A stretch of DNA of 56,309 nt from an uncultured Chlorobiaceae bacterium. GTDB taxonomy: Bacteria; Bacteroidota; Chlorobiia; Chlorobiales; Chlorobiaceae. The position numbers and the translations under genes are program-made. Positions within the stretch are counted from its first letter, which is position 1, and every line of letters begins with the position of its first letter. Location of the stretch: the NCBI GenBank assembly GCA_903908555.1, contig CAIVSG010000122.1, positions 1 through 56,309 on the forward strand, given 5' to 3'. Positions 1 through 56,309 of this stretch are shown piece after piece. The notes beneath the pieces were generated by a model. The model had not been told where the DNA came from, did no database searches, and worked only from the letters and a program-made list of their open reading frames with translations.

Positions 1-423
1 AAGCTTCATGGCCGAATGCTCAAGAGTAACATCAGCAAGGTAAAACTTCCGAAGCATCTCTCTCAACTCCTCACTGCCGGGTCGGGGTTTCGCTGCATTG
101 ACAGCAAAAGAAAACGGCAGAAGCAGGTTTTCCTCAACCGTTGCGTCAATCATCTGGGGTATCTGGGCAACATAGCTGACTAAACTCCGAAGCGTAGCCG
201 GAGCGATAGAGGTAGTGTCGCTACCCTGAAAAAGAATTGACCCACCCTGCGGCTTGTTCAGGCGGCATATCAATCGCAGCAGTGTCGATTTACCTGATCC
301 GGAAGGACCTTTTACCAGAATAAACTCCCCCTCTTGCACTGCTAAATTAAGCACTTCAAAAACAAGGGCAGTTGATCCCTCATAAGCAAAAGACAGATTC
401 CTGATTTCAAGCAGTGGAGTCAT
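1..423 (-). CDS. ABC transporter ATP-binding protein (partial, C-terminus outside window)
   Basis: Hand translation of the minus strand from ATG at 421-423: MTPLLEIRNLSFAYEGSTALVFEVLNLAVQEGEFILVKGPSGSGKSTLLRLICRLNKPQGG...; Walker A GPSGSGKST. Open at the window edge, so absent from the ORF track. Confidence 0.85.
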   Translation of the reverse strand, partial: MTPLLEIRNLSFAYEGSTALVFEVLNLAVQEGEFILVKGPSGSGKSTLLRLICRLNKPQGGSILFQGSDTTSIAPATLRSLVSYVAQIPQMIDATVEENLLLPFSFAVNAAKPRPGSEELREMLRKFYLADVTLEHSAMKL

Positions 424-468
424 AAAACAATTAGACTGGAAACGGATAAAAGATGAAACTATAGAATT

Positions 469-666
469 TTACGACTTTTTTAAAGTAATAGCACAGGAAA
501 TGTGTCTTAAATCCGGATCAATCTGTAGGTGTTTTACTTGCATCGTTTTTGGCTTCGGACATTGCCACTTTTTGGTGATGATCTCCTTAAGCATCTGAAT
601 ATCAAATCTCTGATCTGCCACCAGCTTTTTAAGTTGCTGTTTTTCTTCTTCAAGAACGTTCAGTCT
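469..666 (-). pseudogene. IS3-family OrfA-like transposase remnant
   Basis: Minus-strand reading gives RLNVLEEEKQQLKKLVADQRFDIQMLKEIITKKWQCPKPKTMQ..., resembling the conserved C-terminal part of IS3-type OrfA (LEEENRxLKKLVADLxLDxxMLxEVLxKK). Preceded in frame by a stop (TGA, plus-strand tca 667-669). Confidence 0.55.
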
Positions 667-1097
667 TCAGGCTTCACGTCCGCTTGTTATCCACTAATTG
701 CTCAACGTAATCTTCCCCTCCCCTAATACACATTGTCGTTGTATGAGACAATATTGAGACAACTGCAAGACAGTGAGAAGGGGATAAGTGTTATTACATA
801 AGCCGCCATTATAGTAATTATATATACCATGAGTTTACATTATTGAGTGTTAAAATATTTATGGTGCGTTTAGGAAATCTTTTGGCATGATAATTGATGA
901 ATAATGGATGACGCTCTTAATACAAGCCTAATTCTTATTTCTTGGAGATTTGCAATGAAAATGAATGATTTGCTTTTTGGTAATTAAACCAGCAATAAAC
1001 GTTTACATGCACACGAACAGGCAATGGTCGAGATTATGGACATTAAGTGATAGACTATATTTTTTATATGCTTCATAGCATTTGGACGGAAACTTCT

Positions 1098-1916
1098 ATG
1101 AAAAAAACTTTTATCTTATCGATAGCATTTTTTACCAGTATTGTATGGCATGGTGATGCTGTTGCGGGGACTGTAGTTAATCTTAATTACAATGACTTTT
1201 CATCAACAAGTGGCGTAACGCTTTTAGGAGTTGCTCAACAAGTTAATGGCAATGCCCTTCAACTTGCAACGCAGGATGTAAAGAATGTTGCCGGCGGTGT
1301 ATTCTTCAGTACTCCAGTTGGTGTTTCCAGTTTCAATGCTCAGTTTACCTTTCAATTCTCGAATACTGCTGGTGCCGATGGGATGGTATTTGTAATTAAG
1401 AACCCTGGCAGTTCGGGAACTGGTACAGGTGGACTTGGAGGAAGTGGAGGGGCGCTGGGATATAGCAGTATCCAAAAAAGCATTGGTATAGAGTTTGACA
1501 GCTGTATTAATACAGATGCTCGTTATAATGATATTGACGGTAATCATATCGCTATTGATGCCAATGGCTCCATGATCAGCCTGACGCAAAGTAATGTACC
1601 GGTATTGTTTAACGGTACCGGGGTATGGCATGCGTGGGTTGATTATACTGGGAATGTGTTATCGGTAAGCGCTAATCAAAACGGTGTAAAGCCTGGCACG
1701 CCAATGCTTTCCCAAGACATGAATATAGAATCAATCGTCGGTTCTTCTACTGCATTGGTTGGTTTTACCGCTGCTACTGGTTCCAATACTCAAACAACCA
1801 AGTTATTGTCATTTAGAGGGTCTTCTCCAGTTCCTGAGCCATCGACCTATCTGCTGATGGGTGCAGGTGCGGTTATAGCTGGAATCGCAGCGAGAAGAAA
1901 ATTGTTGTCCGTTTAA
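1098..1916 (+). CDS. PEP-CTERM sorted protein with L-type (legume) lectin-like domain
   Basis: Signal peptide MKKTFILSIAFFTSIVWHG; beta-rich lectin-like core (ADGMVFVIKN...IGIEFDSC); C-terminal VPEPSTYLLMGAGAVIAGIAARRK = PEP-CTERM tripartite signal. The ORF-track start at 1047 is probably too early. Confidence 0.8.
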   Translation: MKKTFILSIAFFTSIVWHGDAVAGTVVNLNYNDFSSTSGVTLLGVAQQVNGNALQLATQDVKNVAGGVFFSTPVGVSSFNAQFTFQFSNTAGADGMVFVIKNPGSSGTGTGGLGGSGGALGYSSIQKSIGIEFDSCINTDARYNDIDGNHIAIDANGSMISLTQSNVPVLFNGTGVWHAWVDYTGNVLSVSANQNGVKPGTPMLSQDMNIESIVGSSTALVGFTAATGSNTQTTKLLSFRGSSPVPEPSTYLLMGAGAVIAGIAARRKLLSV

Positions 1917-1960
1917 GGAAAAGAGTCTTGACTGGAGAGTTAGTAACATCCCTTAGAAAA

Positions 1961-2146
1961 TTAACAAATTTCTTTTTTTCCATAATTCACTATCTGGTTC
2001 CCCGGTTTACGAAGAAAGATATAGCCTGTCAGGGCAATAATCGCTACTGCAATCCCCCAGATGAAGAGGGCGAACTTGGAGCCTCCTTCGTACATACTGA
2101 AGATGCCGAAGAGAAAAAATATGGCTGAGGCCCCTATTTTAATTCT
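1961..2146 (-). pseudogene. 3'-terminal fragment of a GDT1/UPF0016-family gene
   Basis: [47 protein letters not shown] is nearly identical to the C-terminus of the intact protein at 43148-43798 ([47 protein letters not shown]). Confidence 0.85.
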
Positions 2147-2176
2147 CAGGAGTTCCAAATACTGTTCGCGCTATAT

Positions 2177-2845
2177 TTAAAAGCCATTCATCAAGTCCAC
2201 ACACTCAACTGAATACTCTTCCAGATGTTTATGTGCTGCAACGTGGCAGCAATAATTTTCATCTATCAGAAGTTTTTTGATAATCCATCTTGTATTATCA
2301 AAAAAAGCACTTTCAGCATTGAGGATAACTTGTTTCAAAGGGGCCGCAAGGCCTTTACCATTAGCCTTTAAAACAGCTTCCTTTTGGGTCCAGCAATCAA
2401 AAAAAAGCAGATTGGCTTGATCTGCTTCATAGTGCTCATAAAGTGTTGCTACCTCCGGCAGCTCTTTTGAAAAATCATTGATATCTATCAAGCGAATCTT
2501 TTCAATATCAATTCCTATTGGTTGATTACCAGCTAACGCAAGGATAACGATATGTTCTGAATGAGAGATATTAAATTCCGGGCCGCCTTCAATAAAAGGT
2601 TTGCCATATTGAGACACTTTCAAAGAGTGAAATTTATCGAACCAGTTATCAGGGAAATTGTTTTGTAACGCCCTTAAAAGCAGCAACTTACCAAAAAGTG
2701 TTGCCTGCCGGTCCTCAAAACGGTTATATCGGAGTATTGATGAGCAAATTCCTGCGGGGATCAGTGCAAGATATTCTTTAAAAAGTCTTTCAGAAAGAGT
2801 ATACCCATAACGGGCAAAATATATTTGCACGCGTATTTCAGTCAT
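2177..2845 (-). CDS. 4'-phosphopantetheinyl transferase, Sfp type
   Basis: FNISHSEHIVILALAG, PIGIDIEKI, FFDCWTQKEAVLKANGKGL motifs of the Sfp/Gsp PPTase family. Confidence 0.9.
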   Translation of the reverse strand: MTEIRVQIYFARYGYTLSERLFKEYLALIPAGICSSILRYNRFEDRQATLFGKLLLLRALQNNFPDNWFDKFHSLKVSQYGKPFIEGGPEFNISHSEHIVILALAGNQPIGIDIEKIRLIDINDFSKELPEVATLYEHYEADQANLLFFDCWTQKEAVLKANGKGLAAPLKQVILNAESAFFDNTRWIIKKLLIDENYCCHVAAHKHLEEYSVECVDLMNGF

Positions 2846-2860
2846 AAGACTTCTACGAAA

Positions 2861-3085
2861 TTACCGGGGAGCCGTGGTTGAATCAGAAAGTGAACAGGAA
2901 CACTTGGGACATTTTTTAGGCGACTGCGGTCGAGGATCAGCAGCAAGGAGAGCAACAGCGCCTATGACCGGAGTTAAAAACAGACTGCAGAAAAAATACC
3001 CCCAAAAGCCAAACTTTCTGTTAGAGCCAATGAAAGCGATGACAATACAGAGGATGATATATAACAGTTGAAAAATCATGACCAT
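2861..3085 (-). CDS. small membrane protein of unknown function with C-terminal CPKCSC
   Basis: 74-aa ORF with two hydrophobic segments and a terminal CPKCSCS motif; alone on the minus strand between PPTase and the DUF697 gene. Confidence 0.5.
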   Translation of the reverse strand: MVMIFQLLYIILCIVIAFIGSNRKFGFWGYFFCSLFLTPVIGAVALLAADPRPQSPKKCPKCSCSLSDSTTAPR

Positions 3086-3199
3086 TCCTTAAGGAATTGA
3101 ATTCACTGATACATAAAAATGCTTTGAAGGCACCATAAGAAAACATTCGCTCTTATAGTGCCTTGTTCAGAAGAACAACAAGAACCGCCTAACCCCTGT

Positions 3200-3736
3200 T
3201 CAGTTTGCAGGGCTTACAGTATCTTCTTTCTTCAAATCTGCAGCAACAGTCTTGCCTTTAGTGAATTGTTCAGCAAAATAGCTCTTCACCTTTGCTGGAT
3301 CGAGATCCAGGAAGGTACCACCAGACTCGAAGTGTTGTACAAATACTTTGTAAATCGCATAGGTGGAAGCGCCTGAAATAACAGGCATGGTGACCGCACC
3401 TGTTGTCTGACCAATCAAAGGAATACATTTAATCAGGCTGGCCAGAGTTCCTCCCAATGCTACAGGTATAAATCCACCCAGCAATGTGGTTATCACAGAT
3501 TTCCCGATATCCCTTCTGAATGGGACATCGTACTCTTTGGCAACGGTCCTGATCATATCAAGCTGCACACCTATCAGCGCAACTAAATCAACCAACGGTA
3601 TCGGAACCAGACCTACGCCCATTGATGCCAGTATATGATTCTTGGCATGCTTATAGACTCGCTGGTCGCGATCAAGTGTATCAGTTATACTCTCTGATAC
3701 CACTTCGGCGGTAGCTTCAACTGCTTCATCTTTCAT
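3200..3736 (-). CDS. DUF697-like membrane protein
   Basis: AKNHILASMGVGLVPIPLVDLVALIGVQLDMIRTVAKEYDVPF and glycine-rich membrane segments typical of DUF697/YcjF-like proteins. Confidence 0.65.
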   Translation of the reverse strand: MKDEAVEATAEVVSESITDTLDRDQRVYKHAKNHILASMGVGLVPIPLVDLVALIGVQLDMIRTVAKEYDVPFRRDIGKSVITTLLGGFIPVALGGTLASLIKCIPLIGQTTGAVTMPVISGASTYAIYKVFVQHFESGGTFLDLDPAKVKSYFAEQFTKGKTVAADLKKEDTVSPAN

Positions 3737-3865
3737 AAGTAATCCCCTCTATTATATAAGTTATGTAAAGTTGATTTCACTTATTACTTCCTTGCCTAAA
3801 GATAAGAAAATAAAAAATAATCAACGAAACGTCGTGAAGAACCATTTATAAAAAGTATTACAATC

Positions 3866-5014
3866 TCATTGAACCAACATAGGTATTCCATTATGAATTC
3901 TATACAAAAATATAGGTTTATCCTCAATATTTCCCGTACGGTCAAATTTATACCGGCCATTGGCGCCCTCCCAAGCATCCGAATACCGAATGGCATAAGA
4001 GAGATCAAGGGGGTTTCTTGATCCGGTGAACTTGATTGCCCGGGCAAGGATATGCAGTGCATCGTAACCTTGTGCAGCCCATGTATCGGGTTGCCGGCCA
4101 TAGCGGGCAAAAAACTTGTTCACAAATGAAAGATTTTCCGGAGTCATTGATTTCACATTATAAAAATCGAAAAAAATCGCTCCCTCATAGGCTGTGCCGG
4201 CATGTTCCCTCATTTCGGGAGTATCGCTGAAAGCTCCGATGACGGGGGTATTCAAACCGACTTTTCGAGCCAAGCGTAAAAAATCTCCAGCTTCCGGTTC
4301 GAGTCCGCTAAAAAAAATCATATCGGCATCGACCATTTTCAGTTCATTGACAAGTTTACGGAAGTCCACATGTTTACGGGAATAAGACCATTGATAGATC
4401 ACTTGTGTATCTGTTTGATTTAGATCCACTTGATACTGATCGCCGAGATCCTCGCCATACGCATCCTCTTCCCAAAGCATTACAATTTTTTTATAGCCAC
4501 GTTCTTTTGTGATTCGGGCCAGTCTCATGGCAATCCGGTCACTTGACAGAATTGTTCGGTTTATATACTGGAATCCGTGAGAAGTCAAATCAGTGTTATT
4601 GGCTCCAATAATAAGATGCAAAAGATGAGCTGACTCAAAGATCGTTGAAGCCTTCATAGCCGGAGCATCATCATAATACCCGATCACAGCACTCATATCA
4701 GGTGTATCAGAGAACTCCTTTGCTATACTTGTCTGCTTTCCCGAGTCAAAACCATCATCCCGTTTTATCAGCCGAATAGTATATGCCCCTGCGAGTTTAC
4801 GAGAATTGATTTCATCCAGGGCAAGTTCAAGGCCATCAGCCATTCCGTCATGGTTTACAGCAAATGGCCAGCAAACTCCAACGACAACCTCATTTGAGGG
4901 AAAGTTCAACACTTTGAATCGGTATATCCCCTTTTCTTCGTAAGAAATAAACTGAGTCGAAATGGCGAGAGCTAACAACACAATCGCAACAACAGAGAAT
5001 AAAAGTTTTTTCAT
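3866..5014 (-). CDS. branched-chain amino acid ABC transporter-type substrate-binding protein (Peripla_BP_6-like)
   Basis: N-terminal signal/anchor MKKLLFSVVAIVLLALAIS, then GLELALDEINSRKLAGAYTIRLIKRDDGFDSGKQ...AVIGYYDDAPAMKAS...WAAQGYDALHILARAI, the LivJ-like fold pattern. Confidence 0.8.
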   Translation of the reverse strand: MKKLLFSVVAIVLLALAISTQFISYEEKGIYRFKVLNFPSNEVVVGVCWPFAVNHDGMADGLELALDEINSRKLAGAYTIRLIKRDDGFDSGKQTSIAKEFSDTPDMSAVIGYYDDAPAMKASTIFESAHLLHLIIGANNTDLTSHGFQYINRTILSSDRIAMRLARITKERGYKKIVMLWEEDAYGEDLGDQYQVDLNQTDTQVIYQWSYSRKHVDFRKLVNELKMVDADMIFFSGLEPEAGDFLRLARKVGLNTPVIGAFSDTPEMREHAGTAYEGAIFFDFYNVKSMTPENLSFVNKFFARYGRQPDTWAAQGYDALHILARAIKFTGSRNPLDLSYAIRYSDAWEGANGRYKFDRTGNIEDKPIFLYRIHNGIPMLVQ

Positions 5015-5017
5015 GCC

Positions 5018-5893
5018 TCAATCCTTGCCTAAAATAATCGGCAGACCTGATTGGCCCGAACCTATAACCACAACCTTGGCATTTGCTGATTTCGACAACT
5101 CCTGAGTTGCACGTATACCTTCCCACTTGAGAATGGAAGGCGTTAATGTCTTGTTTACAGTTTCATTATATATCCGAATACCTTCAGATTCAACTTGCAG
5201 GCGTTCAGACTCTTTTTTTGCAATCGAAAGGCGATAGATGTATTCACCTTCACGTTGCTGTTGAACCATTTTTTCTTCAATAGCGCGGGAAATACTGACG
5301 GGAAGAGTGATTGATTCAATTGGAACATCATCTATCTTGACGTAACGCGCAGCAAGTTGAATCTTCGATTGTTCGCTGAGCAGTAACTGGATGGCTTTCT
5401 GTGAAGTGTAGATTTCCTCGGGTTTGTACTGCCCGAACAATGTACGGATAACCGATCGAACATCAGGCCGGATTGCGACATTAACATAGTCCGGCCCTAC
5501 AATCTGATGAAGGAATGGAAGGGTAGAGGGTTCAAGATAGTAACGTATGGTGTACTTTACCCGGACAGTGAGACCGTCAAACGTCAAAACATCAATCGAA
5601 TCACTAAACTGCTGCTTGCGGGTGTTATAGATGTACATCTTGTTAAAGGGCAATATAATGTGTAAGCCCTCAGGATATACAGTATCGATAACGGTACCAG
5701 CACCAAGCCATCGCCACAAGACACCTCGCTCGCCAGAATGAATCGAGATGACTGTACGGTCAAAAAAGAATAAAAAAACAAGACAAATCAATAACCCGAT
5801 TGAGATAATTGGCAGGAGATGTTTTCTCAAGAAAGATTTGCTGTTGGAACTAAAATTGGCGAGCCATTCACGAAGTGATTTCATTTCAAGCAT
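5018..5893 (-). CDS. SPFH/Band 7 (prohibitin-like) membrane protein
   Basis: N-terminal TM followed by VISIHSGERGVLWRWLGAGTVIDTVYPEGLHIILPFNKMYIYNTRKQQF... and VNVAIRPDVRSVIRTLFGQYKPEEIYTSQ, the SPFH pattern. Confidence 0.85.
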   Translation of the reverse strand: MLEMKSLREWLANFSSNSKSFLRKHLLPIISIGLLICLVFLFFFDRTVISIHSGERGVLWRWLGAGTVIDTVYPEGLHIILPFNKMYIYNTRKQQFSDSIDVLTFDGLTVRVKYTIRYYLEPSTLPFLHQIVGPDYVNVAIRPDVRSVIRTLFGQYKPEEIYTSQKAIQLLLSEQSKIQLAARYVKIDDVPIESITLPVSISRAIEEKMVQQQREGEYIYRLSIAKKESERLQVESEGIRIYNETVNKTLTPSILKWEGIRATQELSKSANAKVVVIGSGQSGLPIILGKD

Positions 5894-6077
5894 TCCTCAT
5901 ATTTCTTTAGCCTACAGCTGTTGAAGAGACATTATATATAGGTAAGGAGCCTATTCACGTCCCTACACCACTCACTCTATCCAATTAATTATCCGTTAAA
6001 ATTCAACATTAAAAATATTATTAAGTTTTCACGTAATCTTATTATAAATAAAAATTTATTCAAAAATTAATCAACCT

Positions 6078-6128
6078 TTTTTTATTGCTTACTGTTTTTA
6101 TACTTTTTTATTGCTTACTGTTTTTATA
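6078..6128. repeat. exact 25-bp direct repeat, period 26 bp
   Basis: TTTTTTATTGCTTACTGTTTTTATA at 6078-6102 and again at 6104-6128, in AT-rich DNA upstream of the forward operon. Confidence 0.9.
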
Positions 6129-6273
6129 AAACAAATTAGTCGCTATTTTTAGTAAAAGCTCAATGATAAGAGCTAACTAAAGTCTTTTTATTAATTATTT
6201 ATTCTTTAAATGGAAAAACAATCACACACTGAAGGAAGAAATTAACGTACGCGTAATTGAACCTCCTGAATCC

Positions 6274-7572
6274 ATGCATTCTAAAAAAAGTCAAAGCACA
6301 CATCCCGCCCCACAATCTCTGGAAGAGGAGACCCCGTCAGGGTTATGTTTTCCATATATTACGTCAAAACCTACCTACTATGATTTAAAAGGTTTTGTCC
6401 CGCTGAAAATCGACACAAACCTGCAGAATCAACTTAGCTTCGACTATATGATCAGTGAGGAGGTTGCCTCTGAGCTTATTCAGGGAGCAGAATGGTTTAC
6501 CAAACTCTACAACAACAAAAAAAATCTCATTCCGGGCGCTCATTATATTGAATCTCTTACAGATATTAATGAGGAGCTTGAGATTCACAATTATACCGGA
6601 CTCTGCCCTACCAACGTTCTTGAAGTATCACCCTCCTCTGGATCGTGCGCAGTAGCCTGCCAGTACTGTCTAGTGACTGATGGCAACCATGTAAAACCTA
6701 TCACCGTCTATGCAAATTACTCCGATAGGCTTGAAAATTCTCTTGAACGCAACAGACATAAGTCCTTATTTTACTATTTCTCCCCAAAAACCGAAGCATT
6801 CTCCGAACCACACCTTTTCAATGGAGTAGCACACGATATAGTGCGAACTTTTGTCCGCCACTTTAACAAATACCCAGACTCATCAGTACGTATTTTTATT
6901 GCGACTAAGGCTGGACCACGACACTTAAGGGTTAAGCATAAAGGTGATACACTTTACTCTCTCATGGGTCAGATAGCTTCTAAAATCCAGCTGAACGGCA
7001 GCATTGGAATAATGCCTCAATATCTTCGGGATGTGCTGGAGCCAAATGCTGCATCGATTGAAGAACGGCTTGAGATGCTTTTTCAATGCCGGGAACTTGG
7101 GATATATGCCGAGTCTGTCCTGTGCCAACCACTGATTCTTCCTTACCTGACTGATGAAAATCTCTCCAAATATTTTACCCTTCTCGATGCTGCCGGCGTC
7201 CGAAACATCAAGCCTGAATTCCTGACTACAGAAATAAGAAACCTGGTGATTCTGGCTCAGTATATCAATCATTTTGACCCAAGTCTTATCAGTGAGTTTT
7301 TCAAGCCCTATTTGTCGGATGCAAATCAAAACCATATCAAGCAGCGCTCAAGGCTGGCCCCTGAACGTGGAATGTGTGTTGAGTATCTCAAGAAGATTCA
7401 GACTGCAGCTGACAACCATGATATCACCATCAGCATTTGCAACTGGGTAAAACATGAATTAGGAGCTTCCGCTGAATGGGTTCGTACAATTGATAAGGCA
7501 TCAGCTGCACATGGATACCGGTGCCTGGGGTACCAGACCAGTTTATTCTCTGATAACAAACGCACTGCCTGA
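6274..7572 (+). CDS. radical SAM protein (spore-photoproduct-lyase-like arrangement)
   Basis: CAVACQYC = CxxxCxxC [4Fe-4S] motif in VLEVSPSSGSCAVACQYCLVTDG; downstream SIEERLEMLFQCRELGIYAESVLCQPLI reminiscent of SPL-like radical SAM proteins. Stop lies 6 bp before the NRPS start. Confidence 0.75.
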   Translation: MHSKKSQSTHPAPQSLEEETPSGLCFPYITSKPTYYDLKGFVPLKIDTNLQNQLSFDYMISEEVASELIQGAEWFTKLYNNKKNLIPGAHYIESLTDINEELEIHNYTGLCPTNVLEVSPSSGSCAVACQYCLVTDGNHVKPITVYANYSDRLENSLERNRHKSLFYYFSPKTEAFSEPHLFNGVAHDIVRTFVRHFNKYPDSSVRIFIATKAGPRHLRVKHKGDTLYSLMGQIASKIQLNGSIGIMPQYLRDVLEPNAASIEERLEMLFQCRELGIYAESVLCQPLILPYLTDENLSKYFTLLDAAGVRNIKPEFLTTEIRNLVILAQYINHFDPSLISEFFKPYLSDANQNHIKQRSRLAPERGMCVEYLKKIQTAADNHDITISICNWVKHELGASAEWVRTIDKASAAHGYRCLGYQTSLFSDNKRTA

Positions 7573-7578
7573 AGCCGC

Positions 7579-10500
7579 ATGAATTATTCCAAAAAAATAC
7601 ATAACTATTTCAAGATAGTAGCACTTAAGCAACCCGACTCCCCTGCCCTTATAACCGATTACGGTATTGTCACTTATGCCGAACTTGACGCTTCAGCAGA
7701 AAGAGTTGCAATGGAGCTGCAGAGCCGCGGCATTGATTTGCAGGAAGCTGTCGGAGTCCTGACAGAGCGATCTGCCACATTACCCGCGGCTTTTCTCGGA
7801 ATACTCAAGGCTGGAGGTGTCTATGTTCCTATGGTTGCAGACTTGCCTGCAGCCCGCCTCATAAATATTGCCGAACAAGCCGGCATACGTCGATTAATTG
7901 TGCTTGATGGAATAGAACCTGCACCACAGCTTATTGAGGTCGTAACCAGCAACGGCTCTTCCTCACATTCAGACGCGGTTATCCGGCCGGAAATATTGAC
8001 GAAAAATTGTCATGAGATCGTTCCTCATGCTGACGAGAGTTCTGAGTCCGGCAATCTGGCTGCGATTTTGTTTACCTCAGGCTCTACCGGCACACCCAAG
8101 GGCGTTATGATTACGCATGATGCTTGTGTGAATATGGTACTCGGCCATATCGAAGCGCATAACATATCCAGTACGGATCGCATTTTGCTTTCAGCCTCAC
8201 CCGGCTTTATACTCGGTTTTCGTGAACTGTGCCTTCCATTAATGTCAGGTGCAGCCTTTGTGCCGGTAACACGCTTAATAATCGATAAGCCGGAACATCT
8301 GCTTGAGCTTATGGGCAGGCATCTGGTTTCGATTGCCATGTTTACTCCTTCTTATCTGCATCTGTTGCATAGAAAAGTGCCTGAGGGACTTCGTTGTATC
8401 ATCACGTCGGGTGAACGTCCGAATGCAGACGATGCAAGACATTATGCACGATTTGTTGACTATTGGAATATCCACGGCGCAACCGAGGTTTGCGGTACGA
8501 TTTGCATGCATCGTGTCGATACAGAAGGAACGGGGGTGATCCCAAGTGGCAGACCATTCTCTAATACCGCAGTCTATCTCCTCGATAAACTTGGGAATGA
8601 AGTCTCTAACGGTGAGGTCGGTGAACTTCATGTTATTGGTATTGGAGTTTCACCAGGGTATATAAAACAGCCTCTCCTGAATGCTGAGTTTTTTGTTGAA
8701 ACGCCCTTAGGACGGGCTTTTCGCTCACATGACCTCGCCCGATGGAATAGTAAAGGTGAACTTGAGGCGATCGGCCGGGCAGACAATGTGGTCAAAATTT
8801 CCGGCCAATCAGTCTCTCTGGGAGAAATTGAACTGGCCCTGCAACACCACCCTGATGTTAAACGAGCCGCGGTTTTGTTCCAGAATGCAAGGCTTATAGC
8901 CTGTGTTGAGTGTTCTGATCAACAGCAAACAATGGACTGGCGTGTGTTTCTCCAGAGAACATTACCAGCCTACATGATTCCTGCACAGGTTGCTGTCGTG
9001 CCGAAAATCCCGATCAGCTCAGCCGGCAAAATTGACCAAAAGGCCTTAAATGATATTGTAGATTCATTATTCAGTAAAGAACTTCAGTTTGAGGGGAGCA
9101 CACCTCCGAAAGGTGAACTGGAACATGCAATCGCAGGTATCTGGGAAGAGCTGCTTGCTATACGTCCGATCATGCGGGAACACAATTTCTTTGCTGTTGG
9201 AGGAACAAGTCTCATGGCTATTGCCGTAAGTCAACGGTTGAGTTTGTTGGGACATACGATTCCTGTTCAGATGATCCTTACATCACTGACGGTTGAAGCT
9301 TTGGCTATACAAATTGCCGATTTTAAAGAAAACTTCTCCGGCTTAAACGATGATACACCGCCTGAAAATATTGCCACTACGGATCAGGAAGATTTCAGCA
9401 TCGCTTCGGAAATCGGCATATCACCGGCAGCATCCCATATCGTGCGGGTTTTAAGCGTCCGCGGCAGTGTACCTGTACCAGAAATATGGCAATCAGCATG
9501 GTCAAGTCTCATTGATCGACATGCAGCTCTCCGGACAGGATTTTATTCCGATGAAAACAGTGTGCTTCGCTGGCGAACCCTTGAATCCAAGGAGCTTTCC
9601 CTTCATCCATCATTCTTTTTAGACCAGTGCTCATCGGTTGAGGATGCGAGGGAAATTGTGGGTTATTGGGCAAACAAACCTTTTTTACTCTCATCACCTC
9701 CCCTTGTCAGAGCAGGTCTTATAACTATTGATAATCAGAATGAAACTCTTTTCTGGTTTGTTTTCCACCACAGTGTAGTAGACGGAACATCGTCCCGACT
9801 GATCCAGGAAGATTTGCTGGATTTGCTTGCTGGCCGCCCATTACCGCCAGCACCTGACGGAATCGCTCTTGCAAGTTATGCTGAACAACGCTACTTCGCT
9901 TCCGATCGCCTTACCCGCGACCGCAATTTCTGGAAAGCTCGGCTTGACGTCCTTGTAAAACGGGGAAACAGAGCCTTTGATGACTACGTTGCCGAACACC
10001 ATCGCCAAAGGCAGTCATTACCCACCGGAAAAGGCTCCAAACCCCTTTCAGAGCACCTTGATGCATTAACGGTTGATGCGCTTGCCCGTCTGGCGAAAAC
10101 CCAGGGGGTAGGTCTTCATGCATTGTTACTGTCACTTCTTTCGATCGAGATCAGACGAAGAGGCGGACGCGGTGACATCATGGTAGGCAGCGGAATTACG
10201 ATCCGTCCGGCTGGCGGTGAAACGGCAATCGGTCACTTTGTTAACGTTCTTCCCGTTATCCTCTTGCAGGAAGAAGACATGCCGCTCAAAGCACTGCTTC
10301 AAATCACTCAGTCAGCACTCACCGAAACTGTCGATCATGGAGCATATCCTGCAGGTCTTCTTTATAGAGAGTTCAGGCAGAGTTACCCTGAACTTCGGTC
10401 GCAATCACGTACTTCACTCTTTGATATCGCCCTTACCGCTATTCCATCCCGCGTCTGTATAGATCACGAGAGCGGTCTGACCCTCGAACCACGCATACTG

Positions 10501-13500
10501 CCTGGTGAACTTGAAAACCCGGCGGCAGGGCTCGATTTATCGTTCAGCCACGAACCATGCACTGAAAATGGTGGCGGGCTCAATCTTCTTCTTACCTGGA
10601 ACCCTGATGTCTGCACAGAACAAAGTGCACATTCGTGGCTTTCAGCGTTTGCGGAATGGGGACGATGGCTTGCAGAAAAGCCTGAACGTATCGACCAGCC
10701 AATTCCACTATTGCTGCCTGAAGAAAAAGCTCTGCTGGAACAATGGGAGCTAGGAAAAGAGATCCCTCGTCCGAAGAAACGCTGCTTCGAAATATTTGAA
10801 GCAATAGCCGACAACCATCCACACCGGACGGCCATTGTCAGCAAAGAGAGGCTTGAGAGCTTTAAAGAGATCGATGAACGTTCGAATGGGATTGCTCATA
10901 GTCTCATACAGGCGGGTGTCATAAGGGGAACTACGGTTGCCGTGCTCACTTCCGGCCCGGCTGATATCCTTGAAACCGTATTGGGAATATGGAAAGCGGG
11001 TGCAGTCTATCTGCCGCTTCCCGGTGACTATCCTGCAACCCGTCTCTCCATAATGGCAAAAGATGCCGGCGCAGAATTTCTTACACTGCTTGACGGTCTT
11101 ACCATACCTCAACTTCTGGCCGATTCTGTTAAGTCTATTATCCATCCCAAGGAGTGCAAGCCATCCGGCAAGCGCCCTTGCATTGATGGCTCAACGGATG
11201 ATATTGCCTATATCATTTTCACATCAGGAACAACCGGCATCCCTAAGGGGGTTCCAGTAACTCACGCCGCATATATCAACGCCGTTCTCGGAGTGGCTGA
11301 GAGAGTTGTTTTTAAGCCCGAAGATAGGATGTCATTAGTGTCCAGCATAGGCTTTGATGCCTCCCTTTGGGAACTCGGACACTGCTTGCTGAATGGAATC
11401 ACCCTTGTACCTGTATCGCCGCTCATGCGTGAAGACCCCTGGATGCTGAAGCATTACTACGAGGAATTCGGCGTAACAATAGCCTTCCATACTCCCTCAT
11501 ACCTTCGAGTCAGCGAACAGGTGAAGTTTGAGGGATTGCGCATTTTGCTCACTGGCGGTGAAGCCCCAAATCACAACGACTTGAAATATCATGCCGACCG
11601 CAGTGAGTTCTGGAACTTTTACGGACCGACAGAAGCCGCCATTGTTGTTTCAGGAGGACGTGTTGAAATCGATCATGATCAGGATGCTCCCATAACGGTA
11701 GGACGACCTCTGCCGAATGTGCGTATTTCGATTAGGCGTAGTGATGGTTCTCAGGTGCCTCCGGGTGTCGAAGGAGAACTCTGGCTTGGTGGTGTTGGGA
11801 TTTCGCAAGGATATGTGAATCGAGCAGATCTTAGTGCAGAGTGCTTTGTATCGACACCAGATGGCAGTTTCTATCGATCTGGTGACTTTGGACGATGGAC
11901 CGCGGACGGGCAAATAGAAGTTTATGGCCGTATGGATCATCAGATAAAGCTGAATGGTCAACGTGTTGAACTTGGTGAAATTGAGCAGACATTGTGCACT
12001 CATCCGGCAATTCTCAATGCGGTAGTCGTTGTTGAGGAACTTGAAAAAGGCGTAAAGGTCCTCAAGGCGTTTATTCAGCCAAAAGCGGAAGAGCTGCCTG
12101 GAGAAGCTTCGGTTCTGGCATTTCTTGCTGAACGCCTTTCGGCATACATGATTCCCGCCAGCATTATATCGCTCGCAACAATTCCCCTCACACCCTCAGG
12201 AAAAGTAGATCGGGATGCGATTCTCACAATTGCCGGAAAGCAGGATAACACCGTTGTTCGTGAGATGCCTCAAGGCCCGTTTGAGCAGAACATCGCAGGT
12301 ATCTGGAGTGATGTGCTCGGTCAACCTGTTGCCCGCCATGACAACTTCTTTGCGCTCGGGGGAAACAGCCTGCTTGCTGTAACACTGGCACACCGTATCA
12401 CTGAAAGTCTCAATCGAAAAGTTTCAGCTCGCGCTCTTTTTGCTGCTCCGATATTATCTGCTTTTGTCGAACATATAGAGTCCCTCCCTGTTTTTCAGGA
12501 GCCAGAGATCACGGCTCTAACTGATCTGGCATCTGAAGGAGAAAAAGAGTTCTGGACTGCCGAATCTGCAGGATTGGATACTCGTACGTTCACCATTCCT
12601 GTTTGCTTTCTCGTTAACGGGGAGTTCTCGCCAGATCGCTGGCAGAGCGCATGGTCAACCCTTATGGAACGACATGAGGGATTGCGAACTTATTTTGAGG
12701 ATGACGGAAGCGGGGAGTTGAAGCGCCGTGTTGCAAAAGAAATCGACGGCAGACTTGAATTTGCTGCAGTTGAGACTACGCCCGCTGCACTGGCTCACAT
12801 CAGGCAACGTCAGCTCACCTCTCTCTCCATGAGTGTGGCTCCGCTCTGGCGCGCGGGTCTCGTTGAGGCTTGTGATGAAGATAAGCGATTTTTCTGGCTT
12901 GCTCTTCACCACTCTGTTGGAGATGGGCAATCTATCAGTACGCTCAGCGATGAGTTGGCAAACGTGCTGACAGGCGGTGTTCTATCCTCTCCCGGTGGCA
13001 GTGGAATGGTGTTTGCATCCCGTGAACAAACATACTTCGCATCAATAGATGCGAACAACGACCTCTTATATTGGAAAAGCGCTTTACAGGCAATACCTGT
13101 TGCTGCGTTTGAGGAGTGGCCTCTTGATATCGGGCGTTCTTCGAAAATTCCTTCAGGGAATCATCGGCTTGAGCTCCTCCTTGACTCCCGGACAAGTGAA
13201 GGCTTGAGAGCTATCGCCCGCAGCCATAAAACAACACTTCACGCGTTAATACTTTCCCTTCTTGCGCTGGAAGTGAGACGCCGTACGCGGCGTTCCGATA
13301 TAGTCATCGGCACAACTGCATCTGTCAGAGAATCAGCATCAGACTCAAAAATAATCGGTTATGGCGTAAACATGCTTCCCCTGCATCTTAGACCGGGCGC
13401 AGGGCAATGTTTTGGCGACCTTTTGCGTGAGACACAGCATACGCTCTCTGAAGCATTGCAGCATGTCCGGTTACCGTTTTCCCATATCTACCGGGCATTC

Positions 13501-16500
13501 TGGAATGATCATCCGGAAATACGGAACCCTCAGCGCTATCCACTGTTTGACATTGCTGTCACTGAAAACCCCGGTTCAACGGAAGATGAGCTGTCGCGTC
13601 GTTTCACGAGAGCGATGACGGCAACAGAATCTATCAGCTACGAACGCACTGATGCCTCTCCAGGGCAGGATATGGTGCTGATGCATGAAAATTTGCATGG
13701 GGGCGAACTCCTTCTGCAATGGCATGTCAACGCAGCAATATACACTGAGGAGACCGCTCGAATATGGCTCTATGCTCTGAGGGGATGGGCTCGCTGGTTT
13801 GCTGAAGATGCTCTCCGTTCTGCTCAACCCCTGCCTCAGCTCCTGCCGGACGAAGAAAAACTGCTTTTCAATTGGGGGCATGGCGAAACCGTTGAGCGAC
13901 CGCGATTACGCTTTCACGAACTGTTTGAAATGATAGCTGACAGGTCCGCTCAGGCCGACTCCCCTGCTGTCATCACGTGTAATAGCACACTCTCTTACCG
14001 CGATCTTGACAGGGAAGCAAATATCATCGCTCATGCTCTTTTGCTTAAAGGTGTCAAACGCAGAAGCATAGTTGCTGTCCTTACCGGAAGATCGCCCAAT
14101 CTTCCGGCCGCCGTCCTCGGTATCTGGAAAACGGGAGGAATCTTCTTGCCGCTTTCTTCAGACCTTCCGGAGGAACGCAGTGCCTTTATGGCTCTCGATG
14201 CCGGAGCTTCTTTTCTGATAGCTCTTGATGGGGTTCCTCTGCCGGAGCTGCTTGCAGATGGGCTACCCGAAGCATTGCGTCCAGAAAAGTTAGGCGAGTC
14301 GTTCAGAGAGCAGCACGGTACAAGAGCAATCAGTATTGGGGAACCAGACGATACCGCTTACATCCTTTATACTTCAGGCTCGACAGGGAAACCAAAAGGG
14401 ACGCTGATCAGTCACAGGAGCTATGTGAACATGGTCCTCGGTGCTGCAGGAATATTAGGACTTTCCGCTCGGGACCGCTATCTGATGTTCGCATCTCCGT
14501 CGTTTGATGTTTCGCTGTCCGACTTAGGTGTACCACTTTCCTGCGGTGCTGCGATTTGTCAGGCACCCAATGAGATCATTGAGTCACCAAACCGTTTTTA
14601 TCACTTTCTGAGGGAGGGTTCGGTTACCGTTGCCGATATTACGCCGACCTACCTTGCGCTTTTTGAAGAAATAGAACTTCCCTCATCCCTGCGAATTCTT
14701 GTTACCGGCGGCGAACCGCCAGTGCCGGCTGATGTGCAAAGATATGCCCGAAAGCTGAGCTATTTCAATGCCTACGGCCCAACAGAGAATACCATAACAA
14801 GCACTATGGGAGTTCTGGATGGAGAAGAGCGAGGTTTTGTGTCGGCAGGTAAACCGTTACCGAATACCAGTGTTTATATCTGTGACGATCATGGAGATCT
14901 TCTTCCGCCAGGTTTAACCGGAGAGCTATGGCTTGGCGGTATGGGTATCAGTCAGGGTTATCTTAACCGGGCGGAATTGACACAGGCCAGTTTTACAGAG
15001 AGGCCCTGGGGGCATTGCTACAGGACGGGCGATCTTGGGCGCTGGCACACTGATGGGACAATTGAGATTATAGGTCGTATTGATGATCAGGTGAAAATAA
15101 ACGGTATCCGGATTGAACTTGGAGAAATCGAGTATGCGGTGGCGAAGCTCCCTGCAGTATCGCAAGCAGTGGCGTTACTTGTTGAGCAGCCGGGAGTACA
15201 AAAAAGTTTATGGGCATTTGTGCGTCTGAAAACAGGAGCGCAACTCCCTGATACAGCCGGGTGGCAAGAGCAACTGAGGGAGCATCTGCCTTCCCACATG
15301 ATTCCATCCGGTGTGATTCCGGTACCATCAATTCCTTTGGCTGTTTCGGGCAAAGTTGACCGTTCAGCACTTCTTGCCTTTCTGGAACATTGTCCCGTAC
15401 AATCAGGGATGACTCCTCCTCAAAATGAACTTGAGCTTTGCATTGCCGAGGTATGGGCTGCAGTACTCGGGAAAACAACAATTCACAGAAAGGACAATTT
15501 TTTTGCTCTTGGAGGCCATAGCCTGCTTGCTATTGCGGTTGCTCATCAGCTCGAAAAAGCCCTTGGCTGCGAGGTTCCTGCCCGTGAGCTTTTCGCTGAG
15601 CCGACGCTTGCCGGTTTTGCCGAACGAGTTCGGATTGCCCATCTGTCCGAAACAGGCCTTAACCTATCTACAGATCTGGCCACCGAGGGAGAACGAGAGT
15701 TCTGGACCGCTGAACAGGCAGGGCTCGATACGATCGGTTTCAATATTCCATTGAAGCTTTTTGTGCATGGAAATACGCTCCCTCCAGAACAATGGCAAAC
15801 GCTGTGGAATGAGCTGATCAATCGACACGAAGCCCTTCGGACAAGTTTCACGGAAGACGAACCAGGTGTTCTGAGGCGAGTTGTGAGCAAACAACTCAAC
15901 AAAACCCTGGAACTGCAGCTTTTCTCATCAAACAGTGAAGCAGACAGGTATATCGGCACGCAAGTGAGTGAACCCTTTTCGATGAGTACTCCGGGCCTCT
16001 GGCGTGCAGGACTGGCTGAGGTCGAAGGAGGTCAACCGATCTTCTGGTTTGTGATGCATCATGCTGTGGGTGACGGCCTTTCACTCGGCATACTTGTCGA
16101 CGAACTCTCCGCTTTAATCAGAGGGAAAACACTCGCTCCGCCCGCAATCGGATTTGATTATTCTGCAGGTAAAGAAGCTGCATATCTTGAGAGTAAGCGA
16201 GCAGAGAGTGACTCGGCATACTGGCAAGGCGTCGTCGCCGACCTTGTAAAGAGAACTCCTGATGCCCTCGATGAATGGCCTCTTGACAAACCCAGAGCAA
16301 ATGCGCGTTCAGCCACATCCTGCCCCGGCAGCCATTGTTTTCGAACGCGTCTCGACCATGCAACAGCACAAGCGCTGCGTGGATTAGCACAGCGAAACAA
16401 TGCGACGCTCCATGCGCTCATGCTCACCGTGCTCGGTCTTGAAGTGCGGCGCCGAACCAGACGTTCAGGATTTCTGCTTGGCACAGCGGCCTCAACCCGC

Positions 16501-19500
16501 CAGTCGGCAGCCGAAGCTAAAACCATAGGTTACTTTATCAACATGCTTCCTCTTGCATGCCCAGGTGCCGAATCAGACTTGTTCGAGAAATCGGTTCAAG
16601 CCATGCAGCAGAATCTTGCGGAAGCACTTCAACACTCGCTCTACCCTTTTGCCCGCATTTACGGTGATTTCCGACAGCGAGTCACGCATGTGACAACTCC
16701 AAGGCGTTATCCGCTTTTTGACATTGCTGCCACCGAAAACCCTGCCATACATACAAGTTCAGAAACAGGGTTTTATTTTTCCAGCACAGCTCTTCCTGAG
16801 CCTGGAGAGGTAAGCTATGAACTGCGACGCAATGCACCGGCACAGGATCTTGTACTGGTGCACGAAGGAGTGGATGAGGGTGGCATTGTGCTGACATGGT
16901 ATGCCAATGCCGCCATTTATACAGAGGATACCGCTCATACCTGGTTTGATTCTCTTGTAGGCTGGATGCGTTTTCTGGGAGGAACCTCTTACCAAAACGA
17001 GATGCAGCTCCCTCGTCTTCTGCCTGAAGAAGAAGAAGAGCTCGAACTATGGCAGAAGGGCCCACTCCGCTCCTGTGAAGCAGCATCATTTCCTGAACTG
17101 TTTCGACAGATATCCAAATTGCATCCTGATCGTCCGGCAATAGTAACTGATGCAGGAGTTCAAAGCTACGAAACCGTAAACCTTAGAGCCGACGCTTTGG
17201 CCAATGCTCTGCTCAATCTGCGTGTAAAGCGAGGAGAAGCGGTAGGAGTATATACGGAGCGCTCCGCTGCCCTGCCTGAAACTGTCCTCGCAATCTGGAA
17301 AGCAGGGGCATGCTACCTTCCACTGACGGCAGATCTCCCGGCAGAACGACTTGCCTTTATGGCCAAAGATGCAGATCTGCGCATAATCATTGCGCTCGAC
17401 AATCTCTCTTTGCCTCCTGAACTCACCGGCGAACGCTTTATAACCTTAAGACCTGAAGATTTTCTTTGTGATGCAGCTGATGCAGCGGAAATAAACCTGA
17501 CAATTACACCTGACGATACGGCCTATATCCTCTATACATCCGGATCAACCGGTCTTCCAAAGGGAGTTCTCCTGCTTCATAAAGGCCTGCTTAATCTCGG
17601 CCTTGGAGCATCTGAAATCCTTGGGATTACGAGTGACGACAGTTTTCTGTTGAGCTCTTCACCATCATTCGATCTATGGATAAGTGATCTGGCTGCAGCA
17701 TGGTCATCCGGTGCTGCATTGGTGCCAATAAGGCGGGAAGAGATGAACGATATTGCCGGCATGCTTTCTTTGCTCAAGAGGTTCGACGTCACGGTGGCCA
17801 CAATGTCACCATCCTATCTGCGTTTGTTCCAACACTCAGAATTTCCCGGGTTACGCGTTATTATGACGGTCGGCGAGGCTCCTATAGCTGAGGATTCGCG
17901 CTTCTACGCATCAAAACTTGAATACTATAACGGATACGGTCCAACAGAAAATACAGCAGCATCTGCAATAGGTCGTATTTTTCCACATGCAAAGCATATC
18001 TCAGTTGGAACTCCCGTTTCCAATATGGTAATTCACATCGTCGCAGAATCCGGTAAAATCCTGCCACCCGGTGCAACAGGAGAAGTGTGGGTTGCCGGAC
18101 CAGGGCTTGCTGCCGGCTATCTCAACAGGCCTGATCTCACTGCGGATGTTTTTGTAGATTTTAATGGCATTCGTTGCTACCGGACTGGCGATCTTGGCCG
18201 CTGGCTCCGGTCAGGTGAGTTGGAAATTCTCGGGCGTAGAGATTCCCAGGTCAAATTGCGAGGTCAGCGCGTTGAACTTGGCGAAATAGAATATCGTCTT
18301 GCAAGCTATCCGGGTGTCAAACAGTCTGTCGTTATCGTTGAAACACGTCCAGACCACACTCAGGCGCTCCGCTCATTTGTAACCATTGATGCTGAGACAG
18401 CAACGCCAACCCATACAGAGTGGGTACGCCATCTATCAGAAACACTTCCTTCTTTCATGATCCCGCAGTCCATCAACCGGATATCTTCCATACCCCTCAA
18501 TGCCGCCGGCAAAGTTGATAGGCAGGAGCTGCTCAACTCTATTGAAACAATTCCGTCTTCCTCCCTTGCAGATGTCATCGATAAAAACAGCTATTCGCAG
18601 CAAACCGTGCCACAAAGCGCTACAGAAAAGAGAATAGCCGAAATCTGGCAGCAGCAGCTCCATCATGAACTCGTAGCCCGTGAGGATAATTTTTTTGAAA
18701 TCGGGGGCGACAGTCTCCGCGCAATTGCTGTGATAAGCCGACTCCGTCGTGAATTCCAGTGTCATGTAAACAACCTATACGAGCATCCTGTTCTTTCAGA
18801 CTTTGCCCTTTGCTGCCGACCTCGTCCTGACCACTTGCGCACGATTATTGGAAATCTCCATACAGAGTACCTTCATGATCTTGAAATTCAGGCGTCAGTG
18901 GAGAATGATCGCAAAGAAGCGTTGCGTTCTCAACGCATCATCTATGAAAAGCGTCTTCACACTGATCTTGAGCGTGAACTCATCTCTCGCCACTCCTACC
19001 ACCATGTCCTGCTGACCGGGGCTGCCGGTTATCTTGGAAGCTACCTTTTGCGTGAACTTCTTGCCGACCAGAGAACCACCGTAACTGCTCTGGTTCGCAG
19101 CAGCGACAATCAATCGGCACGCTCAAAGCTCGGCCATGTATTGTCAGGATACTTTGGGGCCGAGGCAGGCACACTCTTAGGCGATAACTCACGCCTGAAT
19201 GTTTTGGCCGGTGACCTCCGAGATCCGGAACTTCTTCTTTCCCACTACGATTATAGCGAGCTCTCTGTTACAGTGGATGCCATTTATCACTGTGCTGCCA
19301 ATGTAAATCATATAGGCCTCTACCGTGATTTCCTTGCTGACAACGTCGATGCTACACGCAACCTTATAACACTGGCAGCACGTCGCAAGCCTGCGCCTTC
19401 TGACATTCACTTTGTCTCCACCATGTCGGTATGCGGCACTGCATTGCAAAACGAATTCAGACTCTTTACCGAGTATGACTTTGTTCCTGTATCACAGGAC

Positions 19501-20136
19501 GGCAACTACTACATCCGCACCAAACAGGAGGCCGAACGTCTGGTGATCGCTTCACGTGGGGAGTTGGCAAACGCCAGCATACACCGGGTTGGAAATATTT
19601 CTTTTGCCACCGACAGCGCCATATTACAGCACAACATCTCCGATAACGCGTTTTTCCGGCAACTGTTAGCCTTTATGCGTCTTGGAGTTGTCCCTCTTGA
19701 GCTTAAAGCATCGCTCAGCCATGTCGATGTTGTTGCCCGTTCAATCATTGCGCTTGCTGACAGAAAAAACTTAACAAATGAGATACACCATATAGAGAGT
19801 TCACGCCGAGACCGGCTTGCCGACATTATTCTTGCTGTGGAGGGAATGGAAAAGATTGTCCACACCTGCGATTTCGGTGAGTTCCTTCAAAGACTTCAGG
19901 ATGCGATTGATGAGCCGGAAATGGAATCGGCACTTGCAGAAAGTGTTGAAAATTACAACCTTCAATCTGATTCATCTATCCTGAGTAAAACACATGGAGT
20001 GGTCGTGACCTCAGACCGGACACAGTTGCTGCTTGAAAAGCTTGGGATAACCTGGCCTGAAATCCCCTCAGCTGGACAACACGCCCTTTTGAGCGCAGCA
20101 ATGAAAGCCCTGACAGAAGATGAACATCGCCGATAA
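7579..20136 (+). CDS. four-module nonribosomal peptide synthetase, A-T-C-A-T-C-A-T-C-A-T-R
   Basis: Four A domains (FTSGSTGTPKG, FTSGTTGIPKG, YTSGSTGKPKG, YTSGSTGLPKG), four carrier motifs (GGTSL, GGNSL, GGHSL, GGDSL), three C domains (HHSVVDG, HHSVGDG, HHAVGDG), C-terminal thioester reductase (VLLTGAAGYLGSYLLREL; YIRTK as YxxxK). Confidence 0.95.
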   Translation: MNYSKKIHNYFKIVALKQPDSPALITDYGIVTYAELDASAERVAMELQSRGIDLQEAVGVLTERSATLPAAFLGILKAGGVYVPMVADLPAARLINIAEQAGIRRLIVLDGIEPAPQLIEVVTSNGSSSHSDAVIRPEILTKNCHEIVPHADESSESGNLAAILFTSGSTGTPKGVMITHDACVNMVLGHIEAHNISSTDRILLSASPGFILGFRELCLPLMSGAAFVPVTRLIIDKPEHLLELMGRHLVSIAMFTPSYLHLLHRKVPEGLRCIITSGERPNADDARHYARFVDYWNIHGATEVCGTICMHRVDTEGTGVIPSGRPFSNTAVYLLDKLGNEVSNGEVGELHVIGIGVSPGYIKQPLLNAEFFVETPLGRAFRSHDLARWNSKGELEAIGRADNVVKISGQSVSLGEIELALQHHPDVKRAAVLFQNARLIACVECSDQQQTMDWRVFLQRTLPAYMIPAQVAVVPKIPISSAGKIDQKALNDIVDSLFSKELQFEGSTPPKGELEHAIAGIWEELLAIRPIMREHNFFAVGGTSLMAIAVSQRLSLLGHTIPVQMILTSLTVEALAIQIADFKENFSGLNDDTPPENIATTDQEDFSIASEIGISPAASHIVRVLSVRGSVPVPEIWQSAWSSLIDRHAALRTGFYSDENSVLRWRTLESKELSLHPSFFLDQCSSVEDAREIVGYWANKPFLLSSPPLVRAGLITIDNQNETLFWFVFHHSVVDGTSSRLIQEDLLDLLAGRPLPPAPDGIALASYAEQRYFASDRLTRDRNFWKARLDVLVKRGNRAFDDYVAEHHRQRQSLPTGKGSKPLSEHLDALTVDALARLAKTQGVGLHALLLSLLSIEIRRRGGRGDIMVGSGITIRPAGGETAIGHFVNVLPVILLQEEDMPLKALLQITQSALTETVDHGAYPAGLLYREFRQSYPELRSQSRTSLFDIALTAIPSRVCIDHESGLTLEPRILPGELENPAAGLDLSFSHEPCTENGGGLNLLLTWNPDVCTEQSAHSWLSAFAEWGRWLAEKPERIDQPIPLLLPEEKALLEQWELGKEIPRPKKRCFEIFEAIADNHPHRTAIVSKERLESFKEIDERSNGIAHSLIQAGVIRGTTVAVLTSGPADILETVLGIWKAGAVYLPLPGDYPATRLSIMAKDAGAEFLTLLDGLTIPQLLADSVKSIIHPKECKPSGKRPCIDGSTDDIAYIIFTSGTTGIPKGVPVTHAAYINAVLGVAERVVFKPEDRMSLVSSIGFDASLWELGHCLLNGITLVPVSPLMREDPWMLKHYYEEFGVTIAFHTPSYLRVSEQVKFEGLRILLTGGEAPNHNDLKYHADRSEFWNFYGPTEAAIVVSGGRVEIDHDQDAPITVGRPLPNVRISIRRSDGSQVPPGVEGELWLGGVGISQGYVNRADLSAECFVSTPDGSFYRSGDFGRWTADGQIEVYGRMDHQIKLNGQRVELGEIEQTLCTHPAILNAVVVVEELEKGVKVLKAFIQPKAEELPGEASVLAFLAERLSAYMIPASIISLATIPLTPSGKVDRDAILTIAGKQDNTVVREMPQGPFEQNIAGIWSDVLGQPVARHDNFFALGGNSLLAVTLAHRITESLNRKVSARALFAAPILSAFVEHIESLPVFQEPEITALTDLASEGEKEFWTAESAGLDTRTFTIPVCFLVNGEFSPDRWQSAWSTLMERHEGLRTYFEDDGSGELKRRVAKEIDGRLEFAAVETTPAALAHIRQRQLTSLSMSVAPLWRAGLVEACDEDKRFFWLALHHSVGDGQSISTLSDELANVLTGGVLSSPGGSGMVFASREQTYFASIDANNDLLYWKSALQAIPVAAFEEWPLDIGRSSKIPSGNHRLELLLDSRTSEGLRAIARSHKTTLHALILSLLALEVRRRTRRSDIVIGTTASVRESASDSKIIGYGVNMLPLHLRPGAGQCFGDLLRETQHTLSEALQHVRLPFSHIYRAFWNDHPEIRNPQRYPLFDIAVTENPGSTEDELSRRFTRAMTATESISYERTDASPGQDMVLMHENLHGGELLLQWHVNAAIYTEETARIWLYALRGWARWFAEDALRSAQPLPQLLPDEEKLLFNWGHGETVERPRLRFHELFEMIADRSAQADSPAVITCNSTLSYRDLDREANIIAHALLLKGVKRRSIVAVLTGRSPNLPAAVLGIWKTGGIFLPLSSDLPEERSAFMALDAGASFLIALDGVPLPELLADGLPEALRPEKLGESFREQHGTRAISIGEPDDTAYILYTSGSTGKPKGTLISHRSYVNMVLGAAGILGLSARDRYLMFASPSFDVSLSDLGVPLSCGAAICQAPNEIIESPNRFYHFLREGSVTVADITPTYLALFEEIELPSSLRILVTGGEPPVPADVQRYARKLSYFNAYGPTENTITSTMGVLDGEERGFVSAGKPLPNTSVYICDDHGDLLPPGLTGELWLGGMGISQGYLNRAELTQASFTERPWGHCYRTGDLGRWHTDGTIEIIGRIDDQVKINGIRIELGEIEYAVAKLPAVSQAVALLVEQPGVQKSLWAFVRLKTGAQLPDTAGWQEQLREHLPSHMIPSGVIPVPSIPLAVSGKVDRSALLAFLEHCPVQSGMTPPQNELELCIAEVWAAVLGKTTIHRKDNFFALGGHSLLAIAVAHQLEKALGCEVPARELFAEPTLAGFAERVRIAHLSETGLNLSTDLATEGEREFWTAEQAGLDTIGFNIPLKLFVHGNTLPPEQWQTLWNELINRHEALRTSFTEDEPGVLRRVVSKQLNKTLELQLFSSNSEADRYIGTQVSEPFSMSTPGLWRAGLAEVEGGQPIFWFVMHHAVGDGLSLGILVDELSALIRGKTLAPPAIGFDYSAGKEAAYLESKRAESDSAYWQGVVADLVKRTPDALDEWPLDKPRANARSATSCPGSHCFRTRLDHATAQALRGLAQRNNATLHALMLTVLGLEVRRRTRRSGFLLGTAASTRQSAAEAKTIGYFINMLPLACPGAESDLFEKSVQAMQQNLAEALQHSLYPFARIYGDFRQRVTHVTTPRRYPLFDIAATENPAIHTSSETGFYFSSTALPEPGEVSYELRRNAPAQDLVLVHEGVDEGGIVLTWYANAAIYTEDTAHTWFDSLVGWMRFLGGTSYQNEMQLPRLLPEEEEELELWQKGPLRSCEAASFPELFRQISKLHPDRPAIVTDAGVQSYETVNLRADALANALLNLRVKRGEAVGVYTERSAALPETVLAIWKAGACYLPLTADLPAERLAFMAKDADLRIIIALDNLSLPPELTGERFITLRPEDFLCDAADAAEINLTITPDDTAYILYTSGSTGLPKGVLLLHKGLLNLGLGASEILGITSDDSFLLSSSPSFDLWISDLAAAWSSGAALVPIRREEMNDIAGMLSLLKRFDVTVATMSPSYLRLFQHSEFPGLRVIMTVGEAPIAEDSRFYASKLEYYNGYGPTENTAASAIGRIFPHAKHISVGTPVSNMVIHIVAESGKILPPGATGEVWVAGPGLAAGYLNRPDLTADVFVDFNGIRCYRTGDLGRWLRSGELEILGRRDSQVKLRGQRVELGEIEYRLASYPGVKQSVVIVETRPDHTQALRSFVTIDAETATPTHTEWVRHLSETLPSFMIPQSINRISSIPLNAAGKVDRQELLNSIETIPSSSLADVIDKNSYSQQTVPQSATEKRIAEIWQQQLHHELVAREDNFFEIGGDSLRAIAVISRLRREFQCHVNNLYEHPVLSDFALCCRPRPDHLRTIIGNLHTEYLHDLEIQASVENDRKEALRSQRIIYEKRLHTDLERELISRHSYHHVLLTGAAGYLGSYLLRELLADQRTTVTALVRSSDNQSARSKLGHVLSGYFGAEAGTLLGDNSRLNVLAGDLRDPELLLSHYDYSELSVTVDAIYHCAANVNHIGLYRDFLADNVDATRNLITLAARRKPAPSDIHFVSTMSVCGTALQNEFRLFTEYDFVPVSQDGNYYIRTKQEAERLVIASRGELANASIHRVGNISFATDSAILQHNISDNAFFRQLLAFMRLGVVPLELKASLSHVDVVARSIIALADRKNLTNEIHHIESSRRDRLADIILAVEGMEKIVHTCDFGEFLQRLQDAIDEPEMESALAESVENYNLQSDSSILSKTHGVVVTSDRTQLLLEKLGITWPEIPSAGQHALLSAAMKALTEDEHRR

Positions 20137-21430
20137 GGAGTCAACAACAATTGAGCTTGATGAAAGACAACGTATGAAAACATTGCATGAACAGTACGAA
20201 TCAGAAGAGGCTGCTGAATATCTTCCAATCCAGCAGTGGTTTATAAGGAAAGAGCTTAAGGATAGAAATCACTTTAACCACTCATTCCTGATTCATGTTG
20301 GTGAAACAATAGATAAGAAGAGGCTTCAGAGAGCGCTGGAGAAGCTGAACAGTCTGCATGACTCACTGAGGGCGATTTACCATGGAGGAAAGCAATATTT
20401 AAGGAAAGAGAGCCGGATAGCTCTAATAAAAGAATTGAATATCAAGGGTAAAAACGAAGAGGAGATATTCAAAGAGCTTACAAGTTGGCAAAACGGATTT
20501 GACATTGAGAAAGGGTATGTCTGGCAAAGTGGTATTTTAAGAGGGTATGAAGATGGCAGTGAACGCATATTTCTGGCTTTTCATCATATCATATTCGATG
20601 CGGCAAGCTGGTCGATAATACGCGAAGACCTGAAAGCACTCTATGAAGGCAAGGAAGTAGAAAAAAAAGGAAGCAGTTACCGACAATGGGTGGATGCAGT
20701 AAGAGAGTACGGCAAAAGTGCTGCCATGGAAGAGAGAGCGTATTGGGGCGCGGTGCAAAAAGAGGATGACAACTATAAGGTGGATTGGAATAATTTCACG
20801 GAACAAGATGACAGCGAGTTACGATCTACAAGAGTAGATATTTCATCAGAGGCAGTCAAGAGGTTGAACTTGATAAACAATGATGATAATAAGGTCGATA
20901 TCAATGATGTACTGCTCGGCGCTCTTGGTTATTCGCTTTATGAGGTAACCGGAAAAAAGAAAAACTGGATAACACTGGAAAAACAGGGACGTGAAGCAAT
21001 AGATGACCATCTTGACATAAGCCGTACCGTTGGATGGTTCACAACACTCTACCCGGTGTATCTCAGCATCGGAAAAGATATCGAAGAGACCATAGTCATC
21101 AATAAGGAGTCGATAACAAAAGTCCCGCATAATGGAATAGGATACGGAGCTCTATACGGTTACGACAACATGCCGAAGATTCTCTTTAATTATATTGAGA
21201 GTATTGCTGGAACAGAAGAGCTTCTTTGGCAGATACGCATGGGAGAGGCAGCCGGCGAAAGCATGTGTCCGGATAACAGGTTCGGGAATATAGTCGATAT
21301 CAACGGAATGCAGAGAGATGGGAAAATAGGGTTCTGGATTGACAGCTGCCTGAAAGAAGATAACCACGAACTGCTGTGTAAAGCTTTTAAGAGAAATATT
21401 GAGGCAATAACTCTGTATCTTCACCCATAA
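20120..21430 (+). CDS. stand-alone NRPS epimerization-domain protein
   Basis: All seven E motifs recognisable: PIQQWF, HHIIFDAASW, DVLLGALG, EKQGRE, SRTVGWFTTLYPV, PHNGIGYG, FNYIE. No A, T or other domain in the 436-aa ORF. Overlaps the NRPS 3' end by 17 nt. Confidence 0.85.
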   Translation: MNIADKESTTIELDERQRMKTLHEQYESEEAAEYLPIQQWFIRKELKDRNHFNHSFLIHVGETIDKKRLQRALEKLNSLHDSLRAIYHGGKQYLRKESRIALIKELNIKGKNEEEIFKELTSWQNGFDIEKGYVWQSGILRGYEDGSERIFLAFHHIIFDAASWSIIREDLKALYEGKEVEKKGSSYRQWVDAVREYGKSAAMEERAYWGAVQKEDDNYKVDWNNFTEQDDSELRSTRVDISSEAVKRLNLINNDDNKVDINDVLLGALGYSLYEVTGKKKNWITLEKQGREAIDDHLDISRTVGWFTTLYPVYLSIGKDIEETIVINKESITKVPHNGIGYGALYGYDNMPKILFNYIESIAGTEELLWQIRMGEAAGESMCPDNRFGNIVDINGMQRDGKIGFWIDSCLKEDNHELLCKAFKRNIEAITLYLHP

Positions 21431-21485
21431 TGGAGAAACATAAGGAAATGCAACGGTCAGTTTCTTTTATGACAAGGAGAATCAA

Positions 21486-23135
21486 GTGAATCTACTTCGC
21501 CTGCTGCAATTAATAGAAAAAAAATCCTTTAACCGTCTTATACTCGGTGCCTCAGTATCTGCATTGAGTACCACAGGTATTCTCGCACTCGTTACCTATG
21601 CAGCGCAGAAAATTGACTTCACAAAAGAAAAATTTGTTGATCTCCCCATTGCCGGACTGTTTGTTGTATGCGTCATAATCTACATCATATCTGACAGTCA
21701 GATGATAGCCCGGTTTGCAGCAGATATTGAACAGGCGATTGATTATTTGCGGATGCAGCTTATCAATCGTCTTCGTCATGCTGATCTCTGGAAACTTGAA
21801 AACTTTGGACAAAGCAGGCTGTTCGGAAGTATCACCCAAAGCTGCAAGATCATTTCATCGAACTCTCATTATCTGGCCATGGCATCACGATCAGTTATAC
21901 TGACCGTGACCATTCTCCTCTATATCGCAACAGTTTCACTTTTTACCTTTTTCCTTCTGACGTTTTTACTGATTGCGGCTGCAGCGGTCTATTACAGATT
22001 AGGTTTATCTGTAGAGAAATGTCAGGCGGATCTGGCCTCTGACGAGTCAAAACTTTTTGAATGCGTCTCAGACCTTCTGGACGGATTCAAAGAGCAACGC
22101 CTCTCCAGCGCTCATAGTCGAGCCCTTGGTGATGATTTTGGCAAATTGTCGACACACACTGTTACAACTCGAAGTGAACTGCACCGGCAAAGCTGGAGCC
22201 AGTTCGTATTCGGTGAAACTATGGTTCACGTTATGCTTGGACTAGTTGTTTTTATTGTACCGATATACTCCCCTGCCGTCACAAAAGAGTTGGTAAAAAT
22301 ATCAGCAGCAATCCTCTTTATGATCGCGCCTATTTTTGGACTGATGCAGTCTTTGACAGTGTTAAGAGCTGCTAAAGCTGCTGCAAATAGCATGATGGAG
22401 CTCGAAGAAGAGCTTAAAGCACTTGAAGAACAAGCCAGTGATTCGGAACATGATACAATCCCCGAAAATTTTTCTGTGATCAGAATGGCTAATATTGAGT
22501 TTTCGTTTCCGTCGCAATCCGGAGAGAGCTCTTTTACTATGGGGCCGCTGAATGTAGAGATCAAAAGAGGTGAAATTATATTTGTAACCGGTGGCAATGG
22601 TTCAGGAAAATCAACCTTCATTAAACTTTTGACTGGTCTCTATCATCCTGTTCGCGGTATACTGAAAATTGACAACAGGGTGATCTCGTTCGACATGCTT
22701 TCAAATTATCGAGCTTTAATAGCACCCGTCTTTTCAGACTTTCACCTTTTTTCACAACTCTATGGTATCGAAAAAATCGACAAGCTGGCAGCTGAAGATC
22801 TTTTGAACTGGATGGAGATGGAGCATATCTCAGGAATCAAAGGAAACAGATTCACACGAACCAATCTTTCCACCGGACAACGCAAACGCCTTGCTCTTGT
22901 GGCTGCGCTGCTTGAAGCAAAACCGATCCTTGTTCTTGACGAATGGGCTGCAGATCAGGATTCAATCTTCCGGAAAAAATTTTATCACGAATTGTTACCG
23001 GAACTACAACGTCGAGGTCTCACAATTATCGCCGTGACTCATGATGACCGCTATTTTGATGCCGCCGATCGCATACTCCACCTTGAGGAAGGCCGGATAA
23101 CTGAGTTACTGACAAACAACAGGGAGGGTCTATGA
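21486..23135 (+). CDS. cyclic-peptide-export-type ABC transporter, fused TMD-NBD (SyrD/PvdE-like)
   Basis: N-terminal TM helices; Walker A GGNGSGKST; LSTGQRKRLALV; LVLDEWAADQD; VTHDDRYF typical of the SyrD/PvdE family. Confidence 0.9.
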   Translation: MNLLRLLQLIEKKSFNRLILGASVSALSTTGILALVTYAAQKIDFTKEKFVDLPIAGLFVVCVIIYIISDSQMIARFAADIEQAIDYLRMQLINRLRHADLWKLENFGQSRLFGSITQSCKIISSNSHYLAMASRSVILTVTILLYIATVSLFTFFLLTFLLIAAAAVYYRLGLSVEKCQADLASDESKLFECVSDLLDGFKEQRLSSAHSRALGDDFGKLSTHTVTTRSELHRQSWSQFVFGETMVHVMLGLVVFIVPIYSPAVTKELVKISAAILFMIAPIFGLMQSLTVLRAAKAAANSMMELEEELKALEEQASDSEHDTIPENFSVIRMANIEFSFPSQSGESSFTMGPLNVEIKRGEIIFVTGGNGSGKSTFIKLLTGLYHPVRGILKIDNRVISFDMLSNYRALIAPVFSDFHLFSQLYGIEKIDKLAAEDLLNWMEMEHISGIKGNRFTRTNLSTGQRKRLALVAALLEAKPILVLDEWAADQDSIFRKKFYHELLPELQRRGLTIIAVTHDDRYFDAADRILHLEEGRITELLTNNREGL

Positions 23136-24751
23136 GAATATTCAAAACCGTAGTGCGTGAAATTCCTGAAAATCTTACATCTGTTTTATTCATCAATTCC
23201 TTGTCAGCGATTGCAGCGACTTCAATCGTTGGAGTTGTTTCCGCGGCCACAAAAGAGGCTGCGAACGGCAAAATCAGCGGCCGCCTCCTCCTGATGTTTG
23301 CGATCAGCGCACTACTGTTTCATTTTACGCAAATCCATATACTGGTAACCTCATCAATTGACAGTGAGCGACTGATTCATAAGCTGCGGGTTCGTCTTTT
23401 CAACCTTGTTCGCAAAACTGACCTTGTAACGATTGACCGGATTGGTCGCGCCAACCTTCAAGGCGTGCTTACGCAGGATACGCAAATCCTTGCAGAAGTG
23501 CTGCCGATGCTGGTGATTGGTTTTCAGCATGCTATAATACTGGTCTTTCTTGCCATCTATCTTGCCTGGCTATCACCGTTTGCTTGTATACTTGCATTCG
23601 GGCTTGCGGGGCTTACGGTTTCAGTACGCTTCAAGCGCGTCCATTCATTGAGAACATTAATGCAATCGTCGGCAACAGCAGAAGGAAGTGTTTTTGATGG
23701 TCTCACGGAACTCCTGAATGGATTTAAGGAAGTCAGGATGAATGGACCACGAGCAGACGGGGTAATCAAGACTCTTCGTGAAGCTTCTCATATGTCAAGG
23801 AAAAAAAACTCATTGCTTAAAGCTCAATGGGGCCGAAATTATGCCATCATTGAAGCCATGCTCTATTCTTTAGCCGGATTGATCGTGTTTGTTGTCCCCT
23901 TGTTCGTTCCTGGTTTTTATGCAGTGGCTCTGCCTGCAACTATTGCCGTTCTATTTATAGCCGGACCAGTGAGTACCGTATCCTTTGTAACTCCGATGTT
24001 AACACAAGCTGAGTTGGCACTCGAAAACATCGAGACCATGGAGCACAATCTTAGTGCTGCCGCAGAAGCCGCTGCTTGTGAAGAGATTGGCCAGCTTGAC
24101 AACGATCCTTTATCGATTGCGCTGGATGATGTAACACTCTCATACCATGATGCGTCAGGTTCCCCGTTATTCTCTGTCGGACCACTAAACGCAGAGTTTA
24201 ATGTCGGCCGTATCACCTTTATTACCGGTGGAAACGGATCAGGCAAATCAACACTTTTGCGCCTGCTTACAGGCCTTATCCCACTTGATAGCGGTTTTAT
24301 TGTTGCCAATGACAAACCTGTAACAACTGAGCAGATGCAGGACTACAGGAACAGAATTTCCGCAATTTTCTCTGATTTTCATCTTTCACGACGACTCTAC
24401 GCTGTAACAGACCTGGACCCGGTAAAAATAAGCTCCCTCTTGGAACGCCTGGAAATGCAAGAAAAGGTTACTGTTCGCGATGGCTCCTTCAGCACGATAG
24501 ATCTCTCAACAGGACAACGCAAACGCCTGGCACTTATTGTTGCGGAGCTTGAAGACAAAGAGGTCTTTGTTCTTGACGAATGGGCTGCAGACCAGGACCC
24601 TCACTTCCGTCGCATCTTTTACGAAGAGCTTCTACCTGACCTCAAGGCTCGAGGCAAAATTATCATCTGCGTAACTCATGACGAACGATGGTTCCACATC
24701 GCGGATCGGGTTTATAAAATGAATGAAGGAAGGATCGAAGAACAGCAGTAA
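23132..24751 (+). CDS. cyclic-peptide-export-type ABC transporter, fused TMD-NBD, second subunit
   Basis: Walker A GGNGSGKST; LSTGQRKRLAL; VFVLDEWAADQDPHFRR; CVTHDERWF. ATGA overlap with the preceding gene. Confidence 0.9.
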   Translation: MRIFKTVVREIPENLTSVLFINSLSAIAATSIVGVVSAATKEAANGKISGRLLLMFAISALLFHFTQIHILVTSSIDSERLIHKLRVRLFNLVRKTDLVTIDRIGRANLQGVLTQDTQILAEVLPMLVIGFQHAIILVFLAIYLAWLSPFACILAFGLAGLTVSVRFKRVHSLRTLMQSSATAEGSVFDGLTELLNGFKEVRMNGPRADGVIKTLREASHMSRKKNSLLKAQWGRNYAIIEAMLYSLAGLIVFVVPLFVPGFYAVALPATIAVLFIAGPVSTVSFVTPMLTQAELALENIETMEHNLSAAAEAAACEEIGQLDNDPLSIALDDVTLSYHDASGSPLFSVGPLNAEFNVGRITFITGGNGSGKSTLLRLLTGLIPLDSGFIVANDKPVTTEQMQDYRNRISAIFSDFHLSRRLYAVTDLDPVKISSLLERLEMQEKVTVRDGSFSTIDLSTGQRKRLALIVAELEDKEVFVLDEWAADQDPHFRRIFYEELLPDLKARGKIIICVTHDERWFHIADRVYKMNEGRIEEQQ

Positions 24752-24761
24752 TAGTGTCAAC

Positions 24762-27700
24762 TTAACGATTAAATGTTGACAATCTGCGATTGATTTCCTC
24801 CGCGATAAAATTCACGTGGGGCAATGATAGCATCGACGAGTGATCACCTGGTGAAAGCAGAATATCCAGACCTCCGATAGCCAGCGGAGACCATGCCTGC
24901 TCGGGGTTTTCCGCCAGTAATTCTCTTTGTTCTTCTGCCTTGAAGAATAGAATTCGTGTATCGTGCGGCTCGGGGTTCCAGTTCTGCATATTGGCAATGT
25001 TCTGACTAAAGACACGAAGAAGGCTTTTTACATCTCTTACCGAAGCTTGAGGCATCATTTTTTTGCGTATCTCATCCAACAGGAGCGCCACTCTTTCTTC
25101 GTGGTTCAGTTTCTGCATTCGAGCAAGATCAGAGGCATAATCCCCGTCTGGCATGTCAAGCGAGAACATCCATGCGCAAATTTCAGCCTCTGTATCTATC
25201 CGATCAGGCATATGTCCTGGTCCGGGAGAATCAAAAAGTGTGACCAGATGTGCCTGGTGACCTGACATCTGATAAAGCCGGTCAAGTTCGTAGCAGACAA
25301 GCCCTCCGTAAGAGCTGCCGGCAAGCATGACAGGTTTATCAATTCCGGCTTTCAAAAGGCATGCATAATAGTGTTGAGCCTGACGGCGAATCCCTTCGAT
25401 GGGAGGAGAATCGTCCCATAACCCTGGAGCTTGCAGTCCGTAAACGGGATGGTTGGTAGCCAGTGCTTTCAGAAGGTCAACGTAGATGAAAATACCTCCG
25501 CCTACAGCATGAACAAGCACTATAGGTGGCAGTCGGTCATCGCCTTTGGCAAGAAGTACCAGGCAGAAGTCGCTCATACCATCAGCAGTTGTTTGCCCAC
25601 CACCTGCATCAAGAAGCGTGGCTATTTTTGCCGGCGTCCTCTCCTGCATAATCTGTCGTGGAGTCAAAGGAGTACCGAAAGCATCCCTGATGTTTGAGGC
25701 AAGTCGTACTGCCATGAGCGAATTTCCGCCGCAAAGAAAAAAATCTCTATGACGCCCCAATGAAACCGGACCAAGAAGTTTTTGCATGATGGCAATGATG
25801 CGCGCTTCTGTTGGCGTAAGGTTCGAAAGAACAGCCGGTTGATCATCATCACTCTCTTCGCCTTCTTCAGAAAATGATGAGGTCGTTAATGATGGTGCAT
25901 TCAGCCAATAACGCCTACGCTGAAAAGCATAACCGGGCAGAGGAATCCGCTCTCCTCTGGAACCCTGCAAAGCAAAGAGCTTTTCCAGATCGATAGGCAA
26001 ACCAGCCGACCACAACGTTCCTGCACTTTCGAGTATTCGCCTCCACTCAGCATCGGGATCGGCATTACCATCAAAGCTTGACACAATAGCCCGGTTGTCC
26101 AGTCTGCGTGCATCTCGCAAGGCAATACCTCCTAAGGTGTGCGATGGACCACACTCGAGAAAAGCAAGTCCGTGACGTTCCCAGAGCCTGCCGAGTCCAT
26201 CTGCAAATCGCACGCATTGCCGCAGATGCTCCGTCCAATAATCAGGACTTTGCAATTGAAGGGGCTCCAGATAACGACCCGTTATGTTTGAAACAATTGC
26301 GATGCCTGGAGTCGGCGGACGACGAGGTACGGAGGCAATCGCTTCACGAAAGGGCTCAAGAGCCGGTTGCATGAGCGAAGAGTGGGCTGCCAGATTTACA
26401 CGCAGAAGCTTGCACTGAATCTGCTCCTTTTTCAGCTGTTTTTCAAATAGTGCTATATCTTCCGCTGGGCCGGCTACAACAATCTGGTCAAACGCATTGA
26501 CCGTAGCAATATCCAGACATCCTGGCAGTTGCGTGGCAACCTCCGCCTCAGTCAGGCTCACAGCAAGCATTGCCCCTTTCCGTTGAGCCTCCATGAGTCC
26601 TCCGCGCAGAGCGACAAGGTAGAGCGCATCCGAGAGGTTGAAAACTCCTGCAATGCAGGCTGCTACCCATTCTCCAAGGCTGTGGCCGATAAGCACTGAA
26701 GGCGAAAGGCCAAGATCCATCCAGAATTGCGCCAGTGCGTATTCAAGTGCAAAAATAGCGGGCTGACCTATCCGGTGATGATCAAGTTGGGCAGCTGCGC
26801 TCTCATCTTCCGGGGAAGCAAGAAGCAAGCTGCGGATATCTAGCCCGAGGATAGGTTGAAGTATATCGGCACACTGATCAATACAGGCTTTGAACTTTGG
26901 CGCACGACGGTAGAGAGCGAGGCCTATTCCGGGTTTCTGTGCTCCCATGCCAGGGAACATAAACGCAACACTTTTTGCACGATCCACGGTCAGGAGAGGC
27001 TCAGAAAGCAGCTCTCCGGCTTCTGAGGAAGTTGAGTTACAGAGCGCTCCCCTGCTTTCCCAGTGACGCCGTCCAAAGGCCAGGGTGTGCGCTACGTTCC
27101 CGATACTTGCATCCCCATGCCGCTTAAACCAGTCTGAGAACAGCGCGGCATTAGCCTGAAGTGCCTTTTCGTTCTTTCCTGAAAACAAGAGCAAACGCAG
27201 TGTGCCGGGGGTAACGGCAGGGGCACTCATGCGAACAGGAGGCTCTTCAAGCACAGCGTGTGCGTTCGTACCCCCGATACCGAAGGAGCTCACTGCTGCA
27301 CGCAGCGGCGTACCATCCCCTTTCCATGCACAGGTCTGTGCGGAGACCTGAAAACCGTTGTTGACAGGCCATTGTATCTGCGGATTGGGATTCTTGAAAT
27401 GGAGCGTTGGTACAAGAGTGCGGCGATAAAGACAGAGTGCGGTTTTGATTAATCCGGCAGCACCGGCAGCCGCATCAAGATGACCGACATTGGTCTTAAC
27501 CGACCCAAGGAACATTGGCAGCATTCTCTTGCCATCAGCTGCATAATTTTCCACAAGTGCCGCCACCTCAATTGAGTCACCAAGCTGCGTAGCAGTACCA
27601 TGGGCTTCCGTATAGAGTACGGTTTGCGATTCAACTCCTGCTCGTTGAAGAGCGTCGCGAATCACAAGGGACTGGCCGCTGATGCTTGGTGCTGTATAGC

Positions 27701-30700
27701 CAATCTTGCTTGAACCGTCATTATTTACTGCAATCCCCTTGATAACTGCATAGATATGATCACGGTCAGCAACTGCCTTTTGCAAGGGTTTCAAGAGAAC
27801 CAGTGCTACACCGTTGCCGCCGACCATACCTGTTGCTTCGGAGTCAAATGCACGGCATTTGCCATCTTTTGACAGAATACCTTCAACCTCGTATCGATAT
27901 CCGTCGATCTGTCGTGAACGCACGCAGGCACCGCCTGCCAGTGCCAACTCGCACTGACCATCCCGAATTGCTGTCACTGCCTGATGTATGGCAACCAGAG
28001 AGGTCGAACAGGCGGTATTGATACTGATACTCGGGCCGCGAAGTCCAAGTTTGTAGGATAGACGAGTGGCCGAAAAATCTTTGTCGTTAGAGATCATGAC
28101 GGCAAAACCACCGAGGGCTTCCACGACGTCGCTATGCGGTAAAACGTTCTCAAAAAGGTAGGCATTCATACTGGAACCGACGAAAACGCCAACTCGCGAA
28201 TCAATACGTTCAGGGACAAGCCCTGCATCTTCGAAGGTGTGCCAGGCTTCTTCAAGGAGGATACGCTGCTGAGGGTCCATGACTTCGGCCTCGCGCGCAG
28301 AGACGGCAAAAAAGTCGGCATCAAAACGATCAAAGTCCTGCAGGATACCGTTTGCAGGAACATAATCAGGGCTTTCAACCATTTCGGGTGGCACTCCTGC
28401 TGCCAGCAGTTCTTCAGGACTGAACGTGCTTATACAGTCGCATCCATTGCGCAGGTTTTGCCAGAACATTTCAACGTTTTCAGCCTTCGGGAAACGTCCT
28501 GCCATACCTATAATGGCAATTCCATCAGAAAATTGATGCTGAGAGAGCTTTTCTGGTGCATCCTGAGGTAACGTACCGTGGTCAAGAAACGCTGCCTGCT
28601 GTGCAATAGTTGGATAGCGAAGCAGATCAAGAATAGTGATTTCTCTTCCGGTCTCCTGCAATATCTGATCTTTAAGGCGTACAAGCATCATCGATTGCCC
28701 GCCGAGGTCGAAAAAGTTGTCTTTCACAGAGGAGACAGGATGCTCGAGAACATTTGCCCATGCCCGGGCCACATCAGCTTCCACTTCCACTGCGCTGCCC
28801 TTTTTCGGTATACTTTCTGCTCGAATGGTAATGGAAGAGCCGGGCTTAAAAAACGGTATTGACTTCAAGTCAATTTTACCACTGCTCTGGCGCGGCAGAT
28901 TTTCAAGCATGACAACATGAGAGGGGATCATATATGCCGGCAGAAACGCGGAAACTGCCATGCGAACCTGTTGTGAACTTATTTCGGCTTCACCCTTTTC
29001 AACGTATGCTACAATATGGTCATCCTCAAGACGCACGGCAGAGTGTGTGATACATTGAACATTCAGCAGAGCATGTTCAATGTCGCCGGGCTCTATGCGG
29101 TGGCCTCGAAGTTTAATCTGGCCATCGATACGCCCCACAAACTCCAGTGTTCCTCCATGCAGAAGACGTACCTGGTCTCCTGTTCGATACCATAGGGTTT
29201 CGGGCTCACCCGGCAGTGTCACAAAACTGCAAGCCGTCGCTTCAGAGTTCCCGAAATATTCCAAGGCGATTCCCATGCCCGACACGTAAAGCTCGCCGAC
29301 ATTTCCTGGCAATATTTGCCGGCCGGCATTGTCAAGAACGGCGATGCGCGTGTTATCTATTACAGCTCCGATTGGAGGCAGGCCGGCGTCACCCACCCGT
29401 GGTTCGAGCCGACACCATGTTGTTACAACGCTGTACTCAGTAGGACCGTACATGTTAATCACGCTGAACGGGAGGCTTGGCGACGGATATAAGTGAAGTG
29501 TCTGCCCTCCGGTATACATAAGGCGAAGCGGAGTCATTACAGGCCATTCCAGAGAGAGAAGCTCTTCGGCCCATGGTGTCGGACTGAAGTGAACTGAAAG
29601 ATGCTGCTCTATCAGCCAGTCACGCAGAAGGCGGGGATCAAGGCGAACCTTGTCGGGTACAAAAACGATGGTTGCGCCAACCAGCAACGAAGGCCATAGT
29701 TCATTAATACTGGCGTCGAAAGCAAGTGATGCAATTTCAGAAACACGATCAGCCTGTGAGAGGGATAAGTTACGGATAGTACATTGAACCAAGTTACACA
29801 GGCCGCGCCATGGAATATTCACAGCTTTGGGAATACCTGATGAACCGGATGTAAAGATCATGTAGACAGGATCCTCGTGACCTGTATGTATTGCATCCAG
29901 GAATGTCGGGCTTTCATTCCATGTAAGCGGTCCAATTTCAACTATCGCCAGAGCCAGCTGACCAGCTATTTCATTTCCGGCATAACAGATGACCGCATCG
30001 AGGCGCGCTTGAAGCGCCATCGTTTTCAGTCTATTCGCAGGGTGAGAAAGATCAAAAGGAACAAAGACGGCGCCTCGACGTGTCACACCGAGCATAGATG
30101 CTATATAATCTTCACATCGAGGAAACATCAATCCAACCCGATCACCCTTGCTTATGGAAAGTTCCGCCAGTTTTGCCGAGATGATTTCTGCCCGTCTCGC
30201 CAATTCCCGATAGGTAATACAAATACCCATATTTTCAATAGCCACCGCATCGGCTCTCTCTATAGCCACTTTTTCGAAACGAGCCCAAGGTGATTCATGT
30301 GGAAGGGGAAAAACGGGGCCGCTGCACCAGGCCTCTACCATTTCCCTCTCTTTTGACGCAATAAGAGGAAGGGATTTTAATGGAGCTTCAGGCGTATCGA
30401 GCATTGCTGTCAATATGGACTTGTATGCCTCCACCCAGCGCTCTACAGTTTCAGTACGGTAGAGTGTGCTGTTGAACTCAATCTGTCCTGCAAGGGCTCC
30501 ATCCCTCTCATCGAAATAGAAGGTACAATCATATTTGGAGATCGCATGTTCACCCACAAGATCGAGCGCTTCCACGTCAAGATCGCCAAAAAAGAATCGG
30601 CTCTGCAGAGGGGGTAAAAAGTCGTATGCGACTTGAAAAAGAGGAGTTATACTCAGGTCTTTTTCAACAGCAATCGCCTGGACGAGGCGGTCAAAGGGAA

Positions 30701-31865
30701 GATTGCAATGCGAGAGCGCCTCGGTATTGGCACGTTTTACATCTGCAACAAGATCCGACAGCAGCATATCGGGAGAGACATTGAATCGAAGCGGCACAAC
30801 ATTGACAAACATACCGACAAGAGGCTCCAGATCACGGCGAATGCGGTTAGCCAGCGGCACACCGATAACCATGTCACTGTTTCCGGAATAATCAGCAAGA
30901 AGAATAGCCGTAGCAGCCAGGGTCAAATGGTTCAGTGATGCCCCCCACTGGCGTGCCCGGGCACGCAAACGGGTTGTTGTTACATCATCTATAACCAAAG
31001 GGATGGAGGAACCGGTAAAATTTTGTACGGGCGAACGGCTGAAGTCCGTAGGCATGGTGATGCAGGCAGGCACCCCTGCAAGTCGTTTTCGCCAAAAGTC
31101 AAGATCCTGGTCCATCGCCCCTGTTCGTTCAAGCTCCGCTTGCCATGCAATGTAATCCGTGTACTGCCACTTCAATGGCTTCAACAACAATGGACGACCG
31201 GCAAGATGCGCTTCATAACCTGCAGCAATCTCCTGTACAATGATCCCGATCGACCAACCATCAACCACTATATGGTGAAAGTTCATGAAAAGGATATGTT
31301 CTTCAGGCCCGGTTCGCAGCAGCGTAACTGTCATAAAAGGAGCCTGAGAAAGGTCGAAACAGTGTCGTGCAATCTCGTCGGCACATTCCTGTAAAAGCTG
31401 TCGGCGCGACTCTTCGTTACCGCCGGAAATTTCACGCTCAAGCCAAGGTGCAGGCATGTATCGAGTGATTTTCAGTCGCAGACTTTGACCATCATGCAAA
31501 AAGGAGGAGCGTAGAGATTGGTGACGGCGAACTAAATCGTTCATGGATTGTCGCAAAGCGCCTTTATCAAGCTTGCCTCTCATGCGCAGGGAGAGGGGAA
31601 TATTGAAAACAAAGTTAGGCCCCTGCAACTGATTAAAAAACCACAGGTGTTTCTGGGCTGACGAAGGTTCAGTCAGCCATGTTTCAGGCTCCGGTTGCAG
31701 CCGCCCGGTTAAATGAGCAATGATTTCCTCTTTGTGTGTACTGATACGTTGGCGCAGTTCTGTGGTAAGGGCACCTTCGGGAGCCTTGTAACGCAACTTG
31801 CCGTTTTCTACACGCAACTCAATGTTGCGTGCTGCAATATCACTCAATAAACTTGCAATACTCAT
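24762..31865 (-). CDS. hybrid NRPS-PKS: TubC-type docking - C - A - T - KS - AT - T - TE
   Basis: MSIASLLSDIAARNIELRVENGKLRYKAPEG (TubC_N-like); HHIVVDG; FTSGSSGIPKA; LGGQSMM; NTACSTSL and EAHGTAT and NVGHLDAAAG (KS); GHSLGEW (AT); GGNSLMAV carrier; AGSSYGG with GDHSS (TE). Start taken at the ATGA overlap rather than the ORF-track 31883. Confidence 0.92.
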   Translation of the reverse strand: MSIASLLSDIAARNIELRVENGKLRYKAPEGALTTELRQRISTHKEEIIAHLTGRLQPEPETWLTEPSSAQKHLWFFNQLQGPNFVFNIPLSLRMRGKLDKGALRQSMNDLVRRHQSLRSSFLHDGQSLRLKITRYMPAPWLEREISGGNEESRRQLLQECADEIARHCFDLSQAPFMTVTLLRTGPEEHILFMNFHHIVVDGWSIGIIVQEIAAGYEAHLAGRPLLLKPLKWQYTDYIAWQAELERTGAMDQDLDFWRKRLAGVPACITMPTDFSRSPVQNFTGSSIPLVIDDVTTTRLRARARQWGASLNHLTLAATAILLADYSGNSDMVIGVPLANRIRRDLEPLVGMFVNVVPLRFNVSPDMLLSDLVADVKRANTEALSHCNLPFDRLVQAIAVEKDLSITPLFQVAYDFLPPLQSRFFFGDLDVEALDLVGEHAISKYDCTFYFDERDGALAGQIEFNSTLYRTETVERWVEAYKSILTAMLDTPEAPLKSLPLIASKEREMVEAWCSGPVFPLPHESPWARFEKVAIERADAVAIENMGICITYRELARRAEIISAKLAELSISKGDRVGLMFPRCEDYIASMLGVTRRGAVFVPFDLSHPANRLKTMALQARLDAVICYAGNEIAGQLALAIVEIGPLTWNESPTFLDAIHTGHEDPVYMIFTSGSSGIPKAVNIPWRGLCNLVQCTIRNLSLSQADRVSEIASLAFDASINELWPSLLVGATIVFVPDKVRLDPRLLRDWLIEQHLSVHFSPTPWAEELLSLEWPVMTPLRLMYTGGQTLHLYPSPSLPFSVINMYGPTEYSVVTTWCRLEPRVGDAGLPPIGAVIDNTRIAVLDNAGRQILPGNVGELYVSGMGIALEYFGNSEATACSFVTLPGEPETLWYRTGDQVRLLHGGTLEFVGRIDGQIKLRGHRIEPGDIEHALLNVQCITHSAVRLEDDHIVAYVEKGEAEISSQQVRMAVSAFLPAYMIPSHVVMLENLPRQSSGKIDLKSIPFFKPGSSITIRAESIPKKGSAVEVEADVARAWANVLEHPVSSVKDNFFDLGGQSMMLVRLKDQILQETGREITILDLLRYPTIAQQAAFLDHGTLPQDAPEKLSQHQFSDGIAIIGMAGRFPKAENVEMFWQNLRNGCDCISTFSPEELLAAGVPPEMVESPDYVPANGILQDFDRFDADFFAVSAREAEVMDPQQRILLEEAWHTFEDAGLVPERIDSRVGVFVGSSMNAYLFENVLPHSDVVEALGGFAVMISNDKDFSATRLSYKLGLRGPSISINTACSTSLVAIHQAVTAIRDGQCELALAGGACVRSRQIDGYRYEVEGILSKDGKCRAFDSEATGMVGGNGVALVLLKPLQKAVADRDHIYAVIKGIAVNNDGSSKIGYTAPSISGQSLVIRDALQRAGVESQTVLYTEAHGTATQLGDSIEVAALVENYAADGKRMLPMFLGSVKTNVGHLDAAAGAAGLIKTALCLYRRTLVPTLHFKNPNPQIQWPVNNGFQVSAQTCAWKGDGTPLRAAVSSFGIGGTNAHAVLEEPPVRMSAPAVTPGTLRLLLFSGKNEKALQANAALFSDWFKRHGDASIGNVAHTLAFGRRHWESRGALCNSTSSEAGELLSEPLLTVDRAKSVAFMFPGMGAQKPGIGLALYRRAPKFKACIDQCADILQPILGLDIRSLLLASPEDESAAAQLDHHRIGQPAIFALEYALAQFWMDLGLSPSVLIGHSLGEWVAACIAGVFNLSDALYLVALRGGLMEAQRKGAMLAVSLTEAEVATQLPGCLDIATVNAFDQIVVAGPAEDIALFEKQLKKEQIQCKLLRVNLAAHSSLMQPALEPFREAIASVPRRPPTPGIAIVSNITGRYLEPLQLQSPDYWTEHLRQCVRFADGLGRLWERHGLAFLECGPSHTLGGIALRDARRLDNRAIVSSFDGNADPDAEWRRILESAGTLWSAGLPIDLEKLFALQGSRGERIPLPGYAFQRRRYWLNAPSLTTSSFSEEGEESDDDQPAVLSNLTPTEARIIAIMQKLLGPVSLGRHRDFFLCGGNSLMAVRLASNIRDAFGTPLTPRQIMQERTPAKIATLLDAGGGQTTADGMSDFCLVLLAKGDDRLPPIVLVHAVGGGIFIYVDLLKALATNHPVYGLQAPGLWDDSPPIEGIRRQAQHYYACLLKAGIDKPVMLAGSSYGGLVCYELDRLYQMSGHQAHLVTLFDSPGPGHMPDRIDTEAEICAWMFSLDMPDGDYASDLARMQKLNHEERVALLLDEIRKKMMPQASVRDVKSLLRVFSQNIANMQNWNPEPHDTRILFFKAEEQRELLAENPEQAWSPLAIGGLDILLSPGDHSSMLSLPHVNFIAEEINRRLSTFNR

Positions 31866-34800
31866 AGTTCCCCCTCTTCCCATCTTTCGCTGCCAGTGAC
31901 AACACTCAGCCCTTCGTCAACTTCCGGCACAAGAATCTCTTCTGCCAGAAATGCTATCGTCGACTTTTTAAAGAATCTCTCCATTGAAATCTGACATCCG
32001 CAGAGCTCCTCGATTCTTGCAGATGCCTGGAGGGCGGAGAGAGAATCTGCTCCCAGTTCGATAAGGTCGTCATCTATACCGAGACCTTTGTAACCAAGTA
32101 CTTCACCCCATACTTCGACCATGAGCATCTCGTTTTTTGTACCAGCAACCCTCAAAGGAGTGCTCTGTTCCGGTCGAGGCTTTCGTGAGGATTCCTGATC
32201 TTCTCCGGAAACTGGGCTCTCTCGTTGAACGGGCAGTAAGACAGGACGCTCAGCGTATTGCCACTCTACCGTGCTGATAGAGAGCACTGGTTCACGGGAG
32301 GCAAGTGAACGAAGGAATACCTCAATACCCTCAGAGGGTGTCATGGCAAAGGAATTCAGAGAAATCGCACTTTCCTGCCCTGCCTGTTGCAGTTTGTCTC
32401 CGGAGCCCAGACGCAGAAGAGTGTACCCTTCAACCTGCACAAGGATTCGGCCTGACTCATCATAAAGGTCAATATCAAGCTTGATCATCCTATCACTGTT
32501 TAGACGCATGCGGACATGGCTGACGATGCACGGCACCAGTGCAGAAAAAACTTTCAGTTTTTCATACCGCCAGGGCATAAGCTCCATACCTTCTTCGACA
32601 AAAGCGATGTAGTATGAAATGGCTATATCAAAAAGGGCCGGATGCAGAGGGTGATCAATGAGGTCGTTGAGCAATTGTGTCGGCAATTCGAGCCTTGCAA
32701 GAGCTTCATCACGGCCTTTGCGGAAATCACACTTTATCTTCCATCTAGACTCTCCTTTGATGACGATGCTTGGCGCTTTTTCATTTGTCGGCGTCTGCTG
32801 TGCTCCTACTCTCTCAGTGCAGCGGGCCTCGATATCCTCGAGAGATGCCAGTGAAGGAAGTTCAGTAATCGTTGCAAGTTTTGCACGGGCATGTTCGTAC
32901 TGTGCCGCTCCATCATTGGATTGAAGAATGATTTCCTTGCCATTGCGGAGCACCTGCACCCTTCTCTTTGCCTCGCCGCCATAGATCATTGGCTGACTCA
33001 GCGTAACGTTATCGAGTTCAGTCGGATCCGGGGAATCAAGAGCCTGCATGAAAAGTTCCAGGAAAGCGGTGCCAGGCAGCATGGCAACATCATTGACAAG
33101 GTGTTCGCCCCATGGCCAGAAAGTGTCTGGAGAGATAACCCATTCGCGTAAAAGGGTGAGCTCTCCTACACTGCTTATTTTTCTCTGGTTCGACCTCACA
33201 GCCATCCCTACTGAGCTCCAACTGTCCCACTGGACGCTTGTCCAGATACCAGGTCGCAAACGTGACTGTGCTCTTGCAAAATCGTCAAGCCAGCTGTTCG
33301 CTGCTGTATACGCGGCCTGCCCCAATCCGCCAAGCGATGCAGTGAGAGATGAACAGAGCAGAACAAACCCGGGTTCACGTCCCCGTAAAGCTTCAAAGAG
33401 AGCTATTGTTCCGGAGACTTTCGCACGCAGGACATGCTCAATCTCCTCGAGGTTCGTTCTTGCAATGAGGCTGCCGCCGGCAACTCCGGCAGCATGAATA
33501 ACGCCGTCAATGCCTCCCCATTTCGCAACGATATCGTTTACTAAGGCAGATAACGCCTCAGCGTCGGCGATATCAATAGCCGCTGTCATCACTTCTGCAC
33601 CCTCAGCCTCCAAGCCACGGATAGAGTCGCTCTCAAATAAATCAGGGTTGTGGCGTGAAACTAAAACAAGACGCGCTTTGACTGCACGGGCAAGATGGCC
33701 TGCAAGTGTAAGCGCTATACCGCCAAGTCCTCCCGTGATCAGGTATACCCCGCCCTCCTTAAGGCAAGCACTGCCGATCAGTGGACTTTCAGGAGCCAGC
33801 TTCACATGGGTGTGTCGCCAAAGCTGACCATGTGAGAGCGAAAATGTTCGATCACTCGGGAAAAGGGAGGGAAGAGCACAAGCTGTATGGAACGATGAAG
33901 AATCGGAACTATCCCGTTCGATATAAAGCAGCTGAGTTTTTATAGTGCTGTACTCATGGGGAATAACTGAACAGGCAGCATTCAGATAGGCAAACGAAGA
34001 ATCATGCACTGCATCCGGGCCGGTCTCATGCTGCGGGGCAAAGAGTATCAGGTTCATATCTTTCCGGCCCTTTGCCATCGCCAGAATACGTATATCACCC
34101 AAAAGAAGATCAAGACGACGAGCGAAATCGGCTGGTCCGCCAGAGTCATAATCCAGTGCCGAAAAATGCCAGCATATCAAAGGCAGCTCCTCATTTCGGG
34201 CAATGGTGGATATCCTCTTTTCAAGATCCTCTCCAGACCTCATACTGATAAAAGGGATTCCTGCTTTACGCAAAGCACCGAGCCAGCGCATGGCTACCGG
34301 GCCACCATGGTGAACAAGCAGGATGGAAGAACCCGTAAAATCAGGTAACCGCACTAAAGGTACGCGCTCACATCCCTGAAAATAAAACCACTCGTCCAGA
34401 GGCAGCTTTACAGCCGTATCGTGCTTGCTTGACACATTCCCGGCTTCCTCAGGCTTCGCTTCAACCCAGTAGAGCTTGTGGTCAAAAACGTATGTCGGAA
34501 GAGGGATGCGATGAACGGGGCCCCCGGGCAGAAGCGTTGAGGCTTCGTCCGGTTTTCCCGCCAGCCAGGCCCTGGAAAAAGCGTAGGCCTGCTCCAATGC
34601 GCTCTTCTCTCCACCAATCGATTGCTGAGGCAAACCTGTTCCGGATACTACCCGTCCATCGCGATCCGTGCGCAATATGTCAACTTCACTGAGCGAGCGG
34701 AGTGAAGCTATGACCTCGTCACGTGAATCGGCTATAAGAACAGTTCGCATTTGAAAACACCGGCGTCCCTCTGCAAGCGTAAACCATATATCTGCAGCAT

Positions 34801-37800
34801 CAAGATCCGGATATTTTTCTATGTGCACTGCCAGTGATTCGGCCAGGGCTAGGAGCGATGGTATGCTTCGAGCCGAAAGAGGCAGGCACCACACACTCTG
34901 CCGGGGTGATAGAGAGCTCCTCTTCCTTGGTGCTTCCTCAAGGATGGCATGGGCATTTGTCCCTCCCATCCCGAATGAGCTTACACCGGCTCGCCTCAGT
35001 CCGTTCACCGGCCAGGGAGTGAGCTTGTTGGCAACACGAAAAGGGGTTTTATCGAAGTCAATTTTTTTGCTCGGATGATCGCAATGCAATGTTGGAGGTA
35101 TGATACCGTATTCCACCACAAGCGATGCCTTAATTAATCCCGCCACCCCGGCGGCAGTGTCGAGGTGGCCGATATTGCTCTTTATCGAACCGATCAGGCA
35201 CCCACCCGCCTTGGGTTTGTCAGGCGAATAAGCTTCACTGAGGGCCTCTATCTCAATAGGGTCTCCAATCGGAGTACCTGTGCCGTGTGCTTCAACGTAC
35301 CGGATATCACGAGAGCTGATTCCAGCCCTTTCCAGAGCTGTCCTTATAACGTCCCGCTGGCGGTTAACTCCGGGAGCTGTAAATCCTACCTTGTCTGCAC
35401 CATCATTATTGATTGCGCTTCCCTTGATAACTGCATGAATGGTGTCGTTATCAGCAAGGGCATCTTCCAGTCGCTTCAGGACAACTATTCCAGCGCCGCT
35501 TCCGCCGACTATTCCCGCCGCATCCTCCGAGAAAGCACGGCAGTGCCCGTCGGGTGAAGAGATGCCTGCTGCCTGATAAACGTAACCATGTATTCCCGGT
35601 TGCAACGTAACACCGCCGGCAAGCGCCATGTCGCACTCTCCGCTCAAAAGAGAAGCAGAGGCCATGTGTATGGCAACAAGAGATGTCGAGCATGCCGTGT
35701 TGATGTTTACACTCGGACCGCGCAAATTCAGTTTGTAGGAAACCCGGGTAGTAATAAAATCTTTATCGTTGGCGAGACTGACGGCATAGCTGTCGGCGCC
35801 GTAGCCATGGGTGAGCCTGGAAGAAAGGTTGTTTATCAGATAGAGGGTCATACCCATACCACCAAAAACGCCAATTTCTCCAGCGAAGCGGCCGGGATCG
35901 TAACCGGCATTTTCAAGCGCGTGCCACGATTCTTCCAGAAAGACTCGCTGCTGGGGATCAAGGATTTCGGCTTCCTTTGGTGTATAGCCAAAAAACTCAG
36001 CATCAAAAAGTTTTGTCCCTTCCATGTAACCGTGAGCGGGAACATAGTCCCGTTTTTCGCGGATATTCATCGGTATACCTTCCGCCGCAAGCTCCTCCTG
36101 AGAGAAGAATCGTATGCTCTCCCTCCCGGCGACCAGATTATCCCAGAGCTCCTCGACGTTTGCAGCTCCAGGAAAACGCCCGGCCATACCGACGATTGCG
36201 ACATCATTCCCCCGGGGGCGTTTGACACGCCTGAAGGTCTCGGGGATTTCGCCTCGCACTCTTTTTGCCATGCGGGCCACAGTCGGGTGTGCAAATAAAT
36301 CTACAAGCGGCACATTGACACCAAGTTCTATCTGTAATCTGGTGTGCACCTTCAGCAGCAGAATGGAATGCCCACCGATATCAAAAAAGTTTTCATTAAG
36401 ACCAACATCAGACTTTCCAAGAACCTCTGCCCATATCGCTGCGATATTTTCTTCCAGTGCATCAGCAACTGATAATAAGGCACCCTCGCTCTGACGAATC
36501 ATTTCAGGTTCAGGCAGCGCTGAAATATCAATCTTGTTATTGCCTTTCCTCGGAAATTCAGGGACAAAAACAATCGAAGCCGGCATCATATACTCAGGCA
36601 GCCATTGCGCAAGCCACTCCATTAATGTTCCTTGCGAAGGAGCATCATCGCCCGAAGGTACACAATAGGCTATAATCCGGTTGCCCAATCGATGATCATC
36701 TATCAACATAACGAGAGCCTCGAGGATGCCTGCATGGCGGACAAGAAGAGCTTCGATTTCGCCGGGTTCAATACGAAAGCCTCGAATTTTTACCTGCCGG
36801 TCAAGACGTCCAAGAAACTCTACGCGGTTATCAGGCCCGATGCGCACCCTGTCACCAGTCCGGTAAAGACGAATGCCTCCCCCTCTTCCATTTTCCAGCC
36901 ACCGGCCACCTTTTGCTGTTCGGCACCAATTGCGGAACGACAATGCCGTTCGTGCCTCATCAGCCACATAACCCTTTGCCAGACATAACCCACCGATGCA
37001 CAGTTCACCGGAAATACCAAGGCCAGCCTCCCTACCCTCATCATCAAGCACACGAAGGATCCGACCCGGCATAGGCAAGCCGATAGGAACAACACCGGAG
37101 GTTGTATCTAGGCTGGACTTTTTTGTAATAACATTGAATGTAGAGGTCACAACAGCCTCCGTAGGGCCATAGGCATTAATCAGCGTTACTTCACCCAGTG
37201 GGCCTGCAAGCCACTCTTTTGCCAATGAAACCGGCATGGCTTCCCCTCCGCAAATGACCAGGCGAAGGCTGGAAGGAACATAATCAGGGCGGCTTTTCCA
37301 GAAAAAAAGCAGTTCGCGCAGATATTGGGCAGGGATGTCCACACAGGTTACCCGAAAGGTTGAAATCCGGCTGCACCAGTCGTCAAGAGTCCAGAGCTGT
37401 GCATCACGGATGAGAGCTCTGCCGCCGGCAAGAAGTATGGAAAAGAGCTGTTCCCACGATGCATCGAAATATGATGCTGCAAAGACAAGAGAACAGTCCT
37501 TCGACGTTAGCCCATAGGCGAGAACAGCACTGCGGCAGTGTGTTTCAAATGCGCCATGACTCACAGAGACCCCTTTGGGTACTCCTGTGGTTCCGGAGGT
37601 GTAGATTATGTATGCCGTCTCTGCCGGATTAGTTTTTGAGGCTCCCGTCACCAATTCAGCTTGAGGTGCTGTATGACTGTTTACTGATCGGCATGTTGGA
37701 TGATTCCACCCGGAAGCATGAGAAAAACCATCGTCATGCCAGAGAACGAGAGCTCGGGAATTGTTGATGATATAATGCAGCCGCTCTTTAGGGATATCGA

Positions 37801-40800
37801 TATCAAGCGGAGCTACAATAATCCCCTCCAAGAAAGAGGCAAGGGCTGTAACCGTCCATTCCAGTCCAGGCCTGCATGCCAGTGCCAGAACATCTCCCTG
37901 TTTCAGCCCGAGACAGACAAGCTGGCCACGACGATGCGCGACAAGACGCAGCAATTGAGCATAACTAGTTTCAACGCCGCCAGAGATAATTGCCGTGCTT
38001 TCTGGACTTTTTCCGGAGTGTTCAAAGATCCAGTCAGTAATAACATGCCCTGCATTTTCAAGAAGTTCTCCCTGAAAAACCTTTTCCAATTGCTCCTGCA
38101 TCGATGCAGGCATAAGGTTAAGTTCCCCGAGATGCCCTTCAGGATTCTCTACAAGTTCATGCAGGATCATTGTAAAATGATCCTGCATGCTTATGATGCT
38201 TTTTCTCTCCCAGGCATCTGATGAATATTCGATTGTGCTTATACCTCCACCCGGCTCCATTAGGATGTCCATTGTCAGCTCAAACATTGCTCCGCTGCGT
38301 GATAAATACAGCGGTTCCACGGATAGTTCCTTACTGGCCGGCTCAGCAGAATTATCGCTTACCATATACGAAAGAGAGGCCTGGACAAGGGGCGGTCTTG
38401 ACGGAGTGCGTTGAAAGCAGAGTGCTTGAACAAGGTGGTCAAATGATACTTCGCGACTCAGAAGCATTTCACGCACAGAATTTCCGGTGCGTTTCATCAC
38501 CTCCTTCATAGTCGGATTCCCGCTGAAATCAAGCCTGACTATACAGGTATTGACAAAAAAACCAACCGTACGTTCAAAGCGTGAAGATGAACGAAGTGAG
38601 GTGGGAATTCCTACCAGAATATCTTCCTGACCGGTATGCAGGTGGAGCATGCTCCCGAAGGCTGTCAAATAAAGCATAAAAGGACTTAACCCTGCACCTT
38701 TGGCAATTGCCGAAACACGATTGTGCAACTCCAGATCATCATATTTATTGACAAGAAGCCCCCCCCTGTATGAGAACGTTTCGGGAAGCTGCTTATCAAA
38801 CAGGAAGTCAATATGCGTCGGAGCACCCGATAATCCTTTGATACGAGACTCAAGCTTCTGGCGGTATCCACTACTTTGCAGAAAAGCGGTCTCATATTTC
38901 ACATATTCATCATAAGACTCAGTTGGCGCTGGAAGTTTTGGGGTACCATCTTCCAGAAACGCATAGTAGAAATCGAAAAGTTCGGAACGAAGAACATCGA
39001 GTGACACGCCGTCAGCGTTGAGGTGATGCATGTCGATCAGAAGTGCATGCTCCTGGGGGGCAACGGTATAGATGCATACTCGAAATAGCGGACCTTCATC
39101 AATCTGGAACGCAGCGGCATGATTTTCCAGATAGTGCGTCTGCCATTCTACGCCTGCTTTCGCTGCACTGAAGTCATGCTCGTAAATAACCAGCGCATCT
39201 TGGGATAGAAGAGCTCTTTGCGGTTCTCCTCCGATAGTTGGAAATATGGTTCGAAGGCCATCGTGACGCATCCAAAGAGCCTCTATAGCCTTTTTTAGCA
39301 AGATCACGTCGAGGCTGCCTCGGAGTATCATGTGCAGGGGAACAATGTAGGCTGTGCTTTCAGGCTCCAGGTTCCTGACAAGCCAAAGACGTTCCTGAAG
39401 AGTTGAGAGAGCTATGGTACTTAAGCCCCTAGAGGCACCGGGCTTCTTCCTGACGACTTCGTTGACGAGCTCGATAAGGTTTTCCTGCTGAGCCCTAAAC
39501 CCTTTTTTCTGCTCTCTTCTTCCGGGCAGATTACGTTCTGAAGGTCGGGTGTCGGAAGTTGACGATTTTTGCAAGCTTCCACTCTGGCTGATACCAGCAG
39601 CCAGGCCTGCTACGGTAGGATTCTCAAAAAAATCAGCCATTTCCAGTCGGACACCAAGATCTTCCTGAATACGCGACATCATCCGTATTACGTTCAAGCT
39701 ATGTCCGCCAAGGACAAAAAAATCGTCATCCAGACCAATAGCCGTAAGGCCAAGAATTTCTTCCCATATTTTCAGTAAAGACTTTTCCTGCTCAGTATAC
39801 ATTATGACCTCTTCCTGGTCCTGCACGAGATCCTCAGCATCGCAAGGATCAGGTAATTCCTCGTACTCAACCTTCCCTGCGATGTTCAGCGGGAGCATCT
39901 CCATGCGGATCCAACTGTTCGGAATCATGTAGTGCGGAAGCTTTAAGGAGAGAAATCGTCGGAGCTCACGCGGTTCAAATTCCAGGCGTGGAACGACATA
40001 GGCCACAAGCGTATCGTTGCTTGCCCGCTTTTGGACAACGGCGGTCTCAACCGAAGGGTGCATTTTAAGCACAGCTTCCACCTCGCATATTTCAACACGG
40101 TAACCACGAATCTTTACCTGCGTATCGTACCTGCCGTGAAATTCGATGTTGCCATCCGACAAGAGACGCCCAAGATCACCGGTCCGATAGAGACGTTCGC
40201 CCTCGCTCAACGGGTTCATGACGAAACGTTCAGCAGTCAACTCCGGGTGACCCAGATAGCCACGAGCAAGCCCGACACCGGCAATATAGATTTCTCCAAT
40301 GGCTCCGATCGGCATTGGACGGCGATCTTCATCAAGAATCAGAACGCGCATGTTCCCAATGGCCTTGCCGATTGAGAGACGATCGGCGGAAAACTCCGTT
40401 CCGGCTTCCAGTCTGAGATAGGTTGAGATTATCGATGTTTCTGTAGTACCATAAGCATTAACAAAGGTGCGGCTTCGAACGTGGTATGCCGCATCGGCTG
40501 GATTGGCTGCGTCTCCCGAAGTTCCCAACAAACGTAACGGAGTCATATCCACCTTCCCCAAAGTGCTCAGGTAGGAGGGTGGCAATAAACCAACGGTGAC
40601 ATTCTCAGTGCGGAGAAGATCGAGAAAGCGGCTTGAATCAAGAATAATCTCCTTTTTTGCAATGACTAACACTGCTCCCGAAGCAAAAGCAAGGAAATAC
40701 TCCTTTATAGAAGCATCGAACATTGGACTTGCAAAGCCAAGGATACGGTCAGTTGCACTCACTTCCCATGCTCCGATGAGTTCAGTGATCGTATTGACAA

Positions 40801-42658
40801 CACCTCCATGTTCAATCAGGACGCCTTTCGGGTTTCCTGTTGTCCCTGAGGTATAGATGATGTAGGCAAGTTGACTTAACGTCAACGGATTGAGCTCTGC
40901 CTCGGATTCGGAGCCGCTTGATGCATCTGCTATCGGTACGGAGCGTACACCAGAGAATATTTCATCCCTGTACCGCTCGCCGACAAGCATCAGCCGGCAC
41001 CCGCTATCATGAAGTATAAATTCCAGTCGTTCACGAGGTATATCCGGATCAAGCGGGAGATAAGCACAACCAGCCTTGAAGATCCCGATCATTGCCATAA
41101 TTGATAACGGGTCTCTGTCTGAGAGAACAGCAACAGGCTGTTCAGCGACCGTCAAGCAATCAGCGGACAGAAAAAAGGCAATACTACGGGAGGCTCTATC
41201 CAGTTCACCGTATGTTATGCGTTCCGCACCGCATATTATGGCTGGCGAACCTGGAGCTTCGAGTACACGCTCACCGAAAATATCAATAAGGGTTAAGCTT
41301 GAAGTTTCTGAAGGCCTGATGATGGCTGGTGCATCAGCAGGCGCAGAGAGCTTGATGTCACGAACAAGGGGATTGGCATCAAGTGCCACATCGTTAAACA
41401 TACGGTCAAAAGCCCATGCCATCTGGCTGGCTTCAACTGCTGAAATCAGATGCGGATTATAATTAAAATAAATGTTGACCGCTTCTGCTTCGTTAAGGTC
41501 ATCGACATCGATCGACAGCGTTTCATCACGCACTCCGAGGTCAAGGGTGATGGTACGCATCGGTGAACCTCCAAAAAAGAGATCAAAGTCAAGTTTTCTG
41601 TAGATAAATGATACATCGAAAATTCCATGTGAGAAACCATCAACAGAACGGCAGCGATGCAGAATTTCCCCATAAGGAAACCGCTGGTGGCGGTAACAGA
41701 TTCTGGTTTCAGACTTGATTTTAGCGGCAAGATCGAAGAGTGTTTCATTTTTGTCAATTCGAATTCTCAGAGGCATCATGCCCATGAAGAGCCCGACAGT
41801 TCGACGGAATACATGGTTGCTCCGATTCAGGATGGGAGTGCCAATCACTATGTCTTCGTTACCAGTAAACCGGTGCAGATAGGCAAAGAAACATGCCAGC
41901 AAAAACTGGGCAGGAGTAACCCTCATTATCTTGCAATGACCTACCAAAGAGTTGTAAACCTCACGCTTGACGCTTAGGGTGCAGCGCTCTGTATGGAGAA
42001 TATCACCATTCAACCCGTTTTTACGCGCTGAAAACGGCAGCGGCTGAGGCAAGGTCTGAAACTTTTCGCTCCAGAAGATATCGTCTTTACGGAACTGGGA
42101 TGAAGCTGCATAAAGAGAGTCCTCTTCAAGAAAATCAATATAGGGCTGTTGCTCAAACTCCGGCAGGCAGTTGTTTTCATACAATTCATTATAAGCGGCA
42201 ACAACGGTTTCATTGAATATTGTAAGCCCATGGCCGTCATTAGCAATGTGATGGAATTTTTGATACCAGCAATAGAGCTCCGCGCCCAGCTGGAACAGGA
42301 TATCACCGTGCAAAGTCCCCTCATCGAGAGGTATAGGTCGTGAAAAATCCCCTAAAACCCAGCCTATCGCAGACTGAATTGGATCAGGATGGCTTGAAAA
42401 GTCAAACTCTTCGAAGGGATAACACGATATCTCGGGTGCCAAAAACTCCTGCCTGGCTCCTTCTCCATCAATATGAACCCGCATCCGTCTGACGTCGTGG
42501 ACTCGATGAGCAAATTCAAGACTTTTTTGGAACAGCAGAGTATCAAACGGGCCGGTGATAATACTTATGGTGCCCATATTGAATTTTGCCGTATCGCCAT
42601 ATTTGAGCGCATCGAGAAACATTGCCTGCTGCGGCAGAGATAAAGGATATAGTTTCAT
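31862..42658 (-). CDS. hybrid NRPS-PKS: C - A - T - C - A - T - KS - (AT absent) - KR - DH - T
   Basis: HHIANDG and HHLNADG (C); YTSGTTGNPKG and YTSGTTGVPKG (A); GGHSLNV and GGHSILL (T); NTACSTSL, EAHGTGT, NIGHLDTAAG (KS); TGGLGGIALTLA with AAYTAAN (KR); EHLVNDVAMLPGTAFLEL with HPALFDIA (DH); LGADSLSA (T). Confidence 0.92.
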   Translation of the reverse strand: MKLYPLSLPQQAMFLDALKYGDTAKFNMGTISIITGPFDTLLFQKSLEFAHRVHDVRRMRVHIDGEGARQEFLAPEISCYPFEEFDFSSHPDPIQSAIGWVLGDFSRPIPLDEGTLHGDILFQLGAELYCWYQKFHHIANDGHGLTIFNETVVAAYNELYENNCLPEFEQQPYIDFLEEDSLYAASSQFRKDDIFWSEKFQTLPQPLPFSARKNGLNGDILHTERCTLSVKREVYNSLVGHCKIMRVTPAQFLLACFFAYLHRFTGNEDIVIGTPILNRSNHVFRRTVGLFMGMMPLRIRIDKNETLFDLAAKIKSETRICYRHQRFPYGEILHRCRSVDGFSHGIFDVSFIYRKLDFDLFFGGSPMRTITLDLGVRDETLSIDVDDLNEAEAVNIYFNYNPHLISAVEASQMAWAFDRMFNDVALDANPLVRDIKLSAPADAPAIIRPSETSSLTLIDIFGERVLEAPGSPAIICGAERITYGELDRASRSIAFFLSADCLTVAEQPVAVLSDRDPLSIMAMIGIFKAGCAYLPLDPDIPRERLEFILHDSGCRLMLVGERYRDEIFSGVRSVPIADASSGSESEAELNPLTLSQLAYIIYTSGTTGNPKGVLIEHGGVVNTITELIGAWEVSATDRILGFASPMFDASIKEYFLAFASGAVLVIAKKEIILDSSRFLDLLRTENVTVGLLPPSYLSTLGKVDMTPLRLLGTSGDAANPADAAYHVRSRTFVNAYGTTETSIISTYLRLEAGTEFSADRLSIGKAIGNMRVLILDEDRRPMPIGAIGEIYIAGVGLARGYLGHPELTAERFVMNPLSEGERLYRTGDLGRLLSDGNIEFHGRYDTQVKIRGYRVEICEVEAVLKMHPSVETAVVQKRASNDTLVAYVVPRLEFEPRELRRFLSLKLPHYMIPNSWIRMEMLPLNIAGKVEYEELPDPCDAEDLVQDQEEVIMYTEQEKSLLKIWEEILGLTAIGLDDDFFVLGGHSLNVIRMMSRIQEDLGVRLEMADFFENPTVAGLAAGISQSGSLQKSSTSDTRPSERNLPGRREQKKGFRAQQENLIELVNEVVRKKPGASRGLSTIALSTLQERLWLVRNLEPESTAYIVPLHMILRGSLDVILLKKAIEALWMRHDGLRTIFPTIGGEPQRALLSQDALVIYEHDFSAAKAGVEWQTHYLENHAAAFQIDEGPLFRVCIYTVAPQEHALLIDMHHLNADGVSLDVLRSELFDFYYAFLEDGTPKLPAPTESYDEYVKYETAFLQSSGYRQKLESRIKGLSGAPTHIDFLFDKQLPETFSYRGGLLVNKYDDLELHNRVSAIAKGAGLSPFMLYLTAFGSMLHLHTGQEDILVGIPTSLRSSSRFERTVGFFVNTCIVRLDFSGNPTMKEVMKRTGNSVREMLLSREVSFDHLVQALCFQRTPSRPPLVQASLSYMVSDNSAEPASKELSVEPLYLSRSGAMFELTMDILMEPGGGISTIEYSSDAWERKSIISMQDHFTMILHELVENPEGHLGELNLMPASMQEQLEKVFQGELLENAGHVITDWIFEHSGKSPESTAIISGGVETSYAQLLRLVAHRRGQLVCLGLKQGDVLALACRPGLEWTVTALASFLEGIIVAPLDIDIPKERLHYIINNSRALVLWHDDGFSHASGWNHPTCRSVNSHTAPQAELVTGASKTNPAETAYIIYTSGTTGVPKGVSVSHGAFETHCRSAVLAYGLTSKDCSLVFAASYFDASWEQLFSILLAGGRALIRDAQLWTLDDWCSRISTFRVTCVDIPAQYLRELLFFWKSRPDYVPSSLRLVICGGEAMPVSLAKEWLAGPLGEVTLINAYGPTEAVVTSTFNVITKKSSLDTTSGVVPIGLPMPGRILRVLDDEGREAGLGISGELCIGGLCLAKGYVADEARTALSFRNWCRTAKGGRWLENGRGGGIRLYRTGDRVRIGPDNRVEFLGRLDRQVKIRGFRIEPGEIEALLVRHAGILEALVMLIDDHRLGNRIIAYCVPSGDDAPSQGTLMEWLAQWLPEYMMPASIVFVPEFPRKGNNKIDISALPEPEMIRQSEGALLSVADALEENIAAIWAEVLGKSDVGLNENFFDIGGHSILLLKVHTRLQIELGVNVPLVDLFAHPTVARMAKRVRGEIPETFRRVKRPRGNDVAIVGMAGRFPGAANVEELWDNLVAGRESIRFFSQEELAAEGIPMNIREKRDYVPAHGYMEGTKLFDAEFFGYTPKEAEILDPQQRVFLEESWHALENAGYDPGRFAGEIGVFGGMGMTLYLINNLSSRLTHGYGADSYAVSLANDKDFITTRVSYKLNLRGPSVNINTACSTSLVAIHMASASLLSGECDMALAGGVTLQPGIHGYVYQAAGISSPDGHCRAFSEDAAGIVGGSGAGIVVLKRLEDALADNDTIHAVIKGSAINNDGADKVGFTAPGVNRQRDVIRTALERAGISSRDIRYVEAHGTGTPIGDPIEIEALSEAYSPDKPKAGGCLIGSIKSNIGHLDTAAGVAGLIKASLVVEYGIIPPTLHCDHPSKKIDFDKTPFRVANKLTPWPVNGLRRAGVSSFGMGGTNAHAILEEAPRKRSSLSPRQSVWCLPLSARSIPSLLALAESLAVHIEKYPDLDAADIWFTLAEGRRCFQMRTVLIADSRDEVIASLRSLSEVDILRTDRDGRVVSGTGLPQQSIGGEKSALEQAYAFSRAWLAGKPDEASTLLPGGPVHRIPLPTYVFDHKLYWVEAKPEEAGNVSSKHDTAVKLPLDEWFYFQGCERVPLVRLPDFTGSSILLVHHGGPVAMRWLGALRKAGIPFISMRSGEDLEKRISTIARNEELPLICWHFSALDYDSGGPADFARRLDLLLGDIRILAMAKGRKDMNLILFAPQHETGPDAVHDSSFAYLNAACSVIPHEYSTIKTQLLYIERDSSDSSSFHTACALPSLFPSDRTFSLSHGQLWRHTHVKLAPESPLIGSACLKEGGVYLITGGLGGIALTLAGHLARAVKARLVLVSRHNPDLFESDSIRGLEAEGAEVMTAAIDIADAEALSALVNDIVAKWGGIDGVIHAAGVAGGSLIARTNLEEIEHVLRAKVSGTIALFEALRGREPGFVLLCSSLTASLGGLGQAAYTAANSWLDDFARAQSRLRPGIWTSVQWDSWSSVGMAVRSNQRKISSVGELTLLREWVISPDTFWPWGEHLVNDVAMLPGTAFLELFMQALDSPDPTELDNVTLSQPMIYGGEAKRRVQVLRNGKEIILQSNDGAAQYEHARAKLATITELPSLASLEDIEARCTERVGAQQTPTNEKAPSIVIKGESRWKIKCDFRKGRDEALARLELPTQLLNDLIDHPLHPALFDIAISYYIAFVEEGMELMPWRYEKLKVFSALVPCIVSHVRMRLNSDRMIKLDIDLYDESGRILVQVEGYTLLRLGSGDKLQQAGQESAISLNSFAMTPSEGIEVFLRSLASREPVLSISTVEWQYAERPVLLPVQRESPVSGEDQESSRKPRPEQSTPLRVAGTKNEMLMVEVWGEVLGYKGLGIDDDLIELGADSLSALQASARIEELCGCQISMERFFKKSTIAFLAEEILVPEVDEGLSVVTGSERWEEGEL

Positions 42659-42781
42659 AAAACCCTATGGTCTATTGGAAATGGATAGACGTACCGCATG
42701 GAGTCCTTTTGAGCGGACCCGATGGTGCTTTTATGTACTTGAAATAAATAAGTTGGAAAAGGAAGAGTACTTTTCCGGCTA

Positions 42782-42864
42782 TCGCTATTCGGGTGAGTAG
42801 CGAAATTTCGGGGAATTATTATCAGGCTGCTTAACTCCAAAATTATAACCTTTGGATCAGCCTG
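42782..42864 (-). promoter_or_regulatory. candidate structured 5' leader of the hybrid megasynthase operon
   Basis: TCGCTA(782-787)/TAGCGA(798-803) hairpin, CGAAATTTCG palindrome, and nested stems CAGGCTG(823-829)/CAGCCTG(858-864) with TCCAAA/TTTGGA inside. Confidence 0.35.
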
Positions 42865-42993
42865 CCAAAAAAAAATCATACCCGTCACAGATTGATACGA
42901 TTCATGATGAGGGCAACAAAAAACCTCCGAACGGTAATAAGTATATATACAATATTTGGCGTTAATTCAACGCGTTATAGGTGAGACAGAGAA

Positions 42994-43023
42994 ATAATAT
43001 CTGCAGTGCACTGTAGATATTAT
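42994..43023. promoter_or_regulatory. 30-bp near-perfect palindrome, possible operator or recombination site
   Basis: ATAATATCTGCAGTGCACTGTAGATATTAT equals its reverse complement except for one mismatched pair. Confidence 0.6.
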
Positions 43024-43147
43024 CACTGCTTGATCAAGACAGACTATCCGCTAACGGGAATGTGACTGACTTGAGCAGTTGTATAGGAATTGCAATGAGA
43101 AAGGTCGTGGTGTGGCTTGGTAATCGGCCTTTACTGTGTTTTTTACT

Positions 43148-43798
43148 TTAGCGAGCTGGATATTTTGGTTCCCGGAGGAAAATGTAGCCAGTAAGGGCTA
43201 CAATCGCCGCAGCAATCCCCCAGATAAAGAGGGCAAATTTAGAACCTCCCTCGTACATACTGAAGATACCGAAGAGAAAAAAGATAACCGAGGCCCCTAT
43301 TTTTATCGCCCTCTCCGGCAATCTTGCTCCGAGCATCTTCCCCGCTATGATAGCCAGTCCATCCGAAATCACCATGCCGATAGTTGATCCGATCCAGACC
43401 GGTAGAAAAGGATGAGTTGAAGCAAGAGTGATGGTCGAAAGCATGGTCTTGTCGCCAAGCTCAGCCATGAAGAATGTTGAAAAAACAATCCAGAAGGGAT
43501 TAATGCCCGTTTTGCAGCTCTGCTCATCTTCATCAAGATGATCGCCTCTGAGTGTCCAGAACCCGAATGCTATAAAGGCAATACCGGCAACAAACTTAAT
43601 CCATTCAGTCGGCAGCCTGTCGCCGATGAACCACCCTATGCCGGCGGAAAACACATGAATGGCAAGGGTTGCCCAGAAAATCCCCCACAAGACAACCCAT
43701 GAATTGTAACAGGTTGCAAGCGTCAGGGCTACAAGCTGGGTTTTATCGCCAAGCTCAGCAATAAAAATCATAACGAGCGAAAGCCAGAATGCTTCCAT
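43148..43798 (-). CDS. GDT1/UPF0016 (TMEM165-like) family membrane protein, probable cation exporter
   Basis: Two signature motifs, [12 protein letters not shown] and [12 protein letters not shown], with six hydrophobic segments. Confidence 0.9.
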
Positions 43799-44026
43799 GA
43801 AGGGCGAAATTTAAGTTTTCAGTTCAACGCTTCCTGCGTTCCTTAAAAAAACACTTCCAAGTATAGGGCAATACAAAGTGAAGTACAAGCAAAAAAAGGT
43901 GTTCCGCCAATCCCGATTATATTATTACACCATCAATTTATGCCGAAAAGTTTTGAAATGGTGAGATATTATCGTGAAATTAGCGGGTACTATACATCTA
44001 TCTACAATTGATTGACCAATAACACA

Positions 44027-44476
44027 ATGCCTGACGTAAGAACCGCTCTCGTAAGCGATCTCGAGCGATGTACAGAACTTCTCGGTATCCTGTTCAGTCA
44101 GGAGCAAGAATTCACCGCTGATCCTGAAGCACAGTCGAGAGCGCTATCCATGATTACAGGCAATCCTGAGCTGGGCCGGATATTTGTCTGTGAAGTTGAC
44201 GGGGCGATTGAGGGAATGGTTATGCTGCTCTTTACGGTCAGCACCTTTCTCGGCAAAAAAGTTGCTCTCCTTGAGGATATGGTTGTTGCGCCCCGGTGGC
44301 GTCAGAAAGGCCTTGGCTCACTCCTGATCAATCATGCCATGGAATTTGCCCGTAACGAAGGACTTGCGCGAATAACACTCCTTACCGACGGAGATAATGG
44401 GGCGGCACAGCAATTCTACCAGACAAAAGGATTTTCAAAGTCCGAAATGGTGGTATTCAGAAAACTGCTTCCTTGA
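44027..44476 (+). CDS. GNAT-family N-acetyltransferase
   Basis: VALLEDMVVAPRWRQKGLGSLLINHAMEFARNEGLARITLLTDGDNGAAQQFYQTKGF: GNAT motif A/B pattern. Start could be 44012. Confidence 0.85.
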   Translation: MPDVRTALVSDLERCTELLGILFSQEQEFTADPEAQSRALSMITGNPELGRIFVCEVDGAIEGMVMLLFTVSTFLGKKVALLEDMVVAPRWRQKGLGSLLINHAMEFARNEGLARITLLTDGDNGAAQQFYQTKGFSKSEMVVFRKLLP

Positions 44477-44500
44477 AATAAACCAGTAAAGGAAATAATC

Positions 44501-44662
44501 ATGCGTCCATGGATGTGCAAAGAGTGCGGTTATGTCTATGACCCTCGAGAAGGTGATCTGGACAACAATATCAAGCGAGAGACTGCTTTTGAACAGATCT
44601 CAGAAGAGTGGGTATGTCCTGTCTGTTATGCACAGAAAATCACCTTTGAAGCTCTTTCGTGA
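44501..44662 (+). CDS. rubredoxin-like protein, 53 aa
   Basis: Hand translation MRPWMCKECGYVYDPREGDLDNNIKRETAFEQISEEWVCPVCYAQKITFEALS*: CxxCGYVYDP and CPxC. Too short for the ORF track. Confidence 0.9.
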   Translation: MRPWMCKECGYVYDPREGDLDNNIKRETAFEQISEEWVCPVCYAQKITFEALS

Positions 44663-44706
44663 GACTGCTTTCACCTCCAGCAGAAAAGTCGAAGCTCATT
44701 GCGAGA

Positions 44707-44735
44707 TTGACACGTATTGATTATACTTGTATAGT
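44707..44735 (+). promoter_or_regulatory. sigma70-type promoter upstream of the hybrid sensor kinase
   Basis: TTGACA (44707-44712), 17-bp spacer, TATAGT (44730-44735); kinase ATG at 44757. Confidence 0.6.
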
Positions 44736-44756
44736 GCTTAACGAAAACGTGTCATT

Positions 44757-47700
44757 ATGGGAAAAATGCAGCAAAGCAATACCTCAGACACCCCTCAAGA
44801 GTTAAGGGCTCTAGCCGAAGAGCGCCTTTTAAACAAAGGTGACCCAACACTCAAAACTCAATACTCAGCACTCTCTTTATCCCCCGAAGAACTCCTGCGC
44901 TTAATCCATGAGCTCTCCATTCATCAGATCGAACTTGAAATGCAGCAGGATGAGCTGGTTCGTTCAAGAATGGAAACAGAGGAGACTCTCCAGAAATACA
45001 CTGAACTCTATGACTTTGCGCCAATCTGCCATGTAACTATGGGGCGCAACAGCACTATTCTGCATGCAAACCTGACGGCATCGAAACTCCTTGGTATTGA
45101 TCGTTCCAGTTTACATGGCATGCCCTTCAAGCAATTCGTTATTCCGGAAGACCATCGGAAAATTGAGGCACTGCTTGACAACGTGTTCACCAAAAGAGTA
45201 ACCGGACCCATTGAGGTCATGCTTGTAGCTAAAGATCCTGAATCATCAGCCAACCCTCTTCGTACTATCCGCATTGATGCAGCAATACCAGATGCTGATG
45301 ATGGGTCCCGGGTTATTCTCTACGATATAACTGAGCAAAAGAAAATTGAACTCGAAGTAGAGAGGTTGGCTCGTGCACTCCTGGCAATCAACAATTGCAA
45401 TCAGGCGCTTATTCACGCTACTGATGAAATTGAATTACTGCAGACGATATGCACAACAATAGTTACAACCGGTGGCTACCGGATGGTATGGGTTGGCTAT
45501 GCTGAACATGATAAGGAAAAAACTGTACGCCCGGTTGCCCAGTCTGGTTACGATGAGGGATACATCGAAAGAGCAGGGATAACCTGGGCAGATGTTCCGA
45601 GTGGTCAAGGGCCTGCCGGAACCTCAATACGCACATGCCAGGTATCCAGCATACGTAATATTCAAAAAGACAAAAGGTTCTTGCCATGGCAGATCGAGGC
45701 TGTTAAACGAGGCTATGCTTCAGTTCAGTCTCTGCCACTCCATTATGATGATGAAGTATATGGAGCCATCACCATATACTCTGAAGTGGAAAATGCCTTT
45801 ACTACAGAGGAGACACAGCTTCTCTCAGCTCTGGCTGATAATCTTGGCTATGGCATCTCAAAGATGCGAACCGAGGAAAAGAAACGAGGTGCAGAGAATG
45901 CGATAAGTGAGAAACAGAAGCGATTTTCGCAGGTTTTGGAATTGACCAATGCCGGAGTTTGGGAGGTTGATTTAGAGAGCGGCGAGCATATATGGTCTGA
46001 CGAACTATGGGATTTGTATGGATTGACACGAGGAGACGAAAAGCCATCCAAGGAGCTCTGGCTAAAATCAATACATCCTGACGACAGAAATGAGATGCTC
46101 AAAGTTGTTGGAGATGCAGAAAAAAATCGAATCCCGGCAAATTTCGAGTATCGGGTTCTTCATCCTGACGGCACTCTTCGATGGCTGATGGCAAAGGGAA
46201 TGCCGATATTAGTTGACAACGGCAATGCGGTGCGCTACATAGGCACCTCTATCGATATCACCGATCGCAAGCTGATAGAGCTGGAGCGTAAAAGACTGAT
46301 TGATCGGCAGACAGGATTCGAAGCCATATTGAATATAAAGCAGATAGGATTGTGGGAGCTTGATCTCTTGACCAAAAAGGTCTTTCGCACGCTTGAAGAT
46401 GCACGAATTTTCGGCTATGATTCGAACAAAGAGCATTGGACATACAAGACATTTCTTGATCACGTCATACCTGAAGAGCGTGCTCAAGTTGAAAGGCAGT
46501 TCAAGGAAGCTATAGCTACAAAAAGCAATGTAAGTATAGAGTGCCGGATTTGCCGCACGGATGGCGGGATTCGTTGGATTTTGGTTACCGTGGGATATCA
46601 GTATGACCAGCAAGGCCAGGTGCGTTTTGTATCGGGTATTACTCATGATATCACACACCGCAGGCGCTTGGAAGAAGAGAGTGAACTACTGCGGATTCAT
46701 CTGCACCATTCCCAGAAAATGCAGATGGTAGGCAAGCTTGCCGGAGGCATTGCCCATGACTTCAACAATATGCTGACAGTGATTCTTGGCCATACCGAAC
46801 AGGCTCTCGGGCGCAAAGACAGCTCTTATGGGGATCTTAAGGCTATTGAGCAAGCAGCCAACCACTCTGCGGAACTGACCCGGCAACTTCTTGCTTTTGC
46901 CCAGAAACAGACTGTGAACGCGCAGATTCTTGACCTGAACGCCTCAACAGAGGATATGCTTTCGATGCTGAGACGTTTGATTGGCGAAAACATCACGCTC
47001 ACATGGATTCCCGGGATACAAGAATCTCTTGTTAAGATTGCCCCGTCGCAGGTTGGCCAGATACTTACCAACCTTTGCGTCAATGCCTGCGATGCGATTG
47101 ACAAAATTGGAAATATCACCATCGAAACAGCTAAAATCCATGTAATCAAAACAGAATGCGCAGCCGGGCACACCTGTTCCATTCCCGGCGATTATATAAC
47201 CCTCTCGATCACCGATAACGGACACGGCATCGATAAAAAGTTTCTGCCCCATATTATGGAACCCTTTTTCACAACCAAAGAGATTGGAAAAGGTACTGGC
47301 ATGGGTCTTGCCACCGTCTACGGTATTGTCAAACAAAGCAGCGGTTTTCTCGATGTGGAGAGTGAAATAAATACGGGAACCCGTATAAGAATTTACCTGC
47401 CTTTAAAGCGGCATGGTGCCTCTCAGACCGGCAACGGAAGCATAGAATCAACCTTGATACAGGAAAAAGAAACCATACTGCTGGTTGACGATGAGCATGA
47501 TATTCTGCACCTTTGCCGGCTTATGCTTGAAGAGAATGGATACACCGTAATTACAGCTGCCTCACCCATTGAAGCAATAGAGCTTGCAAAGAACAAGTGC
47601 GATAAGATAAAACTGCTTGTTACCGATGTGGTCATGCCGGAAATGAGCGGAAGCGATCTCTTCAACCAGCTGGAACGGGTTTGCCCAAACCTTCAAGTTA

Positions 47701-47837
47701 TCTATATGTCGGCCTACACTTCTGACTTCATTACACGGCACATGGCCGATATTGAGGGGGCAACCTTTATCGAAAAGCCGTTTTCCATGCCCTCACTCAT
47801 TAAAATTCTCAACAAGATATTAAAAAAATCGGACTGA
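44757..47837 (+). CDS. hybrid sensor histidine kinase (PAS, GAF, PAS, HisKA, HATPase, receiver)
   Basis: [18 protein letters not shown]-box; [45 protein letters not shown]; receiver [10 protein letters not shown]...[13 protein letters not shown]. Confidence 0.92.
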
Positions 47838-48825
47838 AGAGGGTGCATAACATACCCACCACGATTGTTACCGGGTTCCTCGGCGCCGGAAAAACAACGG
47901 CAATTAACCATCTCTTAGCCCAAAAGCCTCACCGGGAGCACTGGGCAGTCCTTGTCAATGAATTCGGTAAGGTCGGCGTTGATGCTGCGTTGATCGGGCC
48001 TGTCGCAGGAGTATCCATCAGGGAGATTGCAGGCGGATGCCTTTGCTGCACTGCCCAGGTCGCCTTTGAAGTTGCATTGAACCGTCTAATTCGCGACACC
48101 TCTCCTGACAGGATTCTAATTGAGCCGACAGGTATTGGTCACCCCTTGAAAATCATCACCACCTTAACCGGCGGTTATTACCATAATCTTCTTGACCTCA
48201 AGGCCACCATCTCTCTTGTCGATGCCCGTAAGCTCAGCGATCCAAGATACCTCAAACACCACGCTTTTCAGGATCAGCTCAATCTTGCAGATGTGCTTGT
48301 GGGCAATAAAGCTGAATGTTATACCGATACTGACCGCTCAGCTTTCATGGAGCTGGTCCTCGGGTCCACACCTCCAAAAGCAGCATATTCGATGATCTCA
48401 TTCGGGCGTCTGGACTCCTCACTGCTCGACCTTCCTCGCTTGCAGTCCCGCATGCCCGGCTTTCCTGAGGCCCACCCGGCAAAAGAACGCCACTTATTTT
48501 TACCCGCCGTAAAGGAAATTCCCGAAGGCAAAACCGACTCTATGAGTAGAGATCTCTGGACAATGCATGAAGGTTCCAGCGGCGGATATTTCAGCGCAAG
48601 CTGGCTGATAGGATCCGATTACTCTTTTAACAGTAATGACCTTTCAGCACTTCTTTCATCATTACCATACAGTCGCATAAAAGGTATTGTAAAGTGCAAT
48701 GACGGCTGGCTGAAAATCAATGGTAGTGACGGAATTGTTCACTTTTCAGCAAGTGAACCCCAAGCCAATTCACGCCTCGAGATAATAAACAGCTCCCCGA
48801 TCCCCTGCAGGGAAATAGAAAAAGA

Positions 48826-48998
<173 letters not shown>

Positions 48999-49003
48999 TT
49001 TCC

Positions 49004-50254
49004 TCAATCAGTCTTCTGCCCGAGCGAGTTCGAAGTGGCTATTATAGCTGCTTTCCTGGCCGGATAGAGGCTTACTGCAATGCAGAGTAGCACCCCTGTT
49101 ACTCCGACGATGACAAAATCATCGAGGTGCATGCTGACGGGATACGCTGATATAATGAAGGCGCTTTTTGAAGGGAGCTGTACTATGCCGTAGAGTTTCT
49201 GAAGTGTGCAGACACTCCATGCGATAACTATTCCTGCAGTGGTGCCCGCAACACCCGTCATCCCGCCCTGAATAATAAAAATGGACATAAACTGCGATTT
49301 TTCCAGCCCCAGACAGCGCAGATAAAATAGTTCCCGCTGTTTATCGATCGCAGTCATAGCAAGGGCTCCCGTAAGGCTCAGGGCAGCAACAAGGATAATA
49401 AGCATCAAAACACTGAAACTGGCCCATTTTTCGAGCTGCATCACAGTGAAGATGTTGCTGTATTTCTCTTCAAGTGTCCGCACTTTCCATGTCGCTTTCA
49501 TAGGGCTATTTTCAAGCCATGCCCGGAGGTTTGCTGTAAAAGCTTCACGCGAATACCCTTCCTTCTGGCGGATGTCAATTCCCGAATAGGCTCCCTTCCG
49601 AAGCAGCAGGATTCGATGCGCAAAAAGGTCTGACGTGAGTACATATCGATCGTCAAATATCTTCTGCAGCGAAAAAATGGATGTGACAGTCGTTTCAGGT
49701 ATGCGGAGCATCGGTGCCAGGTATGGTTGCGACAGGGATTCCAGGCCTAAGGAGATCAGTTCCGGACTGAAGATTTTAACCTCGCTACCTGCATGCAGAT
49801 TTGTCCTATAGGCTAAGAGCTCCCCTGCAGCAATGGTTCCTTCTGTAAAAAACGGATGCGTCACCCTGGTCTGCACCATCAATCGACGCTGTGCCGCTTC
49901 GCTGAGTCCTTTAACGATAACCAGTTCACTTTTATTCCCACTGCCCAGAACAGCCTCCCCTTCTGCATAGGGTTCTGCCGCTCCTACCCCTTCGAGCGCT
50001 CTGATAGCCTGAAGCAGAGTCTCTGAAACGGCGATTGTTCGCCCTTTTACGGGTACAATCTGAGCCGGACTGTCGATGGTGATAAAAAGATCCCGGGCAA
50101 GTTGTTGAAATCCGTTCAAAACGCTCATCACAATAAGAAGTGTACTGACGCCGATCACAATTCCCGCAAGACTTATTGCCGAAATAACATTGATAACCCT
50201 GAATCTTTTACGTGCAAAGCTGAAACGCCGGGCAATCCACAATCCTGTTTTCAT
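49004..50254 (-). CDS. LolC/LolE-like lipoprotein-releasing ABC transporter permease
   Basis: [45 protein letters not shown] and C-terminal FtsX-like TM block. Confidence 0.88.
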
Positions 50255-50304
50255 ACAAACTGGCCAATAGCATTTTGTTCAATTCTACAAGTCCTCATCG
50301 AGAG

Positions 50305-50598
50305 TTATCCATCAATGCGAGTCATCCTGAACACCTCTTTATCATCAATCATCCCCTTTACATTCCTGGCATGAGCTTGATAATGATCGGTCTCCAGATG
50401 ATTTTCGAGGCTGGAGAGGTTCTCCCATGTTTCGTAAAACACAAAAACAGAAGGGTCATCGATATCCTGATGCAACGTGTAATCTATACAGCCATCTTCT
50501 TCTCTTGTTGGAGCAATAAGGTTCAAGAGTGAGCTCTTAACGCTCGACAGACACTCTTTTTTTGCAACAACTTTTGCGACAACTACGATTTTTGACAT
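50305..50598 (-). CDS. antibiotic biosynthesis monooxygenase (ABM)-fold protein
   Basis: VVVAKVVAKKECLSSVKSSLLNLIAPTREEDGCIDYTLHQDIDDPSVFVFYETWENLSSLENHLETDHYQ. Confidence 0.88.
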   Translation of the reverse strand: MSKIVVVAKVVAKKECLSSVKSSLLNLIAPTREEDGCIDYTLHQDIDDPSVFVFYETWENLSSLENHLETDHYQAHARNVKGMIDDKEVFRMTRIDG

Positions 50599-50925
50599 TG
50601 TTCAACTGTTTTTATTGACAAGTGATAATACACCGCACCAGCTCAGATATCCTCCGGAACCTCTCTCCCCTTTATTGATATGTAATCAATTTATTGATCA
50701 TGCGTTAATACCCCGACAAAAGCACAATGAAACTCCTTATAATCAACTCCCCCCGAAAGGGGGACGTTATTCTTATCGTTCACTTCTACAAACAACTCCC
50801 TGCCAGTATGAAGGTTGTCGGGATTCCTGACCCCCAACAAAACTAAACTTGACCGGAAAGGATAGCTCTTTTCAACCTTCAGGTAAAGTTTGACTTCCAT
50901 CTTTTATCTCAGAAGCAAATAGTGG

Positions 50926-51498
50926 TCATGACCGAACCCCTTTACCAACAGAAAAAGCATTTGCGAGAAGTGGTCCGACGCAATGGTACCCCCGATGAGA
51001 GGTATCATAGATAAGGGGATTGATTTTCAGGATGTCAAGCAAGCCGTCCTCAGCCAGCGCATCTTCATCTCCCTTTACATCAATTATTTCCCCAATAAAC
51101 TGTGTGTGCAGACCGATTTCAATGACGTGCAACAGGCGACACTCAAGTACAACCGGAAATTCAGCAGCATAAGGTGCATCGACCAGGTCACTTCTGACAT
51201 GAGTGAGTCCTGCAACTGCAAACTTGTCGACGTCACGCCCTGAAACAATCCCGACGTAATCAGCTTCAGCCATCTTCTCCTGGTTGGCAATACCGACAGT
51301 AAACGCTTTACGCTCAATAATACAGCCATAAGAGTAGGTCGCCTTACGCAGTGAAACAGCGACACAGGGAGGCTGTGAACAGCAGATGCCTCCCCATGCG
51401 GCACTCATCAGGTTTGGCTTGCCCGCTTGATCGTATGTTCCAACCATCAATACAGGCGTTGGAAAAAGCAGTGTCTTTGCTCCTATTGACTTTTTCAT
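50926..51498 (-). CDS. flavin reductase-like (FMN-binding split barrel) protein
   Basis: [63 protein letters not shown]6/NTAB-type family. Start revised from 51528. Confidence 0.88.
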
Positions 51499-51518
51499 GA
51501 AATTTCCTTTGTTGATCC

Positions 51519-52043
51519 TTAAACCCAACGGTTTTTCTTGATTCTTTCATTCAACAGGTTTTCATAAGGTACCGATGGTTTTGATTCAGCAGGATAACCT
51601 ATTGCGATAATGGATAATACCTTTATATGTTCCGTCATCCCAAGCAATTCCTGAATACGTGCCTCACTCGTCTTCCCGTCACTATACATGCGATTCCGGA
51701 CTTGAATCCAGCAACTGCCCAATCCCAATGATTCCGCCTCAAGTTGGATGATGATCGCAGCAATGGAACAATCCTCAATCCATACGTCTGAACGGGTGCT
51801 GTCTGCACAGACAACTATGGCCAAAGGAGCCTCTTTAAGAAATGCCGATCCGGATTTCTTTACTTCGGACAGCTGTGTAAGCAGAAGAGGGTCATCTACC
51901 AGAATAAACTCCCAAGGCTTACTCCCCTTTGACGAAGGTGACCTGAGCGCAGCCTCTGTAAGTGCTGTAATGGATTCGGCAGGTATTATTTCAGAGGTGA
52001 ATTTTCTTATGCTGCGTCGTTTGCGTAATAGATCAATCATCAA
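51519..52043 (-). CDS. nitroreductase family protein
   Basis: [47 protein letters not shown]...[14 protein letters not shown]. Confidence 0.9.
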
Positions 52044-52050
52044 TTATCCA

Positions 52051-54861
52051 TTATCCATTTGAAACAAGAGCCTTATACCGCTCAATATGTGGCTCTATAA
52101 CTGCAAGCAGCTCGCTTTTCTTGATGGGCTTGGTGATAAAGTTATCGCATCCAGCATCAAAGGCTTTTTCCCTCTCATCTTTGGCGGTAAATGCTGACTG
52201 GACGACAACAGGTAGACCAGGTCGTTTTTGTTTGATCAGCTTTGTCGCCTCAAATCCGTTCATTACCGGCATTTTAATGTCCATCAGCACCAGATTGATC
52301 TCCGGGTGATGCTGCACAAGCTCAACAGCTTCCCAGCCGTTTTCTGCACAAAGAATGGTAATATTCTGGGCTTTAAGGTTTCTTTTAAGCAAGAGGGTGC
52401 TCATTGCATCATCTTCAGCAATAAGAATGGTGAAAGAGAGTGATGAGCGCTGCATACCAAGTGCTGAGAAAGAGACTACTGAGTGCTCGGAATGATAGTC
52501 TGACTTATAAGGGAGAGTGAAGGTAAAGGTGCTTCCAGCGCCCTCAACTGATTCGACGTTGATTGATCCTCCAAGCATTTCAACGAAAGCCTTGGAAATG
52601 CTCAATCCGAGACCGGCACCTTCATGGCCTCTGCTCAAGGAGTTATCAACCTGATGAAACCTGTTAAAAACCTTCTCCTGCATTGCAAGGGGAATGCCGA
52701 TACCTGAGTCGATAACATAAAACTCAAGCAAGTTATCCCTTCTCATATAGCCGAAATCAACACCACCTTTCTGGGTAAACTTCAAGGCATTGTTGACCAG
52801 GTTTGTTAAAATCTGGATCAATCTTCCGCTGTCGGTTGCAATAATGGCTTCGCTGTCCGGGAGCCCTGTCTTATACGTTAAGCGCAACTCCTTTCTCATA
52901 GCAATTGGCTTGAAAAAAGCCTGTATATCACCCAAAATAGTGTTAACAGGTGTTTTCGCTATATCCAGCGACACTTCCATGGCGTCAATACGCGAAATAT
53001 CAATAAGATCGTTAATGAGGCTCAGCATCCGCTGACCGCTTTGGTTGATAAGGCCAATGAACTCGTCTTTGTCCGCCCCTGAAAGATGCGGGTCTTTAAG
53101 TAATTCTGAAAACCCGAGAATACCATTCATGGGGGTGCGTATTTCGTGGCTGATATTGGCGAGAAACGCGGTTTTCAAGCGGTCGCTCTCTTCAGCTTTC
53201 TCCTTGGACGCTATCAATTCGGCCAGGGTTTTCTGCAGCTGATTCTCTGCCAGTTTGCGTTCAGTGATGTTGGTGGACGTGCCGATAATTCGGAAGATTC
53301 GACCACTCTCATTTCGAACAGGGTTCAAGATGGTTTCCCAGAACATCTCTTTGCCCTGAAAAGTCAATGTTTCAGCAAACTCAATCGCCTTGCCCTTTCG
53401 AATACACTCATCATAATTTCCGGTAATCGCTTTGGCAATTTGAGGGCCGAACACCTCTTCAGGAGTTTTGCCAATAATTGCCTCACTACTGATGCCGATC
53501 ATTTTTTCATTCTGCGCATTATGCCCTTTGAAATGGTATAGCCCGTCAGGATCTACATCAACAACAAAAATTGAATGATTAACATCATCATAGATACTTT
53601 GCAGAAAATGTCTGCTTTCAAGTATCTGCTGCTCATATTCATTTCGGATGTTCTCTTGTATTTTACGATCACTGATATCACGGATCAAACCAATCATTCC
53701 CGAGAGCTCTTTATCCTGATAATTTTGCAGATGGATTTCGCCCTCAAAGAGCGATCCATCTTTTCTTTTAAACCTGAGTTCGTAAATCTTGTTTGTCTCT
53801 TGATGCTGCAGGATGTTGTTGAATACAGTTACTGCTTCCGCAACGATTTTTTTTGCAAGGTAGTCGGTAAAGATGTGGCCAATAACCTCACAAGGCTGGT
53901 AGCCGAAAAGCTTTTCAATAACTGGCGATACATAGGTCAACGTTCCACTGGGGTCAGCTAAAAAAACCACCTCGGCGATTTGCTCTGTTATAGAACGAAA
54001 GTTCCGCTCACTATTACGGAGAGCTTCTTCGACCTCTTTTCGCTCGGTGATGTCATGAGTAATAACATGAACAACAGTTCTGCCATCAATCTCGATTGTG
54101 CTCCGGAATATTTCCACATCGCGAACTGAGCCGTCAGCTCTCCGATGCTTCCCTACAAATTTATTCTGCTGCTCGTCAAGAACTGTTTTCAGACTACTGA
54201 TTATTGCTTCAGGCGGAAGAGTATTAATATCCCTGGTGTACATCTGCCTGAGCTCATCAATAGACCACCCATACCAGTCTGCTGCAGCCTGATTGACATC
54301 GAGAACCTTTCCTGTTTCCGGATCAAGAAGTGCCTGAATTGCAGAGTGACTATGAAAAAGTCTCTTAAACCTCGCTTCATTTCGTTGTAAAGCCTTCTCA
54401 GACTCTTTACGCTCAGTGATATCGTCAATCAGAGCGGTAAAATACTCTTTTTGTGTACTGTACACCGAGATGTTGAACCATTTATCTAATGGCGCAAGGT
54501 AGAGTTCAAACGTATCAGAAATGCCCGTTTCAGCCACCCTTAAATGCTGCTCTATAAACCCTGGATTTGAGGTACTGATATCTGTAAATACCTCTGTAGC
54601 TTTACACCCGATGACATTGGTAAGCCCGGTAAGTGTTTCATAACTCTTATTGACCTTCCTATGAATAAAATCAACCGCACGTCCGGTTTCATCAACTACA
54701 ACCTGACAGTAAATATATCCATACCGCATGTTGGCAAATACATGACAATGCGGATCACGGCTTTCAATGACTGACTCACCGTCATCCCTCTGCCCTGACG
54801 TATGAAGTTCGGATTGGTCTTGATCCATGATGGAGGTCTTCGGATGATTGGAGTATTTCAA
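52051..54861 (-). CDS. hybrid sensor histidine kinase, multiple PAS domains and C-terminal receiver
   Basis: FLANISHEIRTPMNGILGFSELL; DSGIGIPLAMQEKVFNRFHQVDNSLSRGHEGAGLGLSISKAF; receiver ILIAEDDAMS...LVLMDIKMPVMNG. Confidence 0.92.
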   Translation of the reverse strand: MKYSNHPKTSIMDQDQSELHTSGQRDDGESVIESRDPHCHVFANMRYGYIYCQVVVDETGRAVDFIHRKVNKSYETLTGLTNVIGCKATEVFTDISTSNPGFIEQHLRVAETGISDTFELYLAPLDKWFNISVYSTQKEYFTALIDDITERKESEKALQRNEARFKRLFHSHSAIQALLDPETGKVLDVNQAAADWYGWSIDELRQMYTRDINTLPPEAIISSLKTVLDEQQNKFVGKHRRADGSVRDVEIFRSTIEIDGRTVVHVITHDITERKEVEEALRNSERNFRSITEQIAEVVFLADPSGTLTYVSPVIEKLFGYQPCEVIGHIFTDYLAKKIVAEAVTVFNNILQHQETNKIYELRFKRKDGSLFEGEIHLQNYQDKELSGMIGLIRDISDRKIQENIRNEYEQQILESRHFLQSIYDDVNHSIFVVDVDPDGLYHFKGHNAQNEKMIGISSEAIIGKTPEEVFGPQIAKAITGNYDECIRKGKAIEFAETLTFQGKEMFWETILNPVRNESGRIFRIIGTSTNITERKLAENQLQKTLAELIASKEKAEESDRLKTAFLANISHEIRTPMNGILGFSELLKDPHLSGADKDEFIGLINQSGQRMLSLINDLIDISRIDAMEVSLDIAKTPVNTILGDIQAFFKPIAMRKELRLTYKTGLPDSEAIIATDSGRLIQILTNLVNNALKFTQKGGVDFGYMRRDNLLEFYVIDSGIGIPLAMQEKVFNRFHQVDNSLSRGHEGAGLGLSISKAFVEMLGGSINVESVEGAGSTFTFTLPYKSDYHSEHSVVSFSALGMQRSSLSFTILIAEDDAMSTLLLKRNLKAQNITILCAENGWEAVELVQHHPEINLVLMDIKMPVMNGFEATKLIKQKRPGLPVVVQSAFTAKDEREKAFDAGCDNFITKPIKKSELLAVIEPHIERYKALVSNG

Positions 54862-55299
54862 AAATACACATTAAATACGTAAAAAAGAAAGAAATAAAAA
54901 TACGCTTACCATTAAGAACAGTTTATGCATCAGGCCGGGACTTGACAGCCATCTGCCCTGTGGTGCCGAAATGAAAAATGTTTATTCCTGCTCTGCTTGT
55001 GATAAAGAAAGTACTGAATGCTGAAACGCCATTTTTCCGGCAACTGCACTTCTGCAACAGAGCGTAACGCTTTGGAGGTAGTTGGTAGATTGATGTTCCG
55101 TTTTTTTGCCATTGGAGGCAACTTACTGTTAAGGACAAAGAAGAATTACTGGCTGACAGTGAACTGGTATTTTCTATATATATCCACCCATTAATAGCGT
55201 AACAATATATAAAAAATTGCAACTAGTAATGCAAAGTACATCCTTCAACACAGTAACAACAATCCGTAGTTACATCCTGCGCCTGGTAATAAAGTGACC

Positions 55300-55515
55300 C
55301 TAAAACCACTTTCTTGTCCGAAAGAAAACCATCATTCCGGCAACAATCACCACCATGAAAACCGAGATAAATCCTACAAAGCCAATGGAATCAATCCCCA
55401 GCTGGTCGATCTCAAAAAACAGTTGCTGCCAGAAAATCCTTCCTTTCTGCGGCCGGGTGAATACCCTTTTCATCAGCAGGACATAACTGCCTATTATAGA
55501 TACCGGTTTGAACAT
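55300..55515 (-). pseudogene. truncated MlaE/YrbE-like ABC permease N-terminal fragment
   Basis: IIGSYVLLMKRVFTRPQKGRIFWQQLFFEIDQLGIDSIGFVGFISVFM resembles MlaE N-termini, but the ORF ends after 71 aa with an unrelated-looking tail. Confidence 0.5.
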
Positions 55516-55599
55516 AATCAGGAGTGCTAAGATACCATTTTTATTAAAAACAGCGTTCTGTCTTGAAATATCCTTTAATTTTATCCTGTTAATAAATAT

Positions 55600-55794
55600 A
55601 TGGGAATGAGATCAGTAAAGAAATCATTTTTAATCATCTTTGCATGCATGGTGATGGTTGTGCTGATGTCCTGCTCTTCACAACGTTACCCTTCCCGTTC
55701 CAAACCAAAACATCCAAAAAATTGCAACTGCCCTTCGTTCAGTTATTCTCCGGATCTTCCGGGCGCCGCCGCAAGCTTACCGCAGAAAATATAG
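55600..55794 (+). CDS. small putative lipoprotein
   Basis: Signal-like KKSFLIIFACMVMVVLMSCSS with lipobox LMSC. Confidence 0.6.
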   Translation: MGMRSVKKSFLIIFACMVMVVLMSCSSQRYPSRSKPKHPKNCNCPSFSYSPDLPGAAASLPQKI

Positions 55795-56309
55795 ATCAGA
55801 TCTTTAGCCCATATATCCCCTCGGGTTCCCTGGATATGCTCATTGTATGCCTTCAGGGTCATGACCTCGAATGTGTCATTACGCGCAGGAGGGCTACCAA
55901 ATGCGGTGATTTCAGACCAGCCCGGGATAACCAGCCCCCGAGGATCACAGTCAACAGGGATCTGAACCGGTATGCATTTTTACTTACCCTGATCCATGAA
56001 GTGGCTCATTTTTTCGTATACCTGGAAACTGAAAAAAGCAACCTGTTTTTGGTCAGGAAACACCGCCCCAGGCCTCACGGGAAAGAATGGAAAAAACGTT
56101 TCACGCAATTAATGCAGCCTTTTATCAGCCTTAATATCTTCCCCGCAGAAATTGAAAAAGCCCTGGTTTCCTATTTCGAAAACCCAAAGGCAAGTTCGTC
56201 TTCCGATGCCCGGCTTCAACGGCTTCTGCAGGGATATGATCCCCCCGGGCAACATCTCAGGGTTTCAGAGATACCCGACAGGGCCTTGTTTGAAATATCT
56301 TCAGGAAGA
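55722..56309 (+). CDS. SprT-like zinc metalloprotease (partial; C-terminus outside window)
   Basis: Hand-translated open frame ...RRRKLTAENIDQIFSPYIPSGSLDMLIVCLQGHDLECVITRRRATKCGDFRPARDNQPPRITVNRDLNRYAFLLTLIHEVAHFFVYLE...; HEVAH zinc motif. Start uncertain (TTG 55722 or ATG 55836). Confidence 0.75.
   Translation, partial: MQLPFVQLFSGSSGRRRKLTAENIDQIFSPYIPSGSLDMLIVCLQGHDLECVITRRRATKCGDFRPARDNQPPRITVNRDLNRYAFLLTLIHEVAHFFVYLETEKSNLFLVRKHRPRPHGKEWKKRFTQLMQPFISLNIFPAEIEKALVSYFENPKASSSSDARLQRLLQGYDPPGQHLRVSEIPDRALFEISSGR

Follow-up and report, generated by a model that had tools for sequence, protein, structure and literature searches.

A conserved AT-less PKS module in a hybrid NRPS-PKS assembly line of green sulfur bacteria and other hosts

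The PKS module of P0002, an NRPS-PKS protein of an uncultured Chlorobiaceae bacterium, has no AT. P0002 is encoded in a stretch of 56,309 nucleotides, analysed as a whole and here called the window. Judging from orthologous clusters, the gap is an old and conserved feature of the cluster family, which the preliminary description of this DNA had not seen. We favour, with a probability of slightly more than one half (about 0.52), a working AT-less module derived from a cis-AT hybrid ancestor, in an assembly line whose last module keeps its own AT and whose malonyl donor is most likely FabD, the housekeeping malonyl-CoA:ACP transacylase. The few AT-less hybrid modules whose AT appears to have been lost without a dedicated substitute would thereby gain a conserved family found across phyla. 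Such a cluster is unusual in green sulfur bacteria, and a literature search on their natural products returned nothing relevant. Moreover, there are two AT candidates per genome, which turns malonyl supply into a choice between borrowing from fatty-acid synthesis and sharing an AT within the line.

Domain layout and absence of the AT

P0002 (31862-42658, minus strand, as are all features of the protein given below) is a single uninterrupted open reading frame of 3598 amino acids, for which domain calls give the order C-A-T-C-A-T-KS-KR-DH-ACP. The second adenylation domain (36509-38038) lies immediately upstream of the T-KS. By Pfam and motif reading, the ketosynthase KS1 (34928-36202) has intact TACSTS, EAHGTGT and KSNIGH motifs and ends with GMGGTNAHAILEEAP (34972-34928); the KS-AT linker domain (PF16197/PF22621 in Pfam) follows at 34694-34900, and the post-AT motif LPTYVFDHKLYW occupies 34501-34466. 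The preliminary description had located both the KS end and the post-AT motif correctly. At the site of the missing AT (34502-34693), a short hairpin, DILRTDRDGRVVSG, and a helix, SALEQAYAFSRAWLAG, replace about 290 amino acids. The module continues with a ketoreductase (33209-33754; TGGLGGI and S-Y-N motifs intact), a dehydratase placed after it (32339-33145; H...P motif present) and an ACP (31934-32146) with the motif LGADSL, kept in six of six orthologues. The order of ketoreductase then dehydratase (32339-33754) is the reverse of the usual one; it recurs in locus L010, and locus L015 has the usual order.

Profiles, motif spacing and a modelled fold agree on the gap. Pfam finds ketoacyl-synt N and C, KAsynt_C_assoc, a CurL-like KS-AT linker, KR, PS-DH and PP-binding in P0002, and did not find Acyl_transf_1 in the protein with the cut-off relaxed to E = 1. 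From the KS end to LPTYVFDHKLYW there are 142 residues, which hold the linker and the post-AT tail and no AT. The spacing from GTNAH to PxYxF is 154 amino acids in P0002 and 144-158 across the AT-less modules of the six orthologues, against 443-451 in the partner module (KS2), which has an AT. In the same motif comparison, GHSxG is missing from every AT-less module and present in every partner module seen. An AlphaFold2 model of the 601-residue KS-linker-tail piece, made with 16 sequences (pLDDT 84, pTM 0.90), shows the KS, the linker domain, the hairpin, the helix and then the tail, with no AT fold. Its top PDB match is the AT-less KS2 of OzmN (4wky; 47-48% identity, TM 0.85-0.91), and further best matches are OzmQ KS1 and ClbI KS-AT. 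The earlier claim that no AT lies between the KS end and the post-AT motif thus stands, and the HMM search that might have revealed one returned none.

Conservation of the AT-less module

The search for orthologues covered one genome per species and required KS, linker and tail within one stretch. Beyond the window, five loci carry the AT-less module (L003-L007; 98, 87, 67, 64 and 59% identical), spread over distant bacteria: two other Chlorobiaceae (98% and 87%), a member of the Opitutaceae (67%), one of the Azospirillaceae (64%) and the Verrucomicrobia bacterium ADurb.Bin122 (59%). Each runs from the KS into the linker, KR and DH with no AT, and then to the partner gene. In each of the five clusters whose contigs reach far enough, a partner with KS-AT comes directly after the AT-less protein; the ADurb.Bin122 contig stops within the partner's KS, so that the partner's AT is out of view. 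Because orthologous clusters share the same AT-less module, the gap is, on this comparison, neither damage nor misassembly, and the arrangement is stable and probably working.

The module occurs in three of the 98 Chlorobia genomes searched. Among the matches listed from a plasmid collection there were only KSs 48-54% identical and no orthologue. Among the compiled loci, 86 of 97 KSs are followed by an AT; the rest are the six orthologues, two KSs where the contig ends and three of the Enhygromyxa locus L030. In one further Chlorobia genome (G048, 86% complete), a partner-like KS-AT protein lies at the edge of a contig (L128), and no AT-less KS was found elsewhere; its position at the edge makes this case uninformative about the malonyl donor.

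Ancestry of the ketosynthase

The best reading of the gap, on the evidence of the KS tree, is that a cis-AT-type hybrid NRPS/PKS module lost its AT, because KS1 sits among cis-AT hybrid ketosynthases and a grouping with trans-AT sequences is rejected. The tree (86 rows) is a quick one with few trans-AT references, on which it was rooted. The six orthologous KSs form one clade (support 100) within a 65-row hybrid clade (support 100), in which most KSs are followed by an AT. This places them apart from the canonical trans-AT reference KSs (4-5 references, four from solved structures), and forcing the six together with those KSs makes the tree 93 log units worse (AU p 0.003). Other AT-less KSs also fall inside the hybrid clade: OzmN KS2, OzmQ KS1, L126/L127 from Opitutales and one KS of L030. 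The data neither favour nor reject a constraint joining the six with OzmN KS2, L126 and L127 as one AT-less group (AU p 0.43).

The preliminary description had proposed the same loss on the strength of the recognizable linker and tail. The cis-AT ancestry is borne out by the tree; the proof offered is insufficient, since trans-AT modules keep both elements. Similarly, the Pfam score of the KS1 linker (50.6 bits with the CurL-like model vs 32.1 with the RhiE-like one) proves nothing by itself, because the partner's linker also scores better with the CurL-like model and trans-AT modules retain linker and tail. The top whole-chain PDB score, that of the structure 7zma, was not taken as evidence of trans-AT kinship: it sums two KS domains (323 + 334 bits), against 557 bits for the single KS of 4wky.

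Eight loci from other Chlorobia genomes (L099-L106 in G029, G033, G036, G056, G057, G072, G079 and G086) encode proteins of 2261-3194 amino acids, mostly about 3190, whose KS has no recognized AT behind it and lies on a very long branch of the tree (1.94). They perhaps represent another kind of synthase, iterative or PUFA-like.

Candidate malonyl donors

Whole genomes were searched with the Acyl_transf_1 profile. The window's genome (G000, estimated 81% complete), two Chlorobia genomes with the cluster (G001/G076, 98%; G002/G043, 100%) and the Opitutaceae genome (G003) give two matches each, the partner's AT and an FabD-sized open reading frame of 306-320 amino acids; in the latter three, the search thus found no dedicated stand-alone AT. 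In the window's genome, the second match reaches 320.6 bits with TIGR00128 (cut-off 260.9) and lies between fabH and fabG in an fabH-fabD-fabG operon (gene names read from sequence). The Azospirillaceae genome (G004) has additional ATs. Two belong to other large proteins; a third, a frame of 508 amino acids, has neighbours that resemble malonate decarboxylase genes and was for that reason rejected as a trans-AT. Since the genomes with the cluster offer only two candidates, the donor would be either FabD or the AT of the partner. The preliminary description had seen in the window no AT other than the partner's, and at genome scale FabD alone joins it.

The partner protein P0003 (24762-31883, minus strand) has the order TubC_N-C-A-T-KS-AT-T-TE, and its AT (26127-26963, minus strand; GHSLGEW at 26687-26667) is the only PKS AT in the window's genome. 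The earlier suggestion was that this AT loads both its own carrier and the ACP of P0002 across the subunit interface, which we regard as a serious possibility, if one we would put below even odds. The AT directly follows the AT-less protein wherever the contig is long enough, and the 22-nt overlap of the two genes, together with the TubC_N docking domain at the start of P0003, suggests that the proteins sit together. GHSQG is typical of methylmalonyl ATs; the partner's AT has GHSLGEW without GHSQG, and malonyl specificity is therefore likely. A precedent exists in Plt: an aureothin AT has been shown to serve more than one carrier, and on that model the AT of Plt module 1 has been proposed to supply module 2 (PMC11411704). 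On the other hand, P0003 needs an AT for its own module anyway, which makes its presence uninformative; docking would bring the P0002 ACP to the C domain of P0003, about 1,600 residues before the AT; and among the clusters examined none separates the two donors. If the AT were truly shared, the line would represent a stable intermediate between cis-AT and trans-AT synthases, kept across green sulfur bacteria, Verrucomicrobia and Alphaproteobacteria, an interpretation that we hold only tentatively.

We place FabD slightly ahead of the partner's AT as the donor, because the precedents for it come from experiments and from the lines most similar in architecture (see below), and because the P0002 ACP would dock far in sequence from that AT. 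The AcpP-like LGADSL of this ACP points the same way as weak evidence, the motif being common in PKS ACPs. A point against FabD is that, unlike in the barnesin and PipC cases, the same line holds another AT that could do the loading.

We infer an active module, malonate as its extender, FabD as its donor and the type of product. A dipeptidyl chain from the two NRPS modules would be handed to KS1, malonate would reach the ACP of the AT-less module in trans, and KS1 would extend the chain by two carbons. Through the KR and DH, the last amino acid would become a vinylogous (alpha,beta-unsaturated gamma-amino) unit, before the chain moves to P0003. FabD would supply the malonyl group, with the AT of P0003 as an alternative or backup. 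The window also encodes a phosphopantetheinyl transferase (2180-2845, minus strand) that probably serves the carrier domains.

Two other explanations fare far worse. Domain loss is a common route of decay, and the loss of the AT might have inactivated the module, so that the chain passes through unextended, or the cluster may be in decay; the D that replaces the usual G in the window's DH motif would fit. We consider this very unlikely, as the KS, KR and ACP motifs are intact, the reading frame has stayed open in six clusters, the most distant of them 59% identical, the size of the gap is near-constant and two orthologues (L004 and L005) have a regular DH motif. A canonical trans-AT module whose dedicated AT was missed in an incomplete genome is the least probable reading and largely refuted: the window's genome is 81% complete and linker and tail are normal in trans-AT modules too, but KS1 lies outside the trans-AT clade, such an AT is absent from the two more complete Chlorobia genomes and the Opitutaceae genome, and the extra AT-like frame of the Azospirillaceae genome sits within an apparent malonate decarboxylase operon.

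Neighbouring genes

Several other genes of the window, all on the plus strand, were observed alongside this line. A second large NRPS (7579-20136) has four A domains, starts with an A domain and ends with a reductase domain (NAD_binding_4), and contains no PKS part; a stand-alone condensation domain (20120-21427) follows it. Together they may form an assembly line of their own, on the strand opposite to P0002 and P0003. Beside the assembly-line genes lie two ABC transporter genes in a row (21486-24748), which perhaps export the product. In addition, the window of this green sulfur bacterium encodes a protein with a legume-type lectin domain and a C-terminal PEP-CTERM sorting motif (1047-1913).

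Comparison with known systems

The best structural match is KS2 of OzmN from the oxazolomycin line, an AT-less KS of the same hybrid clade as KS1, in what we take to be a trans-AT PKS with a dedicated AT. Of the marks of a canonical trans-AT line, P0002 shows the absence of an integrated AT and the retained linker and tail; it does not show a dedicated AT or a KS of the trans-AT clade. Compared with cis-AT hybrids, it has the KS ancestry and lacks the integrated AT.

FabD-dependent lines, such as those of barnesin and PipC, share with it an AT-less module after NRPS modules and no dedicated AT, but here FabD is not the sole AT candidate. In the barnesin A synthetase BrnE/BrnF of Sulfurospirillum barnesii, expression experiments in E. 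coli indicated FabD for the AT-less module (PMC13096860). As here, two NRPS modules precede an AT-less KS/KR/DH module, the host is an anaerobe, the cluster has a phosphopantetheinyl transferase gene, and the genome has FabD and no dedicated AT gene (PMC13096860). A TE ends the barnesin line, whereas here P0003 (C-A-T-KS-AT-T-TE) follows and brings the second candidate AT; the KSs of the two systems are compared by description only. For PipC (pseudotetraivprolide/detoxin-rimosamide), FabD malonylates the ACP in vitro, with kinetics measured (PMC12828459). This module, too, is an AT-less PKS module after an NRPS, with an AT-docking-type linker and no trans-AT in the genome; its architecture and product differ, and no cis-AT module is described in the line (PMC12828459).

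According to a review (PMC5577590), trans ATs from primary metabolism appear to serve the didemnin and thalassospiramide pathways. These are hybrid lines making gamma-amino acid units, as the P0002 line would; they come from alphaproteobacteria and are likened here by description. The haliamide cluster hla is another mixed line, with some PKS modules AT-less and others with an AT, for which a free-standing AT of the malonate type, encoded elsewhere in the genome, has been proposed to fill in; it differs in having two AT-less modules, other chemistry and another host (PMC6274090). In two Opitutales genomes (G104 and G290; loci L115, L116, L126 and L127), another line likewise combines an AT-less KS of the hybrid clade with KS-AT modules, and a whole-genome search found in these genomes only cis-ATs and an FabD-sized frame, and no dedicated AT. 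An AT-less module beside cis-AT modules is therefore not rare. With both kinds of module in one line, the P0002 system belongs with the mixed cis/AT-less PKS-NRPS hybrids already known, of which it is a further example in unusual hosts.
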